From assembly GCA_902537895.1 (NCBI GenBank), contig CACBCU010000003.1, positions 20,001 through 84,000 of the forward strand: DNA of 64,000 nt. Direction: 5' to 3'. This DNA comes from an uncultured Pelagibacteraceae bacterium (lineage in GTDB: Bacteria; Pseudomonadota; Alphaproteobacteria; Pelagibacterales; Pelagibacteraceae). Both the position numbers and the translations under genes were made by a program. Shown here one piece after another: positions 1 through 64,000 of this stretch. A model generated the notes under the pieces. The model worked only from the letters and a program-made list of their open reading frames with translations. It ran no database searches and was not told the origin of the DNA. Within the stretch, counting starts at the first letter, position 1, and each line of letters begins with the position of its first letter.

Positions 1-1
1 T

Positions 2-1783
2 CAAGAAGACTTAGATCTTTTTGAAAAACATTTTATTGAGGCAATTGGAGAAAAAAAATTCCAAAAAATATTGCTAATTAATCCCCCCGATGGAGATAAA
101 GCAATGTTTAATCTTCAAACAGCTAAACTTAAAAGATATCCAAATTATCCTCCATATGGACTAGGAATTATAAGCAATCAGCTTGAAAAAAGAGGATATG
201 ATGTCCAAATTTTAAATCTTAACGATCACTTATTGACAAAAGCAAATGAATTAGAAGATTTTGATTATGATAATATCGTTTTTGATCACTTAGATGGAAT
301 TATAAATGAATTTAATCCCGATTTAGTTGGTTTAACTTGTATGTTTACCATGACACACAAGTCATTAAAAAATATAATAGATCATATTGCAAATGGATAT
401 AAAATTCCAATAGCAGTTGGTGGAGTTCATATAACTAATTCAATACAATCAGATTTGACAAGAGAAAAATTTATAGAGGATCTTTCAAATGTTAATTTCT
501 TTTTTTTGTTTGAGTCAGAAATTGCATTTGCAGATTTTATAAATACAATAAATCATCCTAAAGGTAATTTAAGTCATTTAAGACAATTAGTATTTAGAGG
601 AAATAACAATACTATTTTTGAAATTGATGATAGAGTAGTTCCAACTGGCGAAGATTTGAATCTATCTCCTAATCATTCTAAAATGCCAGCAGAAAATTTT
701 GGTAAATATGGAAAAATTGGAAGTTTTGCATATTTAAAAGGTCCAGACGCAAGGTTTTCTACAGTATTGAGTAATAGAGGCTGCAGAGCAAGTTGTACAT
801 TTTGCAGTGTAAGAAATTTTAATGGAAAAAAAGTTAGATCACGTTCAGTTCAATCTGTAATTGATGAACTTCTATATTTGCGTCATGAGCAACAGGTTGA
901 TCACATTATGTTTTTAGATGACGATTTGTTGTATGATAAAAAGAGGGCTATAGAATTATTCAGTGAAATGGATAAGCAGAAGGTGAATATTACTTGGGAT
1001 GCCTCTAACGGCCTTATATGCTCAGCGATAACTGAGGAGGTAGTTGATGCTGCTTATCGTGGTGGATGTATTGGTGTTTATTTAGGGATGGAGTCGGGAA
1101 ATCCACAAATACTAAGACAAATTAGAAAACCAGGAACTGTAAAAAATTTTTTAAATGCTGCTGAAATTTTAAAAAAGTATCCAGAAATTAACACGCGAGT
1201 GCTTTTAATGATTGGTTTTCCAAACGAAACTTTCTCAAATATTTATGACACTGTCAAAGTTAGTTTAGAGATGGATTTAGACTGGTATCAAGTTTCGCCA
1301 TTGCAACCTCTTCCAAATACCCCAATTTTTGACCAAATGTCAAGTGATGGACTTATTTCAGAACAAAATACTTCTGAAGTAAAATATATTGGTGGAAGCT
1401 ATGGAGGTAACAGAAAAGCAGCTGAAAAAGATAACAATAAAGAGGCATTATTGGGAAATTTTATGGATGTATTTAACGCAAACCCAAACAATGTGCCATC
1501 CAAAGATCAAATAAGAGATGTCTGGTCATACATGAATTACACTTTAAATTATGAGAGAATTAAAAGAATCTCTAATCCTATTAAATTGCAACAGGCTCAA
1601 AGATATTTGGATTATATAGCAAACGTAGTAGCCCCAAATGATGCAATTGTTTGGTATTATTTAAATTATTTAGAAAATAAATTAAAGCTTAATAATACTT
1701 TATCTAAAAAGAAAATTTCTGACATAATCTCCTCAAACCCAAATTGGAAAACTAAGTTATCAGAGTTGAGTTTAAATATTTAG
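2..1783 (+). CDS. B12-binding-domain radical SAM protein (5' end probably outside window)
   Basis: CxxxCxxC motif in 'NRGCRASCTFCSVRNF'; N-terminal cobalamin-binding-like 'ILLINPPDG...VGLTCMFTMTHKSL...IAVGGVH'. The frame is open back to base 2 with no ATG, so the 71 start in the ORF track is probably not the true start. Confidence 0.85.
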   Translation, partial: QEDLDLFEKHFIEAIGEKKFQKILLINPPDGDKAMFNLQTAKLKRYPNYPPYGLGIISNQLEKRGYDVQILNLNDHLLTKANELEDFDYDNIVFDHLDGIINEFNPDLVGLTCMFTMTHKSLKNIIDHIANGYKIPIAVGGVHITNSIQSDLTREKFIEDLSNVNFFFLFESEIAFADFINTINHPKGNLSHLRQLVFRGNNNTIFEIDDRVVPTGEDLNLSPNHSKMPAENFGKYGKIGSFAYLKGPDARFSTVLSNRGCRASCTFCSVRNFNGKKVRSRSVQSVIDELLYLRHEQQVDHIMFLDDDLLYDKKRAIELFSEMDKQKVNITWDASNGLICSAITEEVVDAAYRGGCIGVYLGMESGNPQILRQIRKPGTVKNFLNAAEILKKYPEINTRVLLMIGFPNETFSNIYDTVKVSLEMDLDWYQVSPLQPLPNTPIFDQMSSDGLISEQNTSEVKYIGGSYGGNRKAAEKDNNKEALLGNFMDVFNANPNNVPSKDQIRDVWSYMNYTLNYERIKRISNPIKLQQAQRYLDYIANVVAPNDAIVWYYLNYLENKLKLNNTLSKKKISDIISSNPNWKTKLSELSLNI

Positions 1784-1786
1784 TTA

Positions 1787-2662
1787 ATGATAACTTTTAT
1801 ATGTCCGAGTATTAGACCAAAATATTGGGATTATATTTATAAATCTATTCATCATAATAGAATTAAATATGAAATTTTATTCATAGGTCCAAAAAAAAAT
1901 TTAGGTTATAAGCAAACGGAAAACTGTAAATATATTAAATCATATGTCAAACCAAGTCAGTGCTTTCAAATTGGAGCTGCCAATAGTAAGTATAATTTAA
2001 TTTGCTTATTATCTGATGATATAAAATTTTCTAAAAAAAATATTCTTAATGAAATAAAAAAAAATAAAAGATTAATAAAAAAAAAAATATTATTATCTCT
2101 TAAATTAAAATCATATGGAGTCAAAACTTGGTTACCATCAAAAGAGTATAATTATATGCCTCTTCCAGTAGCACCAATTATAGAAAAAAAATTATTTTTT
2201 AAAGTTGGTGGAATTGATAAAGGTTTTTTAGCTACATTTCATGATTTAGATCTTTATTTAAGAATTTTATCAAAGGGATATAAAATTAAGTATTTAGATA
2301 TTATCATAGAAGAAAGAAATAGAGATCATATTGAACCATCACTGTATCATCGAAATTCTGGTGTCGACAAAAAATACTTTCAAAGATTATGGTTTAGAAA
2401 AGGAAAATTTAATTTGAAGAGAGTTAAAAAAGTTAAAAGGTTTAAACAAAAAAACTTAGTAAATATTACTCAACCTCCGTATGGTAAATGGAAAAATACT
2501 GGAGATTTTATTAATAGTCTGAAGTATAATTATTTTTATTTTATTTTTGATAAATTTTTAAGATTAGAGTTTAATTTTATTTATAATGTCTATTTAAAAC
2601 TAAAACATTTAATTGTTGTAAGACATTTAGCTACTATATTAAAAAAAATAAGATCTTCTTAA
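1787..2662 (+). CDS. GT2-like glycosyltransferase (local paralog family, member A)
   Basis: 'YEILFIGPKKN', 'KPSQCFQIGAANSKYNLICLLSDDI', 'GGIDKGFLATFHDLDLYLR'; C-terminal 'QPPYGKWKN'. Confidence 0.75.
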   Translation: MITFICPSIRPKYWDYIYKSIHHNRIKYEILFIGPKKNLGYKQTENCKYIKSYVKPSQCFQIGAANSKYNLICLLSDDIKFSKKNILNEIKKNKRLIKKKILLSLKLKSYGVKTWLPSKEYNYMPLPVAPIIEKKLFFKVGGIDKGFLATFHDLDLYLRILSKGYKIKYLDIIIEERNRDHIEPSLYHRNSGVDKKYFQRLWFRKGKFNLKRVKKVKRFKQKNLVNITQPPYGKWKNTGDFINSLKYNYFYFIFDKFLRLEFNFIYNVYLKLKHLIVVRHLATILKKIRSS

Positions 2663-2665
2663 AAA

Positions 2666-3565
2666 TTAGAAAATTTTTTCTAATGATTTCTTATCAATTT
2701 TTAGTTTAAATAGAATTTTTTCTCTATTATCACTGTAGATAAAATATTGTTTGTCCTTGATACATAATGTTTTTATCTTTGCTTTTATTTTTTTCTTACT
2801 AAATATGTTTAATATTATAGGCAAGATACCTCCATATTCTGTATTCTCATCATAGATAACTATTTCATCATAATTAATACAAATATCGATAAATTTTTTA
2901 TAATTAAAATTTTTTAATCTGAACAAGTTTAATACATCGATCTTTTTTTTATCAGATACCTCATTAGCAATTTTACAAAAATACCCAGTGGTAATAATTA
3001 CTTTTTTTGATGTTTTATATTTTTTTGTAAATTGAAAGCCTTGATTCAGATTATAAATTATATTTGAATTATAATTTTGGACACCTTTTTCTAATCTCAC
3101 ATAGACAGGCCCTTTAATTTTAAATAAATTTTTAGATACAATATTAGCCAAGTTATTATCTGAAATGTTTATTATTTCAAATTCAGGAATTAAATTAAAT
3201 AATTGAATATCTTGTATTCCATGATGAGTGGGACCGTCATTTGAAAAAGAAAAACCAGGACCCACTCCAATAATTTTACAATTTGCATTATGACTTGCGA
3301 TATTAAACTTTAATTGTTCATAACACCTGAATGTCAAAAAAGTACAGAAACCATAAACTAAGGTTTTTTTGTTATTAGCACCTAAACCTGCAGCCATATT
3401 AACTAAGTTTTGTTCTGCAACTCCCGCATCAATAAATCTCTCATTTGTTTTTATTGATTGAAGACTATAAACATCAGCATCATTAGTAAGAATGTACATT
3501 GTTTTATCTTTTAAAAATTGATTCTTTATATTTTCAAAAAAAATGTCTCTGATATCTTTTTTCAT
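2666..3565 (-). CDS. Transketolase C-terminal-half subunit (pyrimidine-binding plus C-terminal domain)
   Basis: 'RFIDAGVAEQNLVNMAAGLG', 'GPGFSFSNDGPTHHGIQDIQLF': split transketolase signatures. Confidence 0.85.
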   Translation of the reverse strand: MKKDIRDIFFENIKNQFLKDKTMYILTNDADVYSLQSIKTNERFIDAGVAEQNLVNMAAGLGANNKKTLVYGFCTFLTFRCYEQLKFNIASHNANCKIIGVGPGFSFSNDGPTHHGIQDIQLFNLIPEFEIINISDNNLANIVSKNLFKIKGPVYVRLEKGVQNYNSNIIYNLNQGFQFTKKYKTSKKVIITTGYFCKIANEVSDKKKIDVLNLFRLKNFNYKKFIDICINYDEIVIYDENTEYGGILPIILNIFSKKKIKAKIKTLCIKDKQYFIYSDNREKILFKLKIDKKSLEKIF

Positions 3566-3568
3566 ATT

Positions 3569-4363
3569 TTAGTTTTGTAGATTTTTTAATACTTGAGTAA
3601 TTAATCTTTTATCGGGTTGGCCATGACTATATTGTAAGCTATTTTCGAATTCCGGAATTCCATTCCCTTTGATAGTATTAAAAATAGCTAATGATGATTT
3701 ACTTTTATCAATAATTTTTAAGTATTTAAAAATATTAATTAAATTATGGCCATTTCCTCTAAAAATATTCAAATTTAGTTGATTCAATACTTTTTTATCC
3801 AAAACTTCTTTTTTTTCTATAAAGCTACTCGCCGATAATTTATTTCTATCAATGATGATATGAACATTCTTAATTTTTTTTTCAGAAATAAAAAATAATC
3901 CCTCCCAAACAGATCCTTCATCAATTTCCGCATCTCCAACGATAGTAATAATTTTTTTTTTGGGATTTGCTATAGCCATTCCTATTGAGACACCTATTGA
4001 GTGACCTAAAGAACCAGTGCTCCAATCAACATATTTGCAATTGTAGGTGTCTAATTGGCCCCCGAATTTATTATTTTTAATTTGACTAAAATATTCTTTT
4101 TCACTTAATAAATTGAGATCCATTAATATTGTATAAAATATACCTAATGCGTGTCCTTTACTTAAAATTAGCTTATTTCTTATCTTTGATGTTTTGGTTA
4201 AATCAATTTTATTGCTATAGATCAAGCACACAATTATATCCAATACTGATAAGCTTCCACCTATATGATATTTTACTCCTTTGCTAATGAGCTTTAAAAA
4301 GTTATATCTTATTTCTTTAATTTTTTTTTTTAATTTAAGTATCTTTTTAGAATTCTTTACCAT
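3569..4363 (-). CDS. Transketolase N-terminal-half subunit (diphosphate-binding)
   Basis: 'LILSKGHALGIFYTIL', 'GSLGHSIGVSIGMAIA', 'TIVGDAEIDEGSVWEGLFF', 'HGQPDKR'. Confidence 0.87.
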   Translation of the reverse strand: MVKNSKKILKLKKKIKEIRYNFLKLISKGVKYHIGGSLSVLDIIVCLIYSNKIDLTKTSKIRNKLILSKGHALGIFYTILMDLNLLSEKEYFSQIKNNKFGGQLDTYNCKYVDWSTGSLGHSIGVSIGMAIANPKKKIITIVGDAEIDEGSVWEGLFFISEKKIKNVHIIIDRNKLSASSFIEKKEVLDKKVLNQLNLNIFRGNGHNLINIFKYLKIIDKSKSSLAIFNTIKGNGIPEFENSLQYSHGQPDKRLITQVLKNLQN

Positions 4364-6026
4364 AAATTTTTTGATTAGGATCTGTTACAACTTCTATTAA
4401 GTATGGTTGATTATTAGAAAGAATTTTTTTTAATTTTGAATTAATTTCTTTTTCTTTATTTATAATTTCATATTTTAAATCAAAGGCTTTAGCTATTTGA
4501 TGAAAATTTAAAGTACCCACACCAGTTAAATCTTCTGTATCAAGCCTATTACCAGCAAAGAAATTATCTTGCCATTTCTTCATCGAAACATAACCACCAT
4601 TATTGATTACAAATGTTTTAATATTAAGTTTATAATGTGAAATTGTTTTAAGTTCTTGTATATTAAGTTCTATTGATCCATCCCCTGTCACTGAGAGAAC
4701 TTGACCATTCTTATCACTAACAGCTGCTCCAATCGACAAAGGCAAAGATAGCCCCATCGCTGCATTAGCTCCTGAAGATATTTCTTTGCCACCATTATTG
4801 AAATGCCAAGCTTGTCCACCAATATAGTAATTTGATCCTGCATCTGTAACTAGAGTGTGTTTTTTTGTACATTTATTTCCCAGTAGATACATAAACCTAT
4901 AAAGGTCTATTGGATTCCTTTTACTATAAAGATTTGGAATAACGTCTTTAGATTTCTGGATATTACAAAATTTTAACCAATCATTAAAGTTTGGGAATTT
5001 TGTTTTCGATGCTAATTCTAAAAACTTAGGTATAAATGATTCTAGATTAGCAATTACTTTTTGATTTATTACTTTAAGGTCTAAATTTAACTCATCTTTA
5101 TCATTATTTATGGATACACAGTATGCGTTTTTTGCAAATGTTTTGGGATTTCCTAAGCAAAAAGTAGGAGAAAACCTATTGCCAAAAGAAATCAAAAGAT
5201 CACAGTCATCTGTAATTTTTTTTGAGTGCGGAACTCCTTTTATTCCACATAAGCCAAGATTTTGTTTATGTGAATAAGGGAATAAGTCATTAGCAAACCT
5301 AGTTGTAATAAAAGGAATTTTTGTTTTTGATAGTAGCTTTTTAAAATTGTTAACTTGATTTGATTGCTTTAACCCATTTCCAATTGCGAATAGAGGTTTT
5401 TTTGAATTTTTAATTATTTCAATTATTTTGAGTATATCTTTATTATAATTTGCTGTTCTTTGTTTAGGAGGGTAATATTTCTTAAGTTTATTTGGACTCT
5501 TTATTTTAACTGACTGGATATCCAATGGTACTTCGATCCATACAGGGCCTGGCCTCCCAGAATTTGCCATATACAAAGCTTTTTGAACTAAGTACAAACA
5601 TTTTTTAGGATCATCTATTTTAACTGCATATTTTGTTATTTTATCTAAGATTCTAGTTATACTAAATTCTGCTGTGCCAAGTGTTCTAATATTAAGACTT
5701 TTATAAGTATCAGCGCAAAATCTACTTTCTACTTGACCGCTTATTACAATTATTGGTGCACTATCTACAAATGCCTCTGCTAATCCAGGCAAAGCATTAG
5801 TTGCACCTGGACCTGCGGTTACACAGACTGCACCCATTTGATTTTTTGATTTTGCATATGCCTCAGCCATCATAGGTGCAGCAGCTTCATTCCTTGCTGC
5901 GTAATACTTTATACCAGTTTGTTCAATTGCATCGTTTAGATACATAGCACCATAGCCTGTAAGCATAAAAATATCTTTAATTGAATTTTTTTTTAATTCT
6001 AAAGCAATTATTTCAGCAACATTCAT
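4347..6026 (-). CDS. Acetolactate-synthase-like ThDP-binding enzyme
   Basis: 'ARNEAAAPMMAEAYAK' (catalytic Glu region), 'VTAGPGATNALPGLAEAFVDSAPIIVISGQV', ThDP motif 'TGDGSIELNIQELKTISHYKLNIKTFVINNGGY'. Confidence 0.9.
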   Translation of the reverse strand: MNVAEIIALELKKNSIKDIFMLTGYGAMYLNDAIEQTGIKYYAARNEAAAPMMAEAYAKSKNQMGAVCVTAGPGATNALPGLAEAFVDSAPIIVISGQVESRFCADTYKSLNIRTLGTAEFSITRILDKITKYAVKIDDPKKCLYLVQKALYMANSGRPGPVWIEVPLDIQSVKIKSPNKLKKYYPPKQRTANYNKDILKIIEIIKNSKKPLFAIGNGLKQSNQVNNFKKLLSKTKIPFITTRFANDLFPYSHKQNLGLCGIKGVPHSKKITDDCDLLISFGNRFSPTFCLGNPKTFAKNAYCVSINNDKDELNLDLKVINQKVIANLESFIPKFLELASKTKFPNFNDWLKFCNIQKSKDVIPNLYSKRNPIDLYRFMYLLGNKCTKKHTLVTDAGSNYYIGGQAWHFNNGGKEISSGANAAMGLSLPLSIGAAVSDKNGQVLSVTGDGSIELNIQELKTISHYKLNIKTFVINNGGYVSMKKWQDNFFAGNRLDTEDLTGVGTLNFHQIAKAFDLKYEIINKEKEINSKLKKILSNNQPYLIEVVTDPNQKIYGKEF

Positions 6027-6042
6027 ACAAATTAAATAGGTT

Positions 6043-6921
6043 CTATATCATTTTAAATTTTTTTAAAATACTATTTATGTAATAGTGCCTTGTATGATTG
6101 GCAGCACCAATTATAAAGAATAACATCTTTGCAAACTTATTATCAATAAATTTAAAATAATACTTGTTATTAAAAAGCCATTTCCCTAGATTTCCTTGAG
6201 GTTTATTTATAAGTTTTGGAGAATTGTCAAATTTTTCAATTTTTTTATTCCTAATTTTTGATAAGTATGGTTTTTTTTTATTTCTCAACCAAATTTTATC
6301 TAAGTTATTTCTATCATGACTCCAATAAGTAGGTAGTAGATTGTTTGATTTATTGTGTTTTTTATTTTCATCAACAAATATTTTTGAATAATAAAAACTT
6401 AATTTATATGATTGTCTTAATCTTAAATATAAATCTATATCTGATAAAACCGCAATAAATGTTTTATCATATCCTCCAACTTTAATTACATCTTCTTTTT
6501 TCATCATAGGCGCAATAGGCAAATTAGTAGTATTATCCCAAGGTAAATAGTTATAATCATATTTTTTTGAAGGAGTACCACTTATACTATATTTGCATGA
6601 AATTAGCTTTTTGGGATTTGATTTAGTTTTTTTATACAGATAATAAAGTGGATCATTATGACCTTTTAATAAACAATCATCTGCCATTTGTATTATATAA
6701 TTACCAGTTGAATGAAGCAATCCTAATTGCAAACAGTGAGTGGGTTTAAGATATGACTCAATGAATTTAACTTTTTTTTTGAATTTTTTTGAATTAAAAT
6801 TAAAAGGTCCAATAAAAATTATTTCATAATCTATATTTTTTGAAGATAAGTTCTTATAAATATTATTTAAGTTTTTTGGATTATTGGTAGGAATAATTAC
6901 ACTTATTTTATCATCGTTCAT
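6043..6921 (-). CDS. GT2-like glycosyltransferase (local paralog family, member B)
   Basis: 'YEIIFIGPFN', 'YLKPTHCLQLGLLHSTGNYIIQMADD', 'GGYDKTFIAVLSDIDLYLRL', C-terminal 'NKPQGNLGKW'. Confidence 0.77.
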   Translation of the reverse strand: MNDDKISVIIPTNNPKNLNNIYKNLSSKNIDYEIIFIGPFNFNSKKFKKKVKFIESYLKPTHCLQLGLLHSTGNYIIQMADDCLLKGHNDPLYYLYKKTKSNPKKLISCKYSISGTPSKKYDYNYLPWDNTTNLPIAPMMKKEDVIKVGGYDKTFIAVLSDIDLYLRLRQSYKLSFYYSKIFVDENKKHNKSNNLLPTYWSHDRNNLDKIWLRNKKKPYLSKIRNKKIEKFDNSPKLINKPQGNLGKWLFNNKYYFKFIDNKFAKMLFFIIGAANHTRHYYINSILKKFKMI

Positions 6922-7454
6922 TTTTGATTATAAAAATCACCATTTTCTATAAATAAATACGAATAAGAGTTTTTATCCAAATAGGCTTTTTTAAATGCTG
7001 GAAAGATTTGTTTTGGAGAGTTTAAAAAAACGACTTTAACTTCTGTCAATATCTCTTTAAAAATTTTTGTGTAATCTTGGGTATGTTGTGGTCCGCCATC
7101 TAACGGTTTTTTTGAACCAATAGAGGTTCTGATTATTACTCTTGGTTTAATTTCGTTTCGAGACATTTTTCTAACTTTGTCTAAGTGATTTACGAACTGG
7201 TTGAAAGCAAGTATTAAAAAATCAAATCTTGGATAGCAAGTAATTGGAACAAATCCGTTCATTGCTAAACCCATAGACATCCCCATCTGTGCATCTTCAA
7301 ATACTGGCATTTCCAATTTCTTTTTACTTGGCACTCCTATAAGAGTATTATAAATCGCATTACCTGAAAATTCTACTGATTGACCTAAAAATATTGTATT
7401 TGGTTTTTTAGCCAAATAGTTCATTGATCTGATTAGTTCCTTTTTATATTTCAT
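6918..7454 (-). CDS. Minimal E1-beta-like (2-oxoacid dehydrogenase beta / transketolase pyrimidine domain) protein
   Basis: 'LGQSVEFSGNAIYN...MPVFEDAQMGMSMGLAMNGFVPITCYPRFDFLILAFNQFVNHLDK': E1-beta N-terminal domain only, 178 aa. Confidence 0.8.
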   Translation of the reverse strand: MKYKKELIRSMNYLAKKPNTIFLGQSVEFSGNAIYNTLIGVPSKKKLEMPVFEDAQMGMSMGLAMNGFVPITCYPRFDFLILAFNQFVNHLDKVRKMSRNEIKPRVIIRTSIGSKKPLDGGPQHTQDYTKIFKEILTEVKVVFLNSPKQIFPAFKKAYLDKNSYSYLFIENGDFYNQK

Positions 7455-7460
7455 GTTAAC

Positions 7461-8054
7461 CTAAAATAAAATCCATCCACCTGTTCCATGATGTGGATAC
7501 TTTCTTTTATACTTATAGTAAATTACATCTTTTGGTTTTTTACTTTTTTTTACCCACACTTTATTGGTAGGAGTATTTGTGCTTAAGCCATTATCTTCTA
7601 TTACAAACTTCAATGGTAGTTTATGGTTTTTTGCATACTTGTAACACTCATGAAACATCCCTGTTTCAAAAGTCATATCTCCAATGAAAACCCAAACCTT
7701 ATTAGATTTTTTTTTATTTTTTAGTTTGATGGATTTTGCAACACCTAGTGCTATAGGTATTATTCCCGCTACAATTGCAGAAGAGTAAAATTTATATTTA
7801 ATATTATTTATTCCCATACTTCTTCCAGCAACAATCTCTTTTTTTAACCAGTCTTTAGGAATTCCTTTTAGAAGTGCATGATAATGATTTCTCCATGTTG
7901 AAAACACCCAATCATTTTTTTTAATCTTTTTAAAAATTTTTATCAATTGATTCTCATTATTTCCAGACAGATGTATTGGTGCTCTTATTTTTCCTGACTC
8001 ATACACTTTCTTAATATCCAGCTCAAAATCGAGCAGTTCTTTTTTTGTAATCAT
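7461..8054 (-). CDS. Minimal E1-alpha-like ThDP-binding protein
   Basis: 'WVFSTWRNHYHALLKGIP', 'VAGIIPIALGVAKSIK', ThDP motif 'IGDMTFETGMFHECYKYAKNHKLPLKFVIEDNG'; 197 aa. Confidence 0.82.
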   Translation of the reverse strand: MITKKELLDFELDIKKVYESGKIRAPIHLSGNNENQLIKIFKKIKKNDWVFSTWRNHYHALLKGIPKDWLKKEIVAGRSMGINNIKYKFYSSAIVAGIIPIALGVAKSIKLKNKKKSNKVWVFIGDMTFETGMFHECYKYAKNHKLPLKFVIEDNGLSTNTPTNKVWVKKSKKPKDVIYYKYKRKYPHHGTGGWILF

Positions 8055-9062
8055 TTATCTATCAAGAAAATTATTTTTTTTGACCTTTTGTCTCCAATAA
8101 TTCAATAAGTCAAGCATTGTTTTTTCAAACTTTATTTTTGGTTTCCATCCTGTATGATTTTGAAATTTGGACGTATTTGGAACTTGTAGGTCTGCATCTA
8201 TAGGTCTTAGTCTTTTTTTATCTGTTATAATTTTAATGTTTTTGAATTTGGAGATTGAAATTAAATAATCCAACATATCTCCAATTTTACATGTAAAATT
8301 CCCTCCTATGTTATAGGCTTGTCCAGGTTTGGGTTTTTTTGTCAAAAGTATATAATAAGCTCTAACGGCATCTCTGACATCAGCAAAAGTTCTTAATGAA
8401 TCTAAATTTCCAACTTTAATTAAAGGCGGATTTTTTTTTGCTTCAATTAAAGCAATTTGTTTTGCAAAAGTAGACTCTGCGAAAACATCACCTCTACGCG
8501 GTCCAGTGTGTGTAAACATCCTAGTAACCATTACTTTCATATTATATGCTTCAAAAAAATACCTACCAATTAGATCAGTCCCTACTTTAGAAATAGCATA
8601 AGGAGAAGCTGGATGAAAATTGCAATTTTCATCAATTGGTATTTTATCTTTTGAAACTTTACCAAATATTTCAGATGAGGAACATACATGAATATAGGGT
8701 TTGTATTTAGATTTATTAATAGCGTTAAGAAGATTGTACGTACCTATTACATTTGTGTCTAAAGTTAAATTAGCCTCAGTAAAGCTTGTTTGAGGATAGC
8801 TTTGAGCTGCTAAGTGAAAAACATAGTCAGGCTTGGATTGATTGATACATTCAACTAGAGAACTATAATCATTTAAATCTCCATAGATAAAATTTACTCT
8901 TGATTTTTTTTTGTTAGCTTCATTAAGTAAGTGTTCTATGTTTTCAAGAGGACTTCTCCATCTTGCTAGACCATAAATTTTCCACTTCGTATTTTTTAAT
9001 AAATAATCAGTTAAATGTGAACCAACCATTCCAGTAATTCCAGTAATAAGTGCAGATTTCAT
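8055..9062 (-). CDS. NAD-dependent epimerase/dehydratase, GDP-mannose 4,6-dehydratase-like
   Basis: 'LITGITGMVGSHLTDYLL' Rossmann motif, 'VFHLAAQSYPQTSF', 'SPYAISKVGTD' (YxxxK). Confidence 0.88.
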   Translation of the reverse strand: MKSALITGITGMVGSHLTDYLLKNTKWKIYGLARWRSPLENIEHLLNEANKKKSRVNFIYGDLNDYSSLVECINQSKPDYVFHLAAQSYPQTSFTEANLTLDTNVIGTYNLLNAINKSKYKPYIHVCSSSEIFGKVSKDKIPIDENCNFHPASPYAISKVGTDLIGRYFFEAYNMKVMVTRMFTHTGPRRGDVFAESTFAKQIALIEAKKNPPLIKVGNLDSLRTFADVRDAVRAYYILLTKKPKPGQAYNIGGNFTCKIGDMLDYLISISKFKNIKIITDKKRLRPIDADLQVPNTSKFQNHTGWKPKIKFEKTMLDLLNYWRQKVKKNNFLDR

Positions 9063-9120
9063 AAAAAGTATTTTTTTATACTATAAAAAATATCAAATTA
9101 TAAGTATATAGTGAAAAATA

Positions 9121-10035
9121 ATGAGAATTAATTCAAAAGTGCTGTCCACTATATTTCGTACTAATAAAAATGAAATTAATAAATTTTGCTCACATTTATT
9201 AAAAAAAAAATTAAATTTTTCTTACATTAAAGGTTTAGAGAGAGACAAAGTTTTAATAAAAATTTTAAAAAGAATTACATCTGATCAACAGATTATAGCC
9301 GGAAAAGGAAGAACAAAAAAATGGCAAGATGGGTGGAGAGAAGCTTTAACCTTATATAAAAAATCTAATTCTTTGACACCTAAGTTTTATACTGCAAGAG
9401 AAAACAAATATTTTAGACTTAATGGAGAACTAATAAAAAGTAAAAATTCTAATTTCGAGGTAGGTATGGTAAATTTATTTAGAAATTGGTACTTCAAAAA
9501 ATATTTTGAAAATATTGAAGATATTTATGAATTTGGAGCTGGCACAGGTCATAATATGGTTGAGTTATCAAAAATTTATCCAGACAAAAATTTATATGCT
9601 TCTGATTTTGTACCTACCTCAGTCAATTTATTAAAATTGGTCTCAAAAAAAAAAAAAATGAAAATGAAATGTTTTCAATTTAATATGGTAAAACCAAACA
9701 AGAGATTAAAAATTAAAGAGGGGTCTGCTATATATACTTCAGGTGCTTTAGAACAATTGTCAGGTAAAATTTATGATTTTATAAATTTTACTTTGTCAAA
9801 AAAACCAAATATAGTTATTCATGTTGAACCAGCACCTCAGTTTTATAATACAAAAAAACTTGCAGATTTTACTGCAGATTTTTTTCAGAGAAAGAGAGGA
9901 TATACTGATAATTTATTAGATTACCTAACATTGCTAGAGAGTAAAAAAAAAATTAAGATTATAAAAAAAATGAAGAGTCCATTTGGCAGTTTAATGATTG
10001 AGGGCTACAATTTTATAGCATGGAGACCAAAGTAA
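9121..10035 (+). CDS. Putative sugar O-methyltransferase (paralog of 18814-19734)
   Basis: SAM motif 'IYEFGAGTGHNMVEL'; 'IHVEPAPQFY', 'GSLMIEGYNFIAWRPK'. Confidence 0.8.
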   Translation: MRINSKVLSTIFRTNKNEINKFCSHLLKKKLNFSYIKGLERDKVLIKILKRITSDQQIIAGKGRTKKWQDGWREALTLYKKSNSLTPKFYTARENKYFRLNGELIKSKNSNFEVGMVNLFRNWYFKKYFENIEDIYEFGAGTGHNMVELSKIYPDKNLYASDFVPTSVNLLKLVSKKKKMKMKCFQFNMVKPNKRLKIKEGSAIYTSGALEQLSGKIYDFINFTLSKKPNIVIHVEPAPQFYNTKKLADFTADFFQRKRGYTDNLLDYLTLLESKKKIKIIKKMKSPFGSLMIEGYNFIAWRPK

Positions 10036-10036
10036 A

Positions 10037-10825
10037 TTGAATTTTAATTTAAAAAAAAAAAATGTTTTTATATCAGGTGGGTCGCACGGGATAGGACTTG
10101 CTTGTGCAAAACTTTTTGCAGAATATGGTGCAAATATAATTACTTTTTCTAGAGATAAAAAAAAAATTAAGAACGCAAAAAAAATACTTTCAAATTATAA
10201 AGTAAGAAATTTAGTAGAAGAAGGTGATATTTTGGATCCACTTTTTCCTCAACATTTTGCAAAAAAAACCCTTAAACAATTTAAAAAAATTGATATTTTG
10301 ATCCACAATGTTGGTGGCGGTGGAAGGTGGGGAAATGAAGATTTATTCAAAACTAATGATAAAGTATGGGATGAGGTTTATGAAAAAAATAATAGAGGGG
10401 TAATTATTTTTTCAAAATATTTTTTACCCTCTATGGTAAAAAATAATTGGGGAAGAGTAATTGCAATCGGATCAATATGTGGAATAGAAGCAAGAAAAGA
10501 AGATAGAATTTGGTTTAATGCTGCAAAATCTGCTCAACACGCAATAATTAAATCTTTCTCACACAAGCATGCATTTACAAAAAAAAATATAACTTTTAAC
10601 TCTATATCCCCAGGCCCGATATTAATTAGAAACACAGGATGGGATTTTGAAAAAAAAAAAAATCCGAAAAAATTTAAAAATTTTATTAACTCTAATATTC
10701 CAGTTAACATGATTGGAGTACCAGAAGATGTAGCAAAATTGTGTTTGTTTTTAGCATCTAATAATTCTAATTATATTAATGGTAGCAACATTGTAATTGA
10801 TGGAGGTGTCACCAATGCAATTTAG
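10037..10825 (+). CDS. SDR-family oxidoreductase (TTG start)
   Basis: 'VFISGGSHGIGLACAKLFAE', 'IHNVGGGG', C-terminal 'YINGSNIVIDGGVTNAI'. Confidence 0.9.
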   Translation: MNFNLKKKNVFISGGSHGIGLACAKLFAEYGANIITFSRDKKKIKNAKKILSNYKVRNLVEEGDILDPLFPQHFAKKTLKQFKKIDILIHNVGGGGRWGNEDLFKTNDKVWDEVYEKNNRGVIIFSKYFLPSMVKNNWGRVIAIGSICGIEARKEDRIWFNAAKSAQHAIIKSFSHKHAFTKKNITFNSISPGPILIRNTGWDFEKKKNPKKFKNFINSNIPVNMIGVPEDVAKLCLFLASNNSNYINGSNIVIDGGVTNAI

Positions 10826-10881
10826 AGATACTGAAATTGACAGGTAAAATACTTAACTTTTTGCCTTTAAAATAAAATTAA

Positions 10882-11784
10882 ATGACCCAAGTTCTTAAAA
10901 ATAATCAGGTTGTATTATCTTTGCTAATGCCCGTACATAATGGTGAAAAATATTTACAAGAAACTCTTGAATGCATCTCTAGACAAACATTTAAAAATTT
11001 TGAATTAATAATCCTAGATAATCAATCGAATGATAATTCTCAAAAAATAATAAAATTTTTCCAAAAAAATGATAACAGAGTAAGATATATTCTTGATACC
11101 AAAAAAAGAAATGGAAATGATTGCTGGTATGAATTAATTAAATACTCTAATGGAAAATATTTAATACCTTTAAATGATGATAATTATTTCAATGATAATT
11201 ATTTTGAAATTCTAGTAAATAAAATACAAAAAAAAAATTTAGATATGGTTATTACTAATGGTTGTTACGTTGATGAGAATAAAAAATATAAGGGAAAATT
11301 TTACAAAAAAAAAATGCATTATTTTGGAAAACCAAATATGTTAAGAGTTATAAGATTTTTTTTAAAGGGTGATGTAATGCCATTGATGTTACCTTCAATT
11401 TATTTGTTAAAATCCTATGAAAAGCTACTTCCATTTATAAATCTAAGTTTATTTGAGAATGATGCAGATACGTTGTTTGGAGTTCAAATTTTGTCGAATT
11501 TTGAGATAGATACTCATAATGAGCAGTTATTTTTTTGTAGAGTATATTTAAAACATGAGAGATTTCACGATAACAATTTACCCAATAGTTTTTTTAATGT
11601 TTTTAAAGAAAAAGTTAAACATGATATTAATTTAATAAAATATTTAATTAAAGAAATATTTAAATCTAAATTAAGTATTGTTAGTAAACTTATTTTGATG
11701 ATTTTATTCCCTCTATTAATGATTGTAAAAAGATTTAAAAATAATGTTTTAAAATATATTTCAATGTTTAAAAAATATATATGA
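10882..11784 (+). CDS. Family 2 glycosyltransferase
   Basis: 'LLMPVHNGEKYLQETLECISRQTFKNFELIILDNQSNDNS'. Confidence 0.9.
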   Translation: MTQVLKNNQVVLSLLMPVHNGEKYLQETLECISRQTFKNFELIILDNQSNDNSQKIIKFFQKNDNRVRYILDTKKRNGNDCWYELIKYSNGKYLIPLNDDNYFNDNYFEILVNKIQKKNLDMVITNGCYVDENKKYKGKFYKKKMHYFGKPNMLRVIRFFLKGDVMPLMLPSIYLLKSYEKLLPFINLSLFENDADTLFGVQILSNFEIDTHNEQLFFCRVYLKHERFHDNNLPNSFFNVFKEKVKHDINLIKYLIKEIFKSKLSIVSKLILMILFPLLMIVKRFKNNVLKYISMFKKYI

Positions 11785-12794
11785 GTGATCTAACTGTAGT
11801 TTTAATAAACAAAAATTCTGGTAAATATATAAAGCAAACCTGTTTAAGTGTGCTATCTCAAAATTTTGAAAATTTTAGAGTTTTTGTACTTGATAGTGGA
11901 TCAACTGATGATTCATTGGAAAAAATCAAATCGTTAAAGAATGATAAAATTGAGACTTTTAATCTTAACAAAAATATTAATCACCACGAAGCATATTTGT
12001 ATGGAATTAAAAATGTCAAAACAAAATATATAACTTTTACAACTTCGACTGATGGTTACATTGATAATGAGTGGTTTAGCACAGCTATATCTGAACTTGA
12101 GGCCGATGATAGACTTTCATTCGTATATGCAAATAGCCTTCAGAGAAAAAATAATGAAAGATTAAGTAATATAAACCAAGAATTTTATTTAAATTGTAAA
12201 ATGCCTAGTCATGAAAATTTTTTACCTTTTTACTTGGCAACTAATTATCACATTAATGAATTAAATTGTGTTTGGTCTACAAAAGTAATCAATAACTTAT
12301 TAGATACTCCGGCTGATGCCCTTCATTCTTTTGACCCTCAAAATTTAAATTTTGACTTATTTGAAACTTTAGAGTTTTTAGCAATCAAAAAGGGGTTTCT
12401 TGGTAAATTCATTGATACTATCGCTAATTATGGCCGGGAGCATGAAAAAAGTTTATCAGAAAAGTTTGGTAATATGAATAATATAGCTCAAACTAGAAAA
12501 AAAAAATTTGCAGATCAAAGAAAGTTTATTTTTAAAAACTTAAATAATATAACTTTTAAAGATAGAAACATAAAAGAAATTTCTTATATCAATAAGCCTT
12601 CTTTCATTAATTTTTATTTAACTTATATAGTTTACTTAATTTTTTTTCCTCAATTCAAAAAAGCAAAACCTTTTTACTCTTTGCATTTTCTTTTTAAGAA
12701 ATTTTTTGATTTATCATATAGCAAATTTTGGATAGGTTTTTTAAATGTAATTGTTGAAAAATTAAAAAAAAACAAATTTTATACAAATAAATAA
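11781..12794 (+). CDS. Family 2 glycosyltransferase
   Basis: 'VVLINKNSGKYIKQTCLSVLSQNFENFRVFVLDSGSTDDS'. Confidence 0.88.
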   Translation: MSDLTVVLINKNSGKYIKQTCLSVLSQNFENFRVFVLDSGSTDDSLEKIKSLKNDKIETFNLNKNINHHEAYLYGIKNVKTKYITFTTSTDGYIDNEWFSTAISELEADDRLSFVYANSLQRKNNERLSNINQEFYLNCKMPSHENFLPFYLATNYHINELNCVWSTKVINNLLDTPADALHSFDPQNLNFDLFETLEFLAIKKGFLGKFIDTIANYGREHEKSLSEKFGNMNNIAQTRKKKFADQRKFIFKNLNNITFKDRNIKEISYINKPSFINFYLTYIVYLIFFPQFKKAKPFYSLHFLFKKFFDLSYSKFWIGFLNVIVEKLKKNKFYTNK

Positions 12795-12795
12795 A

Positions 12796-14526
12796 ATGAA
12801 TATTATCCAAGCATATCAATTTTTTTTAAATAATCTCTCAAAAAATGAAAAAACAAAATTAATAGTCCTAACGATTTCATCTTTGTTTTTATCTATACTG
12901 GAGTTTTTTAGCATAATTTTAATTTATCCATTCATACTTAGTTTACAAAATTTGTCTGGTGATCAGATAATTCCTAATGATAAAATTGATGCAATCCGAC
13001 TTTTTTTAAATTACGAATTAGATGATTTTGTAAAACTTTTGTTCATTTTAATAATTGTTTTTTTTATTTTATTTAATATTTTTAACTTAATTCTTCTCTA
13101 TAACTTTTCGTACTTCTGGAGTAAAATAATCGGAAAATTTCAGTATCGTGTTTTTAAATACTATACGGAAATGGAATATTTAAATTTACTTAATATAAAT
13201 AGTGCTTCAATTTTAAAAGATATAATCTTTGAAGTTAAAAGATTTATATCAATGTTTATCTCTCCAATTTCAACAATTTTAAATAAACTTTTTACAATAA
13301 TCATTATGATTTTGGGAGTCACCTATATTGAGCCAAAAATTTCATTTATTATGTTCGGTCTCCTATTTATTTATTATATATCAATCTATAAAATTTTAAA
13401 AAAAGTTGCTAAAAAAAATTCTTTAGGATTATCTGATCAATTTCAAAAAGTAATAAAGAGTGTTGATGAAACAATTAATAACTTTATTTTTTTTAAAATT
13501 TCAAATCTAATAACAAAACAAAGTAAAAAACTATTTAATTTTTCTTCAACACTTAACAGATTAGAGGCAAAAAATGATATCATATCAATATTACCTAAAC
13601 ATTTATTAGAAATAGTTTTTTTTGTATTTGGAATTGTGTTAATTTTTTATTTATTTGATCAAAATATATTTTTTTTATATCTTGCAAAAATTGCACTTAT
13701 TTTTATTGTATTTGTAAAAATTGCTCCGTCTTTTCAACTTGTCTATAGTTTGTTTATTTCAGTAAAAGGCCATTATTCTTCAGCAATCTCTTTAAAAAAA
13801 CCTTTAGACTATAATTTTAATAATTATCATTTGGGTGATAATAAGAACGATGAAAAATTAAATAAAATTAATCATTTAGAAATAAAGAATCTTTCATTTA
13901 GGCATCAAAATTCTCAAAGTAATTTGTTTGAAAATTTTTCGTATAAATTTGAGAAAAATAAAATTTATGCAGTTAAAGGTGAGTCAGGCATTGGTAAGTC
14001 TACATTATTAAATATTATAGCAGGGTTAATTGACAATTATAAAGGTGATATTTTTTTTAATGGCTTAAACTTAAAGACAGTAGATAAAATTAAATGGTAT
14101 AATAAAATTACAATTGTACCTCAGAATATATTTATTAATGAAGATACTTTATTGAATAATGTAATTTTAGATGAAGAAAGGCAAAAAATACCAGATGAGA
14201 TTGATAAAGCAAACGCAGCAATTATTAAATCAGGGTTAACTAATTTTGTAGCAAATCTTGAGTATGGAACTAACACAATTATAAAAAATAATGCCAAACT
14301 AATTTCAGGAGGCGAAAAGCAAAGACTTGCAATTGCAAGAGCAATTTATAAAAATTCAGATATTCTTTTCTTTGATGAACCAGTTAACAATCTAGATGTT
14401 GAAAACATTAATAAATTTAAAAATTTAATTACTGAAATTAAAAAAGATAAAATTATTATAATAATTGCACATCAAAAAGAATTATATAGTTTTTGTGATG
14501 AAATAATTTATATAGGTGGAAAATGA
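12796..14526 (+). CDS. ABC transporter, fused permease/ATPase (oligosaccharide flippase type)
   Basis: N-terminal TM helices; Walker A 'GESGIGKST', signature 'ISGGEKQRLAIARAI', Walker B 'DILFFDEPVNNLD'. Confidence 0.92.
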   Translation: MNIIQAYQFFLNNLSKNEKTKLIVLTISSLFLSILEFFSIILIYPFILSLQNLSGDQIIPNDKIDAIRLFLNYELDDFVKLLFILIIVFFILFNIFNLILLYNFSYFWSKIIGKFQYRVFKYYTEMEYLNLLNINSASILKDIIFEVKRFISMFISPISTILNKLFTIIIMILGVTYIEPKISFIMFGLLFIYYISIYKILKKVAKKNSLGLSDQFQKVIKSVDETINNFIFFKISNLITKQSKKLFNFSSTLNRLEAKNDIISILPKHLLEIVFFVFGIVLIFYLFDQNIFFLYLAKIALIFIVFVKIAPSFQLVYSLFISVKGHYSSAISLKKPLDYNFNNYHLGDNKNDEKLNKINHLEIKNLSFRHQNSQSNLFENFSYKFEKNKIYAVKGESGIGKSTLLNIIAGLIDNYKGDIFFNGLNLKTVDKIKWYNKITIVPQNIFINEDTLLNNVILDEERQKIPDEIDKANAAIIKSGLTNFVANLEYGTNTIIKNNAKLISGGEKQRLAIARAIYKNSDILFFDEPVNNLDVENINKFKNLITEIKKDKIIIIIAHQKELYSFCDEIIYIGGK

Positions 14527-14529
14527 ATT

Positions 14530-15528
14530 ATGGAAAAAAATAAATTATTATCTTTTTTTAGAAATAAAAAAGTAATTGTTACAGGTGGAACAGGTCTAAT
14601 AGGAAGATCCGTTGTAAATAAATTGTGTGATTATGAAGCAAAAGTCACGATAATTTCTTTGGACAAAATTAATGTAGACGATAGAGCACAACATGTTTTT
14701 GGTGATTTAACGGATTTTAATTTTTGTAAAAAAGTTTCTAAAAATCAAGATTATGCACTTCATATGTCAGGTATTAAAGGTTCAGTAAAAGTGACGATTG
14801 AAAAGCCAGCAAGTTTTTTCGTACCTTTATTAATGATGAATACTAACTTCCTAGAAGCCTGTAGACAAAATCTCATAAAAAAACTAGTTTATACTAGTTC
14901 AATCGGCGCTTATTCTAGTAAAGAAATTTTCAAGGAGGAAGATTCAAGTTTTTCTGAACCACCTATGGATATGTTTCCTGGGTGGGCAAAACGTATAGCA
15001 GAGCTACAAATTCAAGCTTATAAAAAACAATATGATTTAAAAGATTATTATATTGTAAGACCCTGCAACGTTTATGGACCTGGTGACAATTTTGATCCTG
15101 AAAATGCAATGGTTATTCCAACATTAATGAATAGGATTTATAATAAAGAAAATCCAGTTGTAATTTGGGGTGATGGATCTTCAATCAGAGATTTTGCATA
15201 TGCAGAAGATGTTGCCGATGGGGTAATTTTAACTTTAATAAATGGAACAGGTAACCAAGAGTTTCTAAATTTAGGAAGCGGAAAGGGATATACAATTAAA
15301 CAATTAGTTGAAAATCTTTCAAAAGTACAAAAATTTAATTATGAATTTGACACTACTAAAAACTCCGGCTTTCCAAGAAGAATAATGAATATAGATAATG
15401 CAAAAAAAATTATTGGATACAACCCAAAAGTTGATTTGGAGGAGGGTCTTAAAAGAACTTGGAATTGGTACATTAACAATAAAAATGAAAATGATTTAAG
15501 ACATAATTACTTTAAAAATGACAGTTAA
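14530..15528 (+). CDS. NAD-dependent epimerase/reductase (GDP-fucose synthase-like)
   Basis: 'VIVTGGTGLIGRSVVNKL', 'YTSSIGAYSS', 'RPCNVYGPGDNFD', 'VIWGDGSSIRDFAYAEDVADG'. Confidence 0.88.
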   Translation: MEKNKLLSFFRNKKVIVTGGTGLIGRSVVNKLCDYEAKVTIISLDKINVDDRAQHVFGDLTDFNFCKKVSKNQDYALHMSGIKGSVKVTIEKPASFFVPLLMMNTNFLEACRQNLIKKLVYTSSIGAYSSKEIFKEEDSSFSEPPMDMFPGWAKRIAELQIQAYKKQYDLKDYYIVRPCNVYGPGDNFDPENAMVIPTLMNRIYNKENPVVIWGDGSSIRDFAYAEDVADGVILTLINGTGNQEFLNLGSGKGYTIKQLVENLSKVQKFNYEFDTTKNSGFPRRIMNIDNAKKIIGYNPKVDLEEGLKRTWNWYINNKNENDLRHNYFKNDS

Positions 15529-16039
15529 AACTTATGATAATTGGATTTTGGAACAAACTACATTAGATGGAGTAGTAAAGATTATACCTACTGTTTTTAA
15601 AGATTTTCGAGGGGAATATATAGAGACTTATAATAAAGATTTTATGGTACAAAATAAAATAGATATAAATTTTTTACAAGACGATATCTCAGTTTCAAAA
15701 AAAAATGTATTAAGGGGCATTCATGGAAATCAAGACACATGGAAGTTAATCTCTTGTTTGCATGGATGCTTTCAGCTCATTGTAGTAAATAATGACAAAA
15801 GTTCTAAACAATATAAAAAATGGGAAAGTTTTGATCTGTCATCAGAAAATAGATTACAAGTTTTGGTACCACCAAAATTTGGTAACGGGCACTTGGTTAT
15901 AACTGAAAAGGCGATTTTTCATTATAAACAAAATACTCAATACAATAGAGAGTCGCAATTTACTATTAAGTGGAACGACCCTGAATTTGGATTTAAATGG
16001 AAAATAAATAATCCTATTCTTTCAGACAGAGATAAATAA
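15518..16039 (+). CDS. RmlC-like cupin sugar epimerase
   Basis: 'FKDFRGEYIETYNKDF', 'FLQDDISVSKKNVLRGIHGNQ', 'LVPPKFGNGHLV'. Confidence 0.85.
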   Translation: MTVKTYDNWILEQTTLDGVVKIIPTVFKDFRGEYIETYNKDFMVQNKIDINFLQDDISVSKKNVLRGIHGNQDTWKLISCLHGCFQLIVVNNDKSSKQYKKWESFDLSSENRLQVLVPPKFGNGHLVITEKAIFHYKQNTQYNRESQFTIKWNDPEFGFKWKINNPILSDRDK

Positions 16040-16041
16040 AT

Positions 16042-16989
16042 ATGCAAAAAATATTAGTCACTGGTGGCTCAGGATTTATTGGAACAAATTATTTAAAATC
16101 AATAGAGGGAAAATTTACCAAAATAAGATCTAATTATTTTCAAAATGATAATTTTTTAAAAGTGAATGGTGTAGACTATATTAAAGCTGATTTAGAAAAT
16201 GTTTCAGATTGTAAAGAGTTATGTGAGGATATCGATATAGTAGTAATGTGTGCAGCAAATACCTCTGGAGCAGCAATTATAGAAAAAACCCCATTAGTCC
16301 ACCTAACACCTAATATAAGAATGAATTTAAATATGCTTGAGGCAGCATATGAATGCGGTGTAAAGAAATTTGTTTTTATTAGTAGTAATACAGTCTATCC
16401 ACATGTTGATTATGCTGTCAAAGAAGGTGACTCAAAATATTCTTTTTTTGAAAAATATCATGTAGTTGGATGGATGAAAAAATTTACTGAGGAGGTTTGT
16501 GAAATTTACTCCAAAAAAATCAAAAAAAAAATGACTACAATAGTGGTAAGGCCTGGTAATTTATATGGCCCCTATGATAAATTTGATATTGAGAAATCGA
16601 AAGTTATTGCCTCACTAATAAGAAAAGTTGTTGAAAAACAAAATCCAATAAATGTCTGGGGCGATGGTAAAGATTTTAAAGATTTTCTTTATATCGATGA
16701 TTTTGTTGAAGGTTTGAATAAAGTTGTATTTGATATAAATAAATTTGAAGTGATTAATTTAGCATCTGGTAAAGGCATTACAATTAAAGAAATATTAAAC
16801 TTAATTATAAAATTAGAAAAGGCAGAAAATTTAGAAGTAGTGTATGATAAATCAAAACCAACAATGATCCCAAAAAGATTAATTAATATTTCTAAAGCAA
16901 AGGAGTTATTAAATTTTAACCCAAAAACTGATATGGAAGATGGTTTACATAAAACTATAAAGTGGTTTAAGGAAAATATAGTTAAATAA
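16042..16989 (+). CDS. NAD-dependent epimerase/reductase (GDP-fucose synthase-like, second copy)
   Basis: 'ILVTGGSGFIGTNYL', 'RPGNLYGPYDKFD', 'NVWGDGKDFKDFLYIDDFVEG'; similar to 14530-15528. Confidence 0.87.
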   Translation: MQKILVTGGSGFIGTNYLKSIEGKFTKIRSNYFQNDNFLKVNGVDYIKADLENVSDCKELCEDIDIVVMCAANTSGAAIIEKTPLVHLTPNIRMNLNMLEAAYECGVKKFVFISSNTVYPHVDYAVKEGDSKYSFFEKYHVVGWMKKFTEEVCEIYSKKIKKKMTTIVVRPGNLYGPYDKFDIEKSKVIASLIRKVVEKQNPINVWGDGKDFKDFLYIDDFVEGLNKVVFDINKFEVINLASGKGITIKEILNLIIKLEKAENLEVVYDKSKPTMIPKRLINISKAKELLNFNPKTDMEDGLHKTIKWFKENIVK

Positions 16990-16990
16990 A

Positions 16991-17995
16991 ATGATAATTT
17001 CGAGGACACCTTTTAGAATATCCTTTTTTGGAGGCGGAACAGACTATCCAGAATGGTATAAACAAAATAAAGGTGCTGTAATCAGCACAACTATAGATAA
17101 ATATTGTTATATTAATTTAAGGTCATTGCCACCATTTTTTGATTACAATTTTCGTTTGCGTTATTTTAAAAAAGAAGAACTTAAAAAAATTTCTGAAATA
17201 AAACATCCCTCAATTAGAGAGTGCTTAAAATTTATGAAATTTAATAACAATGAAAGATTGGAAATTGTTCATAGTGCTGATCTTCCAGCTTTATCAGGCT
17301 TAGGTTCTAGCTCAACATTTACGGTTTCTTTCTTACACTCCCTTCATACTTTAAAAAATGAAAATATTACAAAAAAACAGTTGGCTATGGAAGCAATTCA
17401 TGTTGAGAGGAATTTAATTGGAGAAAAAGTTGGTTCTCAAGATCAAACAGCAGCTGCTTTTGGTGGTCTAAATCATATTGTATTTGAAAATAATGGGAAC
17501 TTAAAAGTAAATAATATTTTCTTTTCCAAAGAGGATACAATCAAGTTAGAGGAAAATTCTATTCTATTATTCACTGGATTACAAAGGAAAGCAAATTTAA
17601 TATCAAAAGATAAAGTGAAAAATATTAAAAGTCGTAAAAATATAAATAGTTTAAATGATATTTCAAAATTAACTGATCAAGCACTAGAGGAAATTTTTTT
17701 TAAAAAAAAAATAGATTTTAAAAAATTTGGTGAAGCTCTTAAAGAGCAGTGGGAATGTAAAAAAAAACTATCCGATAAGGTTTCTAATCATCAAATTAAT
17801 CAGATTTTTTCTGAAGCATATCGCAATGGAGCTTATGGTGGTAAAATCTTAGGTGCAGGCGGTGGTGGCTTTATTTTATTTTTAGTGCCTAAAAACAAAC
17901 AAAAAAAATTCCTTAAAACTTTTTATAAATTTTTGAAAGTTCCATTTAGAGTTGATAACACTGGTAGCCAAATAATTTATTATAGTAAAAATTAA
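16991..17995 (+). CDS. hddA: GHMP kinase, D-glycero-D-manno-heptose 7-phosphate kinase-like
   Basis: 'MIISRTPFRISFFGGGTDYPEWY', 'LPALSGLGSSSTFTVSFLHSL', 'GAYGGKILGAGGGGFILF'. Confidence 0.82.
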   Translation: MIISRTPFRISFFGGGTDYPEWYKQNKGAVISTTIDKYCYINLRSLPPFFDYNFRLRYFKKEELKKISEIKHPSIRECLKFMKFNNNERLEIVHSADLPALSGLGSSSTFTVSFLHSLHTLKNENITKKQLAMEAIHVERNLIGEKVGSQDQTAAAFGGLNHIVFENNGNLKVNNIFFSKEDTIKLEENSILLFTGLQRKANLISKDKVKNIKSRKNINSLNDISKLTDQALEEIFFKKKIDFKKFGEALKEQWECKKKLSDKVSNHQINQIFSEAYRNGAYGGKILGAGGGGFILFLVPKNKQKKFLKTFYKFLKVPFRVDNTGSQIIYYSKN

Positions 17996-18001
17996 ATTTT
18001 T

Positions 18002-18724
18002 ATGAGAGAAATATTAAAAGCAATATACTATATAATAAAACTTCCATATTTTTTTTTCCAGCTAATAATATTTTCTAAATTTAGTATAAAAAAATTGATG
18101 AGAATTAAAATTTTTCCAAAATTATTTGATAATAAAAAAAAAGAACCATTTGATGCTCATTATCTGTACCATACCTCGTGGGCTTCTAGAGTTTTATCTA
18201 AAATGAACCCCAAGATACACTTTGATTTTGCATCTGATTTAAGATTTGTAACAATGCTATCTTCGCACATAAAAATAGTTCAATATAATTTGTCAATACC
18301 CACTGTTAAACTGGATAACTTAGAATTTCGCACAACTAATTTAACAAAAATGGATAATATTAAGAGCAACTCCTTAAATTCTGCTAGTTGTATGCATGTT
18401 GTTGAGCATGTTGGTCTAGGCAGGTATGGTGATGATATTAATCCAGAAGGAGATAAAGACGCAATTAAAGAACTCATCAGAATTTTAGCTCCAGGAGCAA
18501 ATTTATTATTTGTTGTTCCCGTAGGCAAACCTAGAATTTTTTTTAATGCACATAGAGTTTACTCTTATGAAGAAATTTTAAATTATTTTGTAAGTTTTAA
18601 ACTAAAAGAATTTTCTTTAATTGAAGATGATAGTTTTGAGAAAGGTATAATAATTAATGCTGATCCTAACAAAGTAAAAAATAATAAATATGCTTGTGGA
18701 TGTTTTTGGTTTGAAAAAAAATGA
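18002..18724 (+). CDS. DUF268-like protein (methyltransferase-like fold)
   Basis: 'HFDFASDLRFVTMLSSHIKIVQYNLSIP', 'SCMHVVEHVGLGRYGDDINPEGDKDAIKELIRILAPGANLLFVVPVG'. Confidence 0.7.
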   Translation: MREILKAIYYIIKLPYFFFQLIIFSKFSIKKLMRIKIFPKLFDNKKKEPFDAHYLYHTSWASRVLSKMNPKIHFDFASDLRFVTMLSSHIKIVQYNLSIPTVKLDNLEFRTTNLTKMDNIKSNSLNSASCMHVVEHVGLGRYGDDINPEGDKDAIKELIRILAPGANLLFVVPVGKPRIFFNAHRVYSYEEILNYFVSFKLKEFSLIEDDSFEKGIIINADPNKVKNNKYACGCFWFEKK

Positions 18725-18817
18725 TGAAATTATTTTTTAAAAAAACAACTCTATCGAGAATATGGTGCAGGCCATACACTTAATCCTTTAGAAAATTTAA
18801 AAAACCAAGTAAACTAA
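18721..18817 (+). pseudogene. Short degraded gene stub between convergent genes
   Basis: ATG overlaps the DUF268 stop; frame 1 gives MMKLFFKKTTLSRIWCRPYT*. Removing one A from the A7 run at 18739-18745 gives MMKLFFKKQLYREYGAGHTLNPLENLKNQVN*. Confidence 0.35.
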
Positions 18818-19734
18818 TTTTTAAATTTCCAAACAAGTAAATTCATTCCATCGATTAATTGACTTCCAAAAGGGCTTTTTAACAATTTAATAATTTTAAT
18901 TTTTTTTTGTTTTTTTAATTGGTAAATTTTCTCTAAAAAATTAGTACTATATTTTTTTTTCTCTAAAGCCATAATCGAAAGGTTATCTTCAAGATTATTA
19001 GTTTTAAAAAGTTGTGGCATCGGCTCAATATGAATACAAATTTTTGGTTTATTTAAAATTATAAAATTAAAAAAATTATCAATTTTTCCAGATAATTGCT
19101 CAATAGACCCACTAGTATAAACTGCAGAATTTTTTTTTAGAAAAATCTTTTTATTTTGTTTTTTCATATCAAATTGAAAACACTTCCAGTTGTAATTTTT
19201 GTAATCAGATATATTTTTGAGTAATTTTACACTATTTTTACTAAAGTCAGACGCAAAGATTTTTTTTTGAGGAAATATTTTCATAAGACTGACTAGATTA
19301 TGTCCAGAACCAGCTCCAAATTCATAAATGTTTTCTATATTTTTTAAATATTTTCTAAAATACCAGTGTCTATAAATGTTAATCATTTCGTATTCGAAAG
19401 ATTTTGCAGATTTAATGAATCTACCGTTTAATCTAAAATATAAATTTGATCTTTTAGAATAAAATTGTGGGATTAAATTTTTAATATTTTTTTTTTTCTT
19501 AAAATTATAATTAATATCTCCCCAGCCATTTTCCCAAATTTTTTTTCTACCTTTAGAAATTATGATTCTATTTTCGGCATTAATTTTTTTTAAAGTATCA
19601 ACTATAGCTTTATCACGCTTTATTGAATCTAATTCAGAATAATAGATTTTTTTTTTTTTAATTAAATTTGAAGTAAAATTATCTATTTTTTTTTCTTCGA
19701 ATAATTCTAATATTTTTTTTTTATTTATTATCAT
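18814..19734 (-). CDS. Putative sugar O-methyltransferase (paralog of 9121-10035)
   Basis: 'IYEFGAGSGHNLVSLMKIFPQKKIFASDF', 'IHIEPMPQLF'. Confidence 0.8.
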   Translation of the reverse strand: MIINKKKILELFEEKKIDNFTSNLIKKKKIYYSELDSIKRDKAIVDTLKKINAENRIIISKGRKKIWENGWGDINYNFKKKKNIKNLIPQFYSKRSNLYFRLNGRFIKSAKSFEYEMINIYRHWYFRKYLKNIENIYEFGAGSGHNLVSLMKIFPQKKIFASDFSKNSVKLLKNISDYKNYNWKCFQFDMKKQNKKIFLKKNSAVYTSGSIEQLSGKIDNFFNFIILNKPKICIHIEPMPQLFKTNNLEDNLSIMALEKKKYSTNFLEKIYQLKKQKKIKIIKLLKSPFGSQLIDGMNLLVWKFKN

Positions 19735-20590
19735 GGAATATACGTTTAAATTTATATAGAAAGTTTCTTAAATAAAAATAAATATTAATATTATAGAATA
19801 TTTTTGAAGTAATAAAAAAATTATATAATTTATTATTATTTGACCATCTACCGGTGGGCTTTTCAGATTTAGTTAAAATTGTTTTTTTTTCAAAATTTTT
19901 GATAGGTTCATTTCTTTTTGTACTAAAATATTCTTTATTGTCTCTCTTGTATGTCCATAACTTAAGCATGAGCTTTCTATCAATTCTCATGTAATCTCTG
20001 CTCATTTTTCTATTGTCCTCTAAAATTTTATCTTCTGTTACTAAAACTGAGGAATTTACTACTTTATAACCATCATTTATCATTCTAAGAAAAAAATCAG
20101 CCTCCATTAAAGTACAAATAAATCTACTATCAAATCGTCCATATCTATACCACAATTCTTTTTTTAGTGGTGGTGACATTGGAAGCAATGCTGACTCATT
20201 TTCATTATTATTTATTTTGAAAGTTTGTTGTTTGGTTTGATCAACATTTCTAAACTTATAAGTTAAACCTAGTAAAATTCTGTCATTTTTATAAATTTCT
20301 AGCTCCTCATCTAATTTATCTAATGGGTTTTTAGTTCTAAATACAAGATCATCTCCAATGTTCATTATATATTCACCTTGAGCATTCTCATATAAAATCT
20401 CCCAACATTGTGCAGGTTTTACATTAGTTTCTATATACTTAAAGTTTTGTGGAAGTTTAAAGTTAGGTTTTCTGGGTCCAGCAAAAATTATTTCAAAATT
20501 AGTATTATTAGATTTTACAGACTGATAAATTTTTAACCAATTTTCAGTTCTTATTGCAGGAGAAACTAAAGAATACTTTATTTCAGGCAT
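19721..20590 (-). CDS. GT2-like glycosyltransferase (local paralog family, member C)
   Basis: 'FEIIFAGPRKP', 'NVKPAQCWEILYENAQGEYIMNIGDDLVF', C-terminal 'SEKPTGRWSNNNKLYNFF'. Confidence 0.77.
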   Translation of the reverse strand: MPEIKYSLVSPAIRTENWLKIYQSVKSNNTNFEIIFAGPRKPNFKLPQNFKYIETNVKPAQCWEILYENAQGEYIMNIGDDLVFRTKNPLDKLDEELEIYKNDRILLGLTYKFRNVDQTKQQTFKINNNENESALLPMSPPLKKELWYRYGRFDSRFICTLMEADFFLRMINDGYKVVNSSVLVTEDKILEDNRKMSRDYMRIDRKLMLKLWTYKRDNKEYFSTKRNEPIKNFEKKTILTKSEKPTGRWSNNNKLYNFFITSKIFYNINIYFYLRNFLYKFKRIFHDNK

Positions 20591-20596
20591 GTTTTA

Positions 20597-21373
20597 TTAA
20601 CTTACTGTAAAATAAGTTAATCTTGAATTATATTGCCATCTTTTTAGTGTTATATTTTGTAAACCTATAGTTTCTTTCAGTGCAAGTGTTTCACCAGGAG
20701 AAAGTTCATCGCATACTTCATCAAAAACAATAATACTCCCTTTAGTAATGTGTTTTTTTATTTTTTTTAAAATTTGAACTGTTGGTTTATAAATATCCAT
20801 ATCAAAAAAAACTAATGATAAAACAGTTTCAGGGTTTTCTTTTAAAAACTTTTCAAAAGTTAAATTAACATCACCTTTATAAATTTTTATTCTTTTATAA
20901 TGTGGCAACGCACCAAAGTTTTCTTTAATATTTAGTATTTTATCTAACAATATTTCATAATTAGCTACTGTCTTAAAATCACCATGACTTAAATTTGAGT
21001 CTTTATTTGTAACACCTTTGAGACCCTTAAATGTATCAAAGGCAAATATTTTTCTTGTTCTATTAAATGGTTCATAAATGTCCCTTAGGCTTTGCAATAA
21101 AGCTGCTGTGCTTCCATACTGACAACCTAATTCTAATATATATCCAGGAACATCTAAAATTTTGTTGTATATAAAATTGAAGAATAGTATTCTTGACAGG
21201 TATTTAGGATCAAAAAAAAGAGCTAAATTGTCAAGTTTTCTTACTCCATCAATATCTGCACTTTTAAGAATTTTATAAAGTTCATGTTTGTTTTTTCTAT
21301 AATCAGCTGAACCAAAAAAATCAAAAGCTGTTTTATTTTCTTTTTTATTTTTTTTTACATATTCAGAGGTCAT
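20597..21373 (-). CDS. TylF/MycF-type O-methyltransferase
   Basis: 'YILELGCQYGSTAALLQSL', 'IFAFDTFKGLKG', 'LSLVFFDMDIYKPT', 'IIVFDEVCDELSPGETLALKE'; start set to the MTSEYV Met next to the upstream stop. Confidence 0.82.
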   Translation of the reverse strand: MTSEYVKKNKKENKTAFDFFGSADYRKNKHELYKILKSADIDGVRKLDNLALFFDPKYLSRILFFNFIYNKILDVPGYILELGCQYGSTAALLQSLRDIYEPFNRTRKIFAFDTFKGLKGVTNKDSNLSHGDFKTVANYEILLDKILNIKENFGALPHYKRIKIYKGDVNLTFEKFLKENPETVLSLVFFDMDIYKPTVQILKKIKKHITKGSIIVFDEVCDELSPGETLALKETIGLQNITLKRWQYNSRLTYFTVS

Positions 21374-22398
21374 AAAATTATACAATTAATTTTTTTCTTT
21401 AAATCATATAAAGCTTTACATCTTATCTTACCATCTAAAACTCTATAAAATCGACCCTTTTTTTTTAAAAGTATTGGTTTCAAGGCTGATTTATGAATTT
21501 TAATCTCGTTTTTTATCATTTCTAGTTCATCAAAATTAAAATTTATATTTTCTAATTTTACTTTATTATTATTTATCAAGTACCATATTTTATTAGGGTC
21601 CACTATTTCAATTTTTCTAATTTCTTTTTCTAAATTAAAAATTTCTTTTTTTAAAATTTTATTATCAATAAATTTATCTAATTTTTTTATTTTATTATAT
21701 CTTTGCAGATTTTTTACTGAAATTATTGGAATTATATTTTTGTATAAAGAAAACAAGAGTGAAATATCTATAAAATCAATCTTATAACTTTTAGAAATTT
21801 TTTTTATTAGTTTTAGTGACTTATTATTAAAACTTTTATATTTGCTCCATCTAATTGGAGAATATCCAAAAACTTTGATATTGTTTTTTTTACAAAATGA
21901 TAAAATTTTTTTTTGAAAATAAAAATTAAAAATATTTAATTCAATTTCAACTGCATTTAAATTTTTGTTAGAAAATTTATGAAATTTTTTTATTTCATCA
22001 AGTCTAGCATTTCCTAATCCTATATTTTTTAAACTTCTGTATTTTTTTAATTTGATTAAATTTTTTACTTTTTTTTTTGAGATAGCTTCATTCGGCCAAT
22101 GAGTAATAAAAAAGTCAATTGTTTTATAGCCACATAATCTTTTATATTCGTCGAATTTTTTTTTTAGAGGAATTTTATCATCCTTTATAAAGTAAGAAGG
22201 TTTTGCAATTATATTGAATTTTAGATTAAGTTTTTTAATGATTCTTAATGATTTGCCATCATGGTATGTTCTAGCTGTATCTATAAGTCTTCCACCATCT
22301 AAATAAAACTTTCTAAAGACGTCTATTCGTTCTTTTAGATTTCCTTTTAATAAATCACCCGTACCTAAACATAATCTATTTACTATTGTTTGACTCAT
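21370..22398 (-). CDS. Aldo/keto reductase with C-terminal ParB-like segment
   Basis: AKR D-Y-K-H residues in 'LIDTARTYHDG', 'IIAKPS', 'FFITHWP'; C-terminal 'SALKPILLKKKGRFYRVLDGKIRCKALYDLKKKINCIIL' resembles ParB/Srx '(K)PI.V...g.Y.viDG..R..A'. Confidence 0.78.
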   Translation of the reverse strand: MSQTIVNRLCLGTGDLLKGNLKERIDVFRKFYLDGGRLIDTARTYHDGKSLRIIKKLNLKFNIIAKPSYFIKDDKIPLKKKFDEYKRLCGYKTIDFFITHWPNEAISKKKVKNLIKLKKYRSLKNIGLGNARLDEIKKFHKFSNKNLNAVEIELNIFNFYFQKKILSFCKKNNIKVFGYSPIRWSKYKSFNNKSLKLIKKISKSYKIDFIDISLLFSLYKNIIPIISVKNLQRYNKIKKLDKFIDNKILKKEIFNLEKEIRKIEIVDPNKIWYLINNNKVKLENINFNFDELEMIKNEIKIHKSALKPILLKKKGRFYRVLDGKIRCKALYDLKKKINCIIL

Positions 22399-23297
22399 TT
22401 TTGATATTTAGTTTTAATGCAACTTCTATAAAAAAGATAAAGCTTAGATTCAATTACTGGTAATTTAAATATTTTTTTAAAAATAAAAAAATATATCTTA
22501 TTTGAAATAAAAAAATAAAATTTATTATTTAATTTCCATCTACCTAAGTTACCCTGTGGTTTGTTTAATTTACTAAAATTATATCCTTGTACTTTATCTA
22601 GTCTGTTTTTTCGCATTTTTAAAAAAATTTTATCTCCAAAAATAGTAGTTGTTCCAATTAAATTTTTTTCAGTCCATAATTCATTCAAAAGTTTCCTATC
22701 TTTACTGTTATAATCTTGATTTAAAGAGTAGCTACTATAATTTTTTTCTTTAACTTGTATGTTGGAGAATAAAACCTTATATCCTTTTTTTAGTAATCTT
22801 AGATATAAATCTAAATCATAAAATGTTGCATTAAATCTTTTATCAAATATTTTGATTTTTCTTAGCAAATCTCTATTAAGTAAAGGACCAATAGGCAAAT
22901 ATGGAGATGCTTTTATTTCTGGATGAAATCTATATGAATTAAAGTCGTAATTTATCTCATTTAATAATCTAAGTGAAACAAGTTTTTTTTTATTTTTTTT
23001 TGCTAATTTTACCCACTTATCTAAAAAATTTTTTTGGCTAAAAAATAAATCATCAGGAAGAAAACTTACAAATTTTCCTTTAGATAATTTGAATGCCTCC
23101 AAGTGACATTGTGGAGGCTTATTGTAAGAATTGATTATTTTTAAGTTTTTTTCATTATAATTACTAAATGGTCCTGCTATTATAATTTCATATTTAATCC
23201 TATTATCCTTAAAATTATCAACTATATTTCGTATAGCAAATTTATTTTTTGAGGAAATTAATATAGATGCTTCTATATTACTCTTAGTTGGTTTCAT
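22395..23297 (-). CDS. GT2-like glycosyltransferase (local paralog family, member D)
   Basis: 'YEIIIAGPFSN', 'NKPPQCHLEAFKLSKGKFVSFLPDD', 'DLDLYLRLLKKGYKV', 'LNKPQGNLGRWKLNNKFYFF'. Confidence 0.77.
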   Translation of the reverse strand: MKPTKSNIEASILISSKNKFAIRNIVDNFKDNRIKYEIIIAGPFSNYNEKNLKIINSYNKPPQCHLEAFKLSKGKFVSFLPDDLFFSQKNFLDKWVKLAKKNKKKLVSLRLLNEINYDFNSYRFHPEIKASPYLPIGPLLNRDLLRKIKIFDKRFNATFYDLDLYLRLLKKGYKVLFSNIQVKEKNYSSYSLNQDYNSKDRKLLNELWTEKNLIGTTTIFGDKIFLKMRKNRLDKVQGYNFSKLNKPQGNLGRWKLNNKFYFFISNKIYFFIFKKIFKLPVIESKLYLFYRSCIKTKYQK

Positions 23298-23302
23298 TTT
23301 TG

Positions 23303-23908
23303 TTAAAACTTTTTACTTGTTATTGAGTCTTCTATTAATTCCATTAAAATATGACCAATACAAATATGAGCTTCTTGAATACGAGCTGTAGAATTTGATT
23401 TTATTATAATATTATTTTTAGATAATTTTTTTGCAGCACCACCATTTTTTCCTAGTAAAGATATTGTTTTAATCTTAAGCTGATTTGCTTTTTTGATCAC
23501 TTTTAGGATATTTTTTGAATTTCCACTCGTTGAAATAGATATTAAAGTGTCATCTTTTTTACCTAATGCTTCAAGCATTCTTGCAAGATATACATCATAA
23601 TTATAATCATTGCTACAAGCTGTCAAAGAAGTTGTGTCTAGGTTAAGTGAAATAGCAGCAATAGGTTTTCTATTTATCTTGGGTCTCAATCTTACAAGAA
23701 GTTCTGTAGCAAGATGATGTGCATCACTAGCTGATCCACCATTTCCACAAAAAATTAACTTACCTCCATTATTTAACGAATTTATACAGATTTTGGATGC
23801 ATTAACTATTTGTGTTAAATTTTCTTTTAATATTCTTTTTTTTACATTGATGTTTTCTTTTAAATCTTTCTCAATTTTTCCAAATATTTTTTTTAATTTA
23901 AGTTCCAT
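23303..23908 (-). CDS. gmhA: SIS-domain phosphoheptose isomerase
   Basis: 'GGKLIFCGNGGSASDAHHLATELLVRL', 'LISISTSGNSKNILKVI', 'EAHICIGHILMELIEDSI'. Confidence 0.88.
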   Translation of the reverse strand: MELKLKKIFGKIEKDLKENINVKKRILKENLTQIVNASKICINSLNNGGKLIFCGNGGSASDAHHLATELLVRLRPKINRKPIAAISLNLDTTSLTACSNDYNYDVYLARMLEALGKKDDTLISISTSGNSKNILKVIKKANQLKIKTISLLGKNGGAAKKLSKNNIIIKSNSTARIQEAHICIGHILMELIEDSITSKKF

Positions 23909-23910
23909 AA

Positions 23911-24864
23911 TTATTTTTTTAATAGTGATTTATAATAGTTATATGTTTTTTTTAAACCTAAAACTAATTTAGTTTGTGGTCTCCATCCAGTTTTATTAAT
24001 TCTTTTATTACAAAGCATCTTTAATTTCATGCCATCTGGTTTAGTTTTATCAAAAAAAATTTCACCTTCAAAGTTTACGATATCTTTAATTTTGTTCGCT
24101 AATTCCGCTATAGTAATTTGTTTTCCTGATCCAATATTGATATGGCCTAATCCATTAGTTAAACTGTTATATTTCTTTTTTGGTAATTCGTAAACTTTCA
24201 AAATAGCGTCAGCCAAATCATCAACATATAGAAAATCTCTAAAATTTTTTCCCGATCCCCATACCACTGTCAGTTTTTTTTTATTTATCTTTGCTTCATG
24301 AAATTTTCTAATTAAAGCAGGTATTACATGAGAATTCTTTAAATCAAAATTATCTCTTACACCATAAAGATTAGTTGGCATTAAACTTCTAAAGTCTTTT
24401 TTGTATTGAAAATTAATAGACTCACACAGTTTGATCCCTGCTATTTTTGCTATCGCATAAGGCTCATTAGTTGGTTCGAGATAACCAGATAGTAAATCTT
24501 CCTCTCTCATTGGTTGTCTTGATTTTTTAGGATAAATACACGACGAACCAAGAAAAATTAATTTTTTTACATTGCTTAGATGAGATCCATAAATAAGATT
24601 ATTTTGAATTTGTAAATTTTCAAAAATAAAGTTTGTCTTAAATTTGTTATTTGCATATATACCTCCTGCTCTAGCAGCGCAGATTATTACAGAATGAAAT
24701 TTATTTTTAGATAAATAGTCATAGACTTTATATTGATCTAATAGATCTAATTTATTTTTGTTAATTGTAATAATTTTATATTTTTTTTTATTAATAAATT
24801 TTCTTAAAACAGCATTGCCAACCATTCCATTATGACCAGCGATAAATATCTTTTTTTTACTCAT
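23911..24864 (-). CDS. fcl: GDP-L-fucose synthase-like epimerase/reductase
   Basis: 'IFIAGHNGMVGNAVLRKF', 'LGSSCIYPKKSRQPMREEDLLSGYLEPTNEPYAIAKIAGIK', 'NLYGVRDNFDLKNSHVIPALI'. Confidence 0.9.
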   Translation of the reverse strand: MSKKKIFIAGHNGMVGNAVLRKFINKKKYKIITINKNKLDLLDQYKVYDYLSKNKFHSVIICAARAGGIYANNKFKTNFIFENLQIQNNLIYGSHLSNVKKLIFLGSSCIYPKKSRQPMREEDLLSGYLEPTNEPYAIAKIAGIKLCESINFQYKKDFRSLMPTNLYGVRDNFDLKNSHVIPALIRKFHEAKINKKKLTVVWGSGKNFRDFLYVDDLADAILKVYELPKKKYNSLTNGLGHINIGSGKQITIAELANKIKDIVNFEGEIFFDKTKPDGMKLKMLCNKRINKTGWRPQTKLVLGLKKTYNYYKSLLKK

Positions 24865-24930
24865 ATTTAATAATTCCTTAGTTGATATCTAAAAAAAATA
24901 ATCTAAATGTTATAGTTATAATTTGTTAAA

Positions 24931-25854
24931 ATGCTAAAAAAAAATTCTATATTAGTTTTGATACAAACTTATAACGATGGAGAATATCTTATAAAAGCCA
25001 TTAAATCATTGCTTAGTCAAACATATAAAAAACTGGACATTTTAATATTAGATGACGGTTCAGATGAAAAGAATACTTTTATTTATCAAAAATTTATTAA
25101 GTCACAAAAAAGAATAAAATATATATATAAAAAAAATCAAGGGATAATTAGAAGTTCAATATTATTAATTAATATGGCAAAAAAATCACCTTATGATTTT
25201 TTTGCCAAAATGGATGGAGATGACATCTCTCATAAAAACAGGATTGAAAAACAATTAAATCTTCTTAAAAAAGGCTATGATTTAGTTGGGTGTAATTATG
25301 TAAGAATGAATTTTAAGGATAAGATTTTTGAAAAGAATTTATGTTCGAGAAATGAAGTGTCAAGATTTAATCAGTTAATGGTGGAGTCCATATTTGCGCA
25401 TGGATCAATTTGCTTTAAACGTTCTTTGCTAGACAAAAATCTTCTTAAGTATAAATCAAGGTTTTCAAAATTACCTTTTCCAGAAGATTTCAACATGTAT
25501 CACAATTTATTAGGCAAATGTAAGATTGGGGCAGTTGATGAAATATTATATAAATATAGAATACATAAAAAATCCTATTCAGAAAAAAATAAAAAAAAGT
25601 ATCAAGAACAATTAGTAAAAATTTCAAAAAAGTATTTCAAAATAAATAAAAAAAAATTTTATAAAATTAATGAAAATTATTTTAGTAACGATTTTTTTGA
25701 TCTAATTATTTTCTTTAAAATATTTTTTAGAAATAATTTATGGATTGATACCAGAATGTATAAAATTATTTTAAATAATTTAACATTTGTTAAATTAATT
25801 AAAATTTTTACTTATTATGTGTCAAGAAAATGGAAAAAATATATCAATGTTTAA
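24931..25854 (+). CDS. Family 2 glycosyltransferase
   Basis: 'VLIQTYNDGEYLIKAIKSLLSQTYKKLDILILDDGSDE', 'FAKMDGDDISHKNRIEKQL'. Confidence 0.9.
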   Translation: MLKKNSILVLIQTYNDGEYLIKAIKSLLSQTYKKLDILILDDGSDEKNTFIYQKFIKSQKRIKYIYKKNQGIIRSSILLINMAKKSPYDFFAKMDGDDISHKNRIEKQLNLLKKGYDLVGCNYVRMNFKDKIFEKNLCSRNEVSRFNQLMVESIFAHGSICFKRSLLDKNLLKYKSRFSKLPFPEDFNMYHNLLGKCKIGAVDEILYKYRIHKKSYSEKNKKKYQEQLVKISKKYFKINKKKFYKINENYFSNDFFDLIIFFKIFFRNNLWIDTRMYKIILNNLTFVKLIKIFTYYVSRKWKKYINV

Positions 25855-27253
25855 AAATTATATTGATAAATCATTTTTGATATTTTTGATAATTTTTACA
25901 TTTTTATCTTTTTTTTTATTCTTAGAAAATTATAATTTTTTAAATGATAAAAGTTCACTTTTATTCGATATTGACCCCAATCCATCCGTAGGAGATAGTT
26001 ATAAATATTATCAGCAAGCCATAATCAATGATTTCAATTTTTTTGAACTAGCTTTGCAGTACTTAAATAATTTTTCGGTTAATTATGATCATTACCAAGG
26101 AGCCAGATTTTATCCAGTAAATGATCTGCAACATTTTTTTTATTATTCAATTTTTGGAAATAATTTCTTTGTTTATAGTTTATTTAATTATTTATTTTAT
26201 GTTTTCTTAATTTATAAAATTTTTAATTTAATTCCTAAAGATAAAAAAAAAATTTATCTTTTTTTAAATTTAATAAATTTTTTAATTATTGGTAGTTTGT
26301 CATCTTTAAATAAAGAAATCATTTGTGTTTTTTCGTTTACGCTATTTTTAATATATTATTTAAACAAACAAAAAATTTTTTTAATTTTATCATTAGTGTT
26401 TGGAGTATTTTCAAGATATGAATATTTAATTATTCTAATACTAATAGTTATTATAAATTCTAGCCTCATCAAAAGTATGATCTCTTCAATAAGAGAAAAG
26501 TTTAAATTACATGAAAAATTTAAAAGATATAATTTTTTCATTTTTTTCTTTGTCTCATCATTATTTGGTTACTTCTCTATAGCTTTTTTAATTACAATTT
26601 TTAACCTTATTTTTAAAATTGATTTTATCAACTTAATAGATGGTGGAAGATATTCAGGAATAATTTATCAAAATATATTTTTTGATTTAATAAATTTTAT
26701 AAAATATTACACTATAATTACAATATTTACCTTATTGGGAAAATTTTTTTTCTCAAAAAGCTATAAAGAAAATAATTATTTAATAATTATTTTGTCATTA
26801 ATAATTTTAATGTTAAATGAAATTTTGCCTAATTACCCATGGTTTGTAGAACAAATTATTGATATTACTTATCAACAAACTGATAAAAGTATTGGTTTGA
26901 CATTATTTTTATATGAAGAAGTAATGGATGGATTTTATTTTTTAATTTTTCCAATGAAAATCGCCTCATCACTTTTTGCTGGTGCTTTTCAAAAACCATT
27001 ACTAGTATCTTATGAGTCAATTTTTAATTATTTTTCTCAAATTATTTTTTTTATTTTATCAATAAATATCTTTTACAATTTCTTTAAAAATAAATATTCA
27101 GAATATTTAATATTATTTTTTATAGGATCTGTTTTTTTAATAATTTTTTCTTTACCACCCATATCCCAACATCGTTACGTTTTCTTTTTGTATCAACTCT
27201 TTGTTTTGCTGGTTTGTTTAAATAAAACTAAATATAAAAGGATGAATTTTTAG
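25817..27253 (+). CDS. Multi-pass membrane protein (polymerase-like or unknown)
   Basis: Many hydrophobic helices; overlaps preceding GT; no family assigned by eye. Confidence 0.65.
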   Translation: MCQENGKNISMFKNYIDKSFLIFLIIFTFLSFFLFLENYNFLNDKSSLLFDIDPNPSVGDSYKYYQQAIINDFNFFELALQYLNNFSVNYDHYQGARFYPVNDLQHFFYYSIFGNNFFVYSLFNYLFYVFLIYKIFNLIPKDKKKIYLFLNLINFLIIGSLSSLNKEIICVFSFTLFLIYYLNKQKIFLILSLVFGVFSRYEYLIILILIVIINSSLIKSMISSIREKFKLHEKFKRYNFFIFFFVSSLFGYFSIAFLITIFNLIFKIDFINLIDGGRYSGIIYQNIFFDLINFIKYYTIITIFTLLGKFFFSKSYKENNYLIIILSLIILMLNEILPNYPWFVEQIIDITYQQTDKSIGLTLFLYEEVMDGFYFLIFPMKIASSLFAGAFQKPLLVSYESIFNYFSQIIFFILSINIFYNFFKNKYSEYLILFFIGSVFLIIFSLPPISQHRYVFFLYQLFVLLVCLNKTKYKRMNF

Positions 27254-28344
27254 TGAAAATATTAATCTGCGCTGAATCTTTTTATCCAGAAATAAATGGT
27301 GTCTCCACTGTTCTAACTAATTTAACAAGAGAATTGTCAAAAAAAAATATTTCTGTCAGTGTGGCAACTAAAAAAATTCCGAATCGAAAAAATTTGATTA
27401 TAAAGAAAAAAAAAATAACTGTTCATGAATTTAATATTTCTGGAAATTTAGTTAAAGGATTTAAAGGTAATACAATTGAATACACAGAATTTTTAAAAAA
27501 TTCAAAATTTGATATTTATTTTTTTTATGCAGCCCAACAGTGGAGCTTCGATTTAGCATTACCGATATTCAATAATTCAGATAAAAAGATATGTTTTGTC
27601 CCTTGCGGCTTTTCAAGATTAAATAATTTTTTTTATAAAGATTATTTCAGAAATATTTTTAACGAAATAAAAAATCTCAATTCAGTAATTTTTCATTCTA
27701 AAAATTATCAGGATTATACTGCTTGTAAAAAAAATAACGTGAAAAATTTATCTATAATTTCAAATGGAGCAAATACTTATAAGGTTTTTAATAAAAATAG
27801 ATCTAATAGTATTTTAATAGTTTCTGAAATTAAGTTTAACAAAGGTTTAGAAAGATCATTATGTGCTCTTTTAATTTCAAGAGTAAGGAATGTTCAACTT
27901 AATATTTATAGTCAAAAAAAACCTAGTTCATTTAATTTATATTTTTTGCTTATCAAATTTTTAATTTTTTTACTAAAAAATAAAGGAATTAAAACTAATT
28001 TAAAATATGGTTTTAGAGAAAACCATATTGAAAAAGTGCGATCTAAATCAAGAATTTTTTTATTTGGATCTAGATTAGAATGTTCACCATTAGTTTTGTA
28101 TGAGTCGGCATCCTCTGGCTTGCCATTCATATCTTTTAAGGCTGGCAATTCATTAGAAATTGCAAAAAAAACAGGTGCAGGAATAATTGTTAATAATATT
28201 AGAGAAATGGCCAAAGTTATAAATAAACTTTTTCTTGATAAAAGACTAAATATGAAACTTTCAAGTAATGGAATAAAAAATTCATCAAAGTTTTCATGGA
28301 AAAAAATTGCAATGTCCTATTTAAAAGTTTTTAGATCAATATGA
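27253..28344 (+). CDS. GT4-type glycosyltransferase
   Basis: 'MKILICAESFYPEINGVSTVLTNLTREL', 'LFGSRLECSPLVLYESASSGLPFISFKAGNSLEI'. Confidence 0.87.
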   Translation: MKILICAESFYPEINGVSTVLTNLTRELSKKNISVSVATKKIPNRKNLIIKKKKITVHEFNISGNLVKGFKGNTIEYTEFLKNSKFDIYFFYAAQQWSFDLALPIFNNSDKKICFVPCGFSRLNNFFYKDYFRNIFNEIKNLNSVIFHSKNYQDYTACKKNNVKNLSIISNGANTYKVFNKNRSNSILIVSEIKFNKGLERSLCALLISRVRNVQLNIYSQKKPSSFNLYFLLIKFLIFLLKNKGIKTNLKYGFRENHIEKVRSKSRIFLFGSRLECSPLVLYESASSGLPFISFKAGNSLEIAKKTGAGIIVNNIREMAKVINKLFLDKRLNMKLSSNGIKNSSKFSWKKIAMSYLKVFRSI

Positions 28345-29405
28345 GAATTTTTTTTTCAAGTTATAAATATGATTATGGAAAGAATGAATGGGGATATTCT
28401 TTCGAATACCTAAATTTTTATAAAACTTTAACAAATATGAAAAATATTAATAAAGTTTTCTTTTATCCAATGGATAAATACGAACTTTATGGAAAACAAA
28501 GGTTTAATGACAAAGCATTTAGTATAATCTCTAAAAGTAAATTCGACATATGTTTTTTTTTCATGTTTAAAAATGAATTTTCAGACGAAATTTTAGAAAA
28601 AATTAAAAATGAAATTAACACTCAATCCATAGCATGGATGTCTGATGATCATTGGAGATTTGACAATTATAGTAAACATAAAGCTCATTTATTTAATTGG
28701 GTTGTAACTACTGATAAAAATTCAATCAACAAATATAAAAAGATTGGTTTTAAGAATTTAATTCTATCCCAGTGGGGATTCAATCAATTCGAGTACAAAC
28801 CTAAATTTAATAATTATAAAAATTATGAGACATCATTTATAGGACAGCCACATTCTAACAGGAAAAAATATATAAATAGACTTAACAAAAATAAAATTAG
28901 CGTTTATTGCAGAGGTCAGGGTTGGAAAAGGGGAAGAGTCGAATTTGATGAAATGGTTGATATATTCGCTAATTCCAAAATAAATATCAATTTTAGTTCG
29001 TCTTCAAATATTTTCAATTTAAGAAATATTATAAAAATTTTTCTAAAAAAAAATGGTTCTAAATTTGAATTAAATTCGTTTAAAGAAATATTTTTAAATA
29101 GCAGAATTCTTTTTCAAAAAAAAACATATCAAATTAAAGGAAGAATTTTTGAAATTACCGGTTGTGGTGGTTTTTTACTTACAGAAAAAGCTGATTATCT
29201 TGAAAATTATTTTAAAATTGGCAACGAAATAGAAACGTTTGAAGATTACTCAGAGTTAAAAGATAAAATAGAGTATTATCTGAAAAATGAAAATTTAAGA
29301 AAACAAATTGCAAAAAATGGACAAATAAGGGTTTTAAAAGATCACACTTACATCAGAAGACTAAACGAAATATTTAATTTAATTAAATTAAAAAGCAAAA
29401 ATTAA
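28341..29405 (+). CDS. CgeB-like glycosyltransferase
   Basis: 'SIAWMSDDHWRFDNYSKH', 'KGRIFEITGCGGFLLTEKADYLENYFKIGNEIETFEDYSELKDKIEYYL'. Confidence 0.8.
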   Translation: MRIFFSSYKYDYGKNEWGYSFEYLNFYKTLTNMKNINKVFFYPMDKYELYGKQRFNDKAFSIISKSKFDICFFFMFKNEFSDEILEKIKNEINTQSIAWMSDDHWRFDNYSKHKAHLFNWVVTTDKNSINKYKKIGFKNLILSQWGFNQFEYKPKFNNYKNYETSFIGQPHSNRKKYINRLNKNKISVYCRGQGWKRGRVEFDEMVDIFANSKININFSSSSNIFNLRNIIKIFLKKNGSKFELNSFKEIFLNSRILFQKKTYQIKGRIFEITGCGGFLLTEKADYLENYFKIGNEIETFEDYSELKDKIEYYLKNENLRKQIAKNGQIRVLKDHTYIRRLNEIFNLIKLKSKN

Positions 29406-31100
29406 ATGAGCAAAATTAAGATAGGTTTATTGGTAGATGATTTAAATCTTACAGAAATAAACGCTGATTTAATTTATTGGATGAGGAAGAATCAAGATGT
29501 TGTCATTGATCTTTTGATTATAAATGATTTAAATAAAGGTTTTATATCTAAACTTATATCTCTTTATAAAAAATATTCCTTAATAAGAATTTTGGAAATA
29601 ATTCTATTTAAACTGATTTTTAATTTTGAAAAATTGGTATATTTTCTTTTTTTAACCAAATATAAATTTGATAGATTTGATTTATCAGAATTAGATATAA
29701 AAAAAATTATTACAACCCCAGAGTTCTCGAATAAGGGTTTTGATTTTTATTACCCCAGTGAAGTTATCAAAGAAATTAAAGAACATAATCTAGATTTTAT
29801 AATTCGTATGGGCTCAGGTATAATTAAGGGAGATATTTTAAATTCTACTAAATATGGAATTTTATCATTTCATCATGCTGATAACGATATAAATAGAGGA
29901 GGCCCAGCAGGGTTTTGGGAGGTATACCTGAAACAATCAGAGACAGGTTTTATAATTCAAAAATTAAATGAAGTTTTAGATGGTGGCCAGGTTTTAAAAA
30001 AAGGATTTTTTCAAACAAAACCTTTTTTTTATTTAAATCAAATTTACTTATATAAAAAAAGTAATTTTTATTTTAAGAAACTTATAGAATATATAATTCA
30101 AAATAATTCTTTACCTGTTTCACTGCCATCAAAAATTTATAAGGGTAAAATTTATAAATCACCTAATCTATTAGAAATATTTAAATACATAAAAAATACA
30201 TATTTTTTTATAATCAAAAAAATCTTAAAAAAAATTTTCTTTGAAAAAGACATTTGGTACATTGCATACCAAAAAAAAAATTTTAAACAATTTAATCAAT
30301 ATAATTTGAGATATATTAAAAATAGACCAAATTGCTATAATGCAGATCCTTTTTTGTATAAATATAAAAATGATAATTATTTATTTGTTGAAAATTATGA
30401 TTTTAAAAAAAAAAGAGGAAATATATCATCTTACATTTTCAAAAATAATGAATATATTTTTTTGGGTGATGTATTGTGTGAAGATTTTCATCTATCTTTT
30501 CCATATATTTTTACTTTTGGAAATAAAATTTATATGTGTCCCGAAACACATCAGAAAAAAGAAATAAGATTGTACGAATCTATAAATTTCCCCCTAACCT
30601 GGAAATATAAAAAAACTTTAATGTATGATGTTGATGCTGCAGATACAATGATATTTAAGTACAATGATATATGGTGGTTATTTACTAATATAGATTATTC
30701 AAACATTAATGATCATAGTTCAGAATTATCAATATTTTATTCCTTAGATGGGCCTATTAGTTCTAATTGGAAAAGTCATAAATCTAACCCAATAATAGTT
30801 GACTGTAAAAAAGCTAGAAACGCAGGAATTATTTTTAGTAATGAAAAAATTTATAGAGTAAATCAAAAACCTGGATTTAATCTTTATGGCAAAGAATTTG
30901 AAATAAATTTAATTGAAAAATTAGATAAAGATGATTTTTATGAAAAAACTATGTTTAAAATTAAACCTGATTTTTTCAAAAAGATTGTTGGAACACATCA
31001 TATGAGCTCAAATGATGAATATACTGTGATCGACTGTTGTAAAAAAAATTTATTTAATATTGATATGGGTCTCAAAACTAAAGGTAATCAAAGTAATTGA
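29406..31100 (+). CDS. Formyltransferase-like domain fused to GIPC-transferase/GH43-like beta-propeller domain
   Basis: 'IRMGSGIIKGDILNSTKYGILSFHHADNDINRGGPAGFWEVYLKQSETGFIIQKLNEVLDGGQVL'; then 'NADPFLYKYKNDNYLFVENYDFKKKRGNISSY'. Confidence 0.72.
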   Translation: MSKIKIGLLVDDLNLTEINADLIYWMRKNQDVVIDLLIINDLNKGFISKLISLYKKYSLIRILEIILFKLIFNFEKLVYFLFLTKYKFDRFDLSELDIKKIITTPEFSNKGFDFYYPSEVIKEIKEHNLDFIIRMGSGIIKGDILNSTKYGILSFHHADNDINRGGPAGFWEVYLKQSETGFIIQKLNEVLDGGQVLKKGFFQTKPFFYLNQIYLYKKSNFYFKKLIEYIIQNNSLPVSLPSKIYKGKIYKSPNLLEIFKYIKNTYFFIIKKILKKIFFEKDIWYIAYQKKNFKQFNQYNLRYIKNRPNCYNADPFLYKYKNDNYLFVENYDFKKKRGNISSYIFKNNEYIFLGDVLCEDFHLSFPYIFTFGNKIYMCPETHQKKEIRLYESINFPLTWKYKKTLMYDVDAADTMIFKYNDIWWLFTNIDYSNINDHSSELSIFYSLDGPISSNWKSHKSNPIIVDCKKARNAGIIFSNEKIYRVNQKPGFNLYGKEFEINLIEKLDKDDFYEKTMFKIKPDFFKKIVGTHHMSSNDEYTVIDCCKKNLFNIDMGLKTKGNQSN

Positions 31101-31130
31101 TTCAATAATTAATAAGTTTATATATTTATT

Positions 31131-32165
31131 ATGAAAAAAAAAATAGCTTTGATATTTGGAATAACAGGGCAAGATGGATCGTTGCTTGCTAGATTTTTAT
31201 TAAAAAAAAATTATTTAGTCCATGGAGTTAAAAGAAGAAGCTCATCTTTTAATACTTCTAGGATAGATGATCTATATGATGCTTATTATAAGAAAAATAA
31301 AAACTTTAAATTACATTATGGTGACGTAACAGATTCACTTAATATTATAACTTTAATCAAAAAAATTAAACCACATGAAATCTATAACTTAGCTGCTCAA
31401 AGCCATGTTAAAGTTAGCTTTGAAACGCCAGAATATACGGCAAACGCGGACGCGTTAGGGTGTTTAAGAATTTTAGAAGCTATAAGAATTTTAAATTATC
31501 AAAAAACAACAAAACTTTATCAAGCCTCAACGTCAGAAATGTTTGGTGATGCGAAAGCGCCTCAAGATGAAAATACTCCTTTTAAACCAAATAGTCCTTA
31601 TGCGGTTGCAAAACTTTATGCCTATTGGATTGTTAAATCTTATAGAACTGCATATGGAATCTTTTCTTGTAATGGAGTGTTATTTAATCATGAAAGTTAT
31701 GCAAGAGGTGAAACATTTGTTACTAAAAAAATTATACAGGCTGCAATTAAGATTAAAAATAAAAAACAGAATATTTTGTACTTAGGAAATCTAAATTCAA
31801 TACGTGATTGGGGAGATGCACGTGATTATGTTGAGTCAATGTGGAAAATTTTGCAACAAAAAAAACCTGACGATTATTTAATATCAACTGGTAAGGGCTA
31901 TACTGTTAAAAATTTTGTGAATAAAGTTTTTAAAAAAATTGGTATTAATTTAATTTGGAAAGGCAAAGGATTAAAAGAAGTTGGTATAAATAAAAGTAAT
32001 AATAAAATTATTATAAAAATTGATAAAGAGTATTTTAGACCTAATGAAGTTAATATTTTAATTGGTAATTCAAAGAAATCTCAAAAAAAATTAAATTGGA
32101 AGCCCAAAATACCTTTTGATAAAATGATAGAGGATATGATTTTATTTGAAGAAAAAAACACTTAG
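31131..32165 (+). CDS. gmd: GDP-mannose 4,6-dehydratase
   Basis: 'ALIFGITGQDGSLLARFLL', 'VHGVKRRSSSFNTSRIDDLY', 'NLAAQSHVKVSFETPEYTANADALG', 'FNHESYARGETFVTKKI'. Confidence 0.93.
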   Translation: MKKKIALIFGITGQDGSLLARFLLKKNYLVHGVKRRSSSFNTSRIDDLYDAYYKKNKNFKLHYGDVTDSLNIITLIKKIKPHEIYNLAAQSHVKVSFETPEYTANADALGCLRILEAIRILNYQKTTKLYQASTSEMFGDAKAPQDENTPFKPNSPYAVAKLYAYWIVKSYRTAYGIFSCNGVLFNHESYARGETFVTKKIIQAAIKIKNKKQNILYLGNLNSIRDWGDARDYVESMWKILQQKKPDDYLISTGKGYTVKNFVNKVFKKIGINLIWKGKGLKEVGINKSNNKIIIKIDKEYFRPNEVNILIGNSKKSQKKLNWKPKIPFDKMIEDMILFEEKNT

Positions 32166-32179
32166 TTTTCGTATCGTCA

Positions 32180-32989
32180 ATGTATGAAAAATTCTCAGTA
32201 ATTTTACCCATTTATTGGAAAAATGAATTTAGTAGTTTTCAAAATACTTTCCAAAGTATTTTAAATCAAACACATAAACCTAGCGAAATTATTATCGTTT
32301 TCGATGGAAAAGTGGAAAAAAGAATTGAAGATTATATAAAAAAAAAGAAAAAAAAAATTAATATAAAAGAAATTAAAAATGTTAAAAATTTAGGTCTAGG
32401 TAAATCATTAAATAAAGCTGTAAAAATTTGCTCATTCAATTTAATTGCGAGAACCGATTGTGATGATTTAAATTATAAAAATAGATTTAAAAAACAATTA
32501 TCTTATATGAAATTACATAACCTTGATGTATGTGGCTCAAACACTCTCGAATTTTCATCTGTAAGCTTAAATTCAATGGTAAAAAAAAATCCTTTAATGC
32601 ATGAACAAATCTCAAGAAGATTAAAATATAGGAATCCATTTAATCATCAAACTGTGATATTTAAAAAAGAGGCAGTTTTAAAAGCTGGAAATTATAAAGA
32701 TGTACCTTTTTTTGAAGATTATTATTTGTGGGTCAGAATGAAAAAAAAAGGCTCAATATTTGGGAATTTAAATAAAATATTGGTAAGAGCAGATGTAGAT
32801 AAAAATTTTTATGGCAGACGATCTGGTATTAATTATTTACAAAAATATCAATTTTTTCTTAGTAAGTGTAAAAAAATTGGTTATATAAATAATTTAGAAT
32901 ATCTCTATTTATTATTATTAAGAACAAGCATTTATTTACTTCCAGAGGTAATTGTAAAATTTTTTTATAAAATATTTTTAAGAAAATAA
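32180..32989 (+). CDS. Family 2 glycosyltransferase
   Basis: 'VILPIYWKNEFSSFQNTFQSILNQTHKPSEIIIVFDG', 'IARTDCDDLNYKNRFKKQL'. Confidence 0.9.
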   Translation: MYEKFSVILPIYWKNEFSSFQNTFQSILNQTHKPSEIIIVFDGKVEKRIEDYIKKKKKKINIKEIKNVKNLGLGKSLNKAVKICSFNLIARTDCDDLNYKNRFKKQLSYMKLHNLDVCGSNTLEFSSVSLNSMVKKNPLMHEQISRRLKYRNPFNHQTVIFKKEAVLKAGNYKDVPFFEDYYLWVRMKKKGSIFGNLNKILVRADVDKNFYGRRSGINYLQKYQFFLSKCKKIGYINNLEYLYLLLLRTSIYLLPEVIVKFFYKIFLRK

Positions 32990-32991
32990 TA

Positions 32992-33996
32992 TTAAAATTT
33001 ATGCTTATTATAATAAGCAATTAATACTAAACTATTTATAAAAGATAACGTTACAGCAATTATTGGACTATATAATATACTTACACATGCTAATAAATAT
33101 GAAAAGGTATTATGAATATTAAAACAAATCAAAGTTGAAGTGTGCGTCAGTTTTCTATTTTTTACACCTTGTAAAAAAAAATAATCAAACAATCTTTCCC
33201 ACGGTTTATGACCTTTGAATATCTTAAAAAATATTGTTAAGGATATATCCATCAATGGATACATGGCGATTATCATCGATATATACCATAAATCTAAACT
33301 AATTAATCTTAAAAGAAGCCAACCTAATATAAATCCAAAAAAAATACTTCCACTATCACCCATATAAATTTTTGCAGGTGGCTTATTAAATAGAAAAAAT
33401 GGAACAGAAATAGTCAATAAAGCTATAGCAATGTATTTTTCCAATAAATCAATATCTAAGTAGATTAGTACGGTTAGAGTTGTCAAAGAAGAAAAAATAA
33501 CATAAGAGATTTCATATCCATCAATTCCATCTAAAAAATTATTAATATTAATAAAATATACCCAAAAATAAATTGATAAAATAATACTAAGTTTTAATGG
33601 TAAAATAATTATTAAGTGGGTTTGTAAAGTTGTTAGGCTTAAAAAAACAACTGTTATTTGTAAAGCTAATCTGTAAATTGGATTTATTGATTTAAAATCA
33701 TCAACAAATGAAATAAAGCTCAAAATTAAAATTGATGCTATTAAAACTTCAAATCTAGCAATAGTATCAAAATAATTTGGATACTCAAATTTCCAAAATA
33801 TTAATAATAATACAAATATTAGTGAAAGTAATAATCCAACAGAGGTTGGAACTTTTTTTGTTGATATTAGTTTCGAGAGATTCTGTGGTTTATTTTTCAG
33901 GTTAATATAATTTGCAAATTTTATAAAATAAAAAATTGATACTAAGCAAATAATGAATGTTGTAAGAACTGAAATTGTTAAAAAACCAATATTCAT
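32992..33996 (-). CDS. WecA/MraY-type polyprenyl-phosphate glycosyl-1-phosphate transferase
   Basis: 'NNFLDGIDGYE', 'KIYMGDSGSIFFGFILGWLLL', multiple TM helices. Confidence 0.87.
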   Translation of the reverse strand: MNIGFLTISVLTTFIICLVSIFYFIKFANYINLKNKPQNLSKLISTKKVPTSVGLLLSLIFVLLLIFWKFEYPNYFDTIARFEVLIASILILSFISFVDDFKSINPIYRLALQITVVFLSLTTLQTHLIIILPLKLSIILSIYFWVYFININNFLDGIDGYEISYVIFSSLTTLTVLIYLDIDLLEKYIAIALLTISVPFFLFNKPPAKIYMGDSGSIFFGFILGWLLLRLISLDLWYISMIIAMYPLMDISLTIFFKIFKGHKPWERLFDYFFLQGVKNRKLTHTSTLICFNIHNTFSYLLACVSILYSPIIAVTLSFINSLVLIAYYNKHKF

Positions 33997-34099
33997 AAAT
34001 AAAAAAATTTTTAAGATTAAATTATAGTTTTTTTAAAATAAATTATATATTTTATTAAGAAAATTGAAATTATTTAAACAATATTCTAAGATTTAATTT

Positions 34100-34135
34100 A
34101 TGAAAATATTTTTTCATGTAAACAGCCTTGTATGA
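34100..34135 (+). other. Micro-ORF MKIFFHVNSLV* overlapping the start of the next gene
   Basis: ATG at 34100, TGA at 34133-34135 overlaps ATG at 34132; peptide resembles the N-terminus of GT4 glycosyltransferases. Confidence 0.4.
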
Positions 34136-35394
34136 AAATCATAATTTTAGCTGGTGGAAAAGGGACTAGGTTACAAAAATTTTCAAAGAAACCAAAAATT
34201 TTTTTAAAATTCGGAAAAACAAGATTAATTGATCTATATCTTAAAATTTTTAATAATAAGGACATTAATTTTATACTTGGTAATAAAGGAAAAGATATTA
34301 AAAAATATCTTGATAATAAAAAATTTAAAGGAAAAGTAATAATTGAGGAAAAACCCTTGGGCACAGCTGGATACTTAAAAAATTTTCAAAAATTTTCTAC
34401 TGAAGACGTGCTAGTTATAATGGGAGACATACTAACTAAATTTAATATTAAAAAATTTTTAAAATTCCATAAAAAAAAAAAATCAGATATCAGTCTATTC
34501 GTACATCCCAATAATCATCCTTATGATAGTGATTTAGTTGATGTAAATGCTAATAATAAAGTTTTAAGGTTTTATTCCAAAGAAAGAAAGAAAGATCATG
34601 TATCAGATAATCTAGCTACTGCAGGAATTTATTTATTCAAGTCAAAAATTTTTAAACTTTTAAAAAAAAATAAAAAACAAGATTTATCAAAAAATCTTAT
34701 TCAAAAAGCGATTAAAAAAAATTTTTTAGTATATGCTTATAAATCAGCAGAATATGTAAAAGATGTTGGAACTCCAGAGAGATATTTTCAAGCAATAAAA
34801 GATATAAAAAACAAAAAATTTAATTTTTCCAATAAGAATAAAAAAAATGTAGCTATATTTCTTGATAGAGACGGTGTTTTAAACAAAGAAAAAAAAAATT
34901 TTAGGTATTCTAATCCTTGTAATTTTTATCCAAAAGTTTTCTCTTCTTTAAAAAAGATAAATCAAAGTAAATATCTAAGTATTCTTATTACAAATCAGCC
35001 AGCTGTTGCAAAAGGTTTTATTACCAAAAGTTATTTAGAATATAGTCATAAAAAAATGCAAACAGAACTGGGAAAAAATAACGTTTATCTAAATGATATC
35101 TTTTATTGTCCACATCACCCCGATAAAGGATTTAAAGGTGAAATTAAAAAATTTAAAAAAAATTGTAGTTGTAGAAAACCTAAACCAGGAATGATTTTTC
35201 AAGCTCAAAAATATTATAACATAGATTTAAATAAATCTTATTTTGTTGGTAATAGTATTGACGATTACAAGGCCGCTAAAGCTGCTGGAGTGAAACCTAT
35301 TATAGTAAATAATTTAGAGTTGACAAAAAAAATAAAACAAAAAAAAACTTTTGCTAATCTTGGGAGTTTTGCAAACAGTTTGATTAAAAAATAG
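34132..35394 (+). CDS. Fusion: sugar-phosphate nucleotidyltransferase + HAD (GmhB-like) heptose-bisphosphate phosphatase
   Basis: N-terminal 'IILAGGKGTRLQKFSKKPKIFLKFGKTRLIDL', 'EKPLGTAGYL'; C-terminal 'AIFLDRDGVLNKE', 'ILITNQPAVAKG', 'CPHHPDKGFKGEIKKFKKNCSCRKPKPGM', 'FVGNSIDDYKAAKAAG'. Confidence 0.9.
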   Translation: MKIIILAGGKGTRLQKFSKKPKIFLKFGKTRLIDLYLKIFNNKDINFILGNKGKDIKKYLDNKKFKGKVIIEEKPLGTAGYLKNFQKFSTEDVLVIMGDILTKFNIKKFLKFHKKKKSDISLFVHPNNHPYDSDLVDVNANNKVLRFYSKERKKDHVSDNLATAGIYLFKSKIFKLLKKNKKQDLSKNLIQKAIKKNFLVYAYKSAEYVKDVGTPERYFQAIKDIKNKKFNFSNKNKKNVAIFLDRDGVLNKEKKNFRYSNPCNFYPKVFSSLKKINQSKYLSILITNQPAVAKGFITKSYLEYSHKKMQTELGKNNVYLNDIFYCPHHPDKGFKGEIKKFKKNCSCRKPKPGMIFQAQKYYNIDLNKSYFVGNSIDDYKAAKAAGVKPIIVNNLELTKKIKQKKTFANLGSFANSLIKK

Positions 35395-35404
35395 TAAAAA
35401 TTAT

Positions 35405-36679
35405 ATGTTTAATTCCAAAAAAATATCACCCTCAACTATATTAATTTCTTCATTGCCAATATTTTTTATCATTGGTTCTGCAGCTTTAAATATTTTAATT
35501 GTATTAACATGTTTATTTTTTATAAAAAAATTTTTTAATCTTAAAAATTTAACTAACTTTAAAAATTTTGAGAGCTGGAAAATATTTTTTTTAATTTTTT
35601 TTATATATTTATTGATTTCAAGTTTTTTTGCTGAAGAATTTTTTAAGGCATTTAAAGCAAGTTTTTCACAGATAAGGTTTTTTATATTTTTACTATTTAT
35701 AATTTTTTATTTTGACCCCAAAAATAATATTGCAAACTTTATTGTTCCCATATGGTCTTTGATATTACTATGTGTTTGTATAGATACAAATATCCAATTT
35801 ATAACTGGAATTAGTGTGTCTGGATATCCGGCAGAAGGATATTTATTGGAAAATAGATCTTTATTTAATGAAAATGTAGGTAGATTAGGGGGACCTTTTG
35901 GTGATGAATTGATTGTTGGTTCTTTTATCTCAAAATTTGGCGCTCCCTTAATCTTTTATTATATTTGTATTTTTTCAAAACTTAATAGAACAAAAAAGAT
36001 TTATTATACTTTGTTTTTAATATTATTAGCCGAAACAGTTTTAATATCTGGTGAAAGAGGTAGCTTTATAATAATTTTTTTATCTTTCTTAATAGCACTA
36101 ATTTTATATGGTGATTTGAAAAAAAATTTAATTATTTTTATTATAACAATTTTATCTTTATCTATATTTGTAAATACAAATAAGTTTTCTAAACAAAGAT
36201 ATCAAGATTTCATTTATATAATAAATAATATAGAGGAATCTAGTTATGGCAGAATATATTCATCCTCAATTGAAGTTTTCAAAAAAAACTTGTTTTTTGG
36301 AACTGGATTGAAAAATTATAACAATAATTGTTTAAAGCTTGCAGACCCAAAACCATTAAGTAGAGATCCCTATTGCTCACCAACTCACTCTCACAATTTT
36401 GTTTTGCAGATGTTGTCAGAAACAGGGGTTGTAGGCTTTTCATTGTTTTATTTGTTTATTGGGTCTATAATTTTTCAATTATTTAAAAAATTAAAGCATT
36501 ATAATAAACCAGAAAATTTAGAGAGAAGTTTTATTAATGGATCAATTTTTATTTGTATATTCTATTTAACACCAAGTATATTGCCTGCAGGTAGTTTTTT
36601 TACGACATGGAACGGTGCAATATTTTGGTTAAACTTAAGTTTTATAATGTCGTATTTTAATAAGATAAATGAAAGATAA
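35405..36679 (+). CDS. O-antigen ligase/polymerase-like membrane protein
   Basis: Multi-TM; 'SGERGSFIIIFLSF', 'CSPTHSHNFVLQMLSETGVVGFSLF' (Wzy_C-like). Confidence 0.85.
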   Translation: MFNSKKISPSTILISSLPIFFIIGSAALNILIVLTCLFFIKKFFNLKNLTNFKNFESWKIFFLIFFIYLLISSFFAEEFFKAFKASFSQIRFFIFLLFIIFYFDPKNNIANFIVPIWSLILLCVCIDTNIQFITGISVSGYPAEGYLLENRSLFNENVGRLGGPFGDELIVGSFISKFGAPLIFYYICIFSKLNRTKKIYYTLFLILLAETVLISGERGSFIIIFLSFLIALILYGDLKKNLIIFIITILSLSIFVNTNKFSKQRYQDFIYIINNIEESSYGRIYSSSIEVFKKNLFFGTGLKNYNNNCLKLADPKPLSRDPYCSPTHSHNFVLQMLSETGVVGFSLFYLFIGSIIFQLFKKLKHYNKPENLERSFINGSIFICIFYLTPSILPAGSFFTTWNGAIFWLNLSFIMSYFNKINER

Positions 36680-37661
36680 TATATTAATAACTGGTGGAGC
36701 AGGATATATCGGTAGCAAGTTGAGCTATGACTTAACAGATGAGGGATTCAATGTTGTTGTAGTTGATAATTTATCAACTGGATCAAAAAAATTAATTAAT
36801 CCTAAAGTAAAATTCATAAAAGCAAATATTTTAGATGAAAAAAAGATTTTTTCTGTAATTAAAAAGTATAAAACAAAAACAATTTTCCACTTAGCAGCCT
36901 CATTAGATGTTAATGAGTCAATGATTGATCCAATAAAATATTATTTAAATAATGTTGTGGGTACGGAAAGCTTAATAAAAGATGCTTCAAAAGCAAATCT
37001 GATAAATAAAGTAATTTTTTCTTCAACATGTGCTGTTTATGGTGATGTTGAAAAAAAATTTGTAAATGAAACTCAGGAATGCAGTCCAGTAAGTCATTAT
37101 GGGAAAAGTAAGTTTCTATCTGAAATATTATTAAAAAATTATTCAAAAAAATATAATTTTTCTGTAGCTATTTTGAGATATTTTAATGTAATAGGTGCTG
37201 ATAAGAGTTTAAGAAGTGGCATCATTAATGAGAGTAATCAATTGGTAAAAAAGTTAAACAGAAATGCAATTAAAAAAGATTATGAAATTGATATTTATGG
37301 CAATGATTACAACACTAAAGACGGGACATGTATAAGAGATTATATAGATGTCAACGATTTATCCAATATTCATATTGATGTAATGAAAAATTTAAAAAAA
37401 AATCAGAGAGTTATTTTAAACTGTGGTTATAAAAATGGTTATTCTGTTAACGATATAGTTGATAATTTTGAAAAATGTATAAATCATAAAATTAAGAGGA
37501 ATATTAAAAAAAGAAGATTAGGAGACATAGAAAGTATAGTTTCAAATAATATTAAACTAACTAAATTTATTAGAAAACAATACCGAGGTGACCTAATTAA
37601 TAGTCTTATAAATTCAATTAAGTGGGAAAAAAAAATTAAAAAAGGAAGTAAATTAAAGTAA
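36669..37661 (+). CDS. galE: UDP-glucose 4-epimerase-like
   Basis: 'ILITGGAGYIGSKLSYDLTDEGFNVVVVDNLSTGSKKL', 'VIFSSTCAVYGDV', 'SHYGKSKFLSE', 'YNTKDGTCIRDYIDVNDLSNIH'. Confidence 0.9.
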   Translation: MKDNILITGGAGYIGSKLSYDLTDEGFNVVVVDNLSTGSKKLINPKVKFIKANILDEKKIFSVIKKYKTKTIFHLAASLDVNESMIDPIKYYLNNVVGTESLIKDASKANLINKVIFSSTCAVYGDVEKKFVNETQECSPVSHYGKSKFLSEILLKNYSKKYNFSVAILRYFNVIGADKSLRSGIINESNQLVKKLNRNAIKKDYEIDIYGNDYNTKDGTCIRDYIDVNDLSNIHIDVMKNLKKNQRVILNCGYKNGYSVNDIVDNFEKCINHKIKRNIKKRRLGDIESIVSNNIKLTKFIRKQYRGDLINSLINSIKWEKKIKKGSKLK

Positions 37662-37679
37662 ATTTAACATTAATTTTTA

Positions 37680-37707
37680 TTTACAATAATATGAAATTCA
37701 TTATAAA
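37680..37707 (+). promoter_or_regulatory. Candidate sigma70 promoter for the 5S gene
   Basis: TTTACA (37680-37685), 16 nt spacer, TATAAA (37702-37707), ending about 5 nt before the 5S 5' end; AT-rich background makes chance matches likely. Confidence 0.4.
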
Positions 37708-37710
37708 GCA

Positions 37711-37830
37711 TTTGCCTGGTGATTATTGCGAAAGGGTCACACCCGATCCCATTCCGAACTCGGAAGTTAAGTCTTTCAGCGCCAATGGTACTTTGTCTTA
37801 AGACATGGAAGAGTAGGACATTGCCAGGCT
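37711..37830 (+). rRNA. rrf: 5S ribosomal RNA
   Basis: 'TGCCTGGTGATTATTGCGAAAGGGTCACACCCGATCCCATTCCGAACTCGGAAGTTAAG...GCGCCAATGGTA...GGAAGAGTAGGACATTGCCAGGC'; complementary termini TGCCTGG/CCAGGC. Confidence 0.96.
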
Positions 37831-37838
37831 AAACCCAA

Positions 37839-38726
37839 ATGAGAAATATCATTTTAGTTACTGGTGGTGCTGGATTCGTTGGCTCAAATCTCATACGTTT
37901 ACTATTAAATAAAACTAATAAAAAGATTATTAGTTTAGATAATTATTCCTCAGGCTCTAAAAGAAATCACATATCAAGTAACAAAGTTAAGTATATTTCA
38001 GGCGATACATGCGAAATCGAAAAAAAAATTTCAAAATATACAAAAAAAATTCATTCAGTTTTTCATTTTGGTGAATTTGCAAGAATCTATCAAAGTTTCA
38101 GAAAATTTGATGAGTGTTATAAATCTAATTCAATAGGTTCAAACGCAGTTTTCAAATATTGCCTAGAAAATAATATAAAACTTATTTATTCAGCTACTTC
38201 TGCTACTCTAGGGAATAGTGGGAATGATAAAAATTTATCACCTTACGCTTTTACAAAATCTAAAAATTTAGAATTATTGGAAAATTTAAAAAAATGGTTT
38301 AATTTTAAGTTTGAAATAATTTATTTTTATAATGTTTATGGTCAAGGTCATATTAAAAGCGGACCTATGGCAACTGTAATTGGAATATTTGAGGATCAAT
38401 TTGAAAATAAAAAGCCATTAACAGTAGTCAGACCGGGAAATCAATCTAGAAGATTTACTCATATCAATGATACCGTCAAGGTTTGCTTTGAAGCATGGAA
38501 GAAAAATAGGTGTGCTCATTATTCTATTTCTCATAAAAAATCTTATACTATATTACAAGTTGCAAATATGTTTAAAGATCAAATAATTTTTTTAAAGAAA
38601 AGACCAGGTGAGAGATATGCATCAGCTTTAACCAAAATTTCACTAAATAATAAGGTATTTAGAAGATACGGAAAAATAAATTTGAAAGATTATATTTCTT
38701 CGTTTATTAAGATGAAGTCTTTATGA
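37839..38726 (+). CDS. NAD-dependent epimerase/dehydratase
   Basis: '[19 protein letters not shown]', '[10 protein letters not shown]' (YxxxK), '[11 protein letters not shown]'. Confidence 0.85.
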
Positions 38727-38848
38727 AAATTAAAAGCTCACTCAAATCAATCAAAAAAAGAGACCTAAATTCTAAATTAGTTAGAAGAAGGGGAAGAGTT
38801 TACATAATAAACAAAACTAATCCCAAATATAAAGCAAGACAAAAATAG
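38723..38848 (+). CDS. rpmJ: Ribosomal protein bL36 (absent from supplied ORF track)
   Basis: Hand translation [41 protein letters not shown]. Confidence 0.93.
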
Positions 38849-38853
38849 TCGTT

Positions 38854-38964
38854 ATGGATAATGATAATCATAAAAATACATGGAACAACTTCACAAAGTT
38901 TGTACTATGGGGAACTGTGGCTGTGATATTTGTTTTGGCTTTAATGGCAATATTCCTACTATAA
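38854..38964 (+). CDS. aa3-type cytochrome c oxidase subunit IV-like small protein (absent from ORF track)
   Basis: Hand translation MDNDNHKNTWNNFTKFVLWGTVAVIFVLALMAIFLL*: polar N-terminus with 'W..F.KF..W' and one TM helix, directly upstream of pntAA. Confidence 0.78.
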   Translation: MDNDNHKNTWNNFTKFVLWGTVAVIFVLALMAIFLL

Positions 38965-38972
38965 AATTTCAG

Positions 38973-40061
38973 ATGAAAATTGGATCTATATCGGAAAATC
39001 AAAAATTTGAGAAAAGAATAGCTGTAACCCCAGATATTGTGAAAAAATATATCTCACTTGGCTTTGAGATAGTTTTAAGTGAAAATTATGGTTCACATTT
39101 AGGTATAAAAGATAAAGAATACTTAGACCTCGGGGTAAAATTTAAAAAAAATGAAGATGAAATTTTACAAAGTTCAGATCTTATAATTCAATTAGGAATT
39201 TTATCGGATAATAAAATTTCACTTATTAAAGATAATCAAACTTTAATAGGTGTTTTAAATCCTTATGAAAATGAAGAAAAGTTAAAAAATTTAAAAGAAA
39301 GAAAAGTAAATCTCTTTTCTTTAGAACTCCTGCCGAGAATAACTAGAGCACAATCAATGGACATATTGTCTTCTCAAGCAAACCTTGCAGGATACAAGGC
39401 AGTAATAGAATCTTTTGCTAATTTTGAAAAAGCAATACCCATGATGATGACAGCTGCAGGCACAATTCCTGCAGCAAAAGTTTTAGTTGTCGGTGCAGGT
39501 GTTGCAGGACTCCAAGCGGTTGCAACAGCAAAAAGAATGGGCGCAATAGTTTTTGGTACAGATGTTAGAATGGCATCTAAAGAACAGGTGGAAAGTTTGG
39601 GAGGTAAATTCTTAACTGTAGAGGGTTCAGAAAATCTGGAGACAGAGGGTGGTTATGCAAAAGAGGCTTCTGAAGATTTTAAAAAAAAACAAGAGGAATT
39701 GTTAGCAGATACATTAAAAAAAATTGATATAGTAGTATGCACAGCATTAATACCTGGAAAAAAAGCCCCACTAATTATCAAAGATCATATGATAAGTAAT
39801 ATGCAACCTGGATCTGTAATTTATGATTTAGCAGCAGTTCAAGGTGGAAATACAGCGTTTACGGAGGCAGACAAAATTGTTGAAAAAAATGGTGTAAAAA
39901 TTATGGGTGAAAGTAATATTTTAAACAAACTACCAATCTCTGCATCTAATTTATATGCAAAAAATGTATTTAACTTTATAGAAAATTTATATGATAGAGA
40001 TCAAAAAAAAATTAACATTAATCTAGAGGATGAGATAATAAGTAAAACTTTAATTAAATAA
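38973..40061 (+). CDS. pntAA: NAD(P) transhydrogenase alpha subunit part 1
   Basis: Start corrected to MKIGSISENQKFEKRIAVTPD; 'LVVGAGVAGLQAVATAKRMGAIVFGTDVR', 'GSVIYDLAAVQGGNTAFTE'. Confidence 0.95.
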   Translation: MKIGSISENQKFEKRIAVTPDIVKKYISLGFEIVLSENYGSHLGIKDKEYLDLGVKFKKNEDEILQSSDLIIQLGILSDNKISLIKDNQTLIGVLNPYENEEKLKNLKERKVNLFSLELLPRITRAQSMDILSSQANLAGYKAVIESFANFEKAIPMMMTAAGTIPAAKVLVVGAGVAGLQAVATAKRMGAIVFGTDVRMASKEQVESLGGKFLTVEGSENLETEGGYAKEASEDFKKKQEELLADTLKKIDIVVCTALIPGKKAPLIIKDHMISNMQPGSVIYDLAAVQGGNTAFTEADKIVEKNGVKIMGESNILNKLPISASNLYAKNVFNFIENLYDRDQKKININLEDEIISKTLIK

Positions 40062-40065
40062 AATT

Positions 40066-40374
40066 ATGGAAATTGATCCTTTAATATTTAGACTAAGCAT
40101 TTTTATTCTTTCTATTTTTGTTGGGTATTATGTAGTTTGGAGTGTTACACCTTCATTACATACTCCCTTAATGTCTGTTACAAACGCTATTTCCTCTGTA
40201 ATTATAGTTGGCGCAATTATTGCTGGATTATCTGGAGATCCGCAAAGTGTTTTCAATACATCGAGTATATTTGGCTTTTTAGCAATTGCACTTGCAGCAA
40301 TAAATATTTTTGGTGGGTTCTTAGTAACACAAAGGATGTTGGCAATGTATAAGAAAAAGAAAAAAGAAAAATAA
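40066..40374 (+). CDS. pntAB: NAD(P) transhydrogenase alpha subunit part 2
   Basis: 'VGYYVVWSVTPSLHTPLMSVTNAISSVIIVGAI', 'INIFGGFLVTQRMLAMYKKK'. Confidence 0.95.
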   Translation: MEIDPLIFRLSIFILSIFVGYYVVWSVTPSLHTPLMSVTNAISSVIIVGAIIAGLSGDPQSVFNTSSIFGFLAIALAAINIFGGFLVTQRMLAMYKKKKKEK

Positions 40375-41771
40375 TGATCTCAGCAAATTTATCAGCAATT
40401 TTTTATTTAGTCTCGGGAGTATTATTTATTCTTGCTTTAAGAGGTTTGTCGTCACCAGAGACATCCAGACAAGGAAATCTGTTTGGAATTTTAGGAATGA
40501 TTATAGCTGTAACTGTAACTTTTTTATCAATAGGAACCTTTTCAAGTGGGTTTATTTTTGTTGTTATCTTTATAGTTGTTGGGGGTTCAATTGGAGCTTT
40601 TATAGCCTATAGAATTCCCATGACAGCTATGCCAGAATTGGTAGCTGGGTTCCATAGTTTAGTTGGACTTGCCGCAGTCTTTGTAGCTATCTCAGCATTT
40701 TTAAATCCAATAGCATTCAATCTTGGTTCACCCGGAAATATTAAACTTGGAAGCTTAATTGAAATGTCAATTGGGGCTTCAGTTGGAGCTATAACATTTT
40801 CAGGATCTGTAATTGCTTTTTTAAAATTGCAAGGAATTATGTCTGGTTCACCAATTACATTCAAAGGTCAGCATCCACTTAATGCAATTATTTTAATCTC
40901 AATTATTATTTTAATTTACCTATTGTGTTCAACTCAATCATCAAATTTGTTTTGGATATTATTATTTGTTTCATTTTTAATTGGCTTTCTTTTGATAATT
41001 CCGATTGGTGGGGCGGACATGCCAGTTGTAATTTCAATGCTAAATTCTTACTCTGGTTGGGCAGCGGCGGGAATTGGTTTCACTCTGGAAAACACAGCTT
41101 TAATAATTACAGGTGCTTTGGTGGGCTCATCAGGCGCAATATTGTCCTACATCATGTGCAAAGGTATGAACCGTTCCTTCTTTAATGTAATCTTAGGAGG
41201 CTTTGGTGCTACTGATGATGTATTAAGTAAATCAACAAAAGAGCAAAGACCTGTTAAAAGCGGTAACGCAGATGATGCAGCTTTCCTTATGAAAAATGCT
41301 TCTTCAGTTATAATCGTTCCTGGATATGGTATGGCGGTGGCACAAGCTCAGCATGCCTTAAGAGAGATGGTTGATACATTAAAAAAAAACGATATAAAAG
41401 TTTCATACGCTATACACCCTGTAGCCGGAAGAATGCCTGGACATATGAATGTTTTATTAGCTGAGGCAAACGTGCCATACGATGAGGTATTTGAACTGGA
41501 GGAAATAAATAATGACTTTGCTAACGCAGATGTTGCTTTTGTAATTGGTGCAAATGACGTAACTAATCCAGTTGCAAAAACTGACCCTCAAAGTCCAATT
41601 TATGGGATGCCTGTTCTTGACGTAGAAAAATGTAAATCTGTATTATTCGTAAAACGAAGTCTTTCACCTGGCTATGCTGGAATTGATAACGACTTATTTT
41701 ATAAAGAAAATACTTTGATGTTATTTGCAGATGCAAAAAAAATGACTGAGGATATTACCAAAAATTTATAA
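40374..41771 (+). CDS. pntB: NAD(P) transhydrogenase beta subunit
   Basis: 'IVPGYGMAVAQAQHALREMVDTLKK', 'IHPVAGRMPGHMNVLLAEANVPYDEVFELEEIN'. Confidence 0.96.
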   Translation: MISANLSAIFYLVSGVLFILALRGLSSPETSRQGNLFGILGMIIAVTVTFLSIGTFSSGFIFVVIFIVVGGSIGAFIAYRIPMTAMPELVAGFHSLVGLAAVFVAISAFLNPIAFNLGSPGNIKLGSLIEMSIGASVGAITFSGSVIAFLKLQGIMSGSPITFKGQHPLNAIILISIIILIYLLCSTQSSNLFWILLFVSFLIGFLLIIPIGGADMPVVISMLNSYSGWAAAGIGFTLENTALIITGALVGSSGAILSYIMCKGMNRSFFNVILGGFGATDDVLSKSTKEQRPVKSGNADDAAFLMKNASSVIIVPGYGMAVAQAQHALREMVDTLKKNDIKVSYAIHPVAGRMPGHMNVLLAEANVPYDEVFELEEINNDFANADVAFVIGANDVTNPVAKTDPQSPIYGMPVLDVEKCKSVLFVKRSLSPGYAGIDNDLFYKENTLMLFADAKKMTEDITKNL

Positions 41772-41778
41772 GACCTAG

Positions 41779-42477
41779 ATGAGTATAAAAATTTTTTGTG
41801 ATATTGCAGATTTAAATTTAATTAAAAGATTTAATAAATTAAAGATTATAAAAGGTTTCACAACAAATCCAAGCTTAATGAGAAAAGCTGGTGCAAAAGA
41901 TTACAAATTATACTCAAAAAAAATTCTTAAAGTTTGTAAAACTAAACCAATTTCATTTGAGGTTTTTGCAGATGACCACAAATCCATGATTAATCAAGGA
42001 TTAAAAATAAATGAATGGGGTAAAAATATTTATGTTAAAGTACCTGTGGTTAATTCCAAAAATAAATTTTCTGGCAAAGTTATAAAAGAATTAAATAAAC
42101 GAAATATTAAGTTAAATGTTACAGCTGTTTACACTGCAAAACAAACAAAAAAAATTTTAGATAAAATTAATAAAAAAACAAAAGTGATAATCTCTATTTT
42201 TGCGGGAAGAGCTGGTGATGCAGGAAAAGATCCAGTACCTGAATTTGTAAAGAGTATCCGGTTAGCAAAAAAATATAAAAATGTGGAAATTTTATGGGCT
42301 AGTGTAAGAGAGCCATACAATTTTATACAGGCAAAACAATTGGGCTGTCATATAATTACGATACCACCTAGTATAATTGAAAAAATTGAAAAATTTGGCA
42401 GTTCATATAAGCAACTCACTACAGAAACTGTAAAAGCTTTCTTAGTTGACAGTAAAAAATCAAGATTTAAAATATGA
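41779..42477 (+). CDS. Transaldolase-like protein
   Basis: 'IFCDIADLNLIKRF', 'KGFTTNPSLMRKAGAKDY', 'IYVKVPVVN', 'LNVTAVYTAKQ'. Confidence 0.87.
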   Translation: MSIKIFCDIADLNLIKRFNKLKIIKGFTTNPSLMRKAGAKDYKLYSKKILKVCKTKPISFEVFADDHKSMINQGLKINEWGKNIYVKVPVVNSKNKFSGKVIKELNKRNIKLNVTAVYTAKQTKKILDKINKKTKVIISIFAGRAGDAGKDPVPEFVKSIRLAKKYKNVEILWASVREPYNFIQAKQLGCHIITIPPSIIEKIEKFGSSYKQLTTETVKAFLVDSKKSRFKI

Positions 42478-42483
42478 ATAATT

Positions 42484-42560
<77 letters not shown>

Positions 42561-42566
42561 GTATAG

Positions 42567-42773
42567 TTAAATTCTATTTCTTAATTTATTTAGTTTTTTA
42601 ACTCTCTTAATATTTTCTTGGAGTATTCTCTTTTTTTTTTCAGAGGGCTTTTCATAAGTATTCTTTAATTTTATTACTTTAAAAAACCCATCCCTTTGTA
42701 GTTTTCTCTTTAAAACTCTTAGAGCTTGTTCAACATTGTTATCTTTTACGTCTATTTTAATAAATTCCTCCAA
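42567..42773 (-). CDS. rpsU: Ribosomal protein bS21
   Basis: 'VEQALRVLKRKLQRDGFFKVIKLKNTYEKPSEKKKR'. Confidence 0.93.
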   Translation of the reverse strand: MEEFIKIDVKDNNVEQALRVLKRKLQRDGFFKVIKLKNTYEKPSEKKKRILQENIKRVKKLNKLRNRI

Positions 42774-42837
42774 AAAAAATATTTGAATAACATTTTTATA
42801 ATTTTATGTCTATAAATTTTATTCAAAATTTTAACAA

Positions 42838-43404
42838 TTATTTTAATTTTGCTTTTTCTTTTTCCTTTTTTTCTCTTTTTATTCTTCTTTCTGCCTTTTC
42901 TATTGCCTCTATCAAATCTTTTTGTGAAAAAAGGTTAAGCGCTACAGGGTCTTTAGGACTCAAGTTATTATAATTCCAATAACTCTTATTTCTTATTGAA
43001 GTAACAGAATTTTTTGTTATTCCAATCAATCTTGAAATTTGTGAGTCTTTTAAAATGCTATGTTGTTTAATTAACCATAATGCTGAATCTGGTTTGTCCT
43101 GTCTTTTTGACAAAGGAATATATTTTTTAATTTTTTTTTCGTTATTTGATATTTCTACGTCGGTATTTTTTATATTTAAAGGTCTATTATTATCTTTAGA
43201 GGATAACTCAATTTCCTCTCTTGAAAGTTGACCGGTTATTATAGGATTGTATGCTTTAATACCTTTTGCAACTTCACCATCCGCAATACCCTGAACTTCC
43301 ACTTCATGTAAATGGCAAAATTCAGCTATCTGTTTAAAAGTGAGAGTAGTGTTCTCAACAAGCCATAAAGCTGTAGCCATTGGCATTAAGGGAGCTTTTG
43401 ACAT
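42838..43404 (-). CDS. DUF1013 / TrcR-like transcriptional regulator
   Basis: 'APLMPMATALWLVENTTLTFKQIAEFCHLHEVEVQGIADGEVAKGIKAYNPI'. Confidence 0.88.
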   Translation of the reverse strand: MSKAPLMPMATALWLVENTTLTFKQIAEFCHLHEVEVQGIADGEVAKGIKAYNPIITGQLSREEIELSSKDNNRPLNIKNTDVEISNNEKKIKKYIPLSKRQDKPDSALWLIKQHSILKDSQISRLIGITKNSVTSIRNKSYWNYNNLSPKDPVALNLFSQKDLIEAIEKAERRIKREKKEKEKAKLK

Positions 43405-43635
43405 TTAGCTATTTTTTTCTGATTTAAAGTTCTGAAATTTTTTATTAAATTTGCTTATTCTTCCCTTGTCCATTAGCTTTTGTTTTCCTCCTGTCCATGC
43501 TGAATGGGATTTTGGATCAATTTCTAATTTTAATACATCTCCCTCTGTCCCCCAAGTTGATTTTGTTTCAAATTGAGTTCCATCAGTCATCTCAACTTTA
43601 ATTTTATGGTATTTAGGATGTATATTTTTTTTCAT
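43405..43635 (-). CDS. rpmE: Ribosomal protein bL31
   Basis: '[25 protein letters not shown]', '[28 protein letters not shown]'. Confidence 0.93.
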
Positions 43636-43670
43636 TCGGTGTCTTATAACAAAAGTTTCTTTTAAAACAA

Positions 43671-44411
43671 TTAAAAGTTGCTTATTTTTTCCATCAATTT
43701 TTCATTAATATCGGGGGTAGATGCAATTATTTTAAGATCTTTATAATCATTAAGGTTAATTCTGTTAATCACACCTCCCGCCTCTTGGACAAGAATTAAT
43801 CCTGCGGCAACGTCCCACAAGTGTAAATTTCTTTGAAAATAACCATCGTATCTTCCGCAAGCTATGTATGCCATATCTAATGCAGCAGAACCTGACTTTC
43901 TATAAGAAAATTCTATTTTTCTCTCAACTTTTCCACTAGTTGCAAATAGGCATTCTCGCATATTATTTTTTTTCGATACCCTTATTCTTTTATTATTTAA
44001 GTAAGCTCCATTATTTTTTTCAGCGTAAAACATTTCATCTTTTATTGGATCAAAAATTAAACCTGAGATTATTTCATTTTCATGTTTTAGAGCAATTGAA
44101 GTTGCAAAATGAGGAATACCGTGCAAGAAATTTACTGTTCCATCTATTGGGTCAATTACCCAAGTATTTCTTTTATCCTTGTTTTTTTTTACACCATTTT
44201 CCTCACTAATAATTGAATAATCTGGTCTTCCTTTTGATAATTCCTCAATTATTATTTTTTCGGCTTTAAGATCAGAGTTTGTAACAAAATCTGATGGCCC
44301 TTTTTTTGATACTTGAAGTTTTTCAATCTCCCCAAAATCTCTTATAAGAACTTTAGATGCCTTTTCACAAGCTTTAATCATTAAATTTAAATTTGCTGAA
44401 ATTGAATTCAT
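43671..44411 (-). CDS. suhB: Inositol monophosphatase family protein
   Basis: '[18 protein letters not shown]', 'SEENG', '[25 protein letters not shown]', '[18 protein letters not shown]'. Confidence 0.93.
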
Positions 44412-44414
44412 TTA

Positions 44415-44975
44415 TTAAATTTTTTTAACGTATTCTAAATTTCTTGTATCAATAATTATTTTGTCACCTGCTTCAATAAATGGTGGAACTTGTATACTTA
44501 ACCCATTATCTAAAGTAGCCGGTTTGTAAGAGGAGGATACTGTTTGACCCTTTAAAGCAACATCTGTTGTATTAATTTTACACTCAACTTGATTAGGCAA
44601 ATCTACTGAAATTGGGTTTTCATTATAAAAACTTATGGTAACTTCAAGATTTTCTGTCAGTAACTTCCCTTTTTGTCCAACTATACTTTTCTTTATTTGA
44701 ATTTGATCAAAAGATTTAGGATCCATAAAAAAAAAATTATCCTCATCTTCGTAAGAATAATTAAAATTAATTTCCTCCAAAGATGCTTTCTCCACAGTTT
44801 CACTTGATCTAAATCTCTCATTTAATTTTGTGTTTTTGATCACACCTTTCATTTCTACTTGTGCAAAAGCACCACCTTTTCCAGGTTTTACATGTTGTGT
44901 CTTTAAGACTTGCCACAAATCATCTTTGTACTCTAACAACATACCCACTCTTATTTCACTCGCATTTATTTTCAT
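44415..44975 (-). CDS. efp: Elongation factor P
   Basis: 'INASEIRVGMLLEYKDDLWQVLKTQHVKPGKGGAFAQVEMKGVIKNTKLNERFRS'. Confidence 0.95.
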   Translation of the reverse strand: MKINASEIRVGMLLEYKDDLWQVLKTQHVKPGKGGAFAQVEMKGVIKNTKLNERFRSSETVEKASLEEINFNYSYEDEDNFFFMDPKSFDQIQIKKSIVGQKGKLLTENLEVTISFYNENPISVDLPNQVECKINTTDVALKGQTVSSSYKPATLDNGLSIQVPPFIEAGDKIIIDTRNLEYVKKI

Positions 44976-45586
44976 TTTAATTTTTTTATTGCCTCAAAAG
45001 GTTGAAGTTTTTTATTTTTCCAAATGTAGCCTGAAATAGCTAATAAGTTAGCCTTATTCAACAAAAGTTTTTTATAGTTATCAGAATTGATGCCACCAAT
45101 AGCTACTATGGGTGTATTTGTAAGCTTTCTAGCCCTTTTTAATATAGCTAATGATGGTCTGTACTTTGTTTTTTTAGTATTTGTTGGATAAAAAGCTCCA
45201 AAAGCTAGATAATCAGCTTTATTCTTTAAAGCAACTTTAGCTAATTTTATAGAATTGTGACATGTAATTCCAATTATTTTATTTCCAATCAATTTTTTTG
45301 CTTTATTGATATCCATATCATTTTGTCCTAGGTGACAACCGTCAGCATTTAACTTTTTGGCCAAATAAACATCATCATTTATCAAAAATTTAACTTTAAA
45401 TTTTTTACAGATTATTTTTATTTTTTTTCCAATTATTAACTTTTTTGAAAATTTTTCGTTTTTAAGCCTAAGCTGAAAAAAACTAACTTTTTTATACTTT
45501 AAAATATGTTCAAGATGGCGATAAAAAGTTTTATCAATTTTTAATGGTGAGATTAAATAGATAAATTTTTTTTTATTAAATCTCAA
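44972..45586 (-). CDS. thiE: Thiamine-phosphate synthase
   Basis: 'FFQLRLKN', 'FLINDDVYLAKKLNADGCHLGQND', 'GITCHN', 'YLAFGAFYPTNTK', 'IVAIGGIN'. Confidence 0.87.
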   Translation of the reverse strand: MRFNKKKFIYLISPLKIDKTFYRHLEHILKYKKVSFFQLRLKNEKFSKKLIIGKKIKIICKKFKVKFLINDDVYLAKKLNADGCHLGQNDMDINKAKKLIGNKIIGITCHNSIKLAKVALKNKADYLAFGAFYPTNTKKTKYRPSLAILKRARKLTNTPIVAIGGINSDNYKKLLLNKANLLAISGYIWKNKKLQPFEAIKKLK

Positions 45587-46583
45587 AATCTTTAGACCAA
45601 TTTCCTTGAGTAGCCAATGTGTTCATTTTTGCTCGATGGTTAAAGATTTTTTGAGTACCTTCAATATTATTTATATCTTTTGACCAAAATTTTAGGGCAC
45701 TTTGTTGAAGCGCCCTCCCGTAAGAATAGCTCATTATAAAATTAGTATCATTGTACTTATTTATTAGATTTAAATTTTCAGTTGCCTCTAGCTCTGATTG
45801 TCCACCAGATAAAAAAGCAATTCCAGGCACTTCTGTCGGAACACAGTTTTTTAAGCATTTTAAAGTTAACTTTGCAACTTCATCATTTGAAATTTTATTT
45901 TTTGACCTATTTCCTGCTAAAATCATATTTGGTTTTAGAATAATTCCTTTTAAATCCACCTTGTGCAAAATTAATTCTGCAAAACACTTTTCAATTACAT
46001 TAGATGTTTTTTCATAACATTCTTTAGCAGAATGTTCACCATCCATTAAAACTTCTGGCTCTACAATCGGTACCATATTACACTCTTGAACTAATGCTGA
46101 ATATCTTGCTAAAGCGTGAGCATTAGAGCTTATTGCAAGCTTACTTGGAAAATCTTTAGTGATATTGTAAACTCCTCTCCATTTAGTAAATTTTGCACCA
46201 ATTTTATAATATTCTTTTAGTCTTTCTCTCAATCCATCAAGTCCCTCTGTAATCTTTTCATCTGGAGAACCTGCTAAAATCTTAGCTCCTGTGTCCACTT
46301 TAATTCCAGGCAAGGATCCCATCTCAGAAATTAACTCAGTAATCTTGTTTTTTTTTGACGATATTTGTTTTATGGTTTCATCGTATAAAATAACACCTCC
46401 AATACAATCAGTCATACAAGTTGAACTAAAAAGTGCTTCTCTAAACATCAATCTGTTTTTAGGAGTTGATGGTACGCTCACACTATCAAGTCTTTTTGTC
46501 ATAGTACTTGTGCTTTCATCTGCAGCCAAAATACCTTTTCCTTTTCCAATTATTTTTAAAGCAATATTATTTAATTCAGACAT
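45576..46583 (-). CDS. Class I fructose-bisphosphate aldolase
   Basis: 'GKGILAADESTSTMTKRL', 'GIILKPNMILAG', 'VPGIAFLSGGQSELEATENLNLIN'. Confidence 0.95.
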   Translation of the reverse strand: MSELNNIALKIIGKGKGILAADESTSTMTKRLDSVSVPSTPKNRLMFREALFSSTCMTDCIGGVILYDETIKQISSKKNKITELISEMGSLPGIKVDTGAKILAGSPDEKITEGLDGLRERLKEYYKIGAKFTKWRGVYNITKDFPSKLAISSNAHALARYSALVQECNMVPIVEPEVLMDGEHSAKECYEKTSNVIEKCFAELILHKVDLKGIILKPNMILAGNRSKNKISNDEVAKLTLKCLKNCVPTEVPGIAFLSGGQSELEATENLNLINKYNDTNFIMSYSYGRALQQSALKFWSKDINNIEGTQKIFNHRAKMNTLATQGNWSKDFEI

Positions 46584-46584
46584 C

Positions 46585-47763
46585 TTAATTTAAGGCTTTT
46601 ATACCAGGAAGATCTTTTCCTTCAAGGTATTCTAAAAAGGCTCCACCAGCAGTTGAAACAAAATTGAAACTATCGACTGCATTCATTTGATTTAAAACTG
46701 CTAATGTATCTCCTCCTCCAGCAATAGAATAAATTTCATTTTTATCATTTTTTTCAATAATTTTTTTTGTAATTTCATAACAACCATTCGCGAAGTTTGG
46801 ATTTTCAAAATATCCTACTGGCCCATTCCATAAGATTGTTTCACTTCTCTCAATGATATCTCTAATTTTTTTTATTGTTTTTGGTCCTATATCTAAAATT
46901 AAGTCATCACTGGAAACTTCACTAAGTTTTTTGATTATGGCGTCGTCATCCATACTTTTTCCCACCATAACATCTTCTGGATAATTGATTAAACAAGAAT
47001 TTTTTCTTGCTGTTTCAAAAATGTCATCAATTATTAGTTTACAATTCTCTTCTTTTAAAGATTTTCCAATTGGATTACCTTTGTAATTTAAAATATTATT
47101 CGCCATTGCGCCAACAATTATCATGTTATCAAACTTAGGTATTAAGTTTTTAATAAGACCTATTTTTGTAGATATTTTAGCTCCACCAACAATACAAGTA
47201 ACTGGTTTTTTTATTTCTGTAGTAACTTTCTTTAGCGCACTTATTTCTGTCTCAAATTGTAATCCTGCAAATGAGGGTAAAAATTCAGTGATTTTACTTA
47301 CAGACGCGTGAGCTCTATGTGAACAAGAAAAGGCATCATTAACAAATATATCTGCGAGTTCCGCTAAATTTTTTGAAAAATTAATATCATTTTTTTCTTC
47401 CTCTTCATAAAATCTTATATTTTCAAGAAAAATTATCTGATTATTTAAGTTTTTAAATAGGTCTTCTTTTTTAATTTTATAAATATTTTCCTTAACTAAT
47501 TTTATTTTTTGATCAGTCTTTCTCTCTAAATTTTCACAAATTGGTTTTAAAGACAGATCATAATTTATTTTACCTTTCGGTCGACCGACATGTGAGATTA
47601 TTAAAATTTTGGATTTTTTTTTAATAAGGAAATTTATGACAGGTAATATCTTGTTAATTCTTGTCTCATCTGTAATCATTCCGTTTTTTAGAGGTACATT
47701 TAGGTCTAGTCTTAATAATACAACTTTACCTTCTAGATTTTCTTGATCTTTTATATATTTCAT
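46585..47763 (-). CDS. pgk: Phosphoglycerate kinase
   Basis: 'VVLLRLDLNVPLKNGMITDETRI', 'ISHVGRPKG', 'VNDAFSCSHRAHASV', 'ILWNGPVGYFE'. Confidence 0.97.
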   Translation of the reverse strand: MKYIKDQENLEGKVVLLRLDLNVPLKNGMITDETRINKILPVINFLIKKKSKILIISHVGRPKGKINYDLSLKPICENLERKTDQKIKLVKENIYKIKKEDLFKNLNNQIIFLENIRFYEEEEKNDINFSKNLAELADIFVNDAFSCSHRAHASVSKITEFLPSFAGLQFETEISALKKVTTEIKKPVTCIVGGAKISTKIGLIKNLIPKFDNMIIVGAMANNILNYKGNPIGKSLKEENCKLIIDDIFETARKNSCLINYPEDVMVGKSMDDDAIIKKLSEVSSDDLILDIGPKTIKKIRDIIERSETILWNGPVGYFENPNFANGCYEITKKIIEKNDKNEIYSIAGGGDTLAVLNQMNAVDSFNFVSTAGGAFLEYLEGKDLPGIKALN

Positions 47764-48764
47764 TAAGAAATTTTATGAAGGTGTTCCGCAATATCACACA
47801 TCCTGTTTGAAAAACCCCACTCGTTATCATACCAAGCTGAAATTTTACCCATATTTTTTCCTATTACATTCGTTAAACTTCCATCAATAATTGATGAAGC
47901 AGGATTATGATTGAAATCTATAGATACAAGCTTTTCTTTTGTAAACTCAAGAACTTTATTTTTTTTACTAAAATTTTGAAACACTGAATTTATTTTTTCG
48001 ATACTCAAATCTTTTTTCGTACAAAATACAAGTTCAATTAAAGAAACATTTGGTGTCGGCACCCTCATTGCTACACCTTCTAACTTACCTTTAAGAGAAG
48101 GAATTATTTCGCCAATTGTCTTTGATGCACCAGTTGAAGTTGGAACGATAGATTGGCTTGCAGATCTTGCTCTTCTTAGATCCTTATGAGAATTGTCTAA
48201 GATTCTTTGATCACTTGTGAATGCGTGAATGGTAGTCATAAAACCTTTCTCAATTTCAAAATTTTTATTTAAAATAAAAGCTACAGGTGCTAGGCAATTA
48301 GTTGTGCATGATGCGGCAGAAATTATTTTGTCATTTTTTTTCAATTCTAACTCATTTACTCCAAATACAATTGTTTTATCTGCATTTTTACATGGAGCTG
48401 AAACAATAACTTTTTTGGCTCCATTTTTTAAATGAGGCTCTAATTTATCTTTAGAATTAAATTTACCAGTACATTCAAAAACATAATCCACACCACGTTT
48501 TTTCCAGTTGATATTATTTAAATCTGTTTCTTGGCTAAAACTAATTTTATTTTTGTTGATTATTAGGTGATTTTCATCACAATTAATCTCAGCATTAAAT
48601 TTTCCATGCACGGAGTCGTATTTTAAAAGTGTTGCGCTGACTTCTGAACCTGTTCTATTGTTAACATGTTTGATCTCAATATTCTTTTTATCTTGTTCGA
48701 TAATAGATCGAATAATCATTCTTCCTATTCTACCTAATCCATTTATTCCAACTTTAATTTTCAT
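47763..48764 (-). CDS. gap: Glyceraldehyde-3-phosphate dehydrogenase
   Basis: 'KVGINGLGRIGRMIIRSI', 'SAASCTTNCLAPVAFIL', 'WYDNEWGFSNRM'. Confidence 0.97.
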   Translation of the reverse strand: MKIKVGINGLGRIGRMIIRSIIEQDKKNIEIKHVNNRTGSEVSATLLKYDSVHGKFNAEINCDENHLIINKNKISFSQETDLNNINWKKRGVDYVFECTGKFNSKDKLEPHLKNGAKKVIVSAPCKNADKTIVFGVNELELKKNDKIISAASCTTNCLAPVAFILNKNFEIEKGFMTTIHAFTSDQRILDNSHKDLRRARSASQSIVPTSTGASKTIGEIIPSLKGKLEGVAMRVPTPNVSLIELVFCTKKDLSIEKINSVFQNFSKKNKVLEFTKEKLVSIDFNHNPASSIIDGSLTNVIGKNMGKISAWYDNEWGFSNRMCDIAEHLHKIS

Positions 48765-50764
48765 AAATTCTCTTTAATCTTTTTAATTATATTTTCACTG
48801 CTTATTCCGAAATGATTATAAATATCTTTGTATGGAGCACTTTTTCCAAAATCATCAATTCCAAAATTTAAACCTTTGTAGTTTGTATATTTTTTCCAAT
48901 AACTTGTTTCAGAGGCCTCTATTGAAACAATAAGTTTTGTTTCTGATAAAATTTCATTTTTGTAGCCTTCACTTTGTTGATCAAATAATTCGTGACAAGG
49001 CATTGATATTATTTTTGAATAGATACCATCTGTGGCTAATTTATGACCAACTTCACTTGCTAAACTAGTTTCTGATCCAGTTGCTATAATTGTAACTTTT
49101 ATATCATGATTAGTCCTAAAAATTTCATAAGCACCTAATGAGGACATATTTTTTGTCGAACTTTTAATTCTCACAGGTTTGATTGCCTGTCTTGTTAGGG
49201 CAATCACACTTGGTGTATTTTTACTCTCCAATGCTAACTGCCAGCATTCAAAAGTTTCAATAAGGTCAGATGGCCTAAAAACATTCAAATTAGGAATGGA
49301 CCTTAAACTTGCTAATTGTTCAACAGGTTGATGAGTTGGACCATCTTCACCAAGCCCAATAGAGTCATGGGTAAAAACATATATGACTTTTTGTTTCATC
49401 ATAGCCGCAAGTCTAATTGAGGGCTTACAATAATCGCTAAATATTAAAAAAGTTCCACCATATGGTATCAGCCCACTATGAAGCGCAATACCATTCATAA
49501 CTCCACACATGGCATGCTCTCTTACTCCGTAATGAATATAGTTACCAGAGAAATCACCTGACTTTATAATTTTGTGATTTTTAGTTTTTGTGTTGTTTGA
49601 GCCAGCTAAGTCAGCTGACCCACCTATTAAACTTGGAAGTTTTGATACAATCTCTAAGAATTTTTCAGAGCATTTTCTTGTTGCCATTGGCTCTAGATTT
49701 TTTAAATATTCTGTTTTTGCTTTTTCTATAGATCCAATAATAGCATTTCTTGTAAGATTATATCCTGGTGGAAAATCTTTTTTGAATTTATTAGACATTG
49801 ACCATCCTAACCAACCTAATTTTTTAAGCTCCTTACTAAAAATTTTTTCGTGTTTTTTTGCTTTTTTAAATGCTCTTTCACCGATTAATTTCCACTCATT
49901 CAATAATTTTTTTGGAATTTCAAATGGATTGTGATTCCAGTTTAATTTTTTTCTTACTAACTTTATTTCATCATTACCCAGCGGGCTGCCATGTGAAGAA
50001 GCTTTACCACCTTTGTTGGGAGATCCATAACCAATTGTAGTTTTGCATGAAATTGCAATAGGTGTTTTTGACTTTTGAGCTTTTTTAAGAGCTTTTGATA
50101 TTTCTTTATAATTATGTCCATTAATTTTAATGTAATCCCAACCATAACTCCGAAATCTTTTTTCATAATCGTCAGAAACTGCTAAGTTTGTGGGACCATC
50201 AATTGAAATAGAATTATTATCAAAAAGCATAACAAGATTATTTAATTTAAGGTGTCCTGCCAGACTTAAAGCTTCATGGCTAATCCCTTCCATTAAACAT
50301 CCATCACCTGCAATCACATAAGTTTTATGATCAATAATTTTTTTTCCAATTTGTTTTTTTAAAATTTCTTCTGAAATAGCAAATCCAACTGCATTTGATA
50401 TTCCTTGCCCTAAAGGACCCGTAGTAGTCTCAATACCGGAATTAGGGTGATACTCAGGATGACCTGCACAAATTGAGTCTAATTGACGAAAATTTTTAAT
50501 ATCATTCAAAGAAACACTTTTATAACCAGTGAGATAAAGAAGTGAATAAAGCAACATTGACCCATGACCGGCAGATAAAACAAATCTGTCTCTATTTACC
50601 CAACTTGGATTATTTGGGTTAAAATTCAAAAAATCTTTAAATAAAACTGTTGCTACATCTGCCATACCCATAGGCATCCCTGGATGACCTGAGTTCGCTT
50701 TTTGAACAGCATCAATTGATAAAAATCGAATGCAATTAGCTAATTCCCTGTATTGTTTACTCAA
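48761..50764 (-). CDS. tkt: Transketolase (full length)
   Basis: 'KANSGHPGMPMGMADVATVLF', 'GDGCLMEGISHEALSLAGHLKLNNLVMLFDNN', 'THDSIGLGEDGPTHQPVEQLASLR'. Confidence 0.97.
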   Translation of the reverse strand: MSKQYRELANCIRFLSIDAVQKANSGHPGMPMGMADVATVLFKDFLNFNPNNPSWVNRDRFVLSAGHGSMLLYSLLYLTGYKSVSLNDIKNFRQLDSICAGHPEYHPNSGIETTTGPLGQGISNAVGFAISEEILKKQIGKKIIDHKTYVIAGDGCLMEGISHEALSLAGHLKLNNLVMLFDNNSISIDGPTNLAVSDDYEKRFRSYGWDYIKINGHNYKEISKALKKAQKSKTPIAISCKTTIGYGSPNKGGKASSHGSPLGNDEIKLVRKKLNWNHNPFEIPKKLLNEWKLIGERAFKKAKKHEKIFSKELKKLGWLGWSMSNKFKKDFPPGYNLTRNAIIGSIEKAKTEYLKNLEPMATRKCSEKFLEIVSKLPSLIGGSADLAGSNNTKTKNHKIIKSGDFSGNYIHYGVREHAMCGVMNGIALHSGLIPYGGTFLIFSDYCKPSIRLAAMMKQKVIYVFTHDSIGLGEDGPTHQPVEQLASLRSIPNLNVFRPSDLIETFECWQLALESKNTPSVIALTRQAIKPVRIKSSTKNMSSLGAYEIFRTNHDIKVTIIATGSETSLASEVGHKLATDGIYSKIISMPCHELFDQQSEGYKNEILSETKLIVSIEASETSYWKKYTNYKGLNFGIDDFGKSAPYKDIYNHFGISSENIIKKIKENL

Positions 50765-50817
50765 AATTATCCTGTCTAGACTAAGAAGATTCTATTTAAT
50801 AATATGAATATATATAT

Positions 50818-51141
50818 ATGAATTTTTTTAGTGAAAAAGAAAAAAAGTTAAATGAAGCCTTAACAAAATTAAAAAATTTAAATCTTAATGATCCATATAT
50901 AAATAAAAATATAGAAAATCTTAAAGATCAAAAAAATCAATTAGAAATTGAAAAAAAAGAACTGGAGAAAAAATACACTTCTTTAGTTAATGAGCATGAT
51001 GAATTATCTAAGAAATTAGATGAATTTGAGAGACGAGAAAAAGTTGAAAAACAAAAGCAATTAAATTTTTCAGAAAAAATTGATGAATTAAATCAAGAAA
51101 CAGATATTTTGTTGAATGAAATAGATGAATGGCAAACGTAA
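50818..51141 (+). CDS. Coiled-coil protein (DUF4164-like) upstream of zapA
   Basis: Charged heptad-rich sequence 'NLKDQKNQLEIEKKELEKKYTSLVNEHDELSKKLDEFERREK'; position next to zapA. Confidence 0.65.
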   Translation: MNFFSEKEKKLNEALTKLKNLNLNDPYINKNIENLKDQKNQLEIEKKELEKKYTSLVNEHDELSKKLDEFERREKVEKQKQLNFSEKIDELNQETDILLNEIDEWQT

Positions 51142-51572
51142 GTATTAAATTTAACGGTAAAGAATTTTTACTCTCTTGTGAGGATGGACAAGAAGAACAA
51201 TTGGAGGAACTATTAATTCAATTTAATCAAAAGTTTAATAAACTTAAAAATGATCTTGGTAATTTAGGTGAAAATAAACTTTTGCTTATAACCGCAGTTA
51301 AAATTATGGATGAATACTATGAGACAAAAAAAAAAGTAGAGCAAAAAAAAAAGGAGCTTAATGATTTGTCGAATAAGTTTAAAGAACTTAAATCTTTAAT
51401 ATACGAATATAGAGATAAAAAGGAGAATGAAATTAGTAAGTTGAATACAAAACATATTCACTTAAAAAATGAAATTGAGCTGAGCCAACAAAGTTATGAA
51501 AAATTAATTGATGAAGCTACGAATGAAATTTCAAATTTTGTAAAAAAAGCAAACTTAAAAAATTTGTCTTAA
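51129..51572 (+). CDS. zapA: Cell division protein ZapA
   Basis: 'VSIKFNGKEFLLSCEDGQEEQLEELLIQFNQKF', 'LLITAVKIMDEYYETKKK'. Confidence 0.87.
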   Translation: MANVSIKFNGKEFLLSCEDGQEEQLEELLIQFNQKFNKLKNDLGNLGENKLLLITAVKIMDEYYETKKKVEQKKKELNDLSNKFKELKSLIYEYRDKKENEISKLNTKHIHLKNEIELSQQSYEKLIDEATNEISNFVKKANLKNLS

Positions 51573-51577
51573 ATTTT

Positions 51578-52123
51578 GTGAAAAAATCTCAAATTAGAAA
51601 GAAATTTTTAAAGCTTAGAAAAAATAAGTCACAAAAAATTAAATCAATTAATCATAATTATATTATCAAGCTTTTAAAAAATAAAGGAATAAAAGGTAAA
51701 ATAGTTGGAGGATATTACCCTTACAACAACGAGTTAGATTGTATTCAAATTTTGGAAAAATTAGAAAAGAAAAATTACATTATTTCTTTACCAAAAATAA
51801 AAAAAAACTTTCGAATGGATTTTATTCAATGGAGTTCTAAAGATCCATTGGTTATAAATAAATTTGGGATACCAGAGCCGGGTAATGGCAAAATAAAATT
51901 TCCAGATATATTGTTAATACCTTTATTAAGTTTTGATAAAAAATTAAACAGATTAGGATATGGAGGTGGTTTCTATGACAGATATATCCACAGAATAAGA
52001 AGAAAAAAAAAACCACTTCTTGTTGGACTGGCTTACTCTTTTCAAAGAGTTAAAAGTATTCCTTATAACAGATATGACAAAAAACTTGATTTTGTAGTGA
52101 CAGAAAAAAAAATTTTAGAATGA
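51578..52123 (+). CDS. 5-formyltetrahydrofolate cyclo-ligase
   Basis: 'IVGGYYPYNNELDCIQIL', 'FGIPEPGNG', 'LLIPLLSFDKKLNRLGYGGGFYDRYI'. Confidence 0.93.
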   Translation: MKKSQIRKKFLKLRKNKSQKIKSINHNYIIKLLKNKGIKGKIVGGYYPYNNELDCIQILEKLEKKNYIISLPKIKKNFRMDFIQWSSKDPLVINKFGIPEPGNGKIKFPDILLIPLLSFDKKLNRLGYGGGFYDRYIHRIRRKKKPLLVGLAYSFQRVKSIPYNRYDKKLDFVVTEKKILE

Positions 52124-52923
52124 GAATATTATTTTTAGGTGATGTTGTAGGTAGTTCAGGATGTTCAAAATTAGTTGAAAATCTCCCTTTTCAAAAAAAA
52201 CAAAGAGAAATTGATTTCGTAATTGTAAACGGAGAAAATGCAGACGAAAGTGGGGTTGGTCTAACACAAAAAATTTGTGAAAAATTTTTCTCAAGTGGAG
52301 TTGATGTTATTACGAGTGGAAATCATATTTGGGATCAGAAAGATATAATGAAATTTATTGAAAATGAAAAAAGATTACTGAGACCAAAAAATTTTTTTGA
52401 ACCCTCTCCGGGAAAAGGGTTTGAAATTTTTACGACTGTTAACAATTTTAAAATTGGAGTTTTAAATTTAATTGGAAATGTTTTTATGAAAAAAAGTAAT
52501 GATGTTTTTGAAGTAGCAAATCAATTTATTAATAAGTTTAAATTGAAAGAAGATTTTGATTTTTTAGTTGTTGATTTTCATGGAGAAATTACAAGTGAAA
52601 AAAATGCAATCGGACATTTTTTTGATGGTAAAGCTTCACTTGTAGTAGGTACACACACTCATATACCAACTAATGATGCAAGAATTTTACAAAACGGTAC
52701 CGCATATCAAACTGATGCAGGGATGTGTGGTGATTATGACTCAGTAATTGGGATGAACAAAAATAATTCATTAAACCGATTTACTAAAAAAGACTCTGTA
52801 AAACATTTTCCAGCAAATGGAGACTCTACTTTATGTGGTGTAATTGTTGAGTGTAACACAGAAAATGGTTTAGCTAAAAAAGTTGAAAGTTATATTTTTG
52901 GAGAGCAATTAAAAAATAGTTGA
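52120..52923 (+). CDS. YmdB-type metallophosphoesterase (TIGR00282-like)
   Basis: 'MRILFLGDVVGSSG', 'DFVIVNGENADESGVGLT', 'TSGNHIWDQKDI', 'VVGTHTHIPTNDARIL', 'YQTDAGMCGDYDSVIG'. Confidence 0.92.
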   Translation: MRILFLGDVVGSSGCSKLVENLPFQKKQREIDFVIVNGENADESGVGLTQKICEKFFSSGVDVITSGNHIWDQKDIMKFIENEKRLLRPKNFFEPSPGKGFEIFTTVNNFKIGVLNLIGNVFMKKSNDVFEVANQFINKFKLKEDFDFLVVDFHGEITSEKNAIGHFFDGKASLVVGTHTHIPTNDARILQNGTAYQTDAGMCGDYDSVIGMNKNNSLNRFTKKDSVKHFPANGDSTLCGVIVECNTENGLAKKVESYIFGEQLKNS

Positions 52924-52926
52924 TTT

Positions 52927-53649
52927 ATGGCCGGACATTCGCATTGGGCAGGTATTAAACATAAAAAAGGGAAGGTAGATAAGGAAAGATCTAAATTATT
53001 CTCTAAGTTATCAAAAGAAATCACTGTTGCTGCAAAATTGGGAGATAAAGATCCAAATATGAATCCAAGATTAAGATCAGCCATACAAGCTGCAAGATCA
53101 GCCAATATGCCTAAAGATAATATTGAGCGAGCTGTTAATAAGTCATCATTAAATAATAGTGCGAATTTTGAAAATTTAAGATATGAGGGTTTTGGACCAA
53201 AAAAAGTTGCTGTTATTGTAGAAACATTAACAGACAATAAAAATAGGACTGCGTCAAATATAAGAACTATTTTTCAAAAATCTGGAGGCAGTCTTGGAAC
53301 ACAAGGCTCAGCTTCTCATAATTTTATTCAATTAGGTGTCATAAAAATCGACAAAAATGAAATTTCAGAGGAAAAAATTTTAGATTTAGCTATTGAGGCT
53401 GGTGCTGATGAATGTAAATCAAATACAGAACTACATGAGATTCAATGTTCAGTAGTCAATATATATAATATTAAAAAAGAGTTGGAGAAAAAAATTAGTA
53501 ATTTTATATCAACTGGAATAGAATGGGTCCCACTTAATAATGTACAGATTCCAAAAGAAGATCATGAAAATTTAATAAATTTTTTTGTCTCATTGGAGGA
53601 TGATGATGATGTTCAAAACGTATATTCAAATGCTGTGTTTTCAAAATAA
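52927..53649 (+). CDS. YebC/PmpR family protein
   Basis: 'MAGHSHWAGIKHKKGKVDKERSKLFSKLSKEITVAAKLG', 'NMPKDNIERAV'. Confidence 0.96.
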   Translation: MAGHSHWAGIKHKKGKVDKERSKLFSKLSKEITVAAKLGDKDPNMNPRLRSAIQAARSANMPKDNIERAVNKSSLNNSANFENLRYEGFGPKKVAVIVETLTDNKNRTASNIRTIFQKSGGSLGTQGSASHNFIQLGVIKIDKNEISEEKILDLAIEAGADECKSNTELHEIQCSVVNIYNIKKELEKKISNFISTGIEWVPLNNVQIPKEDHENLINFFVSLEDDDDVQNVYSNAVFSK

Positions 53650-53652
53650 GTT

Positions 53653-54147
53653 ATGTTAATAATTGGTATAGATCCGGGTGTTTCTGGTTCAATTTGTTTT
53701 CTTAAAAATGGAAAAATTTTAGATGTAATTGAAATGCCTGTCATGAATGAAGGAAAAAAAAATAAAAAACAGGTTAATGGAGCTCAAATTTATAATGAAA
53801 TTACTAAAAAAATTAACAGCAATCCTGAAACTAACACAAGAGTTGTGATAGAACATGTTACGGCTATGCCGGGTCAAGGAGTAACAAGTATGTTTAATTT
53901 CGGTCAATCCTTTGGAGTGTTAAAGGGTATTTGTTCTGCAATGAGGTTACCGATGTTTTTTGTTAGACCAGCAAAATGGAAAAGATATTACAATCTAATC
54001 AATTCTGAAAAAGATGCTAGTCGAACTAGGGCTATTGAGATATTTCCAGATTTCTCATCACATTTATCAAAAAAGAAAGATTCAAATAAGGCTGATGCTA
54101 TATTAATTGCCAGTTTTTATTATGAAACTTATAAAATAGAGGAATAA
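53653..54147 (+). CDS. RuvC-like Holliday junction resolvase (phage-type)
   Basis: 'IIGIDPGVSGSICFL', 'VVIEHVTAMPGQGVTSMFNFGQSFGVLKG', 'FVRPAKWKRYY', 'KKDSNKADAILIASFY'. Confidence 0.83.
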   Translation: MLIIGIDPGVSGSICFLKNGKILDVIEMPVMNEGKKNKKQVNGAQIYNEITKKINSNPETNTRVVIEHVTAMPGQGVTSMFNFGQSFGVLKGICSAMRLPMFFVRPAKWKRYYNLINSEKDASRTRAIEIFPDFSSHLSKKKDSNKADAILIASFYYETYKIEE

Positions 54148-54183
54148 ATCTTTATAAGTAAGTCAAAATCATGACACATTTAA

Positions 54184-54873
54184 GTGACAGAAGCTGGTAT
54201 GGAAGCTGATATATCATCCCAAGCAGTTGGACTAGCTTCAAGTGCTGATTTTTCATTAATGAATTTGTTCATAAGAGCAGATATTGTAGTTAAGACTGTT
54301 ATTTTAATACTTATCGCCTGCTCAATTTATTCATGGGCTGTAATATTTGAAAAATTTAAGCTTTTCAAAAAAATCAACAAATCCACCGAAGAATTTGAAA
54401 ATAAGTTTTGGAACTCTAAGTCTGCAGAAACTTTTTATAATAATCTACCTGCAACTACTGAAGATCCAATGGCCTTACTTTTTAGGGATGCGATGCAAAA
54501 TTTACTAAAAAGAAGATCAAAAACTGATTTGAACGTTCGAATGACAACATTGCTCGAGACTGGTATTGAAAAACAAGTCACCAAAATTAGTAAAGGCTTT
54601 ACTTTTTTAGCTACAGTTGGATCTACCGCTCCGTTCATAGGTTTATTCGGTACCGTTTGGGGAATAATGAATTCATTTCAATCAATTGCAATTTCTAGAA
54701 ACACAAGTTTGGCAATTGTTGCACCAGGAATTGCAGAAGCTCTTTTTGCTACAGCTTTAGGCTTGTTAGCCGCAATACCAGCGGTAGTTGCTTATAATAA
54801 GTTTAACAATGACTCAATTAAATATTCTCAGAGACTAGAAAATTTTTCTAAAAGATTTTTAACAATAATTTAA
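54184..54873 (+). CDS. tolQ: TolQ (GTG start)
   Basis: 'FTFLATVGSTAPFIGLFGTVWGIMNSFQSI', 'VAPGIAEALFATALGLLAAIPAVVAYNKF'. Confidence 0.95.
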   Translation: MTEAGMEADISSQAVGLASSADFSLMNLFIRADIVVKTVILILIACSIYSWAVIFEKFKLFKKINKSTEEFENKFWNSKSAETFYNNLPATTEDPMALLFRDAMQNLLKRRSKTDLNVRMTTLLETGIEKQVTKISKGFTFLATVGSTAPFIGLFGTVWGIMNSFQSIAISRNTSLAIVAPGIAEALFATALGLLAAIPAVVAYNKFNNDSIKYSQRLENFSKRFLTII

Positions 54874-54876
54874 GTA

Positions 54877-55293
54877 ATGGCTTTTAAATTAAATCGTTCA
54901 TCAAAAGAACCTATGAGCGAGATAAATGTTACACCCTTTGTTGACGTAATGTTAGTACTGCTAATAATTTTTATGGTTACAGCGCCTTTATTAACAGTCG
55001 GAGTTCAAGTAGATCTACCTGAAAGTTCTGCTGACTCACTTCCAGAGGAGGCTGAACCATTAACTTTATCGATTAATTCAAAAGGTGAAATTTTTATACA
55101 AGAGTCGAAGGTCGAATATGAAAAGATAATTGCAAAAGTTTTAGCAGTTTCAAAAAATAGAACTGATACCAGAATTTATGTTAGGGGAGACAAAACAATT
55201 AATTATGGCAGAGTGCTTGAAATAATGGGTTTATTATCAGGTTCGGGCTTCACAAAAGTTGCTTTAATTTCAGAGCCTTATAAAGAAAGGTAA
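54877..55293 (+). CDS. tolR: TolR
   Basis: 'MSEINVTPFVDVMLVLLIIFMVTAPLLTVGVQVDLPES'. Confidence 0.95.
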   Translation: MAFKLNRSSKEPMSEINVTPFVDVMLVLLIIFMVTAPLLTVGVQVDLPESSADSLPEEAEPLTLSINSKGEIFIQESKVEYEKIIAKVLAVSKNRTDTRIYVRGDKTINYGRVLEIMGLLSGSGFTKVALISEPYKER

Positions 55294-55297
55294 TGCC

Positions 55298-56107
55298 TTG
55301 AATAAAAGTATAATTATATCTTCTGTCTTACATGCAGTATTTATATTTTTAACAGCTATGAGTTTACCATTTTTAACAAAAAAACCTATTGATCTCCCTC
55401 CAATTGTATCAATTGAGTTGATACAAATTACAGATAAAACAAATATTCCTTTCGCTCCTAAAGCAAAAAAAATTATAGAAGATGTAAAAAAAAAAGAGGA
55501 AAAACTAGTATCTGAACAAGCTCCACCAAAAAAAGTAAAAAAAATAAAGCCAGACTCTGTCCCAATGCCAAATGACCTTGTAAAAAATAAAAAAGAACCA
55601 AAAGAGGATAAGCAAAATCCTGAAGTAGTTGATAATGAGGCTAAACAGGTTTCAGAGTTTGAAAAAGATGAGCTTTTTGATCCTAGCAATATCGCAGCTT
55701 TGATTGACAAATCAAAAGAAGAAATTGCTGAAACAACTGAGAAAAACAATAAAGTAACTCAGGATCAAAAACGAAACGTAGAGAACGCGGGTTTATCTTT
55801 AAGTGAGGAGGATGCTCTTAAGGCACAAATTTTTGGTTGTTGGAGTATACCATTAGGTTTACCATACAATGAAAATTTATTGGTTCGAATTAAATTACAA
55901 TTAAAGCGAGATGGCACAGTAGTTAGGTCTGAGATTTTAGATCATGCAAGAATGAATAAACCTGGACAAGGTTTTTATAAAGTATTAGCTGAAAGTGCAC
56001 TTAGAGCAGTAAAATTATGTCAGCCACTAAGAGTTCCAACTACAGGTTATGAAAGATGGAAAGAATTACAATTAAACTTTGATGCAAGAGAAATGTTAGA
56101 GGGATAA
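55298..56107 (+). CDS. tolA: TolA-like protein (TTG start)
   Basis: Single N-terminal TM, Lys/Glu-rich middle, C-terminal 'IFGCWSIPLGLPYNENLLVRIKLQLKRDGTV'; between tolR and tolB. Confidence 0.85.
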   Translation: MNKSIIISSVLHAVFIFLTAMSLPFLTKKPIDLPPIVSIELIQITDKTNIPFAPKAKKIIEDVKKKEEKLVSEQAPPKKVKKIKPDSVPMPNDLVKNKKEPKEDKQNPEVVDNEAKQVSEFEKDELFDPSNIAALIDKSKEEIAETTEKNNKVTQDQKRNVENAGLSLSEEDALKAQIFGCWSIPLGLPYNENLLVRIKLQLKRDGTVVRSEILDHARMNKPGQGFYKVLAESALRAVKLCQPLRVPTTGYERWKELQLNFDAREMLEG

Positions 56108-56116
56108 TATATATTT

Positions 56117-57460
56117 ATGAGAATTCTAATACACATTATTATCTATTTAATTTTAATCCCCTCCAAGAGTTTTGGGCTGATTGAAGTTGATATTACTAGA
56201 GGGAATCTAGACCCACTTCCAATTGCTGTGTCGCCTCTATCGATTGATGAAAACTCAAGACAAAATTTTGAAAAAATTTTAAAAAAAAGAAATATTGGTG
56301 AAGAAATTTCGAAGATAATTGAGGTAAATTTAAAAACATCTGGTCTTTTTAATCCATTAAATAAAGATGCGTTTTTACAAGCACCTGACATTGCAAATCT
56401 AAAACCAAGATTTGAGGATTGGAATTTAATTAAGGCTCAGGCATTGATTACAGGAAAAGTTAGCTACATAGATGAAAAGTTACGAGTTGAATTCAGACTT
56501 TGGGATGTGCTTGCTGGAAAACAGATGGATGCAAAGGCCTTTACAACTGTACCAACAAATTGGAGAAGAGTTGGACACATTATAACCGATAAAGTTTATC
56601 AGAGATTGACTGGGGAAAAAGGCTATTTTGATACAAGAATAATTTATGTTGCAGAAGAAGGTCCAAAAACAAAACGTATTAAAAAATTAGCGATAATGGA
56701 TCAAGATGGAGCAAACAATAAATTTTTAACTTTAGGTAATGAGCTTGTTTTAACACCCAGGTTCAACCCAACAAGTCAAATGGTGACTTATCTTTCCTAT
56801 TTCAGAAATTTACCCAGAGTATATCTTTTAGATATCGAGACAGGTACGCAAGAAGTCGTAGGAGATTTTCCTGGGATGACTTTTGCTCCACGATTTTCTC
56901 CAGATGGAAAAAAAATTATAATGAGTTTTGCGAAAGATGGTAATTCGGAAATTTATACTATGGATTTAGAAAATCGTATTGTAGAAAAAATTACCAATCA
57001 TCCATCAATTGATACTTCTCCTTCTTTTTCTCCAGACGGAAAACTTATTTGTTTTAATTCTGATAGAAGTGGTTATCAGCAAATTTATGTAATGAAAAGT
57101 GACGGGAGCAATGTTAAAAGAATTTCATTTGGTAAGGGTTTATATGGAACTCCTGTTTGGTCACCTAGAGGTGACTTAATTGCATTTACAAAACTTCATA
57201 AGGGTAAATTTTATATTGGTGTTATGAGAACAGATGGAAGCGGGGAAAGACTTTTGACTGAAAATTTTTATCAAGAAGCACCATCTTGGTCGCCTAATGG
57301 AAGAGTTTTAATATTTTATAGAGAGACTAAAACTGATGATAAAGGGGAGGGATTTTCCGCCAAATTATGGTCTATCGATTTGACGGGCTATAATGAGAGA
57401 ATGGTAAAAACCCCTACAGATGCTTCTGACCCATCATGGTCATCATTATTAAGTAATTAA
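56117..57460 (+). CDS. tolB: TolB beta-propeller
   Basis: Repeats '[16 protein letters not shown]', '[28 protein letters not shown]', '[14 protein letters not shown]'. Confidence 0.96.
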
Positions 57461-57545
57461 TCTGATTTATCTTGATTTTTTAACTTGAAACATCTAATTA
57501 GTTGTGAAAAAGTCATTAATAAGAAATATTGATCAAGGAGTAATA

Positions 57546-58025
57546 ATGAAATTAAACAAAATTCTTAAAAATACTTTATTAATAATTTTTGCATGTTTTG
57601 CGTTATCTGCATGCGCAACATCAAAAAAAACTTCAGGTCAAATGCAAGGAGATGTTTATACTGGAACAGATACTGTTGAGTATTTAGCATCAGGAGTTCC
57701 TGATAGAGTATTTTTTGCAACCAATGAGTCAGTTTTGACAACAGCTTCAAGAGAGACTTTAAGAAAACAAGCTGCCTACTTAAGAAAAAATTCAAAAATC
57801 ACAATTGTGCTTGAAGGTCATGCGGATGAAAGAGGCACAAGAGAGTATAACTTAGCTCTTGGAGAAAGAAGAGCAAATGCAGCTAAAGATTATTTGATGA
57901 CATATGGAATTTCTTCTAACAGAATTTCAGTTTTAAGTTATGGAAAAGAACGACCAGTTGACTCAGGTTCTAATCCTTTAGCATGGTCAAAAAATAGAAG
58001 ATCTGTAACAGTAAAAGCAAATTAG
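57546..58025 (+). CDS. pal: Pal, peptidoglycan-associated lipoprotein
   Basis: Start at MKLNKILKNTLL with upstream 'AAGGAG' RBS; lipobox 'LSAC'; 'LEGHADERGTREYNLALGERRANAAKDYL'. Confidence 0.96.
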   Translation: MKLNKILKNTLLIIFACFALSACATSKKTSGQMQGDVYTGTDTVEYLASGVPDRVFFATNESVLTTASRETLRKQAAYLRKNSKITIVLEGHADERGTREYNLALGERRANAAKDYLMTYGISSNRISVLSYGKERPVDSGSNPLAWSKNRRSVTVKAN

Positions 58026-58038
58026 TTTTTTAAATTAA

Positions 58039-58075
58039 GACCCTTGGACATAACATGTTCAAGGGTCTTTTTTTT
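58039..58075 (+). terminator. Rho-independent terminator after pal
   Basis: GACCCTTG GACAT AAC ATGTT CAAGGGTC followed by an 8-T tract. Confidence 0.93.
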
Positions 58076-58102
58076 GCCATTATTTTAATAATAACTTTAC
58101 TG

Positions 58103-59086
58103 ATGAAAATGTTTGTAAAAAAATTTAACCTTTTGGTTATATTAGTAATTTGTTTTTTTCTTCCTTCACATTTAAATGCTGACAATCATAATATTTATGA
58201 AACTATAGAAAAGTTACAAAAAGATATTAAAACTCTTGAGAGAGCAGTTTATTCAGGATCAACAAATTTAAATAATGAAAATAGTAATATTGAAACATCC
58301 TTAGACTCTAATTCGGAAGATGTATTAACAAGACACTTATTAAAACTTACAGAAATTGAAACTCAATTTCAAAATTTAACGAACAGATTTGAAGAAATAA
58401 ACTTTAAACTTGATAAATTATCAAATAGATTATCAAAGGTACAAGCCGATAATCAAATAAGATTTCAAGATTTAGAGAATGCTTCGGTTAGTAATGATGA
58501 TCAAAAGACTTTAACTCAAAATTCCAAAGATAAAATTTTACCTGGTAGCTCACAACCACAAGATCTTGGTTCAATATCTTATAAAGATACTAATACTAAT
58601 CAAACAATTCAACAAACTCAATCAATAGATACAACTGCAACAGTAATTACAGAGTCTTTTCAAGCTGAAGAAAAAATTCTTCCGAGCGAGTCACCTGAAA
58701 GTCAATACGAATTCGCAACAAGCTTTTTAAAGGTTGGTGATTACTCTACAGCGGAAAGAGCTTTTAGAGAATTTGTACAAACAAACCCAGAGCACAAACT
58801 TGCGGGAAATGCACAATATTGGTATGCAGAAACTTTTAGAATAAGACAGCTATATACAGATGCTGCATCTGCTTATTTAGAAGGATATCAAAAATATCCT
58901 AAGGGTGAAAAAGCCCCTGCTAATTTGTTAAAGTTAGGTGTGTCTATGGTGCAGATAGGAGAGAAAGATCAAGGTTGTAAAATGATCAATGGTGTCGAAA
59001 AAGAGTACCCTGAAGCAAATCAGTCTGTGATACAAAAAGCTAAATATGAGTCCCAGAAATTTGAGTGTAAAAATCAAAATTCCTAA
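58103..59086 (+). CDS. CpoB/YbgF TPR protein
   Basis: The ORF-track start (58055) lies in the terminator hairpin; likely start MKMFVKKFNLLVILVICFFLPSHLNAD (signal peptide); 'YEFATSFLKVGDYSTAERAFREFVQTNPEHKLAGNAQYWYAET'. Confidence 0.9.
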   Translation: MKMFVKKFNLLVILVICFFLPSHLNADNHNIYETIEKLQKDIKTLERAVYSGSTNLNNENSNIETSLDSNSEDVLTRHLLKLTEIETQFQNLTNRFEEINFKLDKLSNRLSKVQADNQIRFQDLENASVSNDDQKTLTQNSKDKILPGSSQPQDLGSISYKDTNTNQTIQQTQSIDTTATVITESFQAEEKILPSESPESQYEFATSFLKVGDYSTAERAFREFVQTNPEHKLAGNAQYWYAETFRIRQLYTDAASAYLEGYQKYPKGEKAPANLLKLGVSMVQIGEKDQGCKMINGVEKEYPEANQSVIQKAKYESQKFECKNQNS

Positions 59087-60074
59087 AGTTTTAAAAAGTA
59101 AATTAAACAACAAAAAAATTAGTCAGATTTATAAAAAGTTTGCAAAGTCTATAAGTATTAATGAAAACTTTATAGTTGCAGTATCTGGGGGTCCAGATAG
59201 TCTTGCATTAGCTTTCCTATCTAAAATTTATTCGATTCAAAAAAATCTCAGAGTTAAGTTTTATATTATTGATCATAAATTAAGATCAGAGTCTACTAAT
59301 GAGGCAAAATACGTAAAAAAAATACTTAATAAATTTCAAATAAATGCTGAGATTTTATTTTGGCAGGGAATAAAGCCTAAAAGCAATATTCAATCAGTAG
59401 CAAGAACAAAAAGATTTGAACTTTTGATTTCTAAATGTAAAAAGTTAGGGGTATCGTATATACTACTGGGACACCACCAAGAGGACTTAATTGAAAATTT
59501 TTTTATAAGAATTCTTAGAGGTAGTGGATTAAAGGGGTTAATTTCATTAAGTAAAAAAACTAAATTACAAAATGTTACAATTTTAAGACCATTAATAAAT
59601 CAAAAAAAAGAGGATTTAGTTTTTATTTCCAAAAAGGTTTATGATTTTTATGTTAAAGATCCAACTAATAATGATGAAAAGTTTCAAAGGGTCAGAATAA
59701 GAAAACTTTTAAACGGGCTCAAAAATGATGGTTTAGATCAAAAAAAATTTATAAAAACTATTGAAAATTTAAAAAAATCCAATGATGTTGTTAATTACTA
59801 TGTTACAAAAAATTTAGAAAATAATTCCTTTTTTTCGCATAAGAAAAAACATCTAATTTTAAATGACAAATTTTTTAAACAACCACACGAGATAGTATTT
59901 AGATCGTTGTCTGATTCTTTAAAGTTTGTAAGTAAAAAACATTACCCTGTTAGAGGAAAAAAAATTGATAAAATTATCAAAGAAATCCAAAAAAGCTCCT
60001 TTTCTAAGAGCACATTGGGGAGTTGCTTGATCGAAAAGGTCAATCAAACTGTCATTATCTCAAAAGAACAATAA
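59046..60074 (+). CDS. tilS: tRNA(Ile)-lysidine synthase
   Basis: PP-loop 'IVAVSGGPDSLALAFLSK', 'YILLGHHQEDLIENFFIRILRGSGLKGL', 'RPLINQKKEDL', 'DPTNND'. Confidence 0.93.
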   Translation: MSPRNLSVKIKIPKVLKSKLNNKKISQIYKKFAKSISINENFIVAVSGGPDSLALAFLSKIYSIQKNLRVKFYIIDHKLRSESTNEAKYVKKILNKFQINAEILFWQGIKPKSNIQSVARTKRFELLISKCKKLGVSYILLGHHQEDLIENFFIRILRGSGLKGLISLSKKTKLQNVTILRPLINQKKEDLVFISKKVYDFYVKDPTNNDEKFQRVRIRKLLNGLKNDGLDQKKFIKTIENLKKSNDVVNYYVTKNLENNSFFSHKKKHLILNDKFFKQPHEIVFRSLSDSLKFVSKKHYPVRGKKIDKIIKEIQKSSFSKSTLGSCLIEKVNQTVIISKEQ

Positions 60075-60137
60075 TTTTCATCTATATTAACCAAAATTGC
60101 CACTTGTTTAATCTTAAATAATTCTTATTTTATCCTT

Positions 60138-62045
60138 ATGAATTTCAAAAATATTGCAATGTGGGCTGTCATAGTTTTTTTGACTATAGGTCTTTACAAC
60201 ATGTTCAAAAATCCTCAAGCAAACATTCGAGGTAATAATAAAGTAATATTTTCAGAATTTTTGACAGCTGTTGATAATGGAGAGGTTGTAAAAGTAGAAA
60301 TTCAAGGCAATAATATAAAAGGAACTTATTCGAACGGTAATAATTTCACTACGTATTCACCAAACGACCCAAATTTAATAGAGAAGCTTTCAGAAAAAGG
60401 TGTCAGTATTTCTGCGGCTCCTATCGAGGAAAAAATGCCATCATTGTTTGGAGTTTTACTTTCTTGGTTTCCAATGTTGTTATTAATTGCAGTATGGATT
60501 TTCTTTATGAGACAAATGCAAGGGGGCAAAGGTGGGGCCATGGGTTTTGGTAGATCAAAAGCAAAAATGATGAATGAGCTTAAGGGGAAAGTAACCTTTA
60601 ATGATGTTGCTGGAGTTGAGGAAGCTAAAGAAGAAGTTGAGGAAATCGTAGAATTTTTAAAAGACCCAAGAAAATTCAGTAGACTTGGCGGAAAAATTCC
60701 TAGGGGAGCTTTGTTAGTGGGTCCTCCTGGAACAGGAAAAACTTTACTTGCAAGAGCTATTGCAGGAGAAGCAGGTGTACCTTTTTTCACAATATCTGGT
60801 TCAGATTTTGTAGAAATGTTTGTAGGAGTTGGTGCATCAAGAGTTAGAGATATGTTTGAACAAGGTAAAAAAAATTCTCCTTGTATAATCTTTATTGATG
60901 AGATCGATGCTGTTGGTAGAAGTCGAGGAGCAGGTTTAGGTGGTGGAAACGATGAAAGAGAGCAAACGCTTAATCAGCTCTTAGTAGAGATGGATGGGTT
61001 TGATACAAACGAAGGTGTGATTATAATCGCTGCAACTAATAGACCTGATGTTTTGGACCCTGCTTTGCTGAGACCAGGAAGATTTGATAGACAAGTTGTT
61101 GTGTCAAACCCAGATATTATAGGTAGAGAAAAAATATTAAAAGTGCATGTGAAAAAAATTAAGATGGCTCCAGATGTAAATTTAAGAACCATTGCAAGAG
61201 GAACTCCAGGTTTTTCAGGAGCAGATTTAGCAAATCTTGTTAATGAGGCAGCATTGTTAGCTGCAAGAAAAAATAAGAGAATAGTTACCTTAATGGAGTT
61301 TGAGGAAGCAAAAGATAAAGTAATGATGGGAGCTGAAAGAAGATCAATGGTCATGACTGAGGATGAGAAAAAACTTACGGCTTACCACGAAGGTGGACAT
61401 GCACTGGTTTCATTTAATATGTCTAGTTACGATCCAATTCACAAAGCAACAATAATCCCTAGAGGAAGAGCTTTAGGTATGGTGATGAATTTGCCTGAAA
61501 GAGATAAGCATGGTTATTCTATAAAATATCTTAAAGCTAGGTTAGCAGTCTGCTTTGGTGGCAGAGTTGCAGAAGAACTTATTTTTGGTAAAGATGATAT
61601 TACTACAGGTGCTGGTGGAGGGGCAGGTTCCGATATAAATCAAGCAACTCAACTCGCAAGAGCTATGGTGACTAAGTATGGAATGAGTGAGGAAATGGGG
61701 CCTGTTGAATATGGTGAAAATCAAGAGGAGGTATTTCTAGGTAGATCAGTAACACAGACCCAGTCTGTATCTGAGGCAGTTGCACAAAAAATTGACAAAG
61801 AAATAAGAAAGCTTGTGGATGAGGGCTATAATCAAGCAAAAAAAATATTAACAGAAAAAATAGATGATCTACATAAAATTGCCAAAGCTTTGATTACATA
61901 TGAAACTTTGACTGGAGAAGAAATTGAAAACATCATCAACAAAAATATATATCCAAAAGATAAATTGTCTGAAAAACCAGATGAAAAAGATGATAAAAGT
62001 TCTGCTTTAGGAGCAATGGGTTTAAAACCAAAAATTGTACATTAA
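60138..62045 (+). CDS. ftsH: ATP-dependent zinc metalloprotease FtsH
   Basis: '[24 protein letters not shown]', SRH '[21 protein letters not shown]', zinc site 'HEGGH'. Confidence 0.98.
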
Positions 62046-62051
62046 ATAATA

Positions 62052-63104
62052 ATGAGAAGATATTACACAAGAGCGTGTAATTTCTACTATGGTAATCTCT
62101 CAAAAAAATTAGTAAAAGGAAAAAAAACTATTCCTTTACATCAGATTAAAGAAATATCCTTTGATAACATAGAAATTATAACCAGAAAGTCAAAAAAAAG
62201 AATTTCTATAGATCAAATTAAATATTTACCTAAAGATTTGAAGAATAAAATAAACTTAGATTTAAAAAAAATTAATTCAAAAAAAAAAAATTTTTCTAAC
62301 TTAAATTTTAAAAAAATTCCAAATATATTAGGAGTGTTAAATCTAACTCCGGATAGTTTTTCAGATGGTGGAAAATTTAATACAAAAAAAAAGGGTATGA
62401 ATCACGCAATGAACCTCTTTAAGGAAGGGGCTGATCTAATCGATGTTGGCGGTGAGTCGACTAGACCAGGATCTAAGTCTATTACTGAAAAAACTGAGTG
62501 GTTTAGAATTAATAAGATTTTGAGATTAATTGTAAAAAAATTACCAGTTTCCTTAGATACTAGAAAATCTAAAATCATGGAAAATGGCATTACATTAGGG
62601 GTCAAGCTAATAAATGATGTGTCTGGACTTAAATACGACTCTAAAACTTTAACAGTTCTTAAAAAAAATAAAATTCCTTTTGTCATACAGCATTCAAAGG
62701 GGACACCAGAGAATATGCAAAAAAATCCTCATTATAAAAATGAATTACTAGATATTTATGATTATTTTGAGCAAAAAATTAAGTTAATTAGATCTAAAGG
62801 TATAAAACATAATAATATAATTTTAGATCCAGGTATTGGATTTGGAAAAAATTTGAAACATAATATGAATCTATTTGAAAGAATTTCTATTTTCCATTCT
62901 CTTGGTTTTCCTATACTTGTTGGGAATTCTAGAAAAAGATTTATCAAGGATATTTCTAAAGAGAATGACAGTAAAACTAGAATTGGCGGAACGATAGCAT
63001 CTTCAATATTTTTAATGATGCAAGGTATACAGATATTAAGAATCCATGATGTGAATGAGGTAATGCAAGGAATTAAAGTTTTTAGGAAGCTAATTAAAAA
63101 TTAA
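62052..63104 (+). CDS. folP: Dihydropteroate synthase with N-terminal extension
   Basis: 'ILGVLNLTPDSFSDGGKF', 'GADLIDVGGESTRPGSKSI', 'IILDPGIGFGKN', 'VGNSRKRFI'. Confidence 0.95.
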   Translation: MRRYYTRACNFYYGNLSKKLVKGKKTIPLHQIKEISFDNIEIITRKSKKRISIDQIKYLPKDLKNKINLDLKKINSKKKNFSNLNFKKIPNILGVLNLTPDSFSDGGKFNTKKKGMNHAMNLFKEGADLIDVGGESTRPGSKSITEKTEWFRINKILRLIVKKLPVSLDTRKSKIMENGITLGVKLINDVSGLKYDSKTLTVLKKNKIPFVIQHSKGTPENMQKNPHYKNELLDIYDYFEQKIKLIRSKGIKHNNIILDPGIGFGKNLKHNMNLFERISIFHSLGFPILVGNSRKRFIKDISKENDSKTRIGGTIASSIFLMMQGIQILRIHDVNEVMQGIKVFRKLIKN

Positions 63105-64000
63105 TGACAAAGAAGTACTTTGGAACTGACGGAATTAGAGGAGCTATAAATAGCGAACATATAAATGGAGATATGTTTTTTAAATTTGGACTTGCAAGTG
63201 GCACTTACTTCAAATCCCAAAAAAAAAAGAGACAAATCGCAATAATAGCCAAAGATACCAGATTATCTGGTTATACTCTAGAACCCGCTCTTGTTTCTGG
63301 CTTAGCATCTGCTGGTATGCATGTTTATACTCTTGGGCCTTTGCCGACTAATGGGCTAGCAATGCTTACAAAAGAAATGAAGGCTAATATGGGCATAATG
63401 ATCACAGCTTCACACAACCCTCATCATGATAATGGTCTAAAATTGTTTGGTCCTGATGGAATGAAATTATCAGATAAAATCGAAAAAAAAATCGAAAGTC
63501 TTATAGACAAAAAAATTTCAAAACACCTATCTAAACCTCAAAAGTTAGGACGAGTTAAAAGATTGGAAACTGGAACAAAAAAATACATTAAAATACTACA
63601 AAAAAATTTTACAAAAGAGTTTAATCTAAGAGGATTAAGAATCGTTATTGACTGTGCTAATGGTGCTGGTTATAAGGCAGGGCCTGAATTATTAAAATCA
63701 CTAGGAGCTAAAGTAATACCAATAGGTGTTAATCCAAACGGTTTAAATATAAACCAAAATTGTGGCTCAACCTTTCCAAAAAAAATTAGATCAGCTGTTA
63801 AAAAATATAAAGCTCACATAGGTATATCTTTAGACGGAGATGCTGATAGAATTATAATGTGTGATGAGAAAAGTAATATTATAGATGGAGATCAAATTAT
63901 TGCTGCTTTAGCAACAAGATGGAAAAATAAAAATATGTTAAAAGGTGGTGTGATTGGAACTTTAATGTCAAACTACGGTTTAGAAAAATATTTTAAATCA
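63104..64000 (+). CDS. glmM: Phosphoglucosamine mutase (truncated by window end; absent from ORF track)
   Basis: ATG overlaps the folP stop; 'MTKKYFGTDGIRGAIN', 'MITASHNPHHDNGLKLFG', 'SLDGDADRIIMCDE'. Confidence 0.95.
   Translation, partial: MTKKYFGTDGIRGAINSEHINGDMFFKFGLASGTYFKSQKKKRQIAIIAKDTRLSGYTLEPALVSGLASAGMHVYTLGPLPTNGLAMLTKEMKANMGIMITASHNPHHDNGLKLFGPDGMKLSDKIEKKIESLIDKKISKHLSKPQKLGRVKRLETGTKKYIKILQKNFTKEFNLRGLRIVIDCANGAGYKAGPELLKSLGAKVIPIGVNPNGLNINQNCGSTFPKKIRSAVKKYKAHIGISLDGDADRIIMCDEKSNIIDGDQIIAALATRWKNKNMLKGGVIGTLMSNYGLEKYFKS

Follow-up and report, generated by a model that had tools for sequence, protein, structure and literature searches.

What does a SAR11 bacterium do with three different thiamine-diphosphate (ThDP) enzyme systems in a single operon? 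SAR11, the host group, is among the most abundant ocean bacteria and relies on imported thiamine precursors. Three thiamine enzymes for one surface sugar would therefore be costly, and telling for that reason. In the window (the whole 64,000-nucleotide stretch of DNA analysed here), positions 2666-9062 carry seven minus-strand ORFs, all intact from ATG to stop and spaced by -17 to +16 bp. ORFs and Pfam matches thus confirm an earlier sequence-only reading, which had described seven contiguous genes with very short gaps or overlaps. The first gene (8055..9062) encodes a GDP-heptose 4,6-dehydratase-like SDR of 335 residues (GDP_Man_Dehyd). It is followed by a minimal E1-alpha of 197 residues (7461..8054; E1_dh), the half that binds ThDP/Mg in a ThDP enzyme of two subunits, and by a minimal E1-beta of 178 residues (6918..7454; Transket_pyr), the pyrimidine-binding half. 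Next come a putative glycosyltransferase of 292 residues (6043..6921), an acetolactate-synthase (AHAS)-like ThDP lyase of 559 residues (4347..6026; TPP_enzyme_N/M/C), and the two halves of a split transketolase (TK): TktN of 264 residues (3569..4363; Transketolase_N) and TktC of 299 residues (2666..3565; Transket_pyr and a Transketolase_C match slightly below the Pfam cut-off). The six enzyme genes show dN/dS values of 0.04-0.24 against their counterparts in a related locus (L116). The glycosyltransferase had been called GT2-like. Pfam returns nothing for it at E<=1, but it is 31-34% identical to two other window genes, 1787-2662 and 22395-23297. The second of these gives a GT2 match under the threshold (E=0.054), and the label (GT-A/GT2-like) is kept tentatively, through paralogy.

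We propose that this operon encodes the C-branching part of a GDP-heptose-based surface-glycan pathway, that is, C-branched GDP-heptose biosynthesis, a reading drawn from sequence comparison that we hold with moderate confidence. The superfamilies known or proposed to make sugar tertiary alcohols are YerE-like DC, E1-type aKADH2 and split-gene TK (PMC12247030), and all three types are represented here; as far as could be found, this is the first operon to hold them all. The literature searched contained no known natural C-branched heptose and nothing on these genes in SAR11. The proposal predicts a new glycan class, C-branched heptoses, which could be sought by mass spectrometry.

The operon dehydratase scores 353 bits against GDP-heptose 4,6-dehydratase (7us5) and 134 bits against GDP-mannose dehydratase. 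Since its closest characterised relative acts on GDP-heptose, and heptose supply genes also lie in the window, its product and the substrate for branching is probably GDP-4-keto-6-deoxy-heptose, and not GDP-4-keto-6-deoxymannose as had been suggested. GDP-mannose was rejected as the dehydratase substrate because the heptose enzyme is much nearer and the genuine gmd is another gene, at 31131-32165. The supply genes encode a GmhA-like sedoheptulose-7-phosphate isomerase (23303..23908, minus strand; TIGR00441 at 174 bits, below the cut-off of 209), an HddA-like heptose-7-phosphate kinase of the GHMP family (16991..17995, plus strand; best NCBIfam match HddA, PDB matches including the heptose kinases 4n3o and 3k85), and a fusion (34132..35394, plus strand) whose halves separately match the HddC nucleotidyltransferase and GmhB heptose-bisphosphate phosphatase models. 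An RmlC-like cupin (15518..16039, plus strand; TIGR01221 below cut-off) is a candidate GDP-4-keto-heptose 3,5-epimerase, matching dTDP- and GDP-heptose epimerases in the PDB about equally (120-122 bits); the HddA, GmhA and RmlC-like matches all score under equivalog cut-offs. Two NDP-sugar SDRs flank the cupin gene on the plus strand, a GDP-fucose synthase-like candidate C4-reductase/epimerase (14530..15528) and a second reductase candidate (16042..16989). Relatives of the former co-occur with the dehydratase and the RmlC-like gene in four other loci (L117, L118, L121 and L133). The Campylobacter jejuni GDP-6-deoxy-heptose pathway likewise comprises GmhA, HddA, GmhB, HddC, a 4,6-dehydratase, a 3,5-epimerase-like enzyme and a reductase, and the GmhA, HddA and HddC/GmhB genes of the window match it (PMC10680097). 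Unlike the window, that pathway paper makes no mention of a thiamine enzyme or transketolase.

In the proposed route, sedoheptulose 7-phosphate would be converted into GDP-D-glycero-manno-heptose by GmhA, HddA and the HddC/GmhB fusion, and then into GDP-6-deoxy-4-keto-lyxo-heptose by the product of the first operon gene. The ThDP enzymes would direct an acyl-anion equivalent at the sugar ketone. The donor would be pyruvate or another 2-keto acid for the AHAS-like lyase and the minimal E1 pair, and a ketose phosphate or hydroxypyruvate for the split TK. The products would be tertiary-alcohol, carbon-branched heptoses, reduced and methylated afterwards by enzymes of the neighbouring genes.

The AHAS-like protein belongs to the three-domain decarboxylase superfamily with conserved E47 and GDGS, and its best PDB match is JanthE (8rph, 233 bits). 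In our arbitrarily rooted tree, in which JanthE has a long branch, it groups with YerE and JanthE apart from the genome's own AHAS (split support 99/96), in keeping with the YerE parallel drawn earlier. The DDR of the own AHAS, holding the conserved arginine for the second 2-keto acid (presumably R276 of E. coli AHAS II), is replaced by SPT, a loss that is only suggestive because PpYerE keeps arginine at that site. The enzyme may carboligate onto the isolated ketone of a keto-sugar nucleotide. It shares its architecture and sugar-locus setting with the known YerE-like lyases (YerE of yersiniose A, JanthE and PpYerE, 5ahk), but is distant from them in sequence, has a canonical GDG where JanthE has CDG, and lies in a heptose context rather than one of CDP-3,6-dideoxyhexose.

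The E1 genes are unusually short because whole segments are absent: some 45 residues inside E1-alpha are missing, as is its tail, and E1-beta ends ahead of the transketolase-C domain in all relatives. The pair is a monophyletic family, the short E1-alpha clade having support of 100/100. We considered degraded genes and rejected this, since the lengths are kept across 64 and 60 relatives and dN/dS is about 0.04-0.05 against L116. The GDM...EDN motif of E1-alpha is conserved in the family, and Glu53 of E1-beta, the candidate catalytic residue, is invariant in 60 relatives. AF2 models (pLDDT 91 and 95) have PDH E1-alpha and the E1-beta of BCKDH/PDH as nearest folds, the latter with query TM 0.85-0.89 over about half of the target, so that the pair has both the fold and the motif of an E1-type ThDP enzyme. 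AviB1/AviB2 had been offered as a parallel. Like the aKADH2 pairs AviB1/AviB2, Pau11/Pau12 and KbDH-alpha/beta, the window pair stands in a sugar gene set, but it is a separate minimal family: those are full-length E1-alpha/E1-beta with a transketolase-C domain, and Pau11/Pau12, homologues of AviB1/B2, have 325/345 residues. The minimal ThDP pair AzcB/AzcC (9u8q) likewise has a small PYR subunit that lacks a third domain, whereas the fold of our E1-beta is nearer to E1-beta than to AzcB/AzcC (TM 0.60-0.64). Sulfopyruvate decarboxylase is presumably another two-domain pair of this kind. No description of the family was found in the literature; if it does accept ketones, it would be among the smallest ThDP enzymes to do so.

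Minimal E1 genes are found in several bacterial phyla, in archaeal MAGs and, within an annotated phage collection, in phages; in two cyanophages both subunits are fused as one protein. Phage carriage hints at a role for branched heptoses on the cell surface, the site of phage attachment. Among the 40 E1 relatives with at least 18 kb of surrounding sequence, E1-beta lies directly downstream in 34, HddA is present in 34 and a GMD-type dehydratase in 9. The short E1-alpha occurs in 9 of 298 SAR11-order genomes, all nine of which have HddA, as against 54/298 overall (Fisher p=1.2e-7).

The split TK consists of separate PP and PYR/TKC subunits encoded by adjacent genes, and alignment with the own tkt shows that the ThDP motif and the catalytic Glu (in GVAEQ of TktC) are retained. 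A donor-site histidine, which we take to be H100 of E. coli TktA, is replaced by Gln in the window's TktN clade. This Gln sets the clade apart from the likewise two-gene TKs proposed for miharamycin and amipurimycin and from apulose-4-phosphate transketolase AptA/AptB. A seeming difference at a fourth TK histidine (H261) was set aside, the alignment being ambiguous there. Split-gene TKs in branched-sugar clusters have been reported from Streptomyces only, being proposed for miharamycin and amipurimycin (PMC12247030). The transketolase-type caryophyllose step invoked earlier does not hold, as the same review credits caryophyllose to YerE-like enzymes.

The operon is not a chance arrangement, as the whole unit recurs in the same gene order in the Pelagibacteraceae SAG AG-359-N03 (L116). 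AHAS-like, TktN and TktC genes are likewise adjacent in L117, L121 and L133, each locus also bearing the short E1 and the dehydratase; with L116 these make four loci, from three SAR11 genomes and one gammaproteobacterium. Together with that of the window, their TktN proteins form an exclusive clade (100/96). The synteny called for earlier is therefore present in relatives.

Could the three systems be spare copies of primary-metabolism AHAS, PDH E1 and transketolase? Family-level matches to these enzymes favour this reading, but it is highly improbable in view of the trees of AHAS-like, TktN and E1 proteins, the missing E1 domains, the AHAS arginine lost here and kept in the own AHAS, the sugar-locus context, and the genome's separate AHAS and full-length transketolase (48761-50764), both found outside the operon. 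The housekeeping PDH E1-beta was not located in this assembly, which is 84% complete. The earlier view of a surface-sugar operon with three non-housekeeping ThDP systems thus stands. It is a different matter whether they serve one sugar. They might be a bundle for two or three different branched sugars, co-transcribed by happenstance, which is possible though we lean against it. Many SAR11 loci carry the systems apart from one another: of 298 genomes, 64 have a split TK, 18 an AHAS-like gene and 9 a short E1, and across genomes the three show little association. A glycosyltransferase also sits mid-operon; against this, the AHAS-TktN-TktC unit of one clade is accompanied by short E1 and dehydratase in all five loci. 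We also considered that, in collinear clusters, the AHAS-like enzyme and the short E1 substitute for one another, and dropped this, because two unannotated genes there turned out to encode another, longer E1 pair and locus L146 bears all systems.

The HddA and dehydratase counts raise the thought that the minimal E1 acts before the nucleotide sugar is formed. It could be a ketolase that makes or alters a heptulose phosphate or octulose phosphate, activated afterwards by GmhA/HddA-type enzymes, and so shape the backbone instead of a branch. HddA is its nearest genomic partner even in phyla without a GMD-type dehydratase nearby, and the cyanophage fusion adjoins a phosphoheptose isomerase and an HldE-like gene. 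However, in both sequence and fold it comes closest to 2-oxo-acid E1 enzymes and not to transketolase, and the housekeeping transketolase already provides sedoheptulose 7-phosphate; we find this role unlikely. A broader version of the branching proposal, which we rate a little short of an even chance, is that the short E1 pair represents a new, widespread ThDP family making C-branched or chain-extended NDP-heptoses, to which SAR11 has added a YerE-like lyase and a split TK, giving a sugar to which ThDP enzymes attach two or more branches.

On the operon's other side, a methyltransferase-like gene (9121..10035, plus strand) is divergent from it and keeps this position in L116 (86%) and L117 (57%). 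Next to it is a classical SDR (10037..10825, plus strand; adh_short_C2), whose relatives directly adjoin split TKs in other loci, on the same strand and within 2.5 kb in 13/40 loci; in the window itself the operon separates it from the split TK. This proximity of a possible ketone-forming oxidoreductase recalls the oxidise-then-branch scheme proposed for miharamycin (PMC12247030). Another neighbouring gene encodes a B12-radical-SAM protein, which may hint at a phosphonate pathway.

We found that seven minus-strand ORFs fill positions 2666-9062 of the window at a spacing of -17 to +16 bp (gaps or overlaps), in the contiguous arrangement and order described in the sequence-only reading. In transcription order, they encode an NDP-sugar dehydratase (335 aa), E1-alpha-like (E1a, 197 aa) and E1-beta-like (E1b, 178 aa) proteins, a putative glycosyltransferase (6043-6921, 292 aa), an acetolactate-synthase (AHAS)-like protein (559 aa) and the N and C halves of a transketolase (TktN, 264 aa; TktC, 299 aa). 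Pfam and NCBIfam are concordant on the families, and no operon protein is a standard copy because the NCBIfam matches all lie far under the curated cut-offs. The gene previously called GT2-like stays a putative glycosyltransferase, a weak assignment. The operon lies on contig C3 of the host assembly (1.0 Mb, 84% complete), and the nearest named relatives of its genes in a genome-collection scan are from Pelagibacteraceae. Putative glycosyltransferases of the same ~290-aa family, almost devoid of Pfam signal, recur in this locus (1787-2662, 6043-6921, 19721-20590 and 22395-23297). There is also a pair of ~305-aa methyltransferase-like paralogues, with only weak Pfam methyltransferase matches for 18814-19734 and none for 9121-10035.

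The operon is real and conserved. The check for synteny suggested for other SAR11 genomes gave a positive result in Pelagibacteraceae SAG AG-359-N03 (L116), where the entire operon keeps its gene order and is preceded by the same divergent methyltransferase/SDR pair. The proteins match those of the window at 90% (dehydratase), 94% (E1a), 96% (E1b), 61% (glycosyltransferase), 81% (AHAS-like) and 58% (TktN and TktC). The dN/dS values, rough because dS is high, are 0.04-0.10 for the dehydratase, E1a, E1b and AHAS-like genes and 0.20-0.24 for the transketolase halves. The same ThDP trio is rearranged in SAR11 loci L117 and L133 and in gammaproteobacterial L121. A different trio, in which an AHAS-like gene is joined by a long and a short E1, is found in L146, L147 and L153; these belong, with L160 and L173, to the SAR11 sugar loci where long (about 279/305 aa) and short E1 pairs occur together. 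Across 298 SAR11-order genomes, no other genome carries close copies of the complete operon (top matches: AHAS-like, 53%; TktN, 38%). Short E1a exists in nine of them, all possessing the heptose-7-phosphate kinase HddA, compared with 54/298 overall (p=1.2e-7, which overstates independence because the genomes are related). As far as we could find, this three-ThDP combination is the first described.

The top PDB match of the AHAS-like protein is JanthE (8rph, 233 bits; AHAS, 204 bits), a YerE-like enzyme (PMC12188165). In an IQ-TREE phylogeny, the AHAS-like proteins of the window, L116, L117 and L133 group together (100/100), and a 99/96 split separates the whole SAR11 AHAS-like set, together with PpYerE and JanthE, from the AHAS proteins of yeast and E. 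coli (AHAS I) and from the genome's own copy on contig C5. The 'DDR' arginine of AHAS, retained in the genome's own AHAS, is replaced in the window protein (SPT); this difference is supportive only, because PpYerE (PDB 5ahk) retains Arg there. TktN of the window falls into a single clade with its counterparts from L116, L117, L133 and L121 (100/96); at all five loci an AHAS-like gene adjoins TktN, with short E1 and a dehydratase nearby. The catalytic and ThDP residues are retained, but in the window's clade Gln takes the place of the second 'GHP' histidine. A same-strand classical SDR lies within 2.5 kb, mostly abutting, in 13/40 split-transketolase loci, compared with 0/32 long-E1a and 4/81 short-E1a genes.

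The earlier comparison of the E1 pair with AviB1/AviB2 does not hold: E1b ends ahead of the transketolase-C domain of full-length E1 proteins, and this minimal family departs from the domain architecture of the known aKADH2 branching enzymes. Pau11/Pau12, among the characterised or proposed E1-type branching enzymes, have 325/345 aa (PMC4425429), compared with 197/178 aa here. Relative to full-length proteins, E1a is missing a short loop, a stretch of ~45 residues that follows the ThDP motif, and the tail at the C-terminus. The AlphaFold models have high confidence (pLDDT 91 for E1a and 95 for E1b) and correspond to PDH/BCKDH E1-alpha in the case of E1a and to E1-beta, over its first half, in that of E1b. 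Short E1a forms a 100/100 clade separate from the long E1-alpha of SAR11 sugar loci. One genome-collection scan returned 80 minimal-E1 loci and 151 relatives in all. The hosts among the matches listed include Pelagibacteraceae, SAR116, Prochlorococcus, Chloroflexi, Nitrospira, Verrucomicrobia, betaproteobacteria, Bacteroidetes, Omnitrophota and archaeal MAGs, a spread possibly inflated by MAG misbinning; the long Nitrospira contigs are mutually consistent. A DegT/RfbH-like aminotransferase (Z393, L037:10869-12050) and its relatives are strongly linked to the pair in Nitrospira and other phyla, and could represent the kind of GDP-heptose 3-dehydratase that C. jejuni HS:5 is known to have. Cyanophages S-SM2 (402 aa, L196:9422-10630) and P-TIM68 (381 aa, L197:7768-8913) encode one protein in which both minimal E1 subunits are naturally fused, annotated 'transketolase central region-containing protein'; its gene lies inside a heptose/LPS cluster, next to phosphoheptose isomerase and other LPS-type genes. 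The 735-kb uncultured phage LR756501 has separate E1b and E1a genes (L199:6001-6531 and 7575-8219), and a radical-SAM-like gene lies between them.

GDP-4-keto-6-deoxymannose had been suggested as the keto-sugar to assay. The window has a separate, true GDP-mannose dehydratase gene (31131-32165; 515 bits to TIGR01472, over cut-off). Its other genes encode an isomerase like GmhA, a heptose kinase like HddA (with relatives 4n3o and 3k85 in the PDB), a fusion of HddC and GmhB, two NDP-sugar SDRs and a cupin like RmlC. These heptose-type genes match the C. jejuni pathway that converts sedoheptulose-7-phosphate into GDP-6-deoxy-4-keto-lyxo-heptose and continues from there (PMC10680097). Thus, the keto-sugar is likely a heptose rather than mannose-derived. 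The three ThDP types correspond to the three superfamilies known or proposed for acyl-anion addition to sugar ketones (PMC12247030). The identity of the genes, their conservation and their linkage are established here; for the reactions, all of them inferred, we propose that the three enzymes would branch GDP-4-keto-6-deoxy-heptose, or a ketone produced by an SDR, to yield tertiary-alcohol heptoses. The main uncertainty of this mechanism is the minimal E1 pair, which accompanies HddA in 34/40 loci and a GMD-type dehydratase in 9/40, and therefore might act on sugar phosphates instead. What sets the operon apart from known systems is that its setting involves a heptose and not a hexose, and that its minimal E1 family lies outside the known aKADH2 domain make-up.

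Positions 71-1783 encode a B12-binding radical SAM protein (P-methyltransferase/HpnJ-like by profile), whose relatives are common beside HddA and ThDP genes (28 of the 40 short-E1a loci that span 18 kb or more of sequence). SAR11 bacteria are reported to require a thiamine precursor, and a ThiE-like protein, identified by eye, is encoded at 44972-45586, on the contig that also carries the three ThDP systems.
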